From the NCBI GenBank assembly GCA_934045075.1, contig OW203722.1:15984986-16048985 (forward strand): a stretch of DNA of 64,000 nt, in the 5' to 3' direction. Source of the stretch: Yponomeuta sedellus (Eukaryota; Arthropoda; Insecta; Lepidoptera; Yponomeutidae). The notes beneath the pieces are model-generated. The model did not search any database. It worked only from the letters and a program-made list of their open reading frames with translations, and had not been told where the DNA came from. The first letter of the stretch is position 1. Every line of letters starts with the position of its first letter. This document shows, in pieces, positions 1 through 64,000 of the stretch. The translations under genes and the position numbers were made by a program.

Positions 1-3000
1 TCTTGGGCTAGGCTGAGTCTATAAAGGTGAGCTTGGGTTTGGCAGTGGCCGAATCTCATTCTGTTTAGGGTGGTTATGTATTTCCGGCAGTTTATGTCTT
101 TTTTCCGATGGTACCAAGGTTGGGCGGGCGGGCTTCCTTGGATGTCTCTATACCAGCTTCCTTTCTCTTTACTGATCTCATTCCAGTAGTTGCACCATAT
201 TGCTTTCAGATTCTCATTCAGATGAACATGGAGATCAGTAAATGGCAATTTGAGGTCTGTAGAGTGATCCTCGTCAGGGTCCAGATTTGCAGCTCGATCG
301 ACGACTTCATTTCCAGTGATACCCCGGTGAGCAGGTACCCACATTAACTTAACTACCTTACCACTAACTAACAAACTATTTAACAAATTCTTTATATTAT
401 AGATGAGATAATTTACATTATAACGAAGGCAGTTACCTTCTAAAGCTAATAATACACTGAGTGAGTCAGTAAATATAATTATATTACAAGTATCAATATT
501 TTGAACGTAAATTAAAGCTTGATGGATAGCATAAGCTTCGGCGGTAAAAATGCTACATCTAGTGTCAATTTTAAAACATTTAGTTTTCTTTAACTGAGGG
601 TCAAAAAATGCTGAGTTTACCCTATCAACTGTTTTAGAGCCATCAGTATAGATGGAATACAGATGATTATTTTCCAGGAAAGCAAGTAAATCTTGTTGGT
701 TCGTAATGCATGGTTTATGTACAAAATTATTTTTCAATAGAATATCGAGATCCATCCTATAGAGGGGCCACAAATTATCCTGATGCAAATTTTTTGTTAA
801 ATCATTCAAATGTAAAACTATTCTTAATAAGGTTGGTATGTTACCATTTAATATCTGATTAAAATTTGCATAAGGAGCCACTGAATTGCCCAATTCAGTG
901 GCATGCATTGGTAAAATGTGATCTAAGACAACTCTATTATTTTTAGTTAACATTTTCAAACAGAACCTTTCAGCTAGCTGTAGACGTCTAAGATGTAAAG
1001 GGGGAATGCAAGCCTCACATTGCATTGCATTAATTGGAGTAGAGCACATAGCCCCTGTAATAATTCTCAAAGCTTTATTCTGAATAACTTCTAATTTCTT
1101 CAGCAAAGCAAGGCTTGCCCCCATATAAGCAATTGAGCTATAATCGAAATGGCTGCGCATAATGCTCTTATATAACATAGATAATATTTTTGGGTCAGAC
1201 CCCCAATGTACTCCTGCCAGAGACCGAAGTATATTAAGGGCTTTGGAGGCGTTTTTGATGATATAATTTATGTGAGATTCAAATGTTAGCCTATGATCCA
1301 GCAATATACCAAGAAACTTCTTTTCTTTCAACCAAGGTATAGGGAGATTATTGTATTCTACCAAACTATTACAAGGAGAAAGCCTTTTGGAGAAAAGCAT
1401 AGCTCCACTCTTTAATGGATTTATAACCAATTTGAGCTTATTAAAATAATAATTATGCACTTGAGAGAGGGCTAAATTTAAATTATTTACAGCTATATTT
1501 ACATCCTTATGTACAGAGTATATTAACAAATCATCTGCATACTGCAGGAATTGAACTCCAGTCTGGGTCAGATATTTATTTATCTGAGATGTATAAATAT
1601 TGTACAATAAAGGGGATATGGTTGCTCCTTGCATAGTACCTTTAAAAACTTGTCCTGGTCCGTGTAGTATGTTGTTAAATTTAACATACATAGTCCTATC
1701 ATAAAGAAAATGAAATATCCATTTACAGACATGTCCTGGCATACCAATCTCTGATAAAATTCCTGCCAATACAGATGGATCAACATTATCAAAAGCTCCC
1801 TGTACATCAAGAAATGCACATACGGTGGCTGATTGGCTGTGAAAGGAATTCCTGATGTCAGAGATGAGTGAAGTAAAGCTCTCTGTAGCACTACGACCCT
1901 TCCTGAAGCCGAATTGCTGCTCTGGTAAGATTTTATTCTGCTCTACGTAATGGTCTAATCTGGTTTTAAGCATAAACTCAAACAATTTACCTACACATGA
2001 GGATAAAGAAATTGGTCTATATGAATTAAAGTCATCACTAGACTTGTCTGGTTTCAATATAGGAATAACGCATTGTGTTTTCCAAGCTTCAGGAATGGAC
2101 TGAGTCATCCACAATACATTGTACATTTCCAATAACGATTTTTGGGCATCAACATGCATGTTCCTAATAAGCTTGTAAGGAATGTCATCTAATCCTGGGG
2201 TTGTATCTTTTCTATATTTGATAGCAAATGTGAATTCTGCAAAGGAAAATGGTTCTGAAAGATGAGCACAATTACTATTCCCTGTGTTATTAAAGATTTC
2301 ATTTAATGAGTTTATGTCTATGTTTTTTTCAGGAGGATACGGTGGAGCATATTTATCAATGAAGGCTGGAATCCATTCGTCGTTTTTGGGCATTTTGGGT
2401 AATGTTACACGTTTGAATCTTTTGATGTAATTCCAAATAGTGCTTATAGGTGTATACCTGTTAAAAGATTCAACTAATTTAGTCCATCCGTATTTCTTCT
2501 TTTCTTTTAATAATCTTTTTTTAAAAGCATTTAATTTTTTATATTCAATGTAACTCGACATATTACCATTACTTCTATACATATTTAGAGCTTCTTTACT
2601 TTTATTAACAGCATCTGAGCATTCATTGTCCCACCAAGGAACAGGCTTTTTAATGACAATGCTATTAGTTTTCCTTAGCTTTGGAATAGTGACATCTTTA
2701 ATCTGATTAAGTTCTTCGCAAAAATCATTGTAAGTTTTGACTGGGTTACTACTGTCTATATTAAATTGCCCTAATATTCTCTCTGTTTCAGATGCATAAG
2801 CCTGCCAATCTGCTTTATTATAAAGATATCGATCAGCGGAATTACCAATATCGTATTTATGAATTGTGGTGTGAATTGTTATAACTGTTGGAAAATGATA
2901 GCTGCCCATCGCATCATCATGAACTGTCCACTCGCAAAGAGGAGCAACAGAAGGACTGACAGAAGAAATATCAATTGCAGAAGGCATTTTAGAAGGACTA

Positions 3001-3539
3001 CCTACAGTGGTAGGAAAACCAGTGTTTAATATACATAGATCATACTCATCGAGTGTGTTATAGATCTCATTACCGCGAGAGTTAGACCTCAAACACCCAA
3101 AAGCGACGTGATGGGCGTTGAGATCGCCCGAAAAAAGCATTGGTTTCGGTAACATATTCAAAATCTGTTTGAGTCTTCTGCACTGAAATCTACGGTTATC
3201 CTTAGGAGGCGGTATATAACTACAGAGAATTGATAAATTACCAGCATTGGTTTGTAAGATTATTGCAGCAGAATGCATAAAATTGTAAAAAGGAACAGAG
3301 ACAGTAGAGAATTTCAAATTGGATTTAACTAAAATTGCTACACCTCCTCGTCCATCTTTCCCGTCTTGTCGAATTATATTGTAATTAGGAATATTAAAAG
3401 TGCTATTGTTCCTAAGCCAAGTCTCATTTAAAAGACAAACGTCTACATCATTATTTAATAAAAATGAAATTAATAATGGCTTCTTGTTAATAACTCCTTC
3501 TACATTAAACTGTACTATTGTAATAAATGATTTATCCAT
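1..3539 (-). CDS. Retrotransposon ORF2: endonuclease, reverse transcriptase, RNase H (C-terminus cut by window edge)
   Basis: Reading from the ATG at 3539 downward the frame is open for 1179 codons to base 1. The ATG overlaps the end of ORF1 by 8 nt, as is usual for coupled translation in this class. Residues about 1-215 are an APE-type endonuclease: NETWL holds the catalytic Glu, SGDLNAHH the Asp/Asn pair, then a SAIDIS motif and a GSYHFP segment in place of the usual SDH. A reverse transcriptase follows, with PGLDDIPYK, SYRPISL, QFGFRKGRS, FLDVQGAFD and YADDLLIYS (about residue 666, bases 1530-1541). RNase H follows from about residue 960, with YTDGSK, TAEAYAIHQAL, FTDSLSVL and WVPAHRGITGNEVVDRAA. 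The last visible residues, RMRFGHCQTQAHL, match the Cys/His-containing tail seen in I-type elements. Confidence 0.93.
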   Translation of the reverse strand, partial: MDKSFITIVQFNVEGVINKKPLLISFLLNNDVDVCLLNETWLRNNSTFNIPNYNIIRQDGKDGRGGVAILVKSNLKFSTVSVPFYNFMHSAAIILQTNAGNLSILCSYIPPPKDNRRFQCRRLKQILNMLPKPMLFSGDLNAHHVAFGCLRSNSRGNEIYNTLDEYDLCILNTGFPTTVGSPSKMPSAIDISSVSPSVAPLCEWTVHDDAMGSYHFPTVITIHTTIHKYDIGNSADRYLYNKADWQAYASETERILGQFNIDSSNPVKTYNDFCEELNQIKDVTIPKLRKTNSIVIKKPVPWWDNECSDAVNKSKEALNMYRSNGNMSSYIEYKKLNAFKKRLLKEKKKYGWTKLVESFNRYTPISTIWNYIKRFKRVTLPKMPKNDEWIPAFIDKYAPPYPPEKNIDINSLNEIFNNTGNSNCAHLSEPFSFAEFTFAIKYRKDTTPGLDDIPYKLIRNMHVDAQKSLLEMYNVLWMTQSIPEAWKTQCVIPILKPDKSSDDFNSYRPISLSSCVGKLFEFMLKTRLDHYVEQNKILPEQQFGFRKGRSATESFTSLISDIRNSFHSQSATVCAFLDVQGAFDNVDPSVLAGILSEIGMPGHVCKWIFHFLYDRTMYVKFNNILHGPGQVFKGTMQGATISPLLYNIYTSQINKYLTQTGVQFLQYADDLLIYSVHKDVNIAVNNLNLALSQVHNYYFNKLKLVINPLKSGAMLFSKRLSPCNSLVEYNNLPIPWLKEKKFLGILLDHRLTFESHINYIIKNASKALNILRSLAGVHWGSDPKILSMLYKSIMRSHFDYSSIAYMGASLALLKKLEVIQNKALRIITGAMCSTPINAMQCEACIPPLHLRRLQLAERFCLKMLTKNNRVVLDHILPMHATELGNSVAPYANFNQILNGNIPTLLRIVLHLNDLTKNLHQDNLWPLYRMDLDILLKNNFVHKPCITNQQDLLAFLENNHLYSIYTDGSKTVDRVNSAFFDPQLKKTKCFKIDTRCSIFTAEAYAIHQALIYVQNIDTCNIIIFTDSLSVLLALEGNCLRYNVNYLIYNIKNLLNSLLVSGKVVKLMWVPAHRGITGNEVVDRAANLDPDEDHSTDLKLPFTDLHVHLNENLKAIWCNYWNEISKEKGSWYRDIQGSPPAQPWYHRKKDINCRKYITTLNRMRFGHCQTQAHLYRLSLAQ

Positions 3540-4698
3540 TATTCTGTAGTGATTTAATCAACACTTCCTGCACAATGGAAGCATTGATTTTGGGCAAATT
3601 ACCATTCGCCAATGTTACCAAAGCTCCTACCAAACCATTTAAGATGAAGTCGCTCTTGACTATTTCTTTGACTAAATTTGAATTTGAGATCACAAGTTGT
3701 GGAGGTTCTGTTACTATGGGTTTTGTGGGAGCCTTAGCAATCATTGGCGAAGGCTTGGCTTTCAGTGGAGGGAAGTTCGAGTTGTAGTTTTTGACAATAT
3801 TGTCTTGTTTTTTGGCTGAAGCAGCAATTTTTGCATAGTTAGTCCTATTAACATGTTCTTCTAACTTGTTTTTTTTAACTGGACAGTCTCTGGAAATTGC
3901 CAAGTGAGGCCCTTGGCAGTTGATACATTTCAATTCATCCTCTTTGTCGCATTTTGTGAAGTGGTGCTCACCAGAGCAGATAGAGCACTTCTGCAGTCCT
4001 TTACAGAACTTCGCTCCATGGTTAAATCTGAAGCACTTAAAGCACTGCAGAAGTGGTGCTCTGTACTCATTGACCTTAAATCTATACAGATCTAGGTATA
4101 CATACTCCGGTAGTGTCTGTGACAAGAAAGTCACAGACACTGAACTGTACGGAACAATTTCTCCGTTGACCTTGCGGGTAAAGCGCCTTACGCCTACAAT
4201 TTCAAATTCTGCTGCAAGTTTCTTAAACAGTTCTTCATTCGTGATACTTGTTGGAACGAAGCGAAGGACCCCAATAGTCTCTACAGACCTCGCGGGAATA
4301 TAGGCTCTAAAGCCCTGTTTCTTCAGCAGTTCGTCATTCGTCAGGAAGTTGTTCGCATTGGAAGCTTGTCCAAAGCACACACCAATTTTATTAGCATTGA
4401 TGCGCTTGATGCCCACCACGCCCTTGACGTCATTTTTGAAGATCGTGTTTAGCTGGTCAGGGTTTTTATTACCAATTCTGCCATTTTCGGATTCAACAAA
4501 GGCAATGAATTCATCGCTCACCAAATTTTCCGCGTACAGCCGCCTGTAACCTGGTTTCAGATATGGCTTGAATCCATCATCCTGCTGCTGCTCGCCGTGA
4601 TGTTCGCGTCCATGGTCCTCAGTTCGCCCCCTCTTTAATTTGGGAGGAGGTTCATCCTCGGAAAGCCCAGGGGGCTTTGCCCCCGGGCGATCTTTCAT
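3532..4698 (-). CDS. Retrotransposon ORF1: gag-like nucleic-acid-binding protein
   Basis: 388 residues. In elements of this class ORF1p coats the element RNA and forms the cytoplasmic RNP. Three zinc knuckles are visible at C219-C232, C238-C250 and C258-C272, the standard trio of Jockey/I ORF1 proteins. The region before them (about residues 90-210) has the spacing of an RRM-like PRE_C2HC domain, with the segment TIGVLRFVPTSITNEELFKK. The N-terminus is Lys/Arg/Asp-rich and disordered. The stop codon (3532-3534) overlaps the ORF2 start. No internal stop was seen. Confidence 0.93.
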   Translation of the reverse strand: MKDRPGAKPPGLSEDEPPPKLKRGRTEDHGREHHGEQQQDDGFKPYLKPGYRRLYAENLVSDEFIAFVESENGRIGNKNPDQLNTIFKNDVKGVVGIKRINANKIGVCFGQASNANNFLTNDELLKKQGFRAYIPARSVETIGVLRFVPTSITNEELFKKLAAEFEIVGVRRFTRKVNGEIVPYSSVSVTFLSQTLPEYVYLDLYRFKVNEYRAPLLQCFKCFRFNHGAKFCKGLQKCSICSGEHHFTKCDKEDELKCINCQGPHLAISRDCPVKKNKLEEHVNRTNYAKIAASAKKQDNIVKNYNSNFPPLKAKPSPMIAKAPTKPIVTEPPQLVISNSNLVKEIVKSDFILNGLVGALVTLANGNLPKINASIVQEVLIKSLQNNG

Positions 4699-4849
4699 CT
4701 CGCCGAACCTAACGACGATGTTTTAAATACTTTTAGCGTAAGTTTATCGAGTTTTAACAATTTTCAGAAATATTATTGAAAAATTTTCAAAAAACGCGCC
4801 TATCCTCTTCAAAAGCCCGCCAAAAAAAAACATTTCATTCATTCCATTC

Positions 4850-4932
4850 CTTCCACAGAACAGAGACAGAGACAGATTTTGATTCATTCATTGTCAATTT
4901 GTCATTCATTCATTCATTCATTCATTCATGTG
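4850..4932. repeat. (ATTC)n microsatellite in the VMA21 upstream region
   Basis: Reiterated attc/cattc units, including at least six in a row at 4904-4930, lie between the retrotransposon 5' end and the VMA21 start. They may be part of the VMA21 5' UTR or promoter. A GAGACA repeat precedes the main block. Confidence 0.8.
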
Positions 4933-4991
4933 ATCGATGAGCTTTTTCCTCGATTTTCTCAACTTTATTTCTTTTCATTTTGAGTTTTATA

Positions 4992-5358
4992 ATGATTGAA
5001 GGCCGTGCCAATGTAAGTATTACTAACCGTTACTTGAACATAAATAAGTGTGTAATCTGAATATAAGTACCAGAAGTCTAATCAGACCAACCCGCCTTTG
5101 TTACAGGAACTGCCCGATTTTCAGGTTTTCATGACAGTAATAAGGTACTGTTTATTCATTATCATAGTTCCTGTTCTCTCCTTCTTTGTGGCGAAGCTCA
5201 TATTGTTTGATGGCATCCTTCAGCTCTCACCTGTTTCGAGCAGTGTCTATGCTGCAGTGGTTGCAGTCATTATCTTACATGTCACTCTAGGTGCATATAT
5301 ATACCGAGCGTACATCGAAGCGGGCGACAAACCCTCCAAGCCGGTCAAGAAAGATTAA
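4992..5358 (+). CDS. VMA21: VMA21-like V-ATPase assembly integral membrane protein (2 exons)
   Basis: Exons 4992-5012 (ATG plus six codons, donor GTAAGT) and 5107-5358 (acceptor TTACAG, phase 0) give 90 residues, close to the family's usual 90-105. VMA21 is an ER chaperone that assembles the proton-pumping V0 sector of the V-ATPase. Two hydrophobic segments are visible: residues about 15-38 (containing VPVLSFFVAKLILF) and about 54-76 (containing HVTLGAYIYRAY). The second matches the family signature of fly and human VMA21. The tail is basic (PVKKD), compatible with ER retrieval by a dilysine-like signal. The next gene, EXD1, starts 49 nt after the stop on the same strand. The divergent retrotransposon 5' end lies within about 300 bp upstream. 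Confidence 0.9.
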
Positions 5359-5407
5359 TTAAATATCTCAACTAAGTTTATACATTTGTCGATTAAGTGA
5401 AATCAGA

Positions 5408-6707
5408 ATGGATAATATGTACATGAAAGGTGATCTCTTGCAAGTTCATACTAAGGACAATGAAATAGTCGAAGGAAGATTCTACAGCATGAACAGTGAC
5501 AAAACCAGAATTACCCTGTATGGCGTTAAGGACTTGGCCCAAGCTAGTGATGGTGGTGTAAATCATTACTATGGTTCTGAGGTCCACAACATAGTAAAGC
5601 TCAAGGATCCAGAAGACCTTGCAAACACTGTCCAGAAACATCTCAAGATATCACAAAAGCAATGTGAGAATGTAATAAAGATTTCAAAGAAGTATATTTT
5701 TATCAATCAGGTTGATAACAGTTTCCATGAAGCTTTGGAAGATTTGAAAGAGTACAGTTATATTGCAGTTAGCTCTGATGGTGCTAGCATGGGACGTAAA
5801 TGCAAGATGCCATTTTTGGTTGTGTCCTCTCCTCACCAAATCTACATTTTTGACATCCAGGTCATGCAGTACCATGCATTTGAAGCTGGTCTAAGGGATA
5901 TTCTACAAAGTGACCACCCTAAAAAGATTGTCCATGACTGCAGGACGCTATCAGACTGTTTGTCCCACAAACATAATGTAGAGTTGAAGTCTGTGTTTGA
6001 TACTCAGGTTGGTTTCAGACTGATTTTAACCTTATTCCCACATGATTATATTTTTTTTGTTGCACTAACCCGAACTGAGGACAATTTCAAAAACCTATTT
6101 AGAGGCTAAAAATTCCGCCGATGCCAGTTAGCCAGAAGTCGCGGATTCTAGTCCCGGCATGGGCGGAATTTTTAGCCTCCAAATAGGTTCTTATTCACAC
6201 ATTTTGCTAACATTTAATAATGTGAAATTGATGGAAATACTTCACTATTTTAGGTGGGAGATATTATTATCACAAAGAATAAGTCTGGACGCCTGCCCAA
6301 TCAAGTGAAAACTTTACAAGAGTGTCTCAATACCTACTTAGGTCTGCCCCCGAGCACTGTTGATGAAAAGGTTTGCAATTTGTTTCCATGAAAGTTTTGG
6401 TGTCCTTTGTTGGACGTAAGTTGAGTTAGATACATAGGTATTTAATAAAATATGTTTGTTTCAGCTCGATATACTGCAATGTACTGAACGACCCTTATCA
6501 TCAGCCATAAAAGATGTACTAGCTAAAAACATATCATATCTGCATCTTCTATCAGAAATAATCAATGATGAGATGTCACTACCCTTCCTGAGGGGAGTGG
6601 AATGCTACATGGAAAACCTGCGCTCCTGTGATGATTTCAAGGCCTGGCAGCTCTGTGGAAAACTCAACCAAATGCCCAAAGAGTTTAAGAGTGCAATTGA
6701 ATATTAA
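5408..6707 (+). CDS. EXD1: EXD1-like protein, piRNA-pathway RNA adaptor (3 exons)
   Basis: Exons 5408-6007, 6254-6370 and 6465-6707, all phase 0, give 319 residues. An Sm/Lsm-like fold covers residues about 1-65 (MYMKGDLLQVHTKDNEIVEG). A DEDD-type 3'-5' exonuclease fold follows at about 85-290. The active site looks degenerate: the usual DxE at the first motif reads S122-x-D124 (SSDGASMGR), D177 is kept in VHDCRTLSD, and the last motif has N261 instead of Asp (LAKNISYL). Published work on silkworm and mouse EXD1 describes an inactive exonuclease acting as an RNA adaptor with TDRD12 in piRNA biogenesis, and this sequence fits that. The first donor (CAG/GTTGGT) is not a strong consensus. Intron 1 carries a tRNA-like SINE fragment. 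The polyadenylation signal is at 6741. Confidence 0.9.
6058..6191 (-). mobile_element. Family-T SINE fragment (foldback form) in EXD1 intron 1
   Basis: A short copy of the tRNA-like repeat family described at 10906. It starts tgcactaaccc, has both ends of the 'cctatttagaggctaaaaattcc' unit facing each other, and has little tRNA-like sequence left between the arms. It begins 51 bp after the EXD1 exon 1 donor. Confidence 0.8.
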
Positions 6708-6740
6708 GTTATTTTCTATAGACATTCCATTACCGAGCAA

Positions 6741-6746
6741 AATAAA
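6741..6746 (+). terminator. EXD1 polyadenylation signal AATAAA
   Basis: First AATAAA after the EXD1 stop, 34 nt downstream. No AATAAA occurs between the VMA21 stop and EXD1, so this may serve both genes. Confidence 0.65.
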
Positions 6747-7670
6747 TGTAGCATAGGATGTTGAATTTGTTTTGTTGTTGATTTTTTATTGCTGTTTAAG
6801 TTATTTGCTTTATTATAATTTCATCACTGCAAATATTGAGTCGGTGTTGCATAGAAAGCATAATATATTGTCACTTTTGGCATATCTTAGGCGTAAGGCC
6901 ATGGATACTTTTAAGTTCTAACTTCCTGTGTACCCAGTTATTAAGTCAGCTAATCAAGTATTCCATATGAAAATGTATGGCTTTTGAAATAGGATGTAAG
7001 GCTTATATTGACATAGCATTTTCATATGTTTAATTGTAAGTACCTACTTTTTATAAACTAGAAACTGCCAGTTTCTGGCTTAAGCTGTAAACCTTAGTGT
7101 TATTTATAAAAGCACTCCTCAAAGCCAGTTTAAATGGTATGTGGTAAAGAAAAAGACTATACCACACATTATTTTAAACTCCATTAGTCTTTTTAAGGAA
7201 CCATGTTTTTATAAGTACCTAACACTTTTAGGATTGTTCTGTCTTATTCTTGAAGTCTGATCTGAATAGATAGACTAATACTTAAGTGTGTACTTGGGAA
7301 GATCTCACTCCAGAAATTAGCAGTTATCAGAACATAATTATACCTATATTTTGAGATAGTATTTATTCAACACCCAATGAGAATGAATTTGTATTGGATT
7401 GATGAATGTCTTAACTACCCTCTATCAAATAAAAAGCTAAAGCTTTTGTCACTTTCAAGCCTTGTCTGAATAAACAATTGAAAATAAGTACTATATCTTT
7501 ATATGAATCTCTAATAAAAGCAGAATATATAGGGTCTACCAAGCATTTTTTTCGTTTTCGAACTAGAGGTAGAAGAAATAGACTAAAGACTAGTAAAAAT
7601 AGATATAATTTATAAACTCTTCACATAGTCACATTTAACAGCTAAATAATTGAAGCATAATCTCTTATTG
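6747..7670. other. Convergent EXD1 / VPS36 3' flanks
   Basis: AT-rich sequence with no ORF or recognised repeat. A minus-strand AATAAA (bases 7367-7362), about 300 nt after the VPS36 stop, is the likely VPS36 polyadenylation signal. The two genes converge here. Confidence 0.5.
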
Positions 7671-10600
7671 CTAGGAAACATTAAGGAAGCGATTGGGGTA
7701 GAAAGCTAGCCCCTCAATGGACTCGTCTCTGCAGGCGAGGCCTAGTCGTTCAGTCGTAAAGAGACGTTCACGCGCGAGCAGTACAGATACGTGGGCCAGT
7801 TGAGACAGCTTCTCTGGCGTTAGGAAGTCGTTCACTTCAAACTGAAAGAGAGGAAAACGTTACTCTTTATTAATCCACTGGGTGAAGACAAAAGAAGGGT
7901 AATTTAATAATAATTATATAAATATATAATAATTTAATGACGGCCTGGGTGGCGCAGCGGTTTGGCACGCTCCTGTACAACCGAAGGTCTCGGCTTCGAT
8001 CCCCGGCCGGATCAACGAAACGAACTTTTCTAGTTTGTCTCTGGTCTTGGATGTTATCTATGTATTTTTTGTATTAAATCTATCGTCGAGTTAGCACCTA
8101 TAATACAAGTCATTTAGTTAGTACGAGTAGTATAGGGCTAATGAGGCACATGCGGTCTGTGTAATATGTCCATGAATATTTATTTAATAAACCAAAAGAC
8201 CTTGGCTCTTCAACGTATTTTGTGGGGCTTTTACTAAGCTGCGTATTCACTCTATTTGTGCACCTACTGTGACCCATTTCATAAAACTACAGTTCATGGT
8301 TTACTCGTAGGTTATTAACGTAGAAGAATATTATTTTTTATTCTACTGTGTATCGCTTGTAGCCCCGGCTAACTGAGCGATCTTAAACGATCACGAAGGT
8401 TAAGCAACATAGGACGTGTTCAGTGCATGGATGGGTGAACGTCTATGCCTAAAGCTAGTGGCATTTTTCCGAGCGGTTCCGTGCTTCGCAATGCACGTTA
8501 AGCAGTTGGTGTCGGCTGCCGTCGATAGATGGCTGTCGTGAAGCAAAGTCGGAGGCCTTAAGGCGGCTTGAAAACTTGTGACAGTAAGATCAGCCACTAG
8601 TCTTGCAAGCTTCCACCAACCCGGACTTGGGCCCCGTGGTGAGGTATGGCCTATACCTTCCTCAGGGAAAAGACCTCTCGATGGGGATATAATGGGTTGA
8701 TGATGAATAGTACTGTGTACACCAGAGCACGTCATGATATAAAATAATAATATGGGGGTCGAAAAACTGAAGTTTATTGAATTATGTATGGTTTTATGAA
8801 ACGCGGTGCATCTGCAACCGCTCTCGGTCCACCGAGAGGACCGAGAACCGGATCGCTAACTAGGCGCAACATTGCACGCTCCGCGCAAAGTGATTCGATT
8901 TGTGTCGGTTTTTATGAAGATCAGAAAAAGGAGTGGATTGTGGGTCGCCATTTGAGCAGTTGCAAGTGCACTGTTTGAATTTCCACACTAATGCCCGGGA
9001 TACACGAGGCTAGTTTTTCAAGCTAGGATAGTAAAAAGTCACGCAGATTTCAGAGGACACAACTTTAGTCCGTCGATAAATTTTATAAGTAGGTACTGCC
9101 TATTTAAGATGTACTTATTTAAAAATACCTACTAATGGAGTGCAATCGAATGTTCTCTACTTTTTTTTTTAGATTTTCAGAAGAAAACATTTACCCGTGT
9201 AATCTTTTGGCGTAGATTTATTTATTTATATAGATGTATCTACCTATCCCAAAATAGTCTAGACTAGGCCTATCCCATGGTGTTAGGATACTGCATATTA
9301 TTTGCATTGGGATTCGGTGCGGCAGGCCGTCACTTCCCGCCATTGAAAATAACCTGGTATACCAGTGGTAACCGGTAAAAGGAGACTCACCAATTCACAA
9401 GTCGCTTTCGCCACCTCCTCGTCCTGCTGAGAGTTCAACTGTAGGACACAAGCACCACTGGGGAACTTCCGAAGAGACATTGGAGCACCAATAGTTTCCA
9501 GCAACCTGAAAGAAAATACAGAGTTTATTAAAAAACGCTTAAGGTGCCGTTACATCTCGGCTGAGTTTCATAAAACTGCAATTCGTACCTACTTTATTAT
9601 GACAAGTCGATGTACATTGCGTAGCAGTCTTCCTACGTCTAAGTCTGGGGTCAATGTACCTTACAATTTACATCGAATTGTCATAGTACCTAAATCTTGA
9701 ATTGTAGTTCTATGAATTAGGCCTTGACACCCGTCTCTTTCGCACATTTCAACAGATTTAATTAAAACTAATGGGTCTTCTTTTGACAAATTATGCAATC
9801 TGGGGCAGTACTAAAATAGTACAGGGGCATTTTTGAAAATTGAACTAAAATTATTAACTTCTTACGCCATGTAGAATAACATTGCTATTGTCGCGTAAGG
9901 CCAGATCATATTTTGTCAAAAGTACACTCGTTATTGTAAAATAATGAAGTAGGTATGTTTGAATTTCATAGCGAGAAAAGTACAATTCGTGGTTTAATAT
10001 TAAAATTAGCAGTACATTACGAACCTAATTATATACTTTTTAATGCACTAACGCGTGCTTAGGACAATTTTAAAAACCTATTTAGAGGCTTAAAAATTCC
10101 ACCCATGCCGGGACTCGAACCCGCGACCTCTGGCTAACCGTGCTAGCGCTCTCTTAACTGAGCTAATGGAGGACTAACCGGCATCAGTGAAATTTCGAAC
10201 CTCTACAATACTCTCTGTATTACAGGCAGAGTCCCGGCATGGGTGGAATTTTTTGCCGCTAAATAGGTTTTTAAAATTACGTTTAACTTGATATTTCGAA
10301 AAACCTATTTAGAGGCTAAAAATTCCACCCATTCCGGGATTCGAACCTGCGACCTCTGGCTATCCGTGCCAGCGCTCTTTCCAACTGAGCCAATGGGCGA
10401 CTCGCCGGCATCAGTGAAATTTCGAACCTCTTTACACTATTCTCTGTATTACGTACAGGCAGCGACATCTGGCTTGATATTTCGCATTTTTTGTGACATG
10501 TGAAAACCCGAAAAGAATATTTATAACGGAGTTTATGTTGAGTTTTCTATGGTGCTAAAACGATATCACTCCAATCTATGTTTTATGCAAGCTCCCCATT

Positions 10601-13018
10601 ATTTATCGCTTTTATAACATATCCTTTCTAAATGAGATAAATGGGTTGGTGGGTAAAGTAGGTGGAATGGAATTAAAATGGAAGCAATATTGAACCGAAA
10701 AATCGAATCTTTAATATAGCTTTAACATGTAGTTTACAAATAAACACTCACTTGCAACCATTTAGTAAGTCCTCTGGTGAAATCAGTTCTAACCCTCTTG
10801 CTCTGTTCACTCTGCACCATACATCAGCTAAGGACATTATGCCACCACAATCCTGGAATAAAACAAATTATATAGCAAATTTAGCGTGTTACAAATATCT
10901 TGGATTTAAAAACCTATTTAGAGGCTAAAAATTTCACCCATGCCGGGATTCGAACCCGCAACCTCTGGCTATCCGTACCAGCGCTCTACCAATTGAGCTT
11001 AATTGGTAGAGCGCTGGTACGGATAGCCAGAGGTTGCGGGTTCGAATCCCGGCATGGGTGAAATTTTTAGCCTCTAAATAGGTTTTTAAATTTGTTCCTT
11101 AGCACGGGTTAGTGCATTAAAAATAAAAATAGTGTAAATATCTTGGATACATTGAACTTAGTAGGTAGGAGTGGAAATTGTATTTTTAAGTTTTCACATC
11201 GTAAACCAAACTAGGCGAGCTTGTATCATGGCTTTTGACAACTTATAATGAGTGTCAGATACAATTCAATGGTATGGGTACCTATGTTAGTTATACGAGT
11301 TCAGTAAATCTACATAAACCACCTTGTGTACCTGCGGCGTAAAAAAATTCAGTCACAACATGCAATTTGTGAAAATATTTGTATTTGTATTATTAAAAGA
11401 ATTTTGTCTGAACAGATTTGACTAGTTAGAATTCATTAAAATCTTCGTAAGTTAGTGTGTTAGCAAGGTTCTTTTATCTGCATCCCCGTTGAACAAAGTC
11501 GTAAACACATTTGTCACAAAACAATTGAAAAGGATTTACCATCAAAACAGCAACCATCATGTCAGAGATCTGCTGTGCCAATCCCATGTAGTACTCCGAG
11601 TCGGACCTAAAAGTATCTCTTGTTACTGGGTCATCAATACCTAAACTCATTAGGTAGGACTTGAATCTCACTGTGTCATCTTCAGAGATGTCACCCTGTT
11701 TCTCCTGAAACATAATAAAGTCACATAAAATTAACTATGTAAGTAAAGTATAAATTATTTATTAATGTAGATGTCCAAGATACATTACTATGCTCAACTC
11801 ATGTCTTAGGGGGCGTCCATTAATTAAGTGACACAATGTTTTTACCACCCTTCCCCTTTACTGCTCCACTATCAATGTTAAAAAGATTCATATTGTATAA
11901 TTTTTTTTACAAATATTGTTTAGACTAGCTGTGCCCAAGAACGCCTTGGCTGTGCCTCACGGTGTTACCTGCTATTTATCGATTTGCCCATGAAAATGAG
12001 ATATTTTCCTGCAGTTAAACATAGCCTAAGTGTTAAGCCAGGGTGAAAGCTAACTCCATACCAAATTTTATTAAAATTGCTCCAGCCATTTAGATGTGAA
12101 AAAGTAACAAACATTTGTCTTTATAGTATTAAATAAGATAAGATAAGAATATTCTTTAAGAATAAGGGTGATTATTCAAAATTGTTAACAAGCAAATTCA
12201 GTGGCAAGCCGGATGCTAGTGTCAATTAAATGTTAAAGTGAACTTACTCTTATTTTAGTAGAAATATTCTTAGAGATCACAACCATTTCCTTAGCTTTCT
12301 CCATCAACTTTGTCAAGTCTTGGAATGCTACACTAATGCTCTGGTCTGTAGCTCGGTGCAGTTCCTCGATGCTTCTTTCAATCCCAACTATTCCGGATCT
12401 TATTTTACTGTTGGGAGGGGTTGTAGAAGTTCTTGGGCTAACGCTAAGACCCGATTCACTAGTAGGTGATGTTTGATTACTAGGAGCAATATTTTGTCTC
12501 TCCCAGGCTTTTGAAGTAATAGCTTCATTCAGTGCCTTGTAAAAACTGGCGTCAATACCATCTTTGAAAGAGAATTTCACAAAGTGGAATGGGCTTGTCA
12601 CTGAAGGCCCTGGCCTCTTACCAGGGAGTGCTGGCCCTAAGTGTATAATTATTCGCTTTGGGCCTCCTAAGCCGAAGACCCCTCCACTCTCCTCCTCGAC
12701 GCAAAAAGCGTAGAAAAGGTGCAGGGATAAGCATGTTAAACCTCTGGGTATGTCTCCTGGTTTACCCCACAGTATCCTATGTGTTGTAAGAACGACTTCT
12801 CCGTCAGTAAAATGAGTCTGTAAAGAAATTAGCGTTAGTGGTCATTGTGGGAAAAAAAATTATGTACCTACTATGAATTAATTATGTACTAGGAAAGTAT
12901 GTGCTATGAATTTAGTAGGTACCTTATCGTCACCGTCATATATTTTGACATTTTTGTCACGTTTCAAGTAGGATTCCCCTTCGAACAGACGTGCTTCAAT
13001 ATATTCAAATCGATCCAT
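7671..13018 (-). CDS. VPS36: VPS36, ESCRT-II subunit (6 exons)
   Basis: Exons in transcript order: 13018-12923, 12817-12248, 11704-11540, 10852-10752, 9505-9391, 7841-7671. All have AG acceptors and GT donors and the phases agree; the sum is 405 residues (human about 386, fly about 399). VPS36 is the ESCRT-II subunit that binds ubiquitin and phosphoinositides through its N-terminal GLUE domain and drives multivesicular-body sorting at endosomes. Visible are the GLUE region ([29 protein letters not shown]), a Ser/Thr/Pro-rich linker at about 150-190, and the EAP30/winged-helix part ([50 protein letters not shown]). The introns hold many SINEs, including a family-B SINE and a 5S-derived SINE in the last one. 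A tandem duplication lies upstream of the start. Confidence 0.95.
7940..8190 (+). mobile_element. Family-B tRNA-derived SINE
   Basis: The tRNA-like head has box A (TGGCGCAGCGGTTTGGCACGC) and box B-like GCTTCGATCCC. A body with 'ttctagtttgtctc...cgtcgagttagcacct' and the tail 'gaatatttattta' follow. Six copies occur in the window (also 25956, 33505, 53383, 60773, 63822). This one is in the last VPS36 intron, antisense to the gene. Confidence 0.88.
8359..8712 (+). mobile_element. 5S rRNA-derived SINE
   Basis: The first 100 bp resemble animal 5S rRNA: GATCACGAAGGTTAAGCAAC and TGGATGGGTGAACG correspond to the 5S box A and box C region (GATCACCGAA.TTAAGCA..., TAGATGGG.GACC). The body and 3' part (ccaacccggacttgg...ttcct) recur at 33795, 45040 and 62780. 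It lies in the last VPS36 intron. 5S-type SINEs are called SINE3 in other animals; membership here is inference. Confidence 0.8.
8713..9390. other. VPS36 intron remainder, nothing recognised
   Basis: No recognised repeat. A GC-rich patch at 8800-8890 contains the palindrome cggtccaccgagaggaccg; its role is unknown. Confidence 0.4.
9560..9726. repeat. Inverted-repeat element (MITE-like)
   Basis: The arm 'ctgagtttcataaaactgcaattcgtacct..' at 9560 is mirrored by '..aattgtagttctatgaattaggcc' at 9700-9726. Inner arms 'gacaagtcgatgtacattg' and 'caatgtac..catcgaattgtc' continue the fold. It lies within a VPS36 intron. No target duplication was established. Confidence 0.55.
10041..10280. mobile_element. 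Family-T SINE, partly inverted copy
   Basis: Minus-oriented family-T sequence with the tRNA-like core (tcgaacccgcgacctctgg) and the upstream leader 'catcagtgaaatttcgaacctct'. It joins a short plus-oriented 3' end (cccggcatgggtggaa...taaataggttttt). It is immediately followed by another family-T insertion at 10299. Confidence 0.8.
10299..10472 (-). mobile_element. Family-T SINE with 12-bp target-site duplication
   Basis: A simple, non-dimeric minus-strand unit of 174 bp. It is flanked by a perfect CTTGATATTTCG at 10287-10298 and 10473-10484. This defines a family end: in element sense it starts ccagatgtcgctgcc and ends aataggttttt. The core folds as a tRNA-like cloverleaf, with a five-pair anticodon stem CTGGC/GCCAG around loop ACGGATA and box B GGTTCGAATCC. 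Confidence 0.9.
10906..11135. mobile_element. Family-T snap-back (inverted dimer) SINE with 13-bp target-site duplication
   Basis: Two arms of about 85-90 bp face each other around 10995-11000, forming an almost perfect hairpin. Both arms contain box B, the tRNA-like anticodon arm and 'agcctctaaatagg'. The right arm continues into the family 3' tail (cacgggttagtgcattaaaaataaaaat). A perfect AAATATCTTGGAT flanks the whole unit (10893-10905 and 11136-11148). The arms share private variants (TTTCACCC, GCAACCTC) absent from other copies, so one arm was copied from the other. It lies in a VPS36 intron. Confidence 0.92.
11925..12131 (+). repeat. Lepidopteran interspersed repeat, 3' part of a non-LTR or related element
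   Basis: The string 'gctgtgcccaagaacg...agcctaagtgttaagccagggtgaaagctaactccataccaaattttat...aaagtaacaaacatttgtctttatagtatta' has the layout of the common moth repeat that ends 'gtaacaaacat...tttataatatta'. A minus-strand relative is at 61295. An AAGATAAGATAAG microsatellite follows. Confidence 0.6.
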
Positions 13019-13248
13019 TTTCTATAATTATTCCTTCCAGATAATATCTAGTTTGGTTTGTGTTGTGTGGGTGTGTTTCGTTCATACACAGCACAGGTGC
13101 AGCTTGAGCTGGGTGCAGCACAGAATGTAAGATTCACATAAACATATATTTTATGGGATAAAACCTCAGAACAATACATAAAACATTTTGTTGAATTGAA
13201 TCGTGGATTGTGGAATAATTTTGGAATTGATTGAATTATAATTTGTGG

Positions 13249-13438
13249 ATTGAATGTTTTTTTTTTTTTTAAACGTTTATTGGCTATTGGATACAGAGTC
13301 CTTAAGCCTAGAGCCTAGCTTAATTACTAAGGATAGTATATTGAATGTTTTTTTTTTTTTTAAACGTTTATTGGCTATTGGATACAGAGTCCTTAAGCCT
13401 AGCTTAATTATTATTAGGTACTAAGGATAGTATATTGA
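13249..13438. repeat. 91-94 bp tandem duplication upstream of VPS36
   Basis: Two near-identical copies of 'attgaatg(t)n aaacgtttattggctattggatacagagtccttaagcct..' start at 13249 and 13340, with a third partial start at 13434. They lie 230-420 bp upstream of the VPS36 start codon. Confidence 0.85.
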
Positions 13439-14253
13439 ATGTTGTGTTGACGTCACAGATTAAAAAGACTCAGTTGACGTTAATGAGGGCTTTTCAATGA
13501 CAGCTGTGAGTTGATTGCATTAAAAAAAACTAGATGGCGCTGCAAGGAGAACAAATGTCACCATCATACGTTTTATCGCGTTTTATGTTGTACGCACAGA
13601 TTTTTATTTGTGATAACAAATATAACAAATAAAACATCTCTTTTTAGTCTGTGATCTAAGCAAAACTACGTTTCAAAACTGTTGAAATTAGAAAGTTTTG
13701 AAGTATTTTTACTTTGTTCGTTACATACGTACGTGAATTGTCTCTTAAAATGGCCAGCCCGTGCATTGAGCATTTTTGTAAAAACATAGGCACTCACAGT
13801 TTTCCTAAATGATGTAAAGTTTGACATATTATATGACGTCAGCACCATCGTTCACCAATATTGTTTTTTTTTAACCCGTTAAAGGGCACCCTCTGGAGGA
13901 CATGGGGGAGGGAGGTGGTGAATGCTCATGCATAACAGCACGGGCCCGGCCGCGCTGCCAATGTGGGACTCACAAGAAGTGCGCCTACCCACTAAACACC
14001 ACCTTGGGACTGGTTTTGGTCCTAAGGACCCCTAAACCCACATCGGGAGCGACCCCCCTCCAGGCCGAGGAGGGCGCACAAACGTTCACCAACTGACATA
14101 AATTTGACACTTTATAACGTTCTAATTTACGCCAAGATTGTTTATATGCTACATAAATTGGTAACAGAACGTCGCGCGCGGTGATTGACTGTCTAATGTG
14201 GTCAATCACCGACGTTCACACAGATTACTTTTATAACCTAAAAAAATTCATGA
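13439..14253. other. VPS36-HARS intergenic segment, unassigned
   Basis: Contains GC-rich stretches around 13880-14090 (cccgttaaagggcacc; ggcccggccgcg) that resemble decayed repeat. No supported ORF or RNA gene. Confidence 0.4.
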
Positions 14254-14261
14254 CGTTGCCT

Positions 14262-15741
14262 CAGGGATGTTATACGTGTCATAATTATGGTACATGTACC
14301 ATAATTCAGTTGTTCGTACCATGTACCATGATACATCCACTATGGTACGCGAAAGTACCATAATTTTGCCATTTTTTGATCACAAGCACTTTTGCATCAC
14401 ATATTTTCATCTTTCGCTTTTGCTGTTGACGAGAGACGATATCTAGCAACACTAAAAAATCATTCATTCATTTCGTTCAGTAAGTTGTTAGGAACGTTCA
14501 TATCTGTGATAGTTTTTGTAGTCTGTAGATTGTAAGTGCACTTCACAGGTGAACCTTAAAAAAGTTGAACTTAGTCAGAAGTAGCGAATAGTAGGAGTGG
14601 GTCGTTGTCCGATTTTTCGACGACGAAACGCAACCGTTTTTTTCTGGAACGAAAACAGGTCCTCGAAACGGTCCTCGTTTTCAACTGGTTTCATTTATGC
14701 GAACGAGCAAGGCGCAGAGGACGGTCAAACGAGAGAAACTCTCGTTTCGTCTCGTCGACTTTCGTCTCGAAGACTAGTAAAAGATATAGTTGCGGAATGA
14801 GGTTGAGGACTAGTTAACGTTTTTCGTTCGATTTCAATATTTTTATTCTTTAAATTAATTAAATGAACTTCCCTTCATACTTTTCCAGGCTTAGGACTAA
14901 ACATTAAAACTAAACTTTAGCTTGAGTAAAAAATAAATACAAAATTACATAATTATTTATTTATTTATTTATTAATAATAATTAATAATTAACATTCATA
15001 ATCAGTAAGTACCATTACATTATTAATTCAAACTGAAAAAATGTAAACAATAACCGTCACCCACGAGCTGCGCGATCGAGCGAGCGAGCGAGCGTCGCGA
15101 CTTGTTGCCATTTATTGCTAAACGACATTAGACGCTATACCAACGACATTAAGATACACAGCAATGACCACCGCTTTGCGAACGAGACGAAATCACGAAA
15201 CATCGGAAAAAGAAGTTGTTTTAAACGATATTCGACTGTATACTCATAGACATAAAGATTACTTTATTGTATCACAGACCAAAACGAACGGAACGAGCAA
15301 GGAGCCGACGATGACGTCGCAATGATCTCATTACGTTCTAGGCTCTATTAATATAGTATTAAAGGACATATCCGCGTCAAACAATCTAAGGACTGGTCTC
15401 GCGACGAACAAACGCTGGCACTGCTTTAGAGTCGCTGGCACTGCTTTAGAATGAAACGTAAAACGGTCCTATCGTCGCGGAACACAAAACGGTCTTATAA
15501 AACGGTTCGTCTTTGCAACGATCACGCCTAGCGAATAGCACAGACTAAAAAGAAAAAAACGAGTAGTGTTTGTTTGAACAATTTATGAAAATTCGAAGAA
15601 ATTTTAATACTTTAATTAATAGGACCTGCCTAATTTATTAGATCTGTAAGAGTTTTCCTACCCGTACCTTATTTTTTTCAAAAATACCATAATTTTGAGC
15701 GTCTGGTGCCATAATTCAAAAGTTGGCATCTAACATCCCTG
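14262..15741. mobile_element. Non-autonomous hAT-type DNA transposon with 8-bp TSD
   Basis: Terminal inverted repeats CAGGGATGTTA...TAACATCCCTG (11 bp perfect) are flanked by a perfect CGTTGCCT at 14254-14261 and 15742-15749. The 8-bp duplication and CAGGG start fit hAT. Subterminal TACCATAATT-type motifs occur several times near both ends and may be transposase-binding sites. No transposase ORF lies inside the 1480 bp. A (GAGC)n run lies near 15075. The right end lies 166 bp upstream of the cytosolic HARS start codon, so the element sits in the HARS promoter or 5' UTR. Confidence 0.9.
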
Positions 15742-15907
15742 CGTTGCCTTGCTTGTGGCACGGCTTGTGGTTGCAAGTTGCAATTTACACGCTCTACAAT
15801 AAAAAGGCTGTAATTATTGTACTATCGCATGCCTTACTCTAGTATTAGAAGCCTTGAGTACTTCAGAGTCGGACGCCTTGAATGAAACTTACTTTCGTTT
15901 GACCACC

Positions 15908-18900
15908 ATGGCGGATTCCAAAGATATTTTGCTTCAAAAAATCAAGGACCAAGGCGATCTCGTGAGGAAACTAAAAGCAGCAAAGGATTCCAAGGAGAAG
16001 GTAAGTTTTCGTATACTTGGAGCGCCCGCTGAAGCCTAGGTCATGGTGTAGCAAAGGGTGTGCAAGGGAAAAAACACTTAGAAAAATTTTGCAAAAAAAA
16101 ATAGGGTCCCCGTAAACCCTTCTTTTTATATTTTTAATCAAAGGAGGGCATCAAAATATGCAACTTTTCCCCTTAAAAAAAATCTCTCAATTAAATATTT
16201 GAGATTTTACAGGCGATTTAAAATCTGAAATATTTAATTTAGAGATTTTTTTTTAGGGGGAAAAGTTGCTCATTTTGATGCCCTCCTTTGATTAAAAATA
16301 TAAAAAGAAGGGGCTACGGGGACCTGTTTTCTGAAGTCAATTTTTCTTCTATGTGTTTAGCCATATAAAATTTAAATCGCCTGTAAAATCTGAAATATTT
16401 CATTTAGATATTTTTTTTAGTGGGAAAAGTTGCTCATTGTGATGCCCCCCTTTGATTAAAAATATAAAAAGAATGGGTTACGGGGACCCTATTTTTTTTT
16501 TTGCGAAATTTTTCTAAGTCTTTCCCTTGCACACCCTTTGCTACACCCTGACCGAAGCCTACCTAATACTATTGTCATTGTTGCATCATTTTCATTCATC
16601 GTGAGTGCATTTTCCTTTGTAGGGAAAGACTCAAGTGGGTAAAAATGTAAATTTTGAGGAACTTGACCGTCACTTCTTAGATTATAGTTATATATGTGGA
16701 TTTGAGCCTACTAACATTGACCTGGAGTTCTTAAAAGTCCTTGGTTCTTCAACCCCGAACTTTGATAATTGTTTAAACTTGCGACGTTGGTGGTACCATA
16801 TGCGGAGTTTCTCAAACTTCGAGAAATCATTATTCCCTGTGACGCACCCTCCAGATATCTTGAAAACCTTCCAACAAAGTTCTAAAACCCTGGATCTTAA
16901 GGTCAGTCAGAAAAAATGTTTGCATGGGGTGTATAAACAGGCCTGCTATTGTACATTCAGATCTGAGCTATACTGTTCAGGCAGTGTTTTAATTTTCCCT
17001 TATATTTTCATGCTATTTTGAAGCTCCTCATATGGTCATGCATCACCACTGCTCTTACGACATAGGAAAAGTGACTTTATCTTAACAAAAATCATTAACT
17101 TAATTCCAGATTACCCTTACTCTATTTTTTATCAAAAATCAAGTAAATAAATCCGGAATTAAGTTGATAATTATTAGTGCTTACAAAAGTTTTTGGTAAC
17201 AAAAAAACTATACAAATTCTTTTTTTCCGGGTACTTCATCGGAAACCAGTGGTGATGGAGGACTGTTATTTGGAGCATAAAGTAGAATACACTTTGTAAA
17301 TGTACAGCATGTCTGCTTTCAAAGCACTGAGTTTATGTAGGAGTAGAGTGGTGATTGTTCAGTTATGCAATCGTGTTGCTAAGAATAATATTGCTGCAAC
17401 TATTTCAACATCTTCTCAACTGAAGGTAGGATTTTACAATTAGAAAGTACTTTTATGCTTCATTAACTCTTAGCGGATAGCTGATTTTCTGCCCAAAAAT
17501 GCTGAACTGTAAACTATTCAACAGATTTATTTTATTTACATAGTTAAATATGAGAGAAGGCCTGTGCCATTGCAGTTCAATATTATTGGGTGCTAATGCC
17601 AACAATATTAAACTTCAATTAAGTGATATCTCTTGATTATTATGTAGATAAATAGAGAACCCTCAATTTTATTTATTTAAATGTTATTCAATCACATAAG
17701 TACTGTGATTGAATGTAATGTAAAGTACTTCTTGTATTACATACACCCTTATGGATTAAGGGTGTATTAAATACAAGAAGTATTTTGTTCCAGTAAATCT
17801 TTAATATTAAAAATACTGTACAAAGTTACCCCAACTTTACCCACCAACCCTATAAAATCCTATAAAAATTATATTAATTAGCCTATAGCCTAACTGAAAT
17901 TGCCAACCTTTCCAAGGCAAAGTTCATCAGTAAAAAATGCTTGCTTATGCTAAAACCAACAAACCAAATTGTGCAATATAAGAATGACTGCTCACATGAA
18001 AATATGTAGTGCTATGATGGTACTTATATTTATATGAGGCCACTTTTTTGCTGGTTGAAACACAAGCCACTTGTAATGAAAGGGAATGGAATTTATTGTA
18101 GTTTAAAACAGAGGCTTCCAACTATAACTTAGTTAACCTTTAAAATGAATGCTTTACTATGTAATGTTATCAATAGTAGCAATATATACACATCATCTTT
18201 AACATTGCTAGATTTTACTCAAACAACTTTATACTTTTAGATGAATATCTTATCTTATGAATTGTTGGAAACTATACCTGAGAGACTTTGGAGATTAAAA
18301 TTTATGAAGAGTGATCAGACTAGCTTTATTTCATAGTACTTTCCGCGGTCTTAGTTAGACCTGAGATTTCCGCACTTAGCCTCATAGTTGGGCCATTGTA
18401 CGTAGCGAGCGCTGAGGTACGTTAACACTTCAGACACTAGGGTTTCCTTACGATGTTTTCCTTCACGTCGGCGAGTGGTATTGCTACTATAATTTCACAA
18501 ATGTACATAGCTTAGAAAACAAAGTCATTGGTACATGCCGGGGTTTTAACCCACGACCTCCCGATTGAGAGGCCGCTACACCGCTCTGCTACCACCGCCC
18601 TTATTTCATAGTAGATGCCATATATCCTACAGCTGATTATTACATTGCATAGCTTATTGTAGCTTATAAAGTAATTTGTTGTTAATTATTTTTTATTATC
18701 TAACAGAGGTTTATTTTAAATACCTAAAACAAACAAAAAAATATATAAGAGGATTATTTTATCGCAGTGTAACAAATTTTTACAAAGATGACCTGTCAGA
18801 ATCGTGGCAACTGATTGTCCCTGGTTTGTGCCTACCCCTCTGGGATACAGGCGTGAGATTATGTTATATTATAACAAATTTATATAACTATGTTAAGTAT

Positions 18901-21900
18901 ATAACAAATTTATCACACTAAGTATTGTTTACGATAGTCATTATTTAAATACAATCCTGGGAAAAGGTCCTGGAAAATAGGTAATATTAAGTGTACCCTT
19001 ACCACTGGCATCCATCTCGCATTCACTTTGTAACATACTTAGTTATTGTAAAATAAGTTTTTGATAAAATAATATATTAATAACTACATACATTTTTGAC
19101 ATGTTTTCGGTTTTAATATTTCCTTAAACTTATGGCGAATTAATTTTGTGTGTAGTCATCAATAAATATAATTAGTAATTAATAATCTATTAATAGAAAA
19201 AAAATTGTTTATTAATAATCACACGAAAAAGTATTAAAACTAAAGAAGCAGCCTCAGCTCGGACTCTTCTTCCAGATCCAAGAAGAAGTCTCGAAACTTC
19301 TACAGCTGAAGTCGCAACTTGGTACAGAGGAGGCAGCGCCTCAGAAGTTCACACTCAAGACAGCAAAGGGCACCAGGGACTACACTCCTCAGCAGATGTC
19401 CATCAGAAATGGCGTCTTAGACAAGATTATCGCAGTCTTCAAAAGGCATGGAGCTGAGTGTATTGACACACCTGTCTTTGAGCTGAAGGTAATTTTGGTG
19501 GGGGATGTTTTTTTTAAATTTATGTTCGGAATTTTAACTGTATTATCCTTTCTATTCTAATGTATCCTTTGACCTTTAACATAATGTACTTTCACGCGAA
19601 AATTTTAGGCCAAGGTATCCAGCACCGACTAAACTTAAGACTTACGATTTTAGCCCTTAAGGCATTAGGAGGTGCTTACTAGCGCCACCAATGGAATAAA
19701 ATCATAACTTGTTTTATAATACGTTTTTTTCCAAAAGTAAACATCGAAAATCTTAACGACTAATATTGTAATAAATTAATATTGTACTATAAATGCAATA
19801 AGTATTAATGGTAGATATAGAACCTGAAAAAAAAACACAAAAAGTTTGAAAAATTATTAAACATACACTTCGGGCGCTTCGGGGTGCTAATTCTACCAAT
19901 GGAAAAAAATCATAAGTTGTTTTATAATACGTTTTAACAATCTTAACAACTGTGACAACTATTTTTGGAAACTACACTCTAGAACCTACGATCAACAACC
20001 TAGGACTTGAATCGATTTCCGCCATAAATGGCCATTTTTAGCGGAAATCGATTAAAGTCCTAAGATGTCGATACTACGTTCTAGGCTGTATGTTTAAAAA
20101 TTGTTATCGCAGATATTAAGGTTTTTGGTGTTTACTGTTTGAAAAAAAGCGTATAAAACATGTTATGATCTTTCTTCTCTTGGTGGCGCTACTTAGCACC
20201 CCCCGCCTTAAATAATTATGTATAATAATTATGCATATTAATTGAGGGGAGTGCTAACTGCTTTCTTAGTTACCACCCCCTAAATAATTATGTTTATGAT
20301 TACTGCAACTTTTCTACCGACCATGCCCTTAAATTATTCCGATTTGTGTGAAATCCAAAACCTCGCTTTTACCACAGGAAGTGCTAACTGGTAAATATGG
20401 AGAGGACTCTAAACTCATATACGACCTGAAGGACCAAGGAGGCGAGATCTTGTCCCTCCGCTACGACCTTACGGTGCCGCTGGCACGTTACTTGGCCATG
20501 AGCAAGATTAACACACTCAAACGCTACCATGTTGCCAAGGTGTACAGAAGAGATAACCCCGCGATGACGAAGGGTCGCTACAGGGAGTTTTATCAGTGCG
20601 TAAGTAGTGTTGCAACAATTTTATGTTGCATCTCAAATATATAATTAAGTACTTGTGTACTAACATAGTTTTAACGTCTCCTATCTGCCCACTTAATCAA
20701 ATCAATTTCTTCTTCTTCTTCAGGCTATATGTTAGGCGTTGAAATAAATAAAATTATTTCAATGTAAAGAATTTACATTCAGTTTGCTTGAATGTCAATG
20801 TAAAATGTAACTGATCACTAAACTGTGTAATGACTCGTTGTTACTTTGAATAAATAATAAAATGTGATTCGTAACAATTTACTTTTTGGGAATTCAATCA
20901 ATCGCAGAGACCGAGTTGATTTCAGATTGTTAGTGTTAACACTTTGTAAGCGAGTGTGTGCACAATAAAAGGAAACGGCTTTATAACAGGATGTACAAGT
21001 TACAAACAACATATTTAGAATGAATGCTTACAATATGCCTACATAGCATATCTCCACAATCTTTATACCAACTGCAATTCAACGTACTTTTGTGATATTT
21101 CCTTAGAGAAAATTGTGTTACTGAATATGGGTGTTTCTACTACACATTTGAAGATTCGCACTTCCTTGAATTAGAAATTTGCATTCTTAGTTCTGCATTA
21201 GGACTATTGTACACATGTACTAGGTTTTACATTTGTAGGTATGTGTAAAACATTGTCAACATTATTTGTATTTTAAAAAAATACCTTAGTGATAATTGTG
21301 ATACAACTTATATACGTCCTAATACATGGTACAGGCCTTCTCTCAGAGAAAGAGAGAGAGAGTATGAGCTTAATGGCGTGGCCTCAGTCTTGGTAGCACT
21401 GGGTATCCTAGTTTGGGACCAGTACACTTGATCACCACCAGATACATCAACGACCAGGATGTTGTGTAGAAGTTATTATTAATGAGTCACCACGCGTGCC
21501 CACAGAGTATTATCAATTTCAAACGCTTAGCTATGTGAACACCGCAAACTTCAGGTTCCCTCACGATGTTTTCCTTCTCATTAATAACTTTATAAACATT
21601 CGCGATTACGTTTAATGTATTGGCGTGTCCCCATTGTCAATAGGGGTTTCCTTAGTTTTATGCTTTCCCTTCCTCTTTTCAAGGATTTCGACATAGCCGG
21701 CGCATACGACCCTATGGTACCGGACGCGGAGTGCCTGAAAGTGGTCACCGAGATCCTGGAGAGTCTAAACGTGGGCAAGTACGTGCTGAAGGTGAACCAC
21801 AGACGGCTACTCGACGGCATGTTCGAGGCATGCGGGGTGCCCGCGGACAAGTTCCGTACCACGTGCTCGACTGTCGATAAGTTGGACAAGGTGAGGCGAT

Positions 21901-24900
21901 TGCAACATTACAATGCTTGTGGGCGCGTCAGCACGCACTTGAATTGGATTCGTGTATCGTTCCGCTCTATTTAGTTGAGAAGAGCGAGATGGAACGCGTT
22001 GATACAATAGTACCCAGTGGAAATAAATGAATGTCAAGTTCATGTCTATTAATGAAATAAGACGTCTATTTCTCCGTAAAGAATTTCTATTCCGTTTGTT
22101 AAATGCCAATATACAATATTATCTCTGTTTACGGCTCTAGTAGTAGCGGTGAAAAAGATAGAAAGAAACCACACCACTCTGAACATCGTTTCTCACATCA
22201 TCTTATATTAATTACTAGCTGACTGGGCAAACGTTGTTTTGCATACGAAATTAAATTAATTTTATTTCAACGTAAACAATTTAGGTACATTCTGTTTACT
22301 GAATGTAAAATGTAAGCCGCTGCATTCGGGCCGTAGTGTAGTGGAGAAAAAGGCGGCGGGAACAAAACTCCGCTCTGACCATCTTTTCTCAAGTCATATT
22401 AAATCTAATACATCAGTTGTCACGTAGAGCTCTGATAAGATTTCATGATTGCCATCATATTAATTTGCTTACGACCTATTCTCAGCCCCACCTAATTCAC
22501 AAAAAAAAATCCTATTTAATTGGTAAAGCCGTTTAGGAACAGTTTGATGACAGCGTTCTTGTTCCTAAACGGCGACACGAGATCCTTATGTATTAGATTA
22601 TCAAGTAAATCTAATACATAAGTCTGTAGGAGTACCTACGTAACAAAATCCCATGAGTATAATCAAAAACTTGCAATGTGTGGTCACTTCTACCATCACT
22701 TAGCCCTTGTTTCACAATGTTCAAATAAAGTTCCAGATAAGCTATCCTAAACTAGGGATGGCATCTGTTCTAAATTTAAATATTTTTTCATATATTGCGT
22801 GTGTTCGTTTATGGCTTCAAAATAGAACAAACGGCAGCCCTGGTTGCGGATAGGGTATCCGAAACTTTATCTGCAGATTGTGAAACATACCCTTAGATTA
22901 ATGTTTTGTCTCCCACATAACAATATTTCTACTGCTATTCCCTTTAAGGTTGCTCAATTGCCAATTATTTATCTTCGGCACCACTCAACCTTCTTCTCAA
23001 CTCCTTCTTCGCGACTGCTCTACTTCGCATACAGCTCTGTTAGCATCGGCTGTGTATTTGCTACTAATCCTTCGCCGGTCTTTTCTTTGGTTTCCCCCAT
23101 AATTCATTTGTAAAACCATTTTCTTCGTATTTCAGTCGCCCTGGGACGAAGTGCGATCGGAAATGATAAACGAGAAAGGCGTTACCCCTGAGGCGGCCGA
23201 CAAAATCGGCGAATACGTCCGTCTGAACGGAGGCACGGAGTTAGCCGAAGCCTTGATGAAAGACGAGAAATTGTCCAAGACGAAAGCCGCGATCGAAGGT
23301 CTGGAAGGAATACAGTTGCTGCTGCACTACTGTGAACTCTTCGGCATAAAGGATAAGATCGTGTTTGACTTGAGTTTGGCCAGAGGGTTGGATTATTACA
23401 CCGGCGTGATTTATGAAGCTGTACTTACACGTAAGTAGTCTTAAAATAATAAAAAGCTCAAAGCTTTAATTTGGCATAAGCAGCCTACTCCATCCGCTTT
23501 CAGAGTATATGCCTTCTCTGTGAGTTCTCCTTTATAGAGAACTGATACAAAAGATGTATCAATAATAAATTCAGCGGAAAAAGAGAGTCCATACATACAA
23601 AGAAATGCATAATTTTTTTTATTTTATAAGTAGTTTTGCTAAGAGTTTTTGGGAACTTGCCTTTTAACCTGTTTGAACTATTAACACTACCAGAAATTTT
23701 TGCTTGAGTCGGTCTAGTGAGCTTGGGCCACATTTGCCAGTTCGTGGAGTCCACTTAAATACGTTTTTACAATATTGGTTCTTCTACAGCCCAGCTTCGT
23801 TAAGCCCAACGCTTATCACATCAAAGAAATATTTTTTTCAAAAATTGATTTGGTTTGAAGTGACCAAATAAAAAAAAAATATTTCAACGTGAAGAATTTA
23901 CATTCTGTTTGCTGAATGTCAATGTACGTTGTAAGCCGCTCCCTTCGGGTTATAGTGCAGTGGAGAAAAAGGCAGCGGAAGAAAAAACACCACTCTGACC
24001 ATCTTTTATCAAATCATCTTCGACTTTCTAATCTTAACAGGTTATGTCAATCACTTTAATAAACAGTCAATATAGTCATATTGTACTCGTAATACAGTAA
24101 GCATTCATGTACAGTCAACAAACAGCACATGAACCTATACGGATGTGCGTTCAAATCGGTAAGGGCGACTTAAAAAAATTGTAGATTTTAACCTGCAGTC
24201 AACTGTCATTATCACCAGCCATTTGACGCTGTCCACTATACTCAGTACTAAATACTGAGATTATTGAAAAAACTTCTTTTTTCCTTTTAGAGCCAATAAA
24301 ACTCGGAGGCGAGGAGCAAACGGTGGGATCCATCGCCGGTGGCGGCCGGTATGACAATCTCGTTGGAATGTTCGACTCGAAGAACAAACAGGTGAGGCAA
24401 TTGAATTGGTTACGCCTTCGGAATACTGACGCCGTGAACCGCGAAATGTTTGCAAAACAGCGAAATCTATTCTCTCTCTCTCTCTCTCTCTCTATTATAG
24501 TCTGCAGGGAAATGGTAGCGGTGCAAACGCGAGATGTAATTAGGAAACCGCGGAAAGTTCGAGCGAAATGCGCCAAATCTATATAGATGAATAATAGTAA
24601 ATTGATAATTTAAAACTTTTGTTATTAACTATCGATAGGTAGTGAAGAAAACAATTGTTAACGCGTTAATTCAGCGTCGCTGGAATATTCTTTATTGTAC
24701 ACAGAAATTAATTACATTTAATTACTACAGTTAACAGTAGTTATTTAAAACTATAGTAAAATTGGCGGCCTTATTACTAAAAGCAATGTCTTCCAGGCAA
24801 GCATTAGTGGGTATCACAGAGGAAGTAATATTAGTGGCATTTTGACTCCAGGTGCCCTGTGTGGGCGTGAGTATCGGCGTTGAGCGGATATTCTCAGTGA

Positions 24901-25643
24901 TGGAGGCCCGTCTGGCCGCGGGCGAGATGCGGGTGCGCTCCAATGAGGTGGAAGTGTATGTGGCGTCCGCACAGAAAAATTTCCTCGAGGAGCGTATGAA
25001 AATATGCACGGAACTCTGGAACGCTGGCATTAAGGTGAGTTGAGTCTGCAAATTTCGAATGAATGGGCTGTAATGTGAGCCATAACATGGAGTTATTAGA
25101 AATCAGAAATGTATTTCATCGTAATGAATTTACATTGTATGTCGAATATTGAATTTAATTATATTCTTTTTAATGCACTAACCCGTGCTACGGACAATTT
25201 TAAAAACCTATTTAGAGGATAAATAGTCGCCCATTGGCTCAAATGGGAGAGCGCTGGCACTGTTAACCAGAGGTCGCGGGTTCGAGTCCCGCAGTCTTAA
25301 GCAGACTTAAGCAGTCCCGGCATGGGTGGAATTTTTGGCCTCTAAATAGGTTTTTAAAATCGGAGTAAAATTAACATTTCGAAACTGACAACATTTCACT
25401 TTCGCTTCTTCACAGACCGAGCAGTCCTACAAGAAGAATCCGAAGATGCTAAACCAGCTACAGTACTGCGAAGAGACAGGGATCCCGTTCGCCGTGGTGC
25501 TCGGCGAGTCTGAGCTCAAGCGAGGTCTGGTCAAAATACGAGACATCACGTCCAGGGAGGAAGTCGAGGTGGCCCGGGATAATCTCGTTGATGAGTTGAA
25601 CACCCGATTGCAGTCGCTTAAGGTTGATATAAATGGGCAGTAG
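15908..25643 (+). CDS. HARS: Histidyl-tRNA synthetase, cytosolic form (8 exons)
   Basis: Exons 15908-16000, 19276-19488, 20378-20599, 21684-21890, 23136-23430, 24291-24391, 24852-25034, 25416-25643 give 513 residues (human about 509). The enzyme charges tRNA-His. Order: WHEP helical hairpin (residues 1-50), class II catalytic core, and anticodon-binding domain (about 410-505). Visible motifs are motif 1 around [10 protein letters not shown], motif 2 [10 protein letters not shown]...GRYREFYQC, HisA RGLDYYTG, HisB AGGGRYD, and motif 3 [14 protein letters not shown]. The ATG at 15908 has a strong context (CCACCATGG). Two further exons (16623, 17309) allow other isoforms. The likely polyadenylation signal (about 25954) lies in or beside the antisense tail of a SINE. 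Confidence 0.96.
16039..16553. mobile_element. 515-bp TIR element with 8-bp TSD in HARS intron 1
   Basis: Ends GGTCA-GGTGTAGCAAAGGGTG... / ...CACCCTTTGCTACACC-TGACC are flanked by a perfect GAAGCCTA at 16031-16038 and 16554-16561. Long inverted arms (about 150-180 bp) carry 'gatgccctcctttgattaaaaatataaaaag' blocks; one block is present three times in mixed orientation. No ORF. An 8-bp duplication with GG-starting ends fits Merlin-like or hAT MITEs; the superfamily is unsure. Without it and one TSD copy, the intron between 16000 and 16623 would be about 99 bp. Confidence 0.85.
16623..16901 (+). CDS. HARS: HARS cassette exon encoding a eEF1B-beta-like GST-C domain
   Basis: 279 nt (93 codons) with an acceptor (cctttgtag/GGA) and a donor (CTTAAG/GTCAGT). 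It has no stop, and phase is 0 at both ends, so it can be spliced in or out between the first and second HARS exons. The product ([19 protein letters not shown], then [11 protein letters not shown]) resembles the N-terminal GST-C-like domain of eEF1B-beta: 'L..LN..L...SYI.GY.P...D', then 'LRWY.H..S'. Such domains dock several synthetases into complexes. Inclusion would give about 606 residues and would fall between the two WHEP helices. No ATG precedes it, so it is not a first exon. Use as an exon is inferred from frame, splice sites and similarity. Confidence 0.8.
17309..17425 (+). CDS. HARS: Alternative first exon of HARS: mitochondrial presequence
   Basis: An ATG opens 39 codons ending at AAG/GTAGGA, phase 0, the same phase as exon 1a, so it can join exon 2 at 19276. 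The peptide ([15 protein letters not shown]...) has several Arg/Lys, no acidic residue and a Ser/Thr-rich end: a typical matrix-targeting presequence. The result would be a mitochondrial HisRS of about 521 residues lacking the first WHEP helix. In fruit fly one HisRS locus supplies both compartments. The promoter of this form would lie between the cassette exon and 17309. A short upstream ORF (ATGGAGGAC...) lies just before it. Confidence 0.82.
17726..17790. repeat. Long hairpin in HARS intron
   Basis: The arms agtacttcttgtatt.catacaccctta and taagggtgtatt.aatacaagaagtatt pair over about 28 bp with a 5-nt loop. It may be a small MITE or a processed-RNA hairpin. Confidence 0.7.
18339..18600 (-). 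mobile_element. tRNA-derived SINE (third family) with 13-bp TSD
   Basis: In element sense it starts GGGCGGTGGTAGCAGAGCGG, has box B GGTTAAAACCC, and contains the widespread 'gaaggaaaacatcgtaaggaaacc' body. A perfect TTATTTCATAGTA flanks it (18326-18338 and 18601-18613). It is antisense within HARS. Confidence 0.9.
19660..20208. mobile_element. Mariner-type MITE(s) in HARS intron
   Basis: Ends AGGC..GGAGGTGCTTACTAGCGCCACCA and its inverse TGGTGGCGCTACTTAGCACCCCCCGCCT are flanked by TA (19658-19659 and 20209-20210). A second left end (gcgcttcggggtgcta) at about 19870 suggests one copy nested in another. Related copies are at 27651 and 45620. Confidence 0.7.
20735..20815 (+). repeat. Fragment of HARS-intron repeat family
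   Basis: 'atttcaatgtaaagaattta...cagtttgc.tgaatgtcaatgtaaaatgtaa' matches the longer copies at 22240 and 23868. Confidence 0.65.
21330..21600 (-). repeat. Decayed SINE body and tail
   Basis: Contains the moth tail 'acaggccttctctcagagaaagagag' and 'cacgatgttttccttct', the reverse of the aaggaaaacatcgtga SINE body. No head or duplication recognised. Confidence 0.6.
22240..22400 (+). repeat. Interspersed repeat, HARS intron copy 1
   Basis: 'atttcaacgtaaacaattta...attctgttt...ctgaatgtaaaatgtaagccgctgcattcgggc..tagtgtagtggagaaaaaggc' is shared with 23868-24015. A weaker relative is at 22020-22200. Class unknown. Confidence 0.7.
22528..22622. repeat. Two adjacent perfect hairpins
   Basis: Hairpin 1: gccgtttaggaac (22528-22540) and its inverse (22561-22573). 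Hairpin 2: cttatgtattagatt (22585-22599) and its inverse (22608-22622). Arms of 13 and 15 bp without mismatch, in a HARS intron. Confidence 0.75.
23868..24015 (+). repeat. Interspersed repeat, HARS intron copy 2
   Basis: Same family as 22240: 'atttcaacgtgaagaatttacattctgtttgctgaatgtcaatgta..ttgtaagccgctcccttcgggttatagtgcagtgg'. Confidence 0.7.
24472..24495. repeat. (TC)n microsatellite
   Basis: About twelve TC dinucleotides shortly after the sixth HARS exon. Confidence 0.9.
25165..25362. mobile_element. Family-T SINE, foldback remnant in last HARS intron
   Basis: A minus-oriented family tail (taatgcactaacccgtgctacggacaa...cctatttagagg) is joined to a plus-oriented tRNA-like core (cccattggctcaaatgggagagcgctgg...ggttcgagtcccg). 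A 10-bp local duplication (cttaagcagactta) interrupts the core. No clear TSD. Confidence 0.8.
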
Positions 25644-25955
25644 TGTAACGATCAGAGATCTATCGGGGATCAACCCAATTGGTCGACACGAACGTTTGTG
25701 GCTATGTACTTGTGATTGAGTGCAATTTTGTGTAAGAACATAACACAAACTCCTCGCATGCGTAACTCGTTCCCTAAAGACTAGTGAAAACGTGGTCTTA
25801 TTTAGAGCTTTTTATTAAAAAGGCGCATCTCTGATATGGTAAAACAGTTAATTGTCATTTCTTCCTGTTCACGTTATCGCTGGCGTGCATATTGACGACT
25901 GTATGACCAAAGTGTCCGTCTGCCGTTTGTAATAACCTTGACGATTTGTGAAGTA

Positions 25956-26216
25956 AATAAATAAATAATAATAAATAAATAAATATTCATGGACATATTA
26001 CACAGATCTCGTTAGCCCTATACTAAGTACAACTAAATGACTTGTGTTATAGGTGCTAACTCGACGATAGATTTTATACAATAAATACATAGATAACATC
26101 CAAGACCCGAGACAAACTAGAAAAGTTTGTTTCCTAGTTTGACCCGGCCGGGGATCGAACCCGAGACCTTCCGTTTTACAGTCAGCGTGCTAAACCGCTG
26201 CGCCACCGAGGCCGCC
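25956..26216 (-). mobile_element. Family-B tRNA-derived SINE
   Basis: Head at the right end (cgctgcgccaccgaggccgcc is the inverse of box A), box B as ggggatcgaaccc, and the tail gaatatttattta at the left end. It lies about 310 bp after the HARS stop. Its A-rich antisense tail contains AATAAA, which HARS may use. Confidence 0.9.
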
Positions 26217-27648
26217 ATAATCATACGTCATCAATGTGAACATTGCAAATGGCACGAATTCTCGCTTTTGCGGGAAACGGGAACCACCTACTTCACTCAC
26301 GAGCCAAAATATGCGCACAAAATCCTGTCGGGAATCCTGACGATGGAATTTGACATTTAGACGATTGGAATCGCTCAGGATTTGGTGCGCGTAATACATG
26401 GGGCTGAACGTACAAATCGTAATACACCAGGCGATTTTATGTAAATACTCGTACTATGAAACTCAACAACACCTAACGGGTTGTTCGGTGAATACTTATT
26501 GTATGCAAAAAAAAAAACGTTTACACATAATTAACGTAAATGTGTGATATAAAAATTAGTGTTCCTTTAAAAATTGTGTTACAATATAACTTGTCGGTTC
26601 AAAAGCGACTTAATTTGTGGGTTAAACGGCGGTTACAGTCAAAGACACCTGGATGTATATTTTCGTTCGAATTTGGCTGTATGCGACCAAAGCAGATGAT
26701 GAAAGTTGCCGCCGGCTAACTGTGACTAAATTATTTATAAATACGTAGTAGGTTGAGGAGTTGATACGGAAACTTATACTAGGACTATACTTTTATTTAT
26801 TTTGTGAATACTTTTTGCTTATTGCGCTTGAGGCTGGATCCAGTGCTAGTGCAATTTTCTTACTTCAGTGGCATAAGTAATACCACAAAAAAGCAATTCC
26901 GCGGCGGCGCGGTAAAGACGTGCAAATACTTTTCATACGGGATGGGACGGGACACCGAAGGGTGTGGGCTTCGTCCCGTCAGTTACGTGCAAATAGATTT
27001 GATTGATTTGATGTACATTTGTGTCAATTATGAGTTTTAAAACCGATTTAAGACATTTAAACTAATAAAAAATGGATCATTTCTGCAAAAAAAAACAGAA
27101 TAAAACTTGATAATTTCGGATCTGTAGCAATTTTATCGAAAAACGGAGAGAATTGGTCGAATCGGGAATGACGTCACAGCTCAGTAAATGTAGCGATCCG
27201 AGGACCGGAGCGTTGACTTGACGTTTGTTTGCTTACTAACCAGTGACGTCACTAATTCCTGTGGGACGCCATATTGCTCAAGAGCAAACGCTCTATATAG
27301 CGACTTATTTTAAAAATAATTTTTTAGCTGTTTTTAGAAATAAATACACAAAAGATTAAAAAAAATTTCCATTTCCGAACACCAACGAATAACCTGAGTT
27401 GGTTTCCAGAAACGACGTCGCGATTTTCCGCGTCCCCCCCCGTCCCTTTTGTGTGGCCGTCCGGACAAGACAACTTTTTTTTTATTTGGAGTCCTTTAGC
27501 CAAATAATATCGTCTTAGTGATATTATTTTATTTATCTACTTCGTTTGTGTTTGTACATTAAGCAACCTTCTTTTGTTAAGTCAGTTTTGTGCTCATTTG
27601 CTACTGGGTGATATTTGTGGGTTAATTAATTTCATCTTTGTCTCTATC
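26217..27648. other. Intergenic stretch after HARS, unassigned
   Basis: No supported gene. A 'gggatgggacgggacaccgaagg..cttcgtcccgtc' hairpin lies at about 26940-26980. Two TGACGTCA-type sites lie at 27170 and 27243 in a moderately GC-rich patch that could be regulatory. Confidence 0.4.
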
Positions 27649-28210
27649 TAAGACGCTTCGGGGTGCTAACTTGTTTTATAATTCGTTTTTATTTAAATGT
27701 AAACATGAGATATCTTAACAACTGGGACTGCTATTTTTAGAACCTACAGTGAAGAACGTAGAATGAAAGATCAAGGACTTAAATTAATTTCCGCCAAAAA
27801 CGGCTGTTCTTAGCGGAAATCGACTACAGTTCTAGGCTGTTAATCCTAGGTCCTAGACTGTAGGTTCCAAAAATAGTTGTCACAGTTGTTAAGATTCTAT
27901 AAAACAAGTTCTGATTTTTTTCCATTGGTGGATCAATTCCACCAACTTAGTCAATAAATTGACATTTGCGATGTGACCAGTTTATGACAGAAAAATAATA
28001 GGGATGTACACAATCGACATAAAATATAGACTTAGCTTAATTTTTTTTAATTTTATAGATTTGTCTCACAACTCTGGAAAACTATGTAAGACATGATGAA
28101 TACAAACTTTTTTAGTGATATATAGAACTTTGAACACTTTTATTTAATTTTCTTTACTAGAAAATGTGGTGATTACCAACTTTGATATTATATTTTTGGT
28201 TGGTCGCAAC

Positions 28211-30315
28211 TAGAGTTGTGATTCTACCCGGGTATTTACCCGAAATGGGTAGATTCGCGGGAATATTCCCATTGAATCTACCCGACGGGTATTTATGAGG
28301 GTAAATACGTTTATTAGGGTTTTCGTTCGCTAAAATAGATTGCATTACCGTTAAATCCATTTTTACTCACGAGCCTCAGGACTATATTCAATAACTTTCA
28401 TTCTTTTTTGACGAAAGAACGAAATAAGTATATCTCAAGAAAATAATTTTTTTTTATGGACTTATTTCATGAATTATTGAGAGATTGTTAAAGATTCTTA
28501 CTTATTAATTATCCGCCCGAGAGTAAATAACCATAAATACCAGTTTCTACTGAGTATTTAACGAAAACTGACAGTAAATATTTTTAATTAGTTTTTTACA
28601 GTAAAATCTTTTAGTTAGGGTCTTATTTGATCGGTATTGATGAGATCTTTGTTTAAACTTGAGGAGCATGGTCTGGTGAGAGCGCTGGAAGGTGTGTATG
28701 GGATCTCCTCAACGGATAGCAGTAGACCGTTTGAGTTTGTACTTATTCGAATAGTATTTATGAGATCTTTGGTGAAACTTGGTGACAAGTTCTTAGATGG
28801 CACAGCAAAGTACCCAAATTCTAGTGACCCTTCATACACTAGATCTTCACAACGGATATTAGGAAACTATTCGAGTTTCGCCTTATTTAATCTGTATTAT
28901 TGAGATCTTTCGCAGAACTTTCTGATAAGATCTAATTACGGAAAAGTAAGGTGATTAGTTAGTTAGATCTGGGAAAAAGAAAATGGTTACAAGATCTCCT
29001 CAACGGAGAAGCTAGAATGATTCATACTCATTTATTTTATGATATTCATTTATTTGATTTCAATAAAATCAAATTAACAAAAAACATAACATACCGTAAC
29101 ATATTCACACACCCGTATCGAGTACGCAGAGATCAGCGTTTACCACTTGCCATGATCCTGACAGATCTTTTTCGCTTTATCAACATTTGTTACTAAAAAT
29201 CAAATTATTGAAATATTTTTGCAGTATTTCAAAAGTTAGTCTCAAATAATGGAGTCCTAGTTAAGAATAAATATTGAATTATATTTCAATTGGGTCAGAA
29301 AAAAATGTTACATTATTGTATTATCATTTGATTTCACTATAAACATGGCAACATTGACAAAGGATAAATAACAAAATTTCTGTTTGCTCAAATAAGTCAT
29401 TAACTTATGAACCTATTTAGAGGCTAAAAATTCCACCCATGCCGGGATTCGAACCCGCGACTTCTGGCTATCCGTGCCAGCGCTCTTCCCAACTGAGCTA
29501 ATGGGCGACTCACCGGCATCAGTGAAATTTCGAACCTCTTTACACTATTATCTGTATTATGTACAGGCAGCGACATCTGGCTGAAGTAATTTGCATCACT
29601 TGCAGTCCCGAGTACCTACCTTTTTTGCAGTTAGGTGAGTCGCCCATTAGCTCAGTTGGAAAGAGCGCTAGCATGGATAGCCAGAGGTCGCGGGTTCAAA
29701 TCCCCGCATGGGTGGAATTTTTAGCCTCTAAATAGGTTTCAACAAAGATCTCATAAATACTAATCGAATAAGTACATACTCAAACGGTCTACTGCTATCC
29801 GTTGAGGAGATCCCATACACACCTTCCAGCGCTCTCACCAGACCATGCTCCTCAAGTTTAAACAAAGATCTCATCAATACCGATCAAATAAGACCCTAAC
29901 TAAAAGATTTTACTGTAAAAAACTAATTAAAAATATTTACTGTCAGTTTTCGTTAAATACTCAGTAGAAACTGGTATTTATGGTTATTTACTCTCGGGCG
30001 GATAATTAATAAGTAAGAATCTTTAACAATCTCTCAATAATTCATGAAATAAGTTTATCACAAAAAAGTTATTTTCTTGAGATATACTTATTTCGTTCTT
30101 TCGTCAAAAAAGAATGAAAGCTATTGAATATAGTCCTGAGGCTCGTGAGTAAAAATGGATTTAACGGTAATGCAATCTATTTTAGCGAACGAAAACACCA
30201 ATAAACGTATTTACCCACATAAATACCCATTTCGGGTATTTACCCGGGTATTTACCCGTTTTGGGTATTTACCTGGGAATATACCTTTCGGGTATATTCC
30301 CGCGACCCAACTCTA
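28211..30315. mobile_element. Foldback hAT-type element, 2105 bp, with 8-bp TSD
   Basis: Ends TAGAGTTG...CAACTCTA are flanked by a perfect GTCGCAAC (28203-28210 and 30316-30323). The outer 550-600 bp at each side are inverted copies of each other (for example 'gagtaaataaccataaatacc' on the left, its inverse on the right). The terminal parts carry repeated gggtatttaccc motifs. Internally AGATCT recurs many times (28644 to 29166), often followed by TT or CCTCAACGG. No transposase. A family-T SINE (29408-29745) lies between the arms. A second, one-armed family member is at 56320. Confidence 0.88.
29408..29745. mobile_element. Family-T inverted-dimer SINE inside the hAT element
   Basis: A minus-oriented full unit (cctatttagagg...cagcgacatctggc) is followed by 'gaagtaatttgcatcacttgcagtcccgagtacct' and then a plus-oriented unit with tRNA-like core ending cctctaaatagg. 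The copy at 57537 sits at the identical junction (cttatgaacctatttagagg), so the insertion predates the split of the two hAT copies. Confidence 0.88.
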
Positions 30316-30623
30316 GTCGCAACACCTATCTTTCACGTCAATTCCAGTTTGGCCTAAAATGTTGTGTGTCGGTTGTGTGTGGGTCAGTTCCGTTTTTACT
30401 ACAGTAGCGTGAATGTTTATTGTGTTCTTATGGTTTTTGGTGTTCTTTCACGACTTTCGCTTCTCACTTGGACATCGATTTGATAGCTTTACGACAGACT
30501 TTGGCATTTCATCTGGACTACCATTGGATTGAACTACGATTCACCTCGGCTTCTCATCTGGACTTTGCATGGATTACATTACTTACTGGCTTACGTCTCC
30601 TGGATATCTACTTGGAGTCAATT

Positions 30624-31200
30624 ATGGATCCTCAACCATCTACTTCAAAACATTAAAACCTTTCCCCGAGGAAAACAAAGGAGGCGCCAATGACTTAAAA
30701 GATTGAAATGATATTGAAAACTTACAAATAATTATGTTTTTGGAAAAGAAAGCTCCGAATCACCGTATGATATGCCGAGAAAAGAGGATTGTGTTTCAAC
30801 GACTGCTGAGATATTGGGCATATCCAAACGGTCTGTTTATCGTGTTATAAACAAAAGATTCCCGGCATGGGTGGAATTTTTAGCCTATAAATAGGTTTTT
30901 TAAGTTGTCCTTAGCAAGGGTTAATGCATTAAAAAGAACATAATTAAAATAAACCTGGTTATGTAAAATATGCTATGGAAGAATTTGCCGCTCATTATGG
31001 TTTCACCATTATGCTACTGCCTCCCTACCATTGCGAATCGAACCCAATAGAATTGGTTTGGCACAAGTCAAGGGTCATGTCGGAAGAAACAATAAAAGCT
31101 TTAAAATTAATGAAGTCAATAACCTATTTGAAGTTGGCTTAAATTTGGTGACATGTCAACGCTGGGCGGACTGTATAGAGCACACGAAAAAAGTTTAAGA
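30624..31200 (+). pseudogene. Broken DDE transposase (Tc1/mariner/IS630 type)
   Basis: Starts near ATG 30624 (MDPQPSTSK). After frame breaks it contains an HTH-like TAEILGISKRSVYRVI at about 30800-30850. Sequence after 30950 reads MEEFAAHYGFTIMLLPPYHC then ESNPIELVW, the third-acidic-residue motif of this superfamily, and ends RWADCIEHTKKV. The middle with the first two catalytic Asp is missing and a SINE fragment sits at the gap. It is non-functional. Confidence 0.75.
30863..30942 (+). mobile_element. Family-T SINE 3' fragment in the transposase relic
   Basis: 'cccggcatgggtggaatttttagcctataaatagg' followed by the family tail 'gtccttagcaagggttaatgcattaaaaa'. 5'-truncated, as expected for LINE-driven insertion. 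Confidence 0.85.
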
Positions 31201-31784
31201 TAAAATGACGAAGTAGATCATTTGATTCACGATGTCGTAGATACATATATAATTCATGTAAGCTATTCAAATACTACGTTAATATCGTCCGATTCAGAAT
31301 AAAAGTATAGAACCTAAAACCTCATATTTTATTCTAAATTCAATTTGATTTTCATATAATATAAAATCAATAATTGAAATGAAACTAAATTCTCACTTTT
31401 AGTTTGTTTTCTTGTAGATTTTGGTGTAACTTAAGTATGGTATTAATTATATTATTAATATTGGGTTTTCAGGCTTGCCAATCATCAGGCTTTAAATTCG
31501 GATTAAGCAGAATAAAGAAAAAAAAAGAGATTATATCATGAGAATATTTTAAATTATTCATTTAAAATTATCTCATAAATTAATAATACTTCCGTGTTTT
31601 GTCATCAACGACAGTACTAAGAAAATAATAGATTATGTTGTTAAATCTATCGACTAAAGCACATCACTATTTTAGCTGGCAACTCTTTTTCGCTAACAAG
31701 ATAATTCTATTTGTCAATTTACTGACTAAGTTGGTGGGCTGAACAAAGTTAGCACCCTGAAGCGCTTTAAATGTTTATGTTCTC

Positions 31785-32035
31785 GTCAGGCTATACTAGT
31801 CCACTGCTGGACATAGCCCTCCCTTAGTGAGCGCCACGTTGTGCTATCATAGGGGGTAATGCCCATAATCCCCACGCTGGGCATGCGGGTTGGGGATCGC
31901 AGTTCGGTGGAATTGTACTGCAAGGGGCGCTGCTGCCCACCCCCCGGTTTGTGTCCCTTAGTCGCCTTTTACGATACCCGCGGGAAGAATTTGGGTTGGT
32001 TCTATTCTCTAGGCCGACACCACACAGCATCAATG
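31785..32035. repeat. Interspersed repeat fragment (LINE 3'-end type)
   Basis: 'ctagtccactgctggacatagccctccc' joins 'agtcgccttttacgatacccgcgggaagaa', two phrases that recur in moth repeats, the second common near 3' ends of non-LTR elements. No coding potential recognised. Confidence 0.6.
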
Positions 32036-32635
32036 TTTATGTTAGTTTATGTTTAAATTTTTTTAAAGATTTTGTGATTTTTTTTCAAGGTTTTGTATCT
32101 ACAAGTAATAGTTATTGCATTTATAGTACAATATTAATTTTAAAATTCCCTGCAAGCAATAATAATTTGTACAAGGTTTCTTTTTAAGGTGTATTTTCTG
32201 TTTGTTAATTAGCGTGGCTACTTTTTCAATTCTTATTTTGTTATGAACAGTCGACCGCACATCAACCTTTACATTCTTGCACTCTCATCACTTACGTTAA
32301 GGAGGAGACGACTCTTTCGACACAAAAGGACAAGAATTTACGTTAAGGACGACTTTGCAAAAGAAATGTTAAGGTTGACCTGCTGTCGACTGACTGTATA
32401 AAAAAATTTACAGAAATTTAAATAAAAGTTTTTATCCTGATACAATATGCTCTTTCAATTATTTAAATGCCTACGTAGTGTGATTGTTTGATGTTCTGTA
32501 ATTTCAATCAAATGCCTGAAAATACAAGGAAAGAAAAAAAGAGGAAAGCTTGACAAATTCAGTCTAGTGTTATGCCGTTAATATAAATATTCGTTAAACC
32601 AGTAGTCACTGGGATTAAACATGTTAAAGTGAAGG
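32036..32635. other. Unassigned AT-rich stretch
   Basis: No ORF, promoter or repeat recognised. A 'cgttaaggagga / cgttaaggacga' pair occurs at 32290-32350. Confidence 0.35.
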
Positions 32636-32832
32636 AAAACATCGTAAGGAAACCCGCGGCTTGGTATTTTTGACTTGTCTTTCCTCTGTTGTAGACCGAC
32701 TAAGCTGTCTGGATAGTATAGGTACTCGGTAAGCCTGCTCCGTCTAAAGAACTATGTCCTAGGCACTGCAGCGTCCGAGTGGTGCCTTCGCCCATCTAGT
32801 GTAAGCGAAGGTGCCACTGGACGCTGTACATC
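32636..32832 (+). repeat. SINE body/tail fragment (family of 35395)
   Basis: 'ggaaaacatcgtaaggaaaccc' then 'gaccgactaagctgtctgga...gcgtccgagtggtgcc' match the full copy at 35395 and the fragment at 50113. The head is missing. Confidence 0.7.
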
Positions 32833-33255
32833 ATTACGGCGATGAAAAGGCCACAGTTAAGCCAGTAGGCAGACATACAATCTGATTAGATTCCTTGTAT
32901 ATTGTGAAGTTGTCATAAGAGGCTTTTATGGAGCCACCATAAATCCAACAAACACGGTTATATACAACATACAACAATAAACTGCATATGAGGAATGTTT
33001 TAAGGAGTCTTGTTTTTGTCCTTTGTGATAACACAGGAAAAAGTGGTACTAATCCAAATGTTCTTCTGATTGTCAGTGAAAACCTGGTATTGGCTTTAAT
33101 TAAATCTAATTCATCTTATTTTTTTGTAAAAATACCTCTTGTATAGCTGTTGGTTTTCCAATAAACAATAAAATAAATAAATAAATCCGTCCAATTTATT
33201 TAGTTATTATCTTGATTTTATAGGTAGGTACTTCTTAGTCCACTGCTGGACATAG

Positions 33256-33394
33256 CCCCCCTTATTCATAATAGTCCGCTAGCTTAAAACAGCTGCTAAA
33301 GAGTGTTCTCTTTCATTCTGACTTAGGTCAATAGAAGAGGACAGAGTGAGAATATGCATTGCTTAAAGTTAACAGACTATTATGAATAAGGGGG
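33256..33394. repeat. Small hairpin MITE
   Basis: Arms ccccccttattcataatagtc and gactattatgaataaggggg enclose about 95 bp with no coding capacity. It interrupts a 'ctgctggacatagcc' tail. Confidence 0.75.
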
Positions 33395-33504
33395 AGCAGG
33401 TATAGGTAGGTACTTACATGTTATAAATAGGTTAAGTTATCGAGCCTCGCAGTATTTCTTCAAAGAGACAACTGTACCTACAGTTTTCAGATTTTTTCGC
33501 GTAT

Positions 33505-33753
33505 TTAATAATAACAATAATAAAATATTCATGGACATATTACACAGATCTCGTTAGCCCTATACTAAGTACAACTAAATGACTTGCGTTATAGGTGCTA
33601 ACTCGACGATAGATTTAATACAATACATACATAGATAACATCCAAGACACGAGACAAACTAGAAAAGGTTTCCTAGTTTGACCCGGCCGGGGATCGAACG
33701 CGAGACGTTCCGTTTTACAGTCAGCGTGCTAAACCGCTGCGCCACCGAGGCCG
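33505..33753 (-). mobile_element. Family-B tRNA-derived SINE
   Basis: Minus-oriented head (taaaccgctgcgccaccgagg) at the right end, body 'gctaactcgacgatag', and tail at the left end. Close in sequence to the copy at 25956. Confidence 0.9.
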
Positions 33754-33794
33754 ACGATTTGTAGTAGGTACCTACCTATAAGAATATATTAGTT

Positions 33795-34146
33795 ACCAAA
33801 ACGCCGCAGAGCTCTTGACCTAGTCGAACCGAGAGATGGGAATCAATCACTTGAGTTAAACAAACGCGGTCAGGTGCTGGATGGATGGGTGACCGTCCCG
33901 CGACTGCCGCTAGTGGCATTTTTCTGAGGGCTTCCATGCGAGGCACGATAAGACTTTGGTGCCGGCTGTCATGCAATGGCAGTCGTTAAGCCATATCAAA
34001 AGCGTTATGGGCTTGATAACTTCTGACAGTAAGGCCCGCCACTGTCTTACAATCCTCCACCAGCCCGGACTTGGCCCCCGTGGTGGAGTATGCCTAACCT
34101 TCCTGCGCTGCGGAGACCCGTGCCCCAGCGGTGGGGACATACAATA
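33795..34146 (+). mobile_element. 5S rRNA-derived SINE, second copy
   Basis: Matches 8359: 'tggatgggtgaccgtcccgcgactgccgctagtggcatttttc', '...cttctgacagtaaggcccgccac...', '..cagcccggacttgg'. The 5S-like box C (ATGGGTGACC) is better kept than in the first copy. The tail 'ccagcggtggggacatac' is shared with the minus fragments at 45040 and 62780. Confidence 0.8.
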
Positions 34147-34639
34147 GTTGATATCGAGTTGCCAAATGTATAGTTCTAGGTCAACGGGAAGAACCGTTTC
34201 AGACTAGATACCTCCATACGTTTCTGAGAAAAGCGGCCTTGACAGACAAAAGGACGGACAACAAAGTGATCCTAGGTATAAGTTATAAGGCATCTGCTTT
34301 TCCTTCTAATGTACCGACCTACGATATCCTAAAAAGATCTTACAAAATATAACTAATATAACCAACTAAATGGTTTTGAGGAAAGCGTCGACTCGTCCTT
34401 AGACATCTCGCTCCAAAAACCGCGCCACTGCTATTGCATTAGGTGGTGGATGGGTGAACTCAATGGCTGAGCATCAACTACTCATTAGAGGCGCTGTTGG
34501 TTAATTTTTTACTCACAATTTTTTTCACTAAACCTGAGAACATGATTTTTGCGACATTGCGAAGTAGGTAGTAGCATAGTAGTAACATACAAGTAGGTAG
34601 GTACCTAGTAACATTATTAGAGTCACTGATTTTAAAGTG

Positions 34640-34945
34640 ATTTATATTATTAGCTAACTGTGAAGCAAAAAATCGTGAGGAAACCTGAGTGTCTGAGGTG
34701 TTCACATACCTCAGTGTTTGGAATTGCTAATCCGCGCTGGGCACGCGTAGTAATTTTTATTTATTTTATTTTATTTATAGCATTACACAACAGATAAGTA
34801 ACATAACATGTAAAAATATCATGACGAAAGCTTATAATCTAGTTACATTTCCTTTAACGTGTGATGACAGCATGTTAATTAAGCACATAGGTACTCTCTC
34901 TTTCTGAGAAAAGGCTTGCCCCTACAGTGGGGCGTACTAGGCTAC
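34640..34945 (+). repeat. Moth SINE split by a short insertion
   Basis: The body 'gtgaggaaacctgagtgtctgaggtg...tccgcgctgggcacgcgt' at 34670-34750 and the tail 'ctctctctttctgagaaaaggcttg..ctacagtgggg' at 34893-34940 are normally adjacent. About 130 bp of AT-rich DNA separates them here. Confidence 0.6.
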
Positions 34946-35394
34946 AAAAAATAATGTTTTAAATAAATAAATTTTTAATTTCTAATTAAAAACACTTTTT
35001 AGTCTCCGCTACTTTAAAATAATAAAACAAAAAAATAGTAATTTGTCAGAGGCGTCTTGTCCCTTTCCTTGAATACCAATGCTTGAATGGAGTGCAAGAT
35101 GCTTGCACTAAGAGATTTTAGCGTAAAGTGAGTGCTTAGGGAGCATTGTAATATAAATTCATTGTTCCAACACGACGGTCATCCGCACAATTATTCGTGA
35201 CCTTAACATTTGAAACAATCGTCGGATGTACCGTGCTAACCTATTGAAATAAACTTGTTTCGGTACAAAATAGCGGCTAAAAGCTCTCCGTTATTCAACG
35301 ATCTAATTCAATTGAACGTTTTATTTTCGCCTTGTCAATAAATTTGGTTCCGATTGGTTACGATTGTAGGACGATATAGTCCTACAATCGTCCA
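34946..35394. other. Unassigned stretch
   Basis: Nothing recognised apart from a short inverted pair 'cgattgtaggacgatata/gtcctacaatcg' at 35362-35392. Confidence 0.35.
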
Positions 35395-35760
35395 TAGGAT
35401 AGACGCCCAATGGGTGGAACTGGACAATTGGCTCGGAAGCGAGAGACCTAGGTTCGATCCCCAGTGCGGGCATAATTAACGACTGTTTATTTTCAATGTT
35501 ACGTACATTAGCGAAATTGTAGTAGCAATACCACACGCTAACAGTGAAGGAAAACATCTTGAGGAAACCTGAGATTTGGTTGGCTTCGCACGTATTCACT
35601 AGTCTTAACTGTGGGCTAGGCCGACTAAGCTGTCAGGATGGTGTAAGTGTTGGGTAAGCCTACACCGTCTAAAAAAACTAAAGTCCCAGGCATTGCCGAG
35701 TCCGAGTGGCCTCTTAACCTATCTAGTGTGCGTGAGGGTGCCACTGCACGCTGCAAAATC
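35395..35760 (+). mobile_element. tRNA-derived SINE, near full length
   Basis: Head at 35405-35475 (gcccaatgggtggaac...ggctcggaagcgagagac, box B GGTTCGATCCC). Body 'gaaggaaaacatcttgaggaaacc' and tail 'ggccgactaagctgtcagg...gtgccactgcacgctgc'. It explains the headless fragments at 32636 and 50113. Confidence 0.75.
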
Positions 35761-36281
35761 ATCATATTACGTAAAAGCCAATTTTTATCATTTCAATTTA
35801 TTTGCAAGAAAAATAATTACATTACAGTTATAACTATTGCGTAATGAATTGCCTTAAACAGTATACATTATTTACATTATACATATTACATTAAAAAATA
35901 ACAAAGAATTAGAACGTTAAAATTATATACAATTATGTACAATTTACTTTACATTTAATTTGAAATTAAAATTAATACAAAAACAAAATTTATACTACAA
36001 TCCATTCATATGTCAATAAATTAATTCCAATAAAACGATAATTATCACACAAAATTCAATGTTGTCACAAAAGTATCAATAAAATGTCAATCCAATTAGA
36101 GTAATCTCACTGTTTCATTTTCCTCACAAATCGCCAGACATTCCTTCTTATGTTGACTCTCATTACTGCTAAAGATATTGGCGTGGGGAGCCGCCGCATG
36201 CAACTGGTTCAACCGGGCAAGGGTGCGGTTCAGCGGGGACCAGCGGCGAGCGCTAGTACGAACTCGCTCCTATCATCATAC

Positions 36282-36602
36282 TGTTAAATTAGCTTTAGGT
36301 ACACTATATGCTGCAACTACAAACTAGGCAGTATGTCGTGGTTGCCTTTGCATGGCTTTTCTAAAAAAGAAAAGTTGGATAAGTCAATCATTTTGTCTCT
36401 GCCCTTTCTTCTTCCTCTTCCTGTCATGGCTGTCACTTGCCGTCACCTGTGTATTTTATAGTAAGCTTTATCTAATTTAATCTTAGTGATCTGACGTTGT
36501 TTTTTATGTTTAATATACTGAGATATATTAACCGTTGTGCGAGATCTCATTTATAACCAAAATACCACCCTCTGTACGCTTCGACCACTGGACCTTCAAA
36601 CA
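36282..36602 (+). repeat. Left LTR of the copia element
   Basis: 321 bp, starts TG and ends CA, and matches 40791-41111 base for base as far as read. Confidence 0.95.
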
Positions 36603-36687
36603 GGTTATAGTGCCCAGATTCGAGGGTTGGTTTTCGACAAGTATTGGTTTTGGCACACTTCGGATTCAGATCAAGGATTGATCAGCA

Positions 36688-36987
36688 ATGACTGGTGAGA
36701 CTAATGGAAACGGGCAGCTTGGGCCTCCTGCTACGTTTCATTTGGAAAAACTAGACGGCGTGAGAAACTACCATGTATGGAAATTCCAGGCTCGCATGGC
36801 TTTGATTTTAGAAAACCTATGGGAGTGCATTGAGGGGACATCGAGCACTGTCGACAAGGCTAAAGACCAGAAGGCGTTGGCAAGGATTTGCTTAGCAGTG
36901 AAACCATGTTGTTTTCAGCATGTACGTTTGGCTCAAACGGCTAAAGAAGCTTGGACAAAACTAAGAGTACGACGTCTTGGTATCTAG
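36688..36987 (+). pseudogene. copia gag, N-terminal remnant
   Basis: 99 codons starting MTGETNGNG, with the copia gag phrases FHLEKLDGVRNYHVWKFQARMAL and TAKEAWTKLR (both typical of the UBN2/gag N-terminus). After TKLR the frame runs into a stop. The middle of gag that should follow, roughly 60-80 codons by comparison with family layout, is absent, and the downstream part (ARLLQEEYRR) continues in another frame. Confidence 0.88.
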
Positions 36988-38626
36988 TTTGGAAGCTGCA
37001 AATTTTTCTGATAATTTATGCAGTGAGACTGTTAGAGCTAGACTTCTTCAAGAGGAATATCGTAGAAACACGAAGTCAAACGGCAACCTGGTTTCATCAT
37101 ATGAAGTCGCTTTTGTTGGCCGGAGTAGAAAGGTTATATGCCACTATTGCAGAAGACCAGGCCACATCAAAGCAAAGTGCTTTAAGTTGAGACGCGACAA
37201 GAAATTGCAGAAGCCACAGGACAAGATAGAAGAAGCTTTGTTTGTGTCTGCATTTTCAGCATGTGCCTCAGAAGATTGGATCATAGACTCAGGTTGTACT
37301 TCCCACATGTGTAATGATAAAGGCTTATTTATTTCCCTGGACAGTAACTTTTCAAGTAATATTTGCATTGCAAATGGGGACAACTTGTTGTGTAAAGGTA
37401 TTGGTACTGTTAAAATTAATATTAAGAATAGTAATATTAAAAAAATTGAAAATGTTATGTTTGTACCTGAGTTGTTCACCAATTTACTGTCAGTTAGTCA
37501 GTTAGTAAGGAAGGATTATAAAGTTACTTTTCAGGAAGAATTTTGCAATATTAATAATAATAAAAATAAAGTCATAGCCAGAGCATCTAGGATAAAAGGA
37601 GTATATAGGTTAGATTGTGTCACAAGTTCTGTCCAACAGAAAAACACTAGCAACTGCGGCCAGGCAATTGTGGAGGAGCAGCAAGGAGCTCATGCTGCTA
37701 GTTCTACAGCTATATGGCACAGGAGATTGGGACATCTGAGTAGTGCAGGTATGTGCAAGTTGTTAAATATGTCTGAGGGTTTAAAAATTAGTAAAACTAA
37801 TAAATTAGCAGATTGTGAGGCTTGCATTCAGGGGAAGCAAACAGTAAAATGTTTTCCCAAGGGCGAAGCCCAGCGTGCTCAGAAACCTCTTGAACTGATA
37901 CATTCTGACGTTTGTGGTCCCATGCCAGAGCCTAGTTGGGGTGGAGCTAGATATTTAGTGACATTTACGGACGATTTTACTCGAAAATCTTTTGGTTATC
38001 TCATCCAGAATAAAAGTGAGGTTATGCATATGTTTATCAAGTTTAAGGATCTAGTTGAAAAGCAGTTGTGTTTATCAGTGAAATGTTTAAGGTCTGATGG
38101 AGGGGGTGAATATTGCAGTGCTCAATTCACCAATTATTTGTCTAGTCAAGGTATAATCCATCAGGTAACTATGCCCTACAGTCCACAACAAAATGGTGTT
38201 GCTGAACGGTTGAATAGGACTCTAATAGAAAAAGCAAGGTGTATGCTTATTGATGCTAAGCTGGGCAGGCGCTATTGGGGTGAGGCCGTTATGACGGCGA
38301 TATATTTAAAGAACAGGTCCCCTTCAGCTGCAGTGCCTGACATCACTCCGGAGGAATTATGGACTGGTCACAAAGTGGACCTTAGTCATTTGAGAGTCTT
38401 TGGGTGCCGAGCTTTTGCTCTTGTGCCAGATAGTCACCGTCGCAAGCTAGATGCAAAGTCTAAGGAGTACATTTTTGTGGGATACTGCGAAAATTCAAAA
38501 GGTTATAGATTAATAGATCCTAGTAATCCTAAAAGGGTTTTGAATTCAAGAAATGTGCATTTTATTGAATCTGACAGTGATATAAATAATCTTGATAAAA
38601 TCTGTGATAGCAATGAAAATAAATGA
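36977..38626 (+). CDS. copia gag C-terminus, protease and integrase
   Basis: 549 codons open. Zinc knuckle CHYCRRPGHIKAKC; protease active site DSGCTSHM; integrase zinc-binding part (HRRLGHLSSAGM..., CEACIQGKQ); integrase core with the first Asp in SDVCGPM, the second in SDGGGEY, and Glu in QQNGVAERLNRTL; a copia-type C-terminal part with VFGCRAFALVP. The start shown follows the gag deletion and is not a natural initiation site. It ends at a stop inside the linker to RT, where the next ORF is in a different frame. Confidence 0.93.
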   Translation: MVSSLEAANFSDNLCSETVRARLLQEEYRRNTKSNGNLVSSYEVAFVGRSRKVICHYCRRPGHIKAKCFKLRRDKKLQKPQDKIEEALFVSAFSACASEDWIIDSGCTSHMCNDKGLFISLDSNFSSNICIANGDNLLCKGIGTVKINIKNSNIKKIENVMFVPELFTNLLSVSQLVRKDYKVTFQEEFCNINNNKNKVIARASRIKGVYRLDCVTSSVQQKNTSNCGQAIVEEQQGAHAASSTAIWHRRLGHLSSAGMCKLLNMSEGLKISKTNKLADCEACIQGKQTVKCFPKGEAQRAQKPLELIHSDVCGPMPEPSWGGARYLVTFTDDFTRKSFGYLIQNKSEVMHMFIKFKDLVEKQLCLSVKCLRSDGGGEYCSAQFTNYLSSQGIIHQVTMPYSPQQNGVAERLNRTLIEKARCMLIDAKLGRRYWGEAVMTAIYLKNRSPSAAVPDITPEELWTGHKVDLSHLRVFGCRAFALVPDSHRRKLDAKSKEYIFVGYCENSKGYRLIDPSNPKRVLNSRNVHFIESDSDINNLDKICDSNENK

Positions 38627-40649
38627 TAATTTGAATTATAATGAATTAATTTTGAATAATTTGAACAATGTTTCTTATAATTATTCTAATGAATTGAATA
38701 ATAATTGTGAATATTTTTCTGCAATTCCAGTGATGGAGCCCTCTTCTGGAACTAAGGCCCCCAGAGAGAGAGAGTCTCCTCCTGTGTGTGAGCAGCCACC
38801 TGTGTGTGAGCAGCCACCTGTGTGTGAGCAGCCACCTGTGTGTGAGCAGCCAGCACAAGCGTTGTGTGACAGTCCACATAGTGAGACATCATGCGACACT
38901 ATTGGTAACACAAGTTTGCATTTTGAGAGTCCAATCGAATTTATGTCATGTAGTGACTCTGAGGACACGGAGGTTGACATCACGACGACGGCGGCGGAGC
39001 CACGGAGCTCGCAGCGTCCCGTGAGATCTACAAGAGGTACTGTACCCAAAAAGTTTGATGATTATGATCTGTCACTTTTTTCTCAAGCTTACCTTTTTTA
39101 TGAACCTCAATCCTATGAAGATGCATTGGCTAGTAATAATAAGCTAGAATGGGAAGGTGCTATGAACACAGAGTATGAATCTCTTATTAAGAACAGTGTA
39201 TGGACATTGGTGGACAGGCCAGTTGATAGGAATATCATTAAATGTAAGTGGGTGTATAAAGTCAAACAAGACACTTCAGGGAGCTTTGATAAATTTAAGG
39301 CTCGTTTAGTAGCTCGAGGATTTAGTCAGGAACCTGGGGTGGATTATGACAAAACTTTTGCCCCTGTTGTACGGCATTCCACAATGCGTGTTCTTTTCAA
39401 CCTAGCTAATGAATTAAATATGGATATTAATCATGTAGATATTACAACAGCTTTCCTAAATGGTACTTTAGAAGAAGAGATATATATGGAGCAGCCTCCT
39501 GGTTTTATTGTTGACAAAAACAAAGTTTGCTTATTGAGAAAAAGTATTTATGGCTTAAAACAAGCGAGTAGAGTTTGGAACATGACAGTTAATGATTTAC
39601 TAGTCAAGTATGGTTACTCTCAAACAAAATGTGAACCCTGTGTATATGTTAAGAGAGGTAATAATAATAACTTAACAATCTTAGCGGTCTATGTGGATGA
39701 CTTTTTTATTTTCACGAACAATTTGAAAGAAAAAGAAAGTTTAATTGATCTATTGTCTAAAAACTATTGTGTTAAAAATTTAGGAGAAATTGTGAACTGC
39801 TTAGGAATGAATGTTCAAAGAGATAGGTCAAAGGGTGTTTTAATTTTGAAACAGACTGAGTATATTAAAAAGTTATTGACTAGATTTGGTATGTTAGACT
39901 CTAAAGAAGTATCTACACCTATGGTTGTAAATGAAAAATTTAACAATGAAAATAGTAATGACACTTGTTTGACAGAATTTAATTATAGAGAATTAATTGG
40001 CTCATTAATGTACTTATGTGTGTGTACACGACCTGACATTGCTTATAGTTGTAGTTTGCTGAGTCAGTTTAATAATAATTTTAATAAATGTCATTGGTTA
40101 GCTGCCAAAAGGGTACTTCGCTATTTGAAGAAAACAATGCATTATGGCTTGGTTTTTAAAAAGTCTGAGAATAATAAATTTTGTTTAGAGGCTTTTGCAG
40201 ACGCAGACTGGGCGAATGACCCTATTGACAGGAAATCTTTTAGTGGTTTTGTGTTGAGACTAGGCAGCAATACTATTAACTGGGAATGTAGAAAACAACG
40301 CTGCGTCGCTTTATCCAGCACTGAGGCGGAATATCTGGCTATCAGTGACTGTTGTAAAGACATCCTGTTTATGTGTAATTTTTGGAAGGAATTGACAGGA
40401 CGCCGGCTTCAATGTAAATTAAGAAATGATAATACAAGTGCTATTAGGCTTTTAGATTCTAAAGAGTGTCATAAGAGGACAAAGCACATAGATATTAGGT
40501 ATCATTTTGTGAAAGATTTGATAAGTAAAGGTCTAATTGCTGTGACTTACTTGCAGACTGATTGTATGATGGCTGATATCTTAACCAAGGCTTTGTCTTC
40601 AACAAAACATCATGATTTCATGAAGAGCTTGAATGTGATACCTATGTAA
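38592..40649 (+). CDS. copia reverse transcriptase and RNase H
   Basis: 685 codons open. After a low-complexity linker come the RT phrases KCKWVYKVK, FKARLVARGFSQ, DYDKTFAPVV, DITTAFLNG, SIYGLKQASRVW and the catalytic YVDDFFIF; then RNase H with DADWANDPIDRKS and ALSSTEAEYLAIS and the terminal KHIDIRYHFVKD. It overlaps the integrase frame by 35 nt in another frame, so the polyprotein is broken here. Natural initiation at 38592 is unlikely. Confidence 0.93.
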   Translation: MIKSVIAMKINDNLNYNELILNNLNNVSYNYSNELNNNCEYFSAIPVMEPSSGTKAPRERESPPVCEQPPVCEQPPVCEQPPVCEQPAQALCDSPHSETSCDTIGNTSLHFESPIEFMSCSDSEDTEVDITTTAAEPRSSQRPVRSTRGTVPKKFDDYDLSLFSQAYLFYEPQSYEDALASNNKLEWEGAMNTEYESLIKNSVWTLVDRPVDRNIIKCKWVYKVKQDTSGSFDKFKARLVARGFSQEPGVDYDKTFAPVVRHSTMRVLFNLANELNMDINHVDITTAFLNGTLEEEIYMEQPPGFIVDKNKVCLLRKSIYGLKQASRVWNMTVNDLLVKYGYSQTKCEPCVYVKRGNNNNLTILAVYVDDFFIFTNNLKEKESLIDLLSKNYCVKNLGEIVNCLGMNVQRDRSKGVLILKQTEYIKKLLTRFGMLDSKEVSTPMVVNEKFNNENSNDTCLTEFNYRELIGSLMYLCVCTRPDIAYSCSLLSQFNNNFNKCHWLAAKRVLRYLKKTMHYGLVFKKSENNKFCLEAFADADWANDPIDRKSFSGFVLRLGSNTINWECRKQRCVALSSTEAEYLAISDCCKDILFMCNFWKELTGRRLQCKLRNDNTSAIRLLDSKECHKRTKHIDIRYHFVKDLISKGLIAVTYLQTDCMMADILTKALSSTKHHDFMKSLNVIPM
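38778..38849 (+). repeat. 18-bp tandem repeat in the copia linker
   Basis: Four in-frame copies encoding PPVCEQ, between integrase and RT. Confidence 0.95.
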
Positions 40650-40790
40650 GTGGTGCGGAGCTTGAAGTCTAGTTAGAAGTTTGTAAAATGGTTTTACATT
40701 TTTTCTTAACTTAGTGTATAATGCTCTTGTACTGTAATATAGAGTCATGGGTATATGTTTGATGCTGGTAGTATATAGTGTAAGGGGAAG

Positions 40791-41111
40791 TGTTAAATTA
40801 GCTTTAGGTACACTATATGCTGCAACTACAAACTAGGCAGTATGTCGTGGTTGCCTTTGCATGGCTTTTCTAAAAAAGAAAAGTTGGATAAGTCAATCAT
40901 TTTGTCTCTGCCCTTTCTTCTTCCTCTTCCTGTCATGGCTGTCACTTGCCGTCACCTGTGTATTTTATAGTAAGCTTTATCTAATTTAATCTTAGTGATC
41001 TGACGTTGTTTTTTATGTTTAATATACTGAGATATATTAACCGTTGTGCGAGATCTCATTTATAACCAAAATACCACCCTCTGTACGCTTCGACCACTGG
41101 ACCTTCAAACA
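40791..41111 (+). repeat. Right LTR of the copia element
   Basis: Identical by eye to 36282-36602; followed by the CATAC duplication. Confidence 0.95.
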
Positions 41112-41289
41112 CATACCTAGGTACATATGAAAACGTAGGTACCTACCTGCATTAAATTAGATTAGAAGATTTTTTATTGCAGAATAAGCATAAGTATTTG
41201 TACAAAGGAGAGCTTAACACTAATGAGCATTTTCCAAATTGTGCATGGTTCCCTAAAAAGTGATGGTCTATTCCACCTCGGACTGCCTC

Positions 41290-41365
41290 GTTGGCCTAGT
41301 GACTGCCTCATAGGTCTAACGGTACACGCTTGATTTCTAAACCAGAGGTCGAATTTAATAAAATT
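41290..41365 (+). repeat. Degenerate tRNA-like SINE head
   Basis: 'ctcgttggcctagtgac..' and 'ataggtctaacggtacacgcttg' resemble duplicated box A regions, followed by 'accagaggtcgaa' instead of a full box B. Weak. Confidence 0.35.
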
Positions 41366-41973
41366 ATAGAAAACTACATACTAATTTCGAAATCAGCGAT
41401 GGTTTTGGCTAAGTAATCTGTTGGGCATAACTAGATAGATGACAATATTATTGACATTTCAAAATTAAGCACATCAAAAATAAGCACAATATACAGCATT
41501 TAAAATGATTGAAAACAACACCAATACCTACGTTAAAATACACAGTCGTTAAAACAACACATGAATATTAAAAATTTAAATCCTTACAATAAAACACCTG
41601 AGCATTGTGGGCGTGGCAAATGTAAAAGGTTCTGAGGTAGCTTGCCTTCAGTTTTTGCTACATTTCGTATTTCTGTGGCACTAATTAGGTAATTAAACAC
41701 CCTCTTCCAACTACTTACCGAGGTGCAGTAACACGTACCTAACAACCTGTAACGATCTAAGGAAATAAACTAAAAGTACAACACGACAGTTAGGTATGTA
41801 CCAGCACCGAAGTTCCGAGAGTTCTAATGACATCAAGCCGTTTCGTCCAAGAGCTCTAACTACATAATGCTATGTCAGGGACGCTTCAAGTTTGTCTTTC
41901 TGGCCCCATTGTTGCCCTGGTTCCTGCCATTGTCCCCTAACACGGCGCGAAGACCAGGTCCGATTAGGACCAA

Positions 41974-42010
41974 TATAAAACTGTTAGTGCAATATAGCAC
42001 CTACTCATTA
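41974..42010 (+). promoter_or_regulatory. TATA/initiator core promoter of the secreted-protein gene
   Basis: TATAAAA at 41974-41980 and an insect initiator-like TCATTA at 42005-42010 are spaced so that the initiator A (42007) lies 33 nt from the first T of TATA, the classical distance. The start codon is 57 nt further on. Confidence 0.75.
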
Positions 42011-42063
42011 ACCGATCGAACTCTTTCATACAAACATCTGCTGTAGAATCCAGTAGTGATGAA

Positions 42064-43305
42064 ATGATTCCTCGACTCAAAGTTTATATTAGTCTTATGT
42101 TATGTGTGTTGTTACTTACGTCGACTGTGAGTGCTTCAGTCCTGAAGGAAGCTTTAGAAGAACATCTGAAGGATGTGGCTCATGATGAGGGAACTGAATC
42201 TGTCAAACATGAGAAACAGAAAGGCGAAAAGGTGCACGAGATCGATACTCAAGTAAAGGACATACTGAAAAATCAATACTCAAAAGCCAATGATGAATCA
42301 AAGTTCGTAAAAAAGGATCACGATATAAAATCTCACACGGAAGGCGATGCTTACGAGGGACACAACGCAAAACAAGACAAAGCTGAAGAAAGTGAAGCTG
42401 GTGGTTACAAACGGGGACACAAAAAGGGGCATCACAAGCAAGGGTTCCAGAATTCCTACCATAAAGACGAGTCTTCCAACAAGAGCACGTTTTTCGACGA
42501 TTCAAATGATGAAGGCGACCAAGCGGCATACAAGAGCAGGCTGAGTAGTCACGACGACCAAGGCGGCAGAAGCTATCACGGATCACACAACAACGGGAAG
42601 GAATACATAAGGGACGACTACCATTCAGGGGGGCATAACCGATACGGAGAAAATGGCCTAAAACATACAGGACACCAAGACCATGGCAGAAAGTACTACT
42701 TGGATGACCATGATAATTACAACAAATACCACAACGGGCAGAACCACTACGACAGAAGCAAAGTTCATGATAGATACGACCATCGTGAACCTGTCCACCA
42801 CGACAGAGGGTGGGGATGGCAGAAGTGGGATAACAGACGCGGTTGGGACACGCCCAGGGACCCAGGGTGGGAGAGAGACCCTGGATGGAACACGAATGAT
42901 CGGGGTTGGGACAGAGATTATGGCGGTCCGGGTTACTACGATGATCGGGGCTTACGTCACGAGGGCGGTTACGGGCACGGCCCTCATAATGGTTACGGGT
43001 ACGGGTACAGTTATGACGAATCCCGCGCCGATCCTGTAGCCCAAGTCCCGAAAAACGCTCCTGTCGTGGCCCATAGAAAACAGACTATCACCATTTATGA
43101 AGACCCGAGGTATGACGGAAAGGATAAGGGGAAGCTGAGGCGGGAGGAAGGCGATTACCTCCAGTTGGAGTACAGACCTAGTGGGCAACGGTATGCGAGT
43201 TACGATGACACTTACTACGCTGCCCAACCGGCGGCAACGGGTAGGGAAGGCGGTGTAGAGGCCAGCAAGATCAATCGATTGGTGTACAACTATAGGCGGC
43301 AATGA
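42064..43305 (+). CDS. Secreted His/Gly/Tyr/Asp-rich protein, probably cuticular
   Basis: 413 codons in one exon. Residues 1-24 are a signal peptide (hydrophobic LMLCVLLLTSTVSA, likely cut after Ala24). An acidic/Lys-rich, coil-like part (about 25-110) comes next. A motif GYKRGHKKGHHKQGFQNSYH followed by KDESSNKSTFFDDSNDEGD recurs in insect cuticle-type and His-rich secreted proteins. Next is a long His/Tyr/Asp/Gly-rich region with Trp-rich DPGW/RGW repeats (about 258-295). The C-terminus is more ordered (ITIYEDPRYDG, YLQLEYRPSGQRY). The TATA promoter suits a stage-specific, highly expressed gene. ATG AAA TGA at 42059-42067 forms a two-codon upstream ORF overlapping the start. The function in cuticle is inference; no chitin-binding RR motif is present. 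Confidence 0.85.
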   Translation: MIPRLKVYISLMLCVLLLTSTVSASVLKEALEEHLKDVAHDEGTESVKHEKQKGEKVHEIDTQVKDILKNQYSKANDESKFVKKDHDIKSHTEGDAYEGHNAKQDKAEESEAGGYKRGHKKGHHKQGFQNSYHKDESSNKSTFFDDSNDEGDQAAYKSRLSSHDDQGGRSYHGSHNNGKEYIRDDYHSGGHNRYGENGLKHTGHQDHGRKYYLDDHDNYNKYHNGQNHYDRSKVHDRYDHREPVHHDRGWGWQKWDNRRGWDTPRDPGWERDPGWNTNDRGWDRDYGGPGYYDDRGLRHEGGYGHGPHNGYGYGYSYDESRADPVAQVPKNAPVVAHRKQTITIYEDPRYDGKDKGKLRREEGDYLQLEYRPSGQRYASYDDTYYAAQPAATGREGGVEASKINRLVYNYRRQ

Positions 43306-43771
43306 ATGTAGCTTAGTTTAGGACCTATTTATTTATTTACAGTACAAAATATTAAAGTTAATATAAAAAACGATCTTTAACTTGATTGCATAAACAAGCC
43401 ATTCACTGGCCATAGATAGTGCTTGCTGAATGCCGATTTTTACCGGGTTATGCGCAATTGACAACATTTCAATTTTTTAGCATACGTATTTTACTGTCTT
43501 AAAGGAAACTAGATACGAAATAAAACGACCTATATTTTTTATTTTCGGAAATTCGATGACTTTCATTCATAATAAAAAAATTGTTTGAATTTCATCATAT
43601 TCTAAAAGGACGTTAACCGCCAAATGACGTCACACATACGGCTTAATAATAGGTACTAACACCCTTGCCGACTTTTTAAAAACCATTGGAATTAAAGAAA
43701 GGAAAAGTAATATCTCCGACATGACATTTGAATGAAATTGAAAATGACATCTGTCATTATATAATTTTTAA
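43306..43771. other. 3' flank of the secreted-protein gene
   Basis: AATAAA-type signals occur (for example in 'gaaataaaacg' near 43519). TGACGTCA-like at 43625. No ORF recognised. Confidence 0.4.
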
Positions 43772-44990
43772 CTAGGGGGCGAGCCCCCTGCGCGCTTACG
43801 CGCGCCAACCCCCAGCCGCTCCGAGCTGCGCTCTCCGCGGCGCTCGGCCTAGGGCCTCGCTAGACACTTATTGTAGTGAATTGTTGCGTGGGAACATGTA
43901 TGGTCTCGGCCTTCGGCCTCGGCCTGGACGGAGCTCGGCCTTCGGCCTCGCCGCGGCGGGGTTCCTCGTGCCCGCTCCGCGGAGCTCGGCCTCCGGCCTC
44001 GCAAGTTTGTCCCTCTTTGCTCTTGCGCTGGTACTTATGCACCGTAAATTGAACGGTCTCGGCCTTCGGCCTCGGCCTGGACGGAGCTCGGCCTTCGGCC
44101 TCACCGCGGCGGGGTTCCTCGTGCCCTCTTCGCGGAGCTCGGCCTCCGGCCTCGCAAGTTTGTCCCATTTTGCTTTTGCGATGGTACTTGTGCGCCGTAA
44201 CCTGAATGGTCTCGGCCTTCGGCCTCGGCCTAAATGGAGCTCGGCCTTCGGCCTCGCCGCGGCGGAGTTCCTCGTGCCCGCTCCGCGGAGCTCGGCCTCC
44301 GGCCTCGCAAGTTTGTCCCTTTTTGCTTTTGCGCTGGTACTTGTGCGCTATAACCTGAATCGTCTCGGCCTTCGGCCTCGGCCTAAACGGAGCTCGGCCT
44401 TCGGCCTCGCCGAGGCAGAACTTTTTGTGCCCGCTTCGCGGAGCTCGGCCTCCGGCCTCGCAAGTTTGTCCCATTTCTCTGTTGAAAAGTCAATTTTAGT
44501 ACTAAATCTCCATACAAAAAATTGTCATTTTCAATCATCAATATCTCGGCCGCCATCTTGAAATTCCAAGATGTCGGATTTTTCTCATATACCTGGGTCC
44601 TTTGGCAACGCGATGCCGTTTACGGCATATCTCCAGCATATGCCCAGTTGGCTGCCGACTTTTTTGCGCAAAGGTCGATTTTTCGGTCGGCTATATCTGC
44701 GCCGCCCTTTTGAATTTCGAACAACCAAAATTTTTTTTTCATTCGGATCACTAAAATACTATTCTATCAAAATTTCATCCAAATCGGCCGGTAAACTACA
44801 GAGTTAGCACCTTCGCGTAGTGGAACGCGTTCGAAATTCAAAAATCGGCTTCATAGGATGGCTGTAATTCATACATTTCCTACAACTTTCTCATACATCA
44901 TTTTCGTCCAAATCTTACCGTTTCCGAGAAAACGTATGGATGTTAGATCAGTCAGTGAGTATATCGGATTGTAGCTTTATATATATATAA
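43772..44990 (-). mobile_element. Helitron-like non-autonomous element
   Basis: On the minus strand the 3' end reads GCGCGCAGGGGGCTCGCCCCCTAG followed by T: a GC hairpin directly before CTAG, the Helitron 3' signature. The opposite end is AT-rich (tatatatatataaagctac), typical of lepidopteran Helitron 5' ends, but the exact TC start could not be fixed. No Rep/helicase ORF. It contains the 153-bp tandem array. Confidence 0.6.
43902..44480. repeat. 153-bp GC-rich tandem array, open on both strands
   Basis: Units begin at 43902, 44055, 44208 and 44361 (ggtctcggccttcggcctcggcc), exactly 153 bp apart, i.e. 51 codons. Because the period is divisible by three, both strands keep long open frames: 226 codons plus (from 43881) and 204 codons minus (from 44474), the latter repeating GQTCEAGGRAPRSGH. 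Coding use is unproven. Strong self-complementarity (cggccttcggcc; gagctcggcctccggcctc) suggests a structural rather than coding role. Confidence 0.9.
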
Positions 44991-45039
44991 TATTAGGTAA
45001 CCTCCTCATTCCACCGTATGTGTGACGTCATCACACGTT

Positions 45040-45150
45040 ATCAACCCTTGTATGTCCCCACTGCTGGGGCACGGGTCTCTTCCTGCGTCGCAGAAAGGTT
45101 AGGCCATACTCCACCACGGGGGCCAAGTCCGGGTTGGTCACACAATTCAC
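45040..45150 (-). repeat. 5S-SINE / LINE 3'-end fragment
   Basis: The inverse of the tail at 34050-34146: 'tatgtccccactgctggggcacgggtctcttcctgcgtcgcag..ggttaggc', then 'ccaagtccgggttgg'. Also present at 62780. Confidence 0.75.
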
Positions 45151-45619
45151 AGGTCATCACACGATTTTTGGTTTTTATTTATTTTCTCTAAAATTAAGCA
45201 ATAATAAAATTTCTAAATATTTTTTTCGTAATCAAGATAGCAAAACATAGAAACGGTATTTTTAGTTTTGCGCGTTGTAAAATATGAAATGTTGTCAATT
45301 CCTAAAACATCTCCGTTAGAGTTAGTGTTTCACCACTTTTGTGGTATAAGTTTTCTGCCCGATTTTGGAATTTTTTTAATATCAAGCAATACCTACATAG
45401 ATTTATTAAACTCGTGCTTTACGCCCTTTTCCAATGTTGCTTCGTTACCGGAAGAACAGTTATACGTCATGGTTAGAAGAACGCGATTAAAAATCTTTTA
45501 TTTTATTTAAATAAGCCAGTAATACATTTTTGAAAAGTTGTAGCAAACACTGTCATTGATGGGGTTCAGGAGGGATTGTCAGGAGTGGGCATTTTTGAAG
45601 TAACTCTGTAGATCGCTTA

Positions 45620-45691
45620 AGGCGTTTCGGGGTGCTATCTAGCGCCACCAATGAAAAAAAATTGGTGGCGCTAGGTAGCACCCCGAAAACG
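45620..45691. repeat. Minimal mariner-type hairpin MITE
   Basis: Almost only ends: AGGCGTTTCGGGGTGCTATCTAGCGCCACCAAT, seven bases, then its inverse. TA precedes the left end. Related to 19660 and 27651. Confidence 0.75.
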
Positions 45692-48600
45692 ACTTTCTCG
45701 AAATGACGCTCGAACTTTATTTTTTTCGAATTTGAATAAAACGTGCCAAATTTCGCAAATAATATAATATTGCACCGACTTATGTCGGTGAGTCATTGAG
45801 TGAAATTTCCATATTGCGTATTTCCTACGCATATTTGCCGATGGTCGGTGAGCCGTGAATTCTGTCAAATATAGGCAGGAAGATTCCTGGAGGCAGTTGG
45901 CACGTGTCGTACGATAGTGATGGGATGGGACGGCCGGTCAGTGGACACAATTTTCAATATAGCGCATCGCTCTTGGATGACCGGGTTGTGTTCGCTCTGG
46001 CGTGAATCGGACGGGATTCGGGACATTAAATATCGGTCGTTACGAACCGAGACCTCGAGGCATGAACCAAAACGCCTCTTGTAGAATTCTGGTAGCGATA
46101 GTAAACTAAAAGGTAAATTATTTAGATAAAAGTATTTCTTAATGATTCGCGATACACATAAATAGTTATATATTAAACGGATTTATATAAATATAATCGG
46201 ACGGAAACATCGGGAAATAAGGTGATTACGTTTTACTTAGATAAAGACGATATCCGTTTTATCTGCTCAAAACAACGTGTGAACTTTTCTATAAAAACTC
46301 TAACCCCGCAAATTTTTTGCCATACTAATTACGCTACAATATACTATCCTAGTAAAATATACACAAAACAAATCATAAACATAAGTCACTAAACAGTAGA
46401 TTTTTATATATTTGATTTTGAGAGACCTCGGTAGTCTTTGACGATTATACGGTAACTAGTTTTCCAAATTAAGTCGCTTTATTACCCTGCCCACTTTAAT
46501 TAAAAGGCATCGTTATTGCGCCACTATGCCCATTGGTAGACGTTTTTCAGTGCTTTTATTTGTAATTTAAATTTCGCAACCCTTCTGTGCGGTGCGCTTT
46601 GGGGGATAAACTAATTTTAAAACGCTAAGCTCCCGGTCGAATTAAGGTTTTATAATGTGTGCCCGGGCGACATTTTAAAATTGGATTATGCTAACTCTCG
46701 ATGAAAATAAAAACCTTTGTTTCAAGAACATTATGTTCACATCGAACAATTTTCACCAGCTTACGTTTTTCGTGTATTTATGAACGATTTATAAATGCGA
46801 ACGACGGTCTAACAAAAAACAGGATATGCAGATTAAGCCAAGTGAAAGAACTAGCTGGGTAGGTACCCCATTTGCAAATCGCATTCGCCGCTGTGGCGAC
46901 GAAACTTTGTATAAACATGAACCCTCGAGTTTTTTTACTTTGAATTGAATTAAATGAGAGCTAGTTTGAAGACTCACAAAGGATCGTGGGTACTCACAAT
47001 AATCATAATTCGCGATTCGTGAATATTAAATTCAATTTGCTTCCGTGGCAGTGAAAACAAACAATAAAATCCCAAATGGGAGGTGATGGACATTAAAGTA
47101 AAGTGCAGAAAACGAGTAAAAGAACGAAAAGTAGCTTATCACCGCGCCCTTTTCCTTTACAGCACTTGCTAACGACTTGTCTTGGGGCACTAAAGCAATT
47201 TCAAAACGGCACCGGAATAACATGCCAATAATCGTTAGCAGCGATTGGAAAACAAAACTGTGATTATACGGTATTATCGTCGACTGCCTCTGTCCTATTC
47301 ACTCTGGGTTCAAAGCGTATTGCCATCTCTATCGGCCCGGAAGGGGATTCAAGAGATAGAGTGACATAGCTTTAACGAACTTTCGATGGCTAGGGGTGAT
47401 GGCTGGCTGGGATTAGTTCGGATGTGTGGGATTCAGGTTTGTTATTGACGTATTTATTGTTATTTCGTCTAACAAAGAGACTTTAATGCTTTTAATGCGA
47501 CTGTGCTGCATAGCAGCGGAAAACGGTGTAACGACACGCATAGTGTCTAGGAAGAAGTTGGCGATATTTGTAAAAAAATGCGGATAACTCGGTCACACAC
47601 GACATATACCTATCCTCAGCAGCTATGTAATCTGAATAATATTATTAAAACTAAAGAAAATCGTAAGCGGAAATACAAATTGACATCTAAACGACGTTTC
47701 GGTAAAAGCCAAGACTCTTTATTAATTTTTCTGGGAAACCTCATACCGACATCTCGGTTGCATCTATGTAAAGGTTTTATTAAAGTCTTTACAACTATTG
47801 GAAAATAAGAGATTGTACCTACTCTTCTAAAAGTATCACAAAATTAAGTTTAGTAAATACTAATTAAAGTTGTTCATTAGTGTTCGTAAAAATACCTTTC
47901 AAAACGAACCACTATGGCAAGTAAAGGTACATTGTCCTAAAAGTACTCTTCAAAATTAACAACTTAGTAAAGATACGTTGCCGTGAAAGAACAATTGGTG
48001 ACAAGTAGGTACTATTGTTCACGTTGACGAAAATCGCAAAAAAAACGGTTGTTTTTTTCTCTTTACAGGTAATGCCTTATTAGGTATGGGCCAATGCTAT
48101 GCTTTGTTATTTTTAAGTAGTTACCGTAGTAACATTTTGTGATATTGACCAGTATTGATGTTGAGTCCCCCTTTTTCAGTAACCTATGGGGATTTAGAGC
48201 AGTACATCTGCAGTTACCCACACAGCCTAGAATAAAGAAAAATGTAAATAAAGTTTGACTGTAACATAATGCTGTACGTCTGGACTTACCTGATACTGCC
48301 AATATTAGTGCAATATTTGTTGAACCATTTTTGTACAAGAGTTTTTTGTATACCTACTTCAGCGCTTGATATCGCCTGTCCGCGGTGGGCACTATTCTCC
48401 CTACAATGCGACGTATTTCGACCTATTATCGTCATTGTTTTAATCATTACTAATAAAAAAGCTAAGCAATATTACAATAACTTATTACCGTAGGGTGAAT
48501 TCTACAAAGTGTATTGTGAATTAAATTAATAATCTATCCGTAATAATGCTTACGAAACTTTTAGTTCCAATCTCTTCATGTGTTTAGGGATATTCCAATG

Positions 48601-50112
48601 AAAGTTTTTCGCATGTATGCATGGATATGCGCGCATGGATAAACAAGTAACAATTACCCCTTTTCAGAGCTGCGTAACTTTTATTTAGCGGGAAAGCCGA
48701 CGAGATATCGTCGCGTCACTTTCGTCGTGTTCTCAAACAACACCCTTACTCCCACCAACTTATTCACAATTCCACGATCGTCGAAAATAGTCCTTATACC
48801 TGGGTGGTAAAGACTAAACGAATGGCAAAGTTAACTCGGCCGCGCAGTAAACTCGAGGGCGAAACTCCGTCTTATCACAGTCTCCATGTTTATTGTCTGA
48901 AGTTCGTCGGATAGCCGTTTTGTTGCCAATTTCCTGACAACTCAGTTTAGATGAGTAAGTTAGTCGTTTCCTTTCGAACGACGTTTACACTCGACGATTT
49001 TTACCATAAGAAAGAAACAATATACTAAAGTAAGTATCTACCATTATCGTATGTGATTTTCTTTCTTACAGGTAAAATTGCCTACATTAGAAAATGGTTG
49101 ATTGGTACAAATGATTAAAATCAGTTGTGTTAGTTTTGAGCTACAAAGCAGGTTTTGTTGCTCATATCGTTTTCGTATTGTATGTAATAAGACAACGAGT
49201 AATATAATTAAAGGTGATATCTGTAAATTGATATTTCTCTTTATGTGAGAGATGAGGTATTCTCGATAATTACGGATGTTGGCCGAATCGTTAACTGATT
49301 TTAATCGTACTGCAAAGAAAAATGACGTGTTTTTCCACGGGGCATGTCTCATGAGTTTCACAAGACATGTAAATAGTTAATTTTTTTCTAATATCTTTCT
49401 AACGGCGCGACATGCGGTAGGTCAACATGGATTTTTAATCCTCAATAGGACACGATACTTTTATACAATGCAGTAATTTAACAAATGTCAAGATTAGTAA
49501 TTTTCAATAGATGGGAAGATGTAGAGATAATTCAATCTGAGTGAATTTCTATGTTTGTGATTCCATTACCAAGCTACCACAGCACAGAATCACGCAGTTT
49601 GGACGGAACCAAGACAAGTGAATGTGATGATAGAAGTTATTATTATTAATTCATAGAATTGCGACATTTATTTCAATTTTGGAAACGTCTTTTATCTTTG
49701 AATTATCATTATCTTGTCCATCCTAACGTTTCCTGTAGGAGATCGCTTTTAGCGAGAACATTTCCGTTTCTCTACGACTATGACCTCTTTTTTATGTTCT
49801 GTGACTAGGACCTAGATATAAAAGAATCATATCTGTAAATTAGTGGTGTGCAATAAATAATATCATCAACCTTTGGAACATTTCGTAGCATTTAAAGACC
49901 CTCCGAAAAGGGGGTATCCGTTCACTCGTGACGAATGCGCCTCCTATAGCTAACTAATTGCTATGAAATTAAACAAGTCCCGCGAGATGGAAGCCGCGAT
50001 TTTGTTTTAATCGAAATTGTCTTGTAGCGCGGAGACGGAGATTTTGAAACAGCCATTGAGGTAAATAAGGCGTGGTTTTTGTTTTGTTTGGTGGCTTCTG
50101 CACGTTTTGACT
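45692..50112. other. 4.4 kb without recognised gene or repeat
   Basis: Both strands were read for host exons and none could be supported; the short open frames have no familiar motif or codon bias. The base composition is mixed and not obviously repetitive, so distal regulatory sequence or an unrecognised non-coding RNA cannot be excluded. Confidence 0.4.
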
Positions 50113-50252
50113 AGTATTTATTGTGGGCTAAGCCGACTAAGCTGTAGGTGCTGGGAAAGCCTACTCAGTCCCATAATGTCCCAGGTACTGCAGCGTTCGA
50201 GTGATGCCTTCACCCATCTTGTTTGAGTGAAGGTATCACTGGACGCTATATA
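50113..50252 (+). repeat. SINE tail fragment (family of 35395)
   Basis: 'gtgggctaagccgactaagctgtaggtgctggg..' through 'tgcagcgttcgagtgatgcc' and 'ggtatcactggacgct'. Confidence 0.7.
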
Positions 50253-50459
50253 AATCATCTAATTACAGTCTCTTAGCTAGAGCTCTAGAGTTGGCTTCGG
50301 TTTTCGCCGTGCAGCACACGAGTGTAATTCTCGTTACTACTTAAAATAAAACTTCTCTTCACTATTTTGAAAAGTTATGTATAAATAACAATACAACACA
50401 ATAAACAAATAAACTACGCAAAGGCCAATGTGTTTTTGTTTTGTTTTTCTTTTTCTTTA

Positions 50460-50635
50460 CCTACTTCAGGCGGAAGCCTGAATGCCTGAGGTGTGAACAC
50501 CATTTACCATTGGAAGCATTTACACCTTGGCGCTTCGAATTGCCATTCCGCGGCGAGCACCGTTTTAATTAACACCGTACTCTCTCTCAGAGAGAAGGCC
50601 TGTGCCCTGAAACTGGGACCTGAAGGGTACATAAA
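50460..50635 (+). repeat. Moth SINE body and tail
   Basis: 'aggcggaagcctgaatgcctgaggtg..' then 'attccgcggcgagcacc' and 'ctctctctcagagagaaggcctgtgccct', the same order as at 34640. Confidence 0.65.
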
Positions 50636-50853
50636 AAAATGAGCAAAAGTTTAAAAAAAATTGACACCGTGAAGATTTCGTGGAAAATAAAAATAAAACT
50701 TTAATTGACCGAGGTTTCGTCATTGATAGTGATGAATTAACTGTTTCCGGTATTTTTTATAAGATAAGATACTTTCACAACACACAATCACTTCTCCTTT
50801 TCCCAAAGTACACTTAGGTACCTGCGCTATGGTGATCAGACAAGGCCATCACA

Positions 50854-51261
50854 TGATTATACTATTTTTATTTTTAATGCACTAACCCGTGCTAAGGACA
50901 ATTTTAAAAACCTATTTACAATTCAATTAATTCTAAATAGGTTTTTAAAATTGTCACTAGCACGGGTTAGTGCATTAAAAAAAAAAATAGTATAATCATG
51001 TGGGTACAGTGATATCATTCCGATGTAAAAACCTAACTGCAAGTAGGTAGTCGGGGCTGTAAGTGATGCAATTTACTTAAGCCAGATGTCGCTCTGTACG
51101 TAATACAGAGAATAGTATAAAGAGGTTCGAAATTTCACTGATGATGCCGGTGAGTCGCCCATTAGCTCAATTGGAAGAGCGCTGGTACGGATAGCCAGAG
51201 GTCGCGGGTTCGAATCCCGGCATGGGTGGAATTTTTAGCCTCTAAATAGGTTTTTAAAAAC
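50854..51261. mobile_element. Family-T composite: short palindrome plus full SINE, 10-bp TSD
   Basis: The minus-oriented family tail meets its plus-oriented copy around 50925-50935 (arms about 65 bp). This is followed by 'aacctaactgcaagtaggtagtcgg' and a complete plus unit: leader gccagatgtcgctctg, tRNA-like core with anticodon-stem CTGGT/GCCAG, box B GGTTCGAATCC, and end cctctaaataggttttt. GGCCATCACA flanks the whole (50844-50853 and 51262-51271). It is the most complete copy here. Confidence 0.85.
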
Positions 51262-51271
51262 GGCCATCACA

Positions 51272-52960
51272 AACATGGAAACACTTTGTATAACGGTCAT
51301 TATAACGTCTCAAACACTTACATGTATCACTCGTCGAAAATATTTAGATGCCTCGGAGGAACATCCTGCATCGCACTTCACTCCTGGCCTGGCCCCATCA
51401 CGGTTGTCCCCACGCCCCCGTCGACAGGAGAGGTGATGTATAAGGCTGGACGTTCCTTCGTGGTGCCTAGATATTTGAAATGAAATGAAAAGATTTTATT
51501 CAAAGTAGCGCAGAAACTGCGGCTTAATTAACGTTACAATTCAAACTAGGTGTCCATTTCAAAATATAGATAATTTTGGAGAAAAAATGGACAAACTTCA
51601 AACTTATTCTTTTTTACGAGTAGATCATGGGGATCCTCAAAACAAATAACTCGACTCATCTTGGCTATCACCACCTGTCTTATTGACAGTTCAATTTGTC
51701 AGGGATGCCTAAACATACGCCCACGTGACCACTCACTGTAGGAGCGTGGAAAATCAACGTACCATCATTGAGAAGCTGGGATGAAAACCTTTAAAAGTGA
51801 TATCAGAGCACTGCTGGCTTTCTCGAAAAAGATAGGCTAGCTGGAGTAATTTCACAGCTTTGCTGCGTATAATGGCTGAACTATAAAGCTATATGAGGGT
51901 ACAGAAAATTGAAGTATTTTTAGTTAAGTTTCTTGGTAGACTTGGCAAAGTCTTAACAGGGTAGGTACTTCAAAGAACTTTTTTACAAGGAAAACTTACT
52001 AGAGTTTCGCTAAAAGACTCTATGGACGATTTTAGCAACAACTCTTCACAAAAGAAGGTCGGAATCACAAAGAAATACTCAGAAGGGAAGTATTTCATAA
52101 GGTTTCTTAGTGAACAGTTACTCATTTAACTTTTCTTTTCTGTTAAGGAAAATTGCGAAAGCTCTCGCTGAAATTAACCCACAGGTTTGGCATTGCAGGA
52201 CACGTGAATCCGAAACTAATCATAACTTACACAGGCTTTTAAAACCGTGCCGTTCTATAGGTTACTTAAGCTATAGGTACCGTTAGCAACAAAGAGGCAA
52301 CGTTTTAAATGCGTACTATTATCGCGTGTGTTTACGTAAGCTAGTTAAGATTCAGTTTAGAAGCAGAATTTTAAAGACTTATTATAAAGTAAGTATCTCA
52401 ATTTAGCTTTCTCCTGAAGTGAACATAATGAAATTAAATAACAATTAAAGGAGTTCAGTCAATGGCGCAGGAATTACTTACAAAACTATATTTAAAAAAA
52501 AATATGATGTAGCGGGTTTGGTCACTCGCATATTAGGCACTTTTGGCGTTACAATAGAATAAATATCTACAACAATAATAAAAAAAATTTGTACGTCAGG
52601 GCCGTGTCTGTTTACCAGTTTGATATGATTTTATTGAAGTCGTTCGCCAAAAAATAATTAAAACTGTTTCTTCGTAATTTTTAATTTCACAGTCCCAGTG
52701 TTTAAATCCATCAAGTGCCAGAAAACTTCACTATTGTCAGATTACTCGATGCTCCCGATGCTACGGTACTAGATCATTACAGAAACAATATCATCCACAT
52801 ATCCACAGTTGTGATCCCAAATGTTTAACAATAGGTACTTGACAATATAATGGCACTGAAAATATATTTTTTATTCTTAATTCATTACTTTTTATTCATA
52901 AACAATTAAACATCCATACTAAAAAAAAAACGTCCATACTTTTACAATTTTTACAACTTA
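51272..52960. other. 1.7 kb unassigned
   Basis: No gene or known repeat apart from a possible SINE-like phrase 'aaaagattttattcaaagtagcgcagaaactg' at 51485. Confidence 0.4.
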
Positions 52961-52961
52961 A

Positions 52962-53032
52962 AGTACGTCGGTCGTGAATCGAACCCACAACCACAGTAGT
53001 CAAGCATGTTACCGCTGGGCCAAAGTGGCAGT
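52962..53032 (-). repeat. tRNA-like sequence (decayed tRNA or SINE head)
   Basis: Minus strand: CCACTTTGGCCCAGCGGTAACATG as box A region and GGTTCGATTCACGACC as box B, spaced like a tRNA. Acceptor stem pairing is poor, so it is not called as a tRNA gene. Confidence 0.55.
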
Positions 53033-53382
53033 TAAACAAGCGACCGTGTAAATCATCCCTGTTATCCTGCCTTGTAAGCCAGCTGACCAACACTTCCCTG
53101 CCGACCCTCCTGTTTACTTCCAGCGCACAAACAGCCTCAGGTGCGGCCCTTGTGTGCAGTTTTGCTTATTAACGACGGCAACATGGCGGCTGCTTGATAA
53201 GATTTCGGTTTGTCTTGCCCGTGCCTTGAGCCGCAGGGCTTGAGACTTAGTCCAGCCGTGAGAGGACGGGACGTTGCTCTACTTAAGTTGGAAAGAATTG
53301 TAACATAAATAGTAAATGAATGAATGAGTAAATGAACTTTAAATATTATGCATACAGGGTCCATAATATTAAATATTATCAG

Positions 53383-53630
53383 ACGGCCTCGGTGGCGCAG
53401 CGGTTTGGCACGCTGACTGTAAAACCAAAGGTCTCGGGTTCGATCCCCGGTCGGGTCAAACTAGGAAACGAACTTTTCTAGTTTGTCTCGGGTCTTGGAT
53501 GTTATCTATGTATTTATTGTATTAAATTTATCGTCGAGTTAGCACCTATAACACAAGTCATTTAGTTGTACTTAGTATAGGGCTAACGAGATCTGTGTAA
53601 TATGTCCATGAATATTTATTTATTTATCTT
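53383..53630 (+). mobile_element. Family-B tRNA-derived SINE, best-preserved copy
   Basis: Head 'ggcctcggtggcgcagcggtttggcacgctgactg', box B GGGTTCGATCCCC, body 'gggtcttggatgttatctatg', and a tail of repeated attt. Confidence 0.92.
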
Positions 53631-54200
53631 TCTTATATTTATTTATAATGGTACTTATAACTCCTTGTAAATTTATGGTTGCAATAAATGATGATGAATA
53701 AATATCACCTCACTGCCTTCTCCACGTCACCTGTTGGTTGGCTAGAATAAAATACTATTTAGTATTAAGCCCGCCAATTGTACCATCTTTACTGGTACAA
53801 TAAAGAATTTAATAATAATAGTAATGATGATGATGGTGAGGAATAACAATAATTTTGTTATTAAGAAGGATTTGTTTACGTAGCCCACATTCGTGCCGTT
53901 CTTTCAGAGGGAGAATGTGGGTTTAATTACCACGCGAGCCCACCTTGGAATGGCGACTCTAGCGCTAAGGTTTGTTAATACATGTACGTCAGAACTGAAC
54001 TCAATCACGACGTTTCACTTAACAATGGCGTAGTGTTGCTACAGAATAGTTGACACAAAGTACTATCCATAAGTATAATTCTGCAATAAAGATATAAACT
54101 TGCTGATTTCTTGCTGAAGCTTTTATCTCCATCTTTATAGTCATATAACTTTTAGTTGTTTTTGGCAATAATTAAACGTTTTTATAATTTAAATTTCTAC
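53631..54200. other. Unassigned stretch
   Basis: Nothing recognised; 'cttaataacaaaattattgtt' near 53850 forms a weak inverted repeat. Confidence 0.35.
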
Positions 54201-54212
54201 AAACCTTAAAGT

Positions 54213-54457
54213 TTTAAAAACCTATTTAGAGGCTAAAAACTCCACCCATGCCAGGATTCGAACCCGCGACCTCTGGCTATCCGTGCCAGTGCTCATTCCA
54301 ACTGAGCCGCCCATTGGCTTAGTTGGAAAGAGCGCTGGCACGGATAGCCAGAGGTCGCGGGTTTGAATCCCGGCATGGGTGGAATTTTTAGCCTCTAAAT
54401 AGGTTTTTAAAATTTTCCTTAGCACGGGTTAGTGCATTAAAAATAAAAATAGAATAA
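54213..54457. mobile_element. Family-T snap-back SINE with 12-bp TSD
   Basis: Minus arm (cctatttagaggctaaaaactcc...ccaactgagc) meets plus arm (gcccattggcttagttggaaagagcgctgg...) at about 54308, then the family tail 'acgggttagtgcattaaaaataaaaatagaat'. AAACCTTAAAGT flanks it (54201-54212 and 54458-54469). The arms differ at several sites, so it is older than the copy at 10906. Confidence 0.92.
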
Positions 54458-54469
54458 AAACCTTAAAGT

Positions 54470-56319
54470 GTCACATAATGTTACATAAGAACTACGAGAA
54501 ACTCACTAGTTATTATAAAACATAGGCTCCATCTATGTGTTCAGTGGCCACAATGTTAGCCAACCTCCGATGAGATACTATGGTATATTACAAGGTAAAG
54601 ATAGAAAAAAATCCTCTTTTGTCGTCAATGCAATGTATACAATATAAAATCTTAAAGTTTCATGTCCATGCGACTCTGGCGCTGCCTGAGAGCAAGACCA
54701 ACTAAGTCTGTACAATAAAGATAAATGAAATTGAAATTGGTTTATTGATATTAAGATTAATTAATTCCCTCCGGCCGTTTTCGCAACTGCGTTTCGTAGC
54801 TGGCTGCGAAGCAAGAATGTTTATTCCTTGTTCGCAACCAGTTGCGAATCAAGAACTTTTTCCTTAGCCGCAACTTGGTTGCGAACAAAGAATTCACATT
54901 CAGTTGTTATCATACCATAAATTATCGCATAAGTATTGTTTTAATAATTGTTGTGTCACAGCGTTGCGACAACATTTATTAAAAATGTTTGTTGTATAAA
55001 AGGTACATGCAACTTTTACATTCTATCGTTTCCGCCAAACTAAATGATAGTTTGCTAACATACCTAACAAATAACTTAAATTAAAGAAATGTAAAACAAG
55101 ATGAACCTAACCTACTTAACAAAAACAAAAAGAACCTGACCTACTTAACAATAGGATCAATTCGTGGTACTGGATACAAACTGTCCCAGCATATTGTGAG
55201 GATCTTAGTTCCACTGACATTTCATTTAGTAGGGACTAGGTACTGTCTTGTTCTTTTTCCATAATATAGTTGTTGCCTAGTGGGATAGTTAACTTTTTAT
55301 TTTTGTTTTGTCGTTTAGTTTTGTTAAAGGTTGTGCTTCCGTGCTACGTCGTAGAGCATATTACGTGGCGGCGTAGCCAGAATGCCGTAGCGGGCACCGC
55401 GTAGCGCTACGTTCTACAAATCGCTCGGTTGCCCCGGATCGCTAGACGTGTGTTGAGGAATTATGACCAATTTCGTCTACAACCAGATGGTATATACATA
55501 TATGCATATAAGTTTTCTTATAAAATGCCAATTCCCGAGAACTGAGACATTAGAGTTTGTGTTTGGCAACAAAGTTTGCTCTATGAGTTTTTCTCAGATT
55601 TGAATTTTTCAAAACTTCGGGGTTTAATATATTTTATGAAATTCACACTTTGCGCATCCTACCAATGTTTTGACTGTTAGAAATTTCAATATTATTGTGC
55701 TACATAGAAGAATATCAACTCTATACAACACAAACCTACGAATTAAAGCCTCGTCACTCAAACAGTGCCACAACAAAAAAGGAAAACCGCAAATATTCAA
55801 CTGGCTAAAACAAATTTCTATAGAAATAAGCTAACTTATGTTCCCGTAAATAGAATATTACGGTTACTTATATATTTTTTAAATCTTTCCCTTGTAGGCG
55901 GTATAAACTAAACTAATTGATTGTATTTTGTGAAAGATGTTTTGATTGTATTAATAATGATAATTTGAAGTGCAAAACAAAATACAATTAAAATCTTACT
56001 AAATAAATATTCAATCCATTATGTAATAAGTTGTAATAAGTCAAGGATAGCGCCTTGAAGGAGAGGCTTAGCGAATGCTTGACTTAGCGTTATCTCGAGA
56101 AAGTTCGGAATATGCAAGCGCCTCGGGGCTTTACCGCGAAATATGAGCCTGCCAGCGCTTTGATCGCTACTTTGTTTATCGGAGACAGTCAAGTCATGTT
56201 TAGTTATTGTTTAGATTTCTTGTGAAGTTTTATTAACTTAGTGCTGATTTTTCAACCCTCGGATAAAACGTATTCGTCGAATATCGTATTAAACCACCAT
56301 TTTAAAAATTTGTTGTAAC
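54470..56319. other. 1.8 kb intergenic, with tandem palindromes at 54780-54895
   Basis: Three successive imperfect palindromes of the form ttcgcaac..ggttgcgaa followed by caaagaa (near 54780, 54828 and 54868). A GC-rich patch at 55330-55460 repeats 'cgtagc'. No gene supported. Confidence 0.5.
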
Positions 56320-57640
56320 TAGAGTTGGGTCGCGGGAATATACCCGAAAGGTATATTCCCGGGTAAATACCCAAAACGGGTAAATACCCGGGTAAATACC
56401 CGAAATGAGTATTTATGTGGGTAAATACGTTTATTGGTGTTTTCGTTCGCTAAAATAGATTGCATTACCGTTAAGTCCATTTTTACTCACGAGCCTCAGG
56501 ACTATATTCAATATCTTTCATTCTGTTTTGACGAAAGAACGAAATAAGTATATCTCAAGAAAATAACTTTTTTGTGATGGACTTATTTCATGAATTATTG
56601 AGAGATTGTTAAAGATTCTTAGTAATTATCCGCCCGAGAGTAAATAACCATAAATACCAGTTTGTACTGAGTATTTTACGAAAACTGACAGTAAATATTT
56701 TTAATTGATTTTTTACAGTAAAATCTTTTAGTTAGGGTCTTATTTGATCGGTATTGATGAGATCTTTGTTTAAATTTGGGGAGCATCGTCTGATGATAGC
56801 GCTGCAAGGTGTGTATGGGATCTCCTCAACGGATAGCAGTAGACCATTTGAGTTTGTACTTACTCGATTACTATGTATGAGATCTTTGTTGAAACTTGGT
56901 GACAAGTTCTTAGACGGCGCAGCAAGTACCCAAATTGTAGTGCCATCATCAGACCCTTCAGACACTAGATCTTCACAACGGATAGTAGGAGACTATTCGA
57001 GTTTCGTCTTATTTAATCTGTATTATTGAGATCTTTAGCAGAACTTTCTGATAAGATCTGATTACGGCAAAGTAAGGTGATTAGTTAGTTAGATCTGGGA
57101 AAAAGAACGTGGTTACAGGATCGCCTCAACGGAGAACCTAGAATGATTCATATTCATTTATTTTATAATATTCATTTATTTGATTTCAATAAAATCAAAT
57201 TAACAAAAAACATAAAATACCGTAACATATTCACACACCCGTATCGCGTACGCAGAGATCAGCGTTTGCCACTTGCCATGATCCTGACAGATCTTTTTCG
57301 CTTTATCAACATTTGTTACTCAAATTCAAATTATTAAAATATTTTTGCAGTATTTCAAAAGTTAGTCTCAAACATAGAGTCCTAGTAAAGAATAAATATT
57401 GAATTATATTTCAATTGGGTCAGAAAAAAATGTTACATTATTGTATTATCCTTTGATTTCACTATAAACATGCAATGGCAACATTGACCAAGGATAAATA
57501 ACAAAATTTCTGTTTGCTATAAGTCATTAACTTATGAACCTATTTAGAGGCTAAAAATTCTACCCATGCCTCGATTCGAACCCGCGACTTCTGGCTATCC
57601 GTGCCAGCGCTCTTTCCAACTGAGCTAATGGGTCATGTCT
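56320..57640 (+). mobile_element. Second copy of the 28211 hAT family, one arm only
   Basis: Starts TAGAGTTGGG and follows the left half of the element at 28211 closely through the gggtaaataccc repeats, the AGATCT-rich interior and 'gtatcgcgtacgcagagatcagcg', up to the same internal SINE junction. It ends within the SINE, so the second arm and right terminus are missing. Confidence 0.85.
57537..57640 (-). mobile_element. Family-T SINE at the same site as in the 28211 element
   Basis: 'cctatttagaggctaaaaattctacccatgcc..' through 'ccaactgagctaatggg'; truncated at the hAT copy's right edge. Confidence 0.85.
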
Positions 57641-58607
57641 ACTGCTCGTGTTAACCTTAAAAAATACTATCTTTTATAAATAATAAAACTGGAACGACTT
57701 CAACTTTTGCTTTATTTATCTGTTTATTTTATAATAAAACAGAAAACTGGATAAAAACGGATAAGCAGGTAAAATAGTCAGATCTAGTCAATGTGTGAGG
57801 TGGTAATGATGAAAATGAGGGAAATCGAAAAATGTATAAAATAATTTTAAATATTTGAAAGTGATAGATAGAAAAAGAAATATAAAAAATGGTGTAAAGA
57901 GATTTGCACCGTTACACCCTCTTTCTGATAGAAGGCATGTGCCCTGCAGTGGGAAGTTTATAAGCTTCATAAAAAAAAGACTTCTGTTCCTTACTTTTTT
58001 GTGAGGATTCAGGATAGGCGATTAGCCGCGCGATTTGTCCCTGATGTAATCTACGTTAACTTACAAGCGGCCATCCGTCTCTTCCGCCATTGAGTTCAGG
58101 CTTATCGGCCACATTCAATTCTACGTTATCGAATCCGGCTGTGAGGATAGTTAATGGGAGAAGCTTATGAGGGGGGAAGTAAATTGTGAAGGAATTGGCT
58201 TGAATTATTCTTTGCACCGGTTTCATAGTTATGTTGTAAAAGGGGCATACACTATCAAGTGAATAGAAAAGTAGTAAGTCCAATAGATATTATGTCTAAT
58301 TTACTTCAACAACTTTCCATAGTGAGGTCGTTTAAAAGGAATTGCTTTAAGCAATAATTATTTTGTATTTGTTGTTTTTTCAAGTGTACAATAAAGAAAT
58401 TTCTATTGAAATAAGCTCGCCGTGTACGTATAAAGTATAAAAAATATTCTTATCTTAAATAATGTGTTACTAATTTTGGAACTAATCTCCAAAATAGTGT
58501 AAGCACTTAACAGATAATGCGACAAGATTCGCTGAAAACGAAGATGCTGTGAACTGTTTCTGCACCTTGATGTTGGGCTACGGTGACAACGAGAAAATAT
58601 CAAGCTT
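57641..58607. other. Mostly unassigned; SINE tail at 57905-57965
   Basis: 'acaccctctttctgatagaaggcatgtgccctgcagtggga' at 57913-57953 is the common SINE tail. A run with 'aaaatgagggaaatcgaaaaatgtataaaa' precedes it. No gene. Confidence 0.5.
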
Positions 58608-58700
58608 CACGGCGGGCGTACGCAGGCGTCGGCGCAGGCGTTGGCTCATGCGTCGGCGCAAGGGTCGGCGCAGGCGTCGGCTCAGGCGTCGCACGCTACA
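58608..58700. repeat. 12-bp minisatellite (cggcgcaggcgt)n
   Basis: About seven imperfect units, GC-rich within AT-rich flanks. Confidence 0.85.
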
Positions 58701-59459
58701 GTTGCCGCCGGAATGCCAAATTTAAGCTTCCTAGTACGTCTCTTTACTAAGTCGCGGAGAGACAGACAGACGAGCATGGCGAAACTATAAGCGTTCCTAG
58801 TAGACTTTGGAACAAAAAAAGTCGGTAAAAGCCTAACCTCAGGTTTCTTGCATACTAACTATAGTTGCTTTTCCTTGTATGCACGTAACAGGGGTTACAC
58901 ATAGTGTGGGTCGACTATGTTCATTTCAGAATTTATTACAGAGTACTCTAAATGCAGCCTTTATTAATGCAGACATAAGCATTCTAACCTAAAGCCCTAA
59001 AGCAAAAAATAAATTTAACTAACCCGATCACAATTTACATTTTGCCAACCATTTAGTGGCAAAATAATATTGCGATTTCGCGATGACCGAGGTCGTTTAT
59101 CATTTCTATTGACGGGATAAAGAATAACTCTGTACTTACTTGTTGCGTAATAATTACACAAGTAAAAGTGAGGTGAAGACATACGAATATGTAACAAATT
59201 GTTCTACAAATACAAGGCCGCATAGACCTGTTTCTAAATAACCGATTGGAATCAATTTTGAGACAGAGATAATTTAAGAGGCTGCATACATGTATTTTTT
59301 TTCAGACTGTATTTGTAAAAAGTATTTGTACAATCATGTAAATAGGGATTTTAAGGACGTGTCGTGGTCGCGAACCTGCGGCAAACAACCCAAAACTAGA
59401 TAGGATTAACGACGTTTTTGCACAAATGTCATTTAGTCCCAGGTCCCAGTATCTTTGTC
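58701..59459. other. Unassigned stretch
   Basis: No gene, RNA or repeat recognised. Confidence 0.35.
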
Positions 59460-59682
59460 GTGGGTATAAAAACATAACACAACATAACATTTACATACAG
59501 GCACATACATTGCTTCTGGCCCCACACTAGGATACCCTGTGTCGTGGGAACCAGTAACAACGACATCACAAACATGTAAACATCCAAGACCTGGACTTTT
59601 TTTTTTTGTTTCCAGCCGGGATTTGAACCCGGGACCTCTTGCATGGTAGGCAGACGCGCTACCGCTACGCCACAGAGGTCGT
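59460..59682 (-). mobile_element. tRNA-derived SINE (fourth family)
   Basis: In element sense: ACCTCTGTGGCGTAGCGGTAGCGCGTCTGCC (box A region), GGTCCCGGGTTCAAATCCCGG (box B), a run of A, then 'gtccaggtcttggatgtttacatg'. The tRNA-like part is well kept; its anticodon region and the fused body identify it as a SINE rather than a tRNA gene. Confidence 0.75.
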
Positions 59683-59714
59683 CTAAAAGATTATTGTTAA
59701 CAGATTGTAAATTT

Positions 59715-59860
59715 TAAAAACCTATTTAGAAGCTAAAAATTCCACCCATGCCGGGACTCGAACCCGCGACCTCTGGCTGACCGTGCCAGCGCTCTCCCAA
59801 CTGAGCTAATGGGCGACTTACTGGCATCAGTGAAATTTCGAACTCTCTGTATTACGTATT
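59715..59860 (-). mobile_element. Family-T SINE, simple form
   Basis: 'cctatttagaagctaaaaattccacccatgcc', box B inverse 'ggactcgaacccg', then the leader 'catcagtgaaatttcgaactc'. The 5' end is shortened. Confidence 0.85.
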
Positions 59861-59999
59861 TTCTGTGCCTATCTAGGAGATTTTTATAATTAGCCGAGTA
59901 AGGAAGACTTCCAATGCGGGCATTAATGGGATTAATGTACCAAGGACTTTGTTTTCTAAGTTATGCACATTTATGAAAATGACTGTAGTATCAATACCT

Positions 60000-60325
60000 C
60001 TCACTAACGGCGAAGGAGAATATCATGAGGTAACCTAAGCGTCTGAGGTGCTCATACCTCAGCATTTGAAATTGCTTATCCGCGGCGGACGCGCATGGTG
60101 ATTAAGCCCGCACTCTTTATACAGTCTTTGGCCAAATTATTATACACAAAGAAAAAAATATAAGATAAGATAAGATAAGAATATTTTTTATTATATAATA
60201 ATTGGTATGAAATATGCAGCTGTTGGATGCGGCAAGCTGAAGACAGGGCGCTATTGCGCTCATCAGGGGAGGGCTATGTCCAGCAGTGGACTACATAATA
60301 TAGCCTGAAGAAGAAGAAGAAGGCA
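60000..60325 (+). repeat. Moth SINE body and tail, interrupted
   Basis: 'aaggagaatatcatgaggtaacctaagcgtctgaggtgctc..' then 'atccgcggcggacgcgc'; and at 60240-60320 'attgcgctcatcaggggagggctatgtccagcagtggact' followed by (gaa)n. Between them an aagataagataag microsatellite. Confidence 0.65.
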
Positions 60326-60772
60326 GCTGTAACGGAATTATTATTGCCAGACATTGTTATTGTTTTTAATTTACTAATTTATCCGTGGAACCCTTTTTAT
60401 TAATAAGGAGACACAGAAAACAATATAAAAATTGTATACGGAATTCTCATTGCACGAGTTAGACACCCACTTGAAAGGTTTTTTTTTAAATCAATTGCAC
60501 TGTTGATGAGTAAACATCAATAAATATCATTGCGTTGATGACGAAAACGGAAGCGATAGTTCCATTGTAGCAAGTCTTAAGAAAAATACTATATTATATT
60601 ATGTAGAGCCCACTTTCTATCAACGTTTCAACACGTGAATTTGAATCATGTTACTTTGAACTTGTGTAAGCGTCGAATTTTTTTTGCAATTTTTATTTGT
60701 TCTACAGTATTTTTTACGAGGGCAATAAGATGGCCATTTCATGGTTATAAGTAAAATACATGTATACGCATA

Positions 60773-61000
60773 CTCGGTGCCGCAGCGGTTTGGCACGCTG
60801 ACTGCAAAACCTAAGGTCGCGGGTTCGATCCCCGAACATCAGACTTTTCTAGTTTGTCTCTAGTCTTGGATATTATTCATTGTATTAAATCTATCGTCGA
60901 GTTAGCACCTCAACAAAAGTCTCACTAGTCATTTAGTTGTACTTAGTATAGGGCTAACAAGATCTGTGTAATATTATGTCCGTAAATATTTATTTATTTA
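60773..61000 (+). mobile_element. Family-B SINE with internal deletion
   Basis: Box A 'gccgcagcggtttggcacgctgactgc' and box B 'gggttcgatcccc' are kept. The segment after the head is shortened (cgaacatcagacttttctag). Confidence 0.88.
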
Positions 61001-61294
61001 CGTCTTTTAATACTGAAATATATGTAACATATATAGTACAATAAAAGCAACCCACTTGCATCTTACTTGAAATTAGACAGACATATCACAATTTAGCAGA
61101 AGTTGCCGCTCCAGTGATCTTTAACTTTGCTATGTCCCTGATATAAGCTATACATAATTTCTCATGCTTATAAATAAAGAATTATTCACGTTATGATCTT
61201 TTTAGTATATTATTATTAATACGTTTATTGCACATAAGTATAGTCTACAATGTCAATGCGGCGGACCTAATGTTACATGCATTTTCTACGAAAA

Positions 61295-61400
61295 TCCTAC
61301 TAATATTATAAACGCAAAAGTTTGTAAGCATGGATGGACGGATGTTTGTTACTCTTTCGTGTAAAATATACCTATACATCTGTACCACATAGGCTACAAT
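61295..61400 (-). repeat. Lepidopteran interspersed repeat, 3' end
   Basis: 'tcctactaatattataaacgcaaaagtttgtaagcatgg..ggatgtttgttactctttc' is the inverse of the common moth 3' end seen at 11925-12131. Confidence 0.7.
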
Positions 61401-61465
61401 TTATAAAAATATTGTGCGAATTATCCAAAATATGACGATAAGTGTCAAGTAAGTAGGAAAAAATC

Positions 61466-61536
61466 TACCATAATATGGTATCATATAATATGGTATCATA
61501 TAATATGGTACCATAATATGGTACCATATTATGCGA
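61466..61536. repeat. Palindromic tandem repeat (ataatatggtaYcat)n
   Basis: Four to five units, each nearly self-complementary (atggtaccat), able to form long hairpins. Confidence 0.85.
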
Positions 61537-62779
61537 GCTATTACGCAGAGGAAGCCGCGGGCACCAGGTAGTAAGATATATTTTGCAAGTGTTCCAAAAA
61601 AATTAATAGACACGAAACCAGTCATTCTGTTCCGTTCACTCCGTACTGTAAGACGATATAATTACCCGGCGGCAGCGAGATTTGGGAGTGAAACAAATTG
61701 GGACCATTAAGAGGCTCGCGTTAAGATATTTCATCCCCAGCCCCCCTGAAGAAGACATTAGAGAGCACCGGTGTGGATGGTTCCCACGCGCGCTGTCCAA
61801 AGACAAATACGGTTCGGAAAAGAAAACTCCGCGGTGGAATAAAAGAAGCCTTGCTTGTCTCTCGGAGGCATTGTTGAGAGTTTGTTTCCTGCGGTCGTCG
61901 AGACTTTTGTTTTCGTGATCCCAGAGGGGTAGGCAGAAATGAAATTGACATTTTATTTTGACAGAAGAAGAAACCTTTTATATTGCTTTCTTAAATTTAA
62001 AATATTTATGGGGATGTGATGTAGTTGAGGTTTCAGAAGTAAAGTTACAGCTGATATCTAAGCTACACTGGGTCTCTAATATAGATACAGAGAACAGAGG
62101 CCGCCACTTGCCATGACCCTGACAGATCGCCTTTGCTTCATCAATGTTTATAAGTGTTGCATGCACGCACGCCGGTTCCGGGTACTTTTTATCGACTTAC
62201 ATCTTCTTGGATAATCGAATCCGGAAGTAACTGTGTCCCCATTAGTACTTCTTTAGCATGTTTAATGTTTATACTGAATCCATTTGGGATTTCTTCGGTG
62301 TTACAATCGCTTAACAATTCGTACAGCTGTGCAGGTATGTCGCGGGTTGAATTACTTACAGTGACAAACTTAAGTACAGCACGTGTTCACGTCATCAATA
62401 TATAGATTCGATAAATAAGATTCGCTGTCTGACGCGTATAAATAATTTAACATGGGTATAAACGGAAAAGGATGCATAATCTAGTGTATTATTCTCTACA
62501 CAAGTAGACTTTTCTTTGCGCACTCACCACCTGATAAATTATCGCAGCTCAGACGCAATACCAAACGTTTGTTCCCGTTGAAATCGCCTGTTTTTGTGCC
62601 GGGAGACTAACGCTCGTGTGCCTAATTGGCCATAGCTTACACGCTACTGTCAGCCGCTATGCTGAGGAAATACGACCAAATGTAACGAGGAAAACATAAG
62701 ACGGTGAATATTAGTCTTACGAAGAAACCTGAGCGAATATGCGAAGAAATAACCAAGTTGCAGCAGTTGTAATGACTAA
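61537..62779. other. Unassigned, with one repeat phrase
   Basis: 'cgccacttgccatgaccctgacagatcgcc..gcttcatcaatgtt' at 62100-62150 is related to 'ccacttgccatgatcctgacagatct' inside the hAT copies at 29148 and 57268. A moderately GC-rich stretch at 61660-61930 has no recognised product. Confidence 0.45.
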
Positions 62780-62935
62780 ATCTATCTATCCATATCAACC
62801 CTTGTATGTCTCCATTGCTGGGGCACGGGTCTCTTCCTGCATCACAGGAAGGTTAGGCTATCATGGGGGCCAAGTCCGGGTTGGTGGAGGATTGTAAGAC
62901 AGTGGCAGGTCTTACTGTCAGAAGTTAAATAAGTT
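62780..62935 (-). repeat. 5S-SINE / LINE 3'-end fragment
   Basis: Inverse of the tail at 34020-34146, including 'ccaagtccgggttggtggaggattgtaagacagtggc' and 'cttactgtcagaagtt'. Confidence 0.75.
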
Positions 62936-63084
62936 AAGCCGCTAAATAATTCCCCAAATAACTCCTACATTGTCTCATTGGCAAAATACGCCGAATGTCA
63001 CTCGTACTTGTAGACTTCTTCGAACTTCAGAATCAACAAACAGTTAAAGTATTTAGTTTACGCAAAAACATTCTGACTATGCAA

Positions 63085-63345
63085 AGTTTCAGTTACGTAA
63101 ACTCACGCCTTTATCCCGAAAGGGTAGGCAGCGACCGGAGTTTACTACCTCCCACGTTTCTGACAAATAGTCGACGCATACACGCACGTCGGTTTCAGGT
63201 TATGTATATCTAGCCCTTCGATAGCACATTATAAGTTATTTTATTTATACACTGGAAATCATACATATAATCATACTTGCGCTATAGCGCTCATTAGGGG
63301 AGGGCTATGTCCAGCAGTGGACTAATAGAGCCTGAAGATCAAAAA
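63085..63345. repeat. Two moth repeat fragments
   Basis: 'cacgcctttatcccgaaagggtaggcagcg' (63105-63135) and 'tagcgctcattaggggagggctatgtccagcagtggact' (63285-63325) are phrases typical of moth repeats; the latter equals that at 60250. Confidence 0.6.
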
Positions 63346-63821
63346 GAAGAAGATTCATACATGATGAAAATGAGCTTCGAAACATTTTACAGCATTGACA
63401 CTCTATGTCCAGTCTTGGATGCATGCACGTCAAAGGACGGGAAAGAAAAAAATATCGAAATCACGTTTGATAAATGTAAACACAGAATTGCACAGCACAC
63501 TGGAAAAAAAGCATGAAAACGTCGAGTTGTGTGGAGAGCGTGTTGACAGCGTCCGCCACAATCGCTGGCGCTCCGCCCGAACTGTGGAGCGCTGTTTGTC
63601 AGGCAAATACGGGAAAATAGCGCGATATATTCCCCGACTATTGACGAAGTCCGACATTTCGCTGGCTGCTGGCAGGGGTGTCTGCGGAAAAGTTAAGAAC
63701 CTGCGAAAATATCGCAGTGGAGATCACCGTAGTACTCCTTCGCTTCTAAATTAATACATTAGGGTTTTTTAAACAAATAAAAGACTCGTCTGTTACCTTT
63801 AAGTGTATAGTGAAATTTAAG
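63346..63821. other. Unassigned stretch
   Basis: Contains a GC-rich patch (63540-63700, 'gctggcgctccgcccgaactgtggagcgc'). No supported gene. Confidence 0.35.
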
Positions 63822-64000
63822 TATAATAATAAATATTCATGAACATATTACAGAGATCTCGTTAGCCCTATACTAAGTACAACTAAATGACTTGTGTCAC
63901 AGGTGATAACTCGACGATAGATTTAATACAATAAATACATAGATAACATCCAAGACCCGAGACAAACTAGAAAAGTTCGTTCCCTAGTTTAACCCGGCCG
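63822..64000 (-). mobile_element. Family-B SINE, cut by window edge
   Basis: Tail 'aataaatattcatgaacatatta' at the left, body 'gataactcgacgatag', then 'agtttaacccggccg' at the window end. The tRNA-like head lies outside. Confidence 0.88.

Follow-up and report, generated by a model that had tools for sequence, protein, structure and literature searches.

A cassette exon places a putative eEF1B-alpha-type GST-C-like domain in the WHEP hairpin turn of insect histidyl-tRNA synthetase

Does the gene for histidyl-tRNA synthetase (HisRS; gene HARS) of a moth carry an optional exon that could plug part of the enzyme into a protein-synthesis complex? GST-like domains are the route of certain synthetases into elongation-factor and multisynthetase complexes, and it has long been asked whether synthetases pass aminoacyl-tRNA to eEF1A by channelling. 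Both matters bear on a 64,000-nucleotide stretch of the Yponomeuta sedellus genome (contig OW203722.1; hereafter the window), where a reading made from the sequence alone had placed a 93-codon open block, with AG acceptor, GT donor and phase 0 on both sides, between the exons for the two helices of the WHEP hairpin, and had predicted an alternative HisRS of about 606 residues. Coordinates and frame of the block were verified, the helix 1 and helix 2 exons flank it as described (Table 1), and the predicted splice product is one intact frame of 513 aa without the block and 606 aa with it. The product was assigned to HARS through alignment to insert-bearing relatives. We refer to the block as exon G, to its product as the insert, and to an alternative first exon further downstream as exon M.

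Table 1. HARS exons and the intron 1 repeat in the window (position 1 is the first letter of the window)
Feature	Position	Strand	Basis or remark
HARS exon 1: start codon ATG and WHEP helix 1, 31 codons	15908..16000	+	phase 0, donor GTAAGT; aligned with insect HARS
Nested inverted-repeat (foldback) element	16034..16558	.	occupies the larger part of intron 1, shortly before exon G
Cassette exon G: predicted 93-residue GST-C-like domain of eEF1B-alpha/EF-1-beta type	16623..16901	+	open frame, splice sites, relatives, family matches
Alternative first exon M: 39 codons, likely mitochondrial targeting leader	17309..17425	+	joins exon 2 in phase 0
HARS exon 2: WHEP helix 2, then start of catalytic domain	19276..19488	+	splice model, alignment with insect HARS
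HARS exon 3	20378..20599	+	splice model
HARS exon 4	21684..21890	+	splice model
HARS exon 5	23136..23430	+	splice model
HARS exon 6	24291..24391	+	splice model
HARS exon 7	24852..25034	+	splice model
HARS exon 8 including stop codon	25416..25643	+	splice model

Exon G comprises 279 nt, a multiple of three, and its phase 0 on either side makes it skippable in frame. Its borders (marked by a slash) read tttgtag/GGA at 16623, a TAG acceptor, and CTTAAG/gtcagt after 16901; GTCAGT is the sole HARS donor with a pyrimidine at +3. The coding frame contains no stop, compared with 6 and 11 stops in the other plus-strand frames and 7, 4 and 4 on the minus strand. A chance open frame was ruled out on this count (0 versus 4–11 stops in the other five frames) and by the existence of homologues.

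These homologues came from a search in which residues 1–150 of the 606-aa product were compared with a protein collection (E up to 0.01), and which matched 39 proteins. Twenty-two (P0002–P0023) were HARS proteins with the insert. Twenty lepidopteran species, including Bombyx, Manduca, Spodoptera, Ostrinia, Pieris and Vanessa, contributed one protein each; the others were an additional Manduca model of reduced length and a protein from the lacewing Chrysoperla carnea. Searching with the lacewing sequence added, at E 6.8e-8, an insert in HARS of a ground beetle, Carabus blaptoides fortunei; a protein search with the beetle insert, by a method that relies on shared five-residue words, returned its self-match and no new protein. 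When the proteins were cut at one and the same pair of flanking motifs, the insert lay in frame between them in 22 of 22 relatives. The records bear isoform X names or are labelled hypothetical or unnamed products, and two models (P0002 and P0005) contain the insert and lack another stretch of HARS. The remaining 17 of the 39 proteins (P0024–P0040) matched in the WHEP region only (21–25 % of the query) and have helix 1 joined directly to helix 2; they include three fly species, represented by their listed isoforms only. HARS of other moths and outgroups had been named as the place to look for the exon, and the lepidopteran, lacewing and beetle proteins listed above show it there. Recurrence of the same insert in 22 HARS proteins and in the beetle puts exon G beyond chance: the exon is real. 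Its presence in Coleoptera, Neuroptera and Lepidoptera would imply, with one protein each for the first two, that it was gained before these orders split, unless it was gained repeatedly at the same place. The split dates to roughly 300 million years ago.

Paired proteins from the same species supported the cassette character that had been claimed for the exon. In Manduca, Heliothis, Achroia and Epargyreus, annotated proteins with and without the insert are identical outside it, agreeing at 483/483, 484/484, 483/483 and 484/484 positions after the insert, respectively, as well as in the residues before it. A fifth pair, from Amyelois (P0017/P0031), includes a truncated protein, P0031; of the 412 tail positions compared, 408 agree. 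Since the paired proteins are the same elsewhere, exon G is a cassette of a single gene, and the long form is not a paralogue; in all four fully matching pairs, the border of the insert coincides with the junction of the exons in the window. Labels such as 'isoform X1' or 'isoform X3' are the annotators' own and are usually transcript-based.

The insert occupies the turn between the WHEP helices. Pfam WHEP-TRS was found in two stretches in all four long proteins scanned, above cut-off in P0022 and P0041 and under it in P0013 and P0003, and TIGR00442 hisS scored above cut-off in 3/3 insert-bearing relatives. A full-length Bombyx model, poor overall (mean pLDDT 72.9, pTM 0.53), places helices 2–31 and 112–132 on either side of the inserted domain. 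The hairpin is therefore interrupted at its tip, with neither helix lost. The statement that the exon would split the hairpin stood as regards its place between the helix exons, but had to be qualified because both helices are kept, with the domain in the turn. The further suggestion that the domain replaces WHEP function does not follow: exons 1 and 2 supply helix 1 and helix 2 to the long form, so the domain need not replace that function, and replacement as worded was rejected. It is the form that begins with exon M, and not the exon G form, that loses helix 1.

The insert had been likened to the N-terminal domain of eEF1B beta, and this assignment was borne out by profile and fold comparisons. 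Near-duplicates (P0007, P0010 and P0016) and a fragment (P0023) were left out of the alignments used for the model and the profile. The profile of 20 inserts retrieved from the PDB the N-terminal domain of eEF1B alpha (EF-1-beta; 5dqs_D) at E 1.1e-10, which a single sequence also matched at E 1.3e-4. Delta GSTs and AIMP3 followed in the profile list (AIMP3 at E 4e-5 and 26.6 bits, versus 44.5 bits for eEF1B alpha), and unrelated chains appeared at E above 0.01. An AlphaFold2 model of the 93 residues (mean pLDDT 78.7, pTM 0.69) has helices at 11–20, 31–40, 51–62, 65–69 and 78–92, an all-helical GST C-terminal fold without the GST_N half. Residues 1–7 and 85–93 fall below pLDDT 50, making most of the last helix unreliable; moreover, MAFFT had set the first ~8 and last ~11 exon residues against WHEP columns in the underlying alignment, so the ends of the model are meaningless. 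Foldseek with this model again gave the human eEF1B alpha domain 5dqs_D as top match (E 0.014), with AIMP3 and EPRS-AIMP2 chains close behind in the fold lists.

The Pfam families gave a weaker and less uniform answer. GST_C matched 4 of 20 inserts, all under cut-off (best 17.7 versus 20.7 bits), and GST_C_6 matched none above cut-off (best 15.5 versus 28). With Arc1p_N_like, 17 of the 20 inserts gave a match at E ≤ 1 and three gave none; 16 of the 17 lay below cut-off, and one, from Bicyclus (P0004), lay above it (27.9 versus 27). The window exon scored 12.9 bits with this family. Of the profile check that had been proposed against the GST_C and EF1B families, the eEF1B part thus succeeded with the PDB profile, whereas Pfam GST_C recognized 0 of 20 inserts above cut-off. 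As judged by these similarities, the insert holds as a GST-C-like domain of eEF1B-alpha/EF-1-beta type. The N-terminal domain of eEF1B alpha is its best match by both sequence and fold: both are helical GST-C-like units that lack the N-terminal half of a GST, and they have in common the motif SYIxGYxPS...RWYNHIxS. They differ in that identity is only ~24–28 % and in that the host here is a tRNA synthetase, whereas in eEF1B alpha the domain is joined to a nucleotide-exchange domain. AIMP3 (EEF1E1), EPRS, MetRS and ValRS likewise bring GST-like domains to synthetase or eEF1 complexes, but theirs are two-part GST folds, and against the insert eEF1B alpha outscores both AIMP3 and AIMP2-EPRS.

A small set of residues is strongly conserved. 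The motif RW[WY]xH[MIL]xS[FY] (RWxxH hereafter) occurs in 23 of 23 inserts (the window exon and 22 relatives, with P0023 left out), across Lepidoptera, Neuroptera and Coleoptera. Ser/Thr-x-x-Asp, which we take to be the helix-capping box of the GST superfamily, stands at a helix start in 22 of 23, the exception being P0020 with Cys. The 20-member alignment shows no variation at S22, Y23, D33, R55, W56, H59, S62 and E67. In the PDB profile alignment, residue 144 of AIMP3 stands opposite the Arg of RW (12-residue offset; chains 4bl7_B/2uz8_A), and mutation of AIMP3 at Ser87, Val98 and Arg144 blocks binding of AIMP3 to ATM (PMC7382500, excerpts). Interface 2 between GST domains of the multi-tRNA synthetase complex (MSC) is formed by helix alpha 7 and the alpha 4–5 loop (PMC6760448, excerpts); we read the RWxxH helix of the insert as alpha 7. 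Outside these residues the insert is, by its identities, fast-evolving: aligned Lepidoptera share 31–47 % of the insert with the window exon compared with 82–89 % in residues 196–590, and the lacewing 35 % compared with 72 % (the beetle protein P0041 was left out of this comparison).

What might such a domain do? The nearest precedent is human CysRS (CARS1), for which Kim reportedly described in 2000 a splice form with an 'elongation factor-associating domain'. Like moth HisRS, for which binding is a prediction, it is a synthetase that acquires an elongation-factor-type domain by alternative splicing; unlike HisRS, a class II enzyme with the domain in its WHEP hairpin turn, CysRS belongs to class I and lacks a WHEP domain. 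The CysRS GST domain complexes with eEF1 gamma (PMC6321835, excerpts). The structure 5dqs is, by its title, an alpha–gamma complex, in which eEF1B alpha is partnered by eEF1B gamma. Because eEF1B gamma binds the nearest sequence relative of the insert and also complexes with the CysRS domain, eEF1B docking is our first guess. The insert probably plugs HisRS into a protein-synthesis complex; by analogy, and with a probability that we put at roughly 55 %, the exon G domain docks part of cytosolic HisRS on the eEF1 complex, most likely via eEF1B gamma. On this proposal the cassette exon would set an eEF1B-alpha-type unit into the WHEP turn of the cytosolic enzyme, the unit would bind a partner of GST type, for which eEF1B gamma is the likeliest candidate, and a fraction of HisRS would thereby be held on the complex that takes up aminoacyl-tRNA, with catalysis by the docked enzyme presumably unchanged.

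The insert could instead lead to the MSC, with GST domains of the AIMP2, AIMP3, MetRS or EPRS type as partners in place of eEF1B. AIMP3 and EPRS-AIMP2 follow eEF1B alpha closely by fold, AIMP3 appears in the profile list and has the RWxxH helix in common with the insert, and the name of Arc1p_N_like, with its many sub-threshold matches, refers to a yeast docking cofactor. Human MSC GST domains, moreover, pair through such helix surfaces (PMC6760448, excerpts). We nevertheless consider this destination unlikely, as eEF1B alpha leads clearly by sequence and narrowly by fold, and as the insert is the helical half only, compared with both GST halves in the MSC domains. Human HARS1 is in addition counted among the non-MSC synthetases (PMC9166799, excerpts). 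The insert might also act without a complex partner, by altering the WHEP hairpin (tRNA binding or dimer behaviour) or by pairing with itself. Its seat in the WHEP turn and its fast evolution would suit such an allosteric or self-association module, yet the RW..H stretch kept over three orders is common to eEF1B alpha and AIMP3, and we know of no case of a WHEP hairpin regulated by an inserted module of this kind. Like GST domains can meet by Interface 2, as in an EPRS crystal contact (PMC6760448, excerpts), but on balance we find action without a partner rather improbable.

Fast evolution is equally what would be expected of a tolerated exon of little function, whether low-level inclusion noise or a decaying fusion, and the unusual donor and the foldback element that occupies most of intron 1 could be taken in the same sense. 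Retention in frame between the same motifs in every relative, and of RWxxH in every insert over three orders, makes this very improbable. Gene finders can err alike, and predicted proteins might therefore have in common an intronic block, or one from another gene, that was wrongly fused to HARS. Such an artefact is scarcely credible: of the six frames just one is free of stops, the window has exact splice sites in phase 0, records under differing types of name agree on the placement, and the block is homologous to a known domain. Docking on the eEF1 complex remains our preferred reading.

Exon M, which lies between exons G and 2, adds another start to the gene. Its ATG is preceded by an in-frame stop at 17297, 12 nt before, and its leader contains 6 basic and 0 acidic residues. 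Spliced through its phase-0 donor to exon 2, it would yield a protein of 521 aa without WHEP helix 1 and the GST-like domain. Drosophila HisRS (CG6335) is predicted to be dual-localised, with three polypeptides from one gene (PMC4826098, excerpts), and we therefore take the exon M form to be mitochondrial, which the leader sequence also makes likely. The moth and fly genes are alike in that a single gene with several polypeptides would serve for cytosolic and mitochondrial HisRS; they differ in that no GST-like domain is mentioned for CG6335 in the text seen of that source (0 occurrences of 'gst'; PMC4826098, excerpts). Exon M would explain how a single gene can serve cytosol and mitochondrion. 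With its plain, exon G and exon M starts, one HARS gene therefore offers three N-termini, and the mitochondrial-type form, starting downstream of exon G, cannot contain that exon, so that the docking form would stay cytosolic. A bolder reading, which we advance tentatively and hold to be possible but short of an even chance, is that insect HisRS is a three-way N-terminal switch between plain cytosolic, eEF1-docked cytosolic and mitochondrial enzyme, that the docking form arose before moths parted from beetles and lacewings, and that exon inclusion sets the share of His-tRNA handed straight to eEF1A.

The sequence-only reading knew of no such domain in HisRS, and the domain tables consulted concur. 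AARS Online lists a GST domain for CysRS, GluRS-E, MetRS and ValRS and a WHEP domain for HisRS (PMC11580382), PMC7564348 and PMC6321835 agree with it, and none of the three, in the sections covered, gives HisRS a GST domain. Literature searches on HisRS/HARS with GST domains and on neighbouring subjects returned no GST domain in HisRS in the titles and abstract starts among the matches listed, the subscription literature lying mostly outside their range. The GST-domain synthetases CysRS, GluRS/EPRS, MetRS and ValRS belong to class I, EPRS with the exception of its ProRS half. If it docks as proposed, HisRS of these three orders of insects would be a second case of the CysRS trick, now in a class II enzyme, borne on a cassette and set within the WHEP hairpin. 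As far as we have seen, what is new is the recognition of the domain, its site and its age; the proteins themselves were already in public databases. As in-frame skipping yields both forms from one gene, channelling from synthetase to eEF1A becomes testable with a natural on/off pair.

Intron 1 is 622 nt long; the foldback element takes up ~525 nt of it, with arms at 16034–16071/16521–16558 (92 % identical) and 16093–16222/16371–16500 (91 %), and could affect exon choice in Yponomeuta sedellus. The last HARS intron contains a tRNA-like sequence at 25234–25293 (RF00005, 33.8 bits), either a tRNA gene or a tRNA-derived repeat. Elsewhere in the window, a Vps36 (ESCRT-II) exon lies on the minus strand at 12233–12838, in divergent orientation to HARS; Pfam Vps36_ESCRT-II and EAP30 both match it above cut-off. 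A 396-aa open frame with CCHC zinc knuckles at 3532–4722, also on the minus strand, presumably encodes a product resembling the gag protein of a non-LTR retrotransposon. Long open frames at 36682–40649 with zinc-knuckle, integrase-like and reverse-transcriptase-like stretches are, going by these motifs, presumably a copia-type retrotransposon. Finally, a 435-aa open frame at 41998–43302 is rich in His, Gly, Asp and Lys, with a signal-peptide-like stretch and a match to Pfam DUF4779 (E 8e-18).
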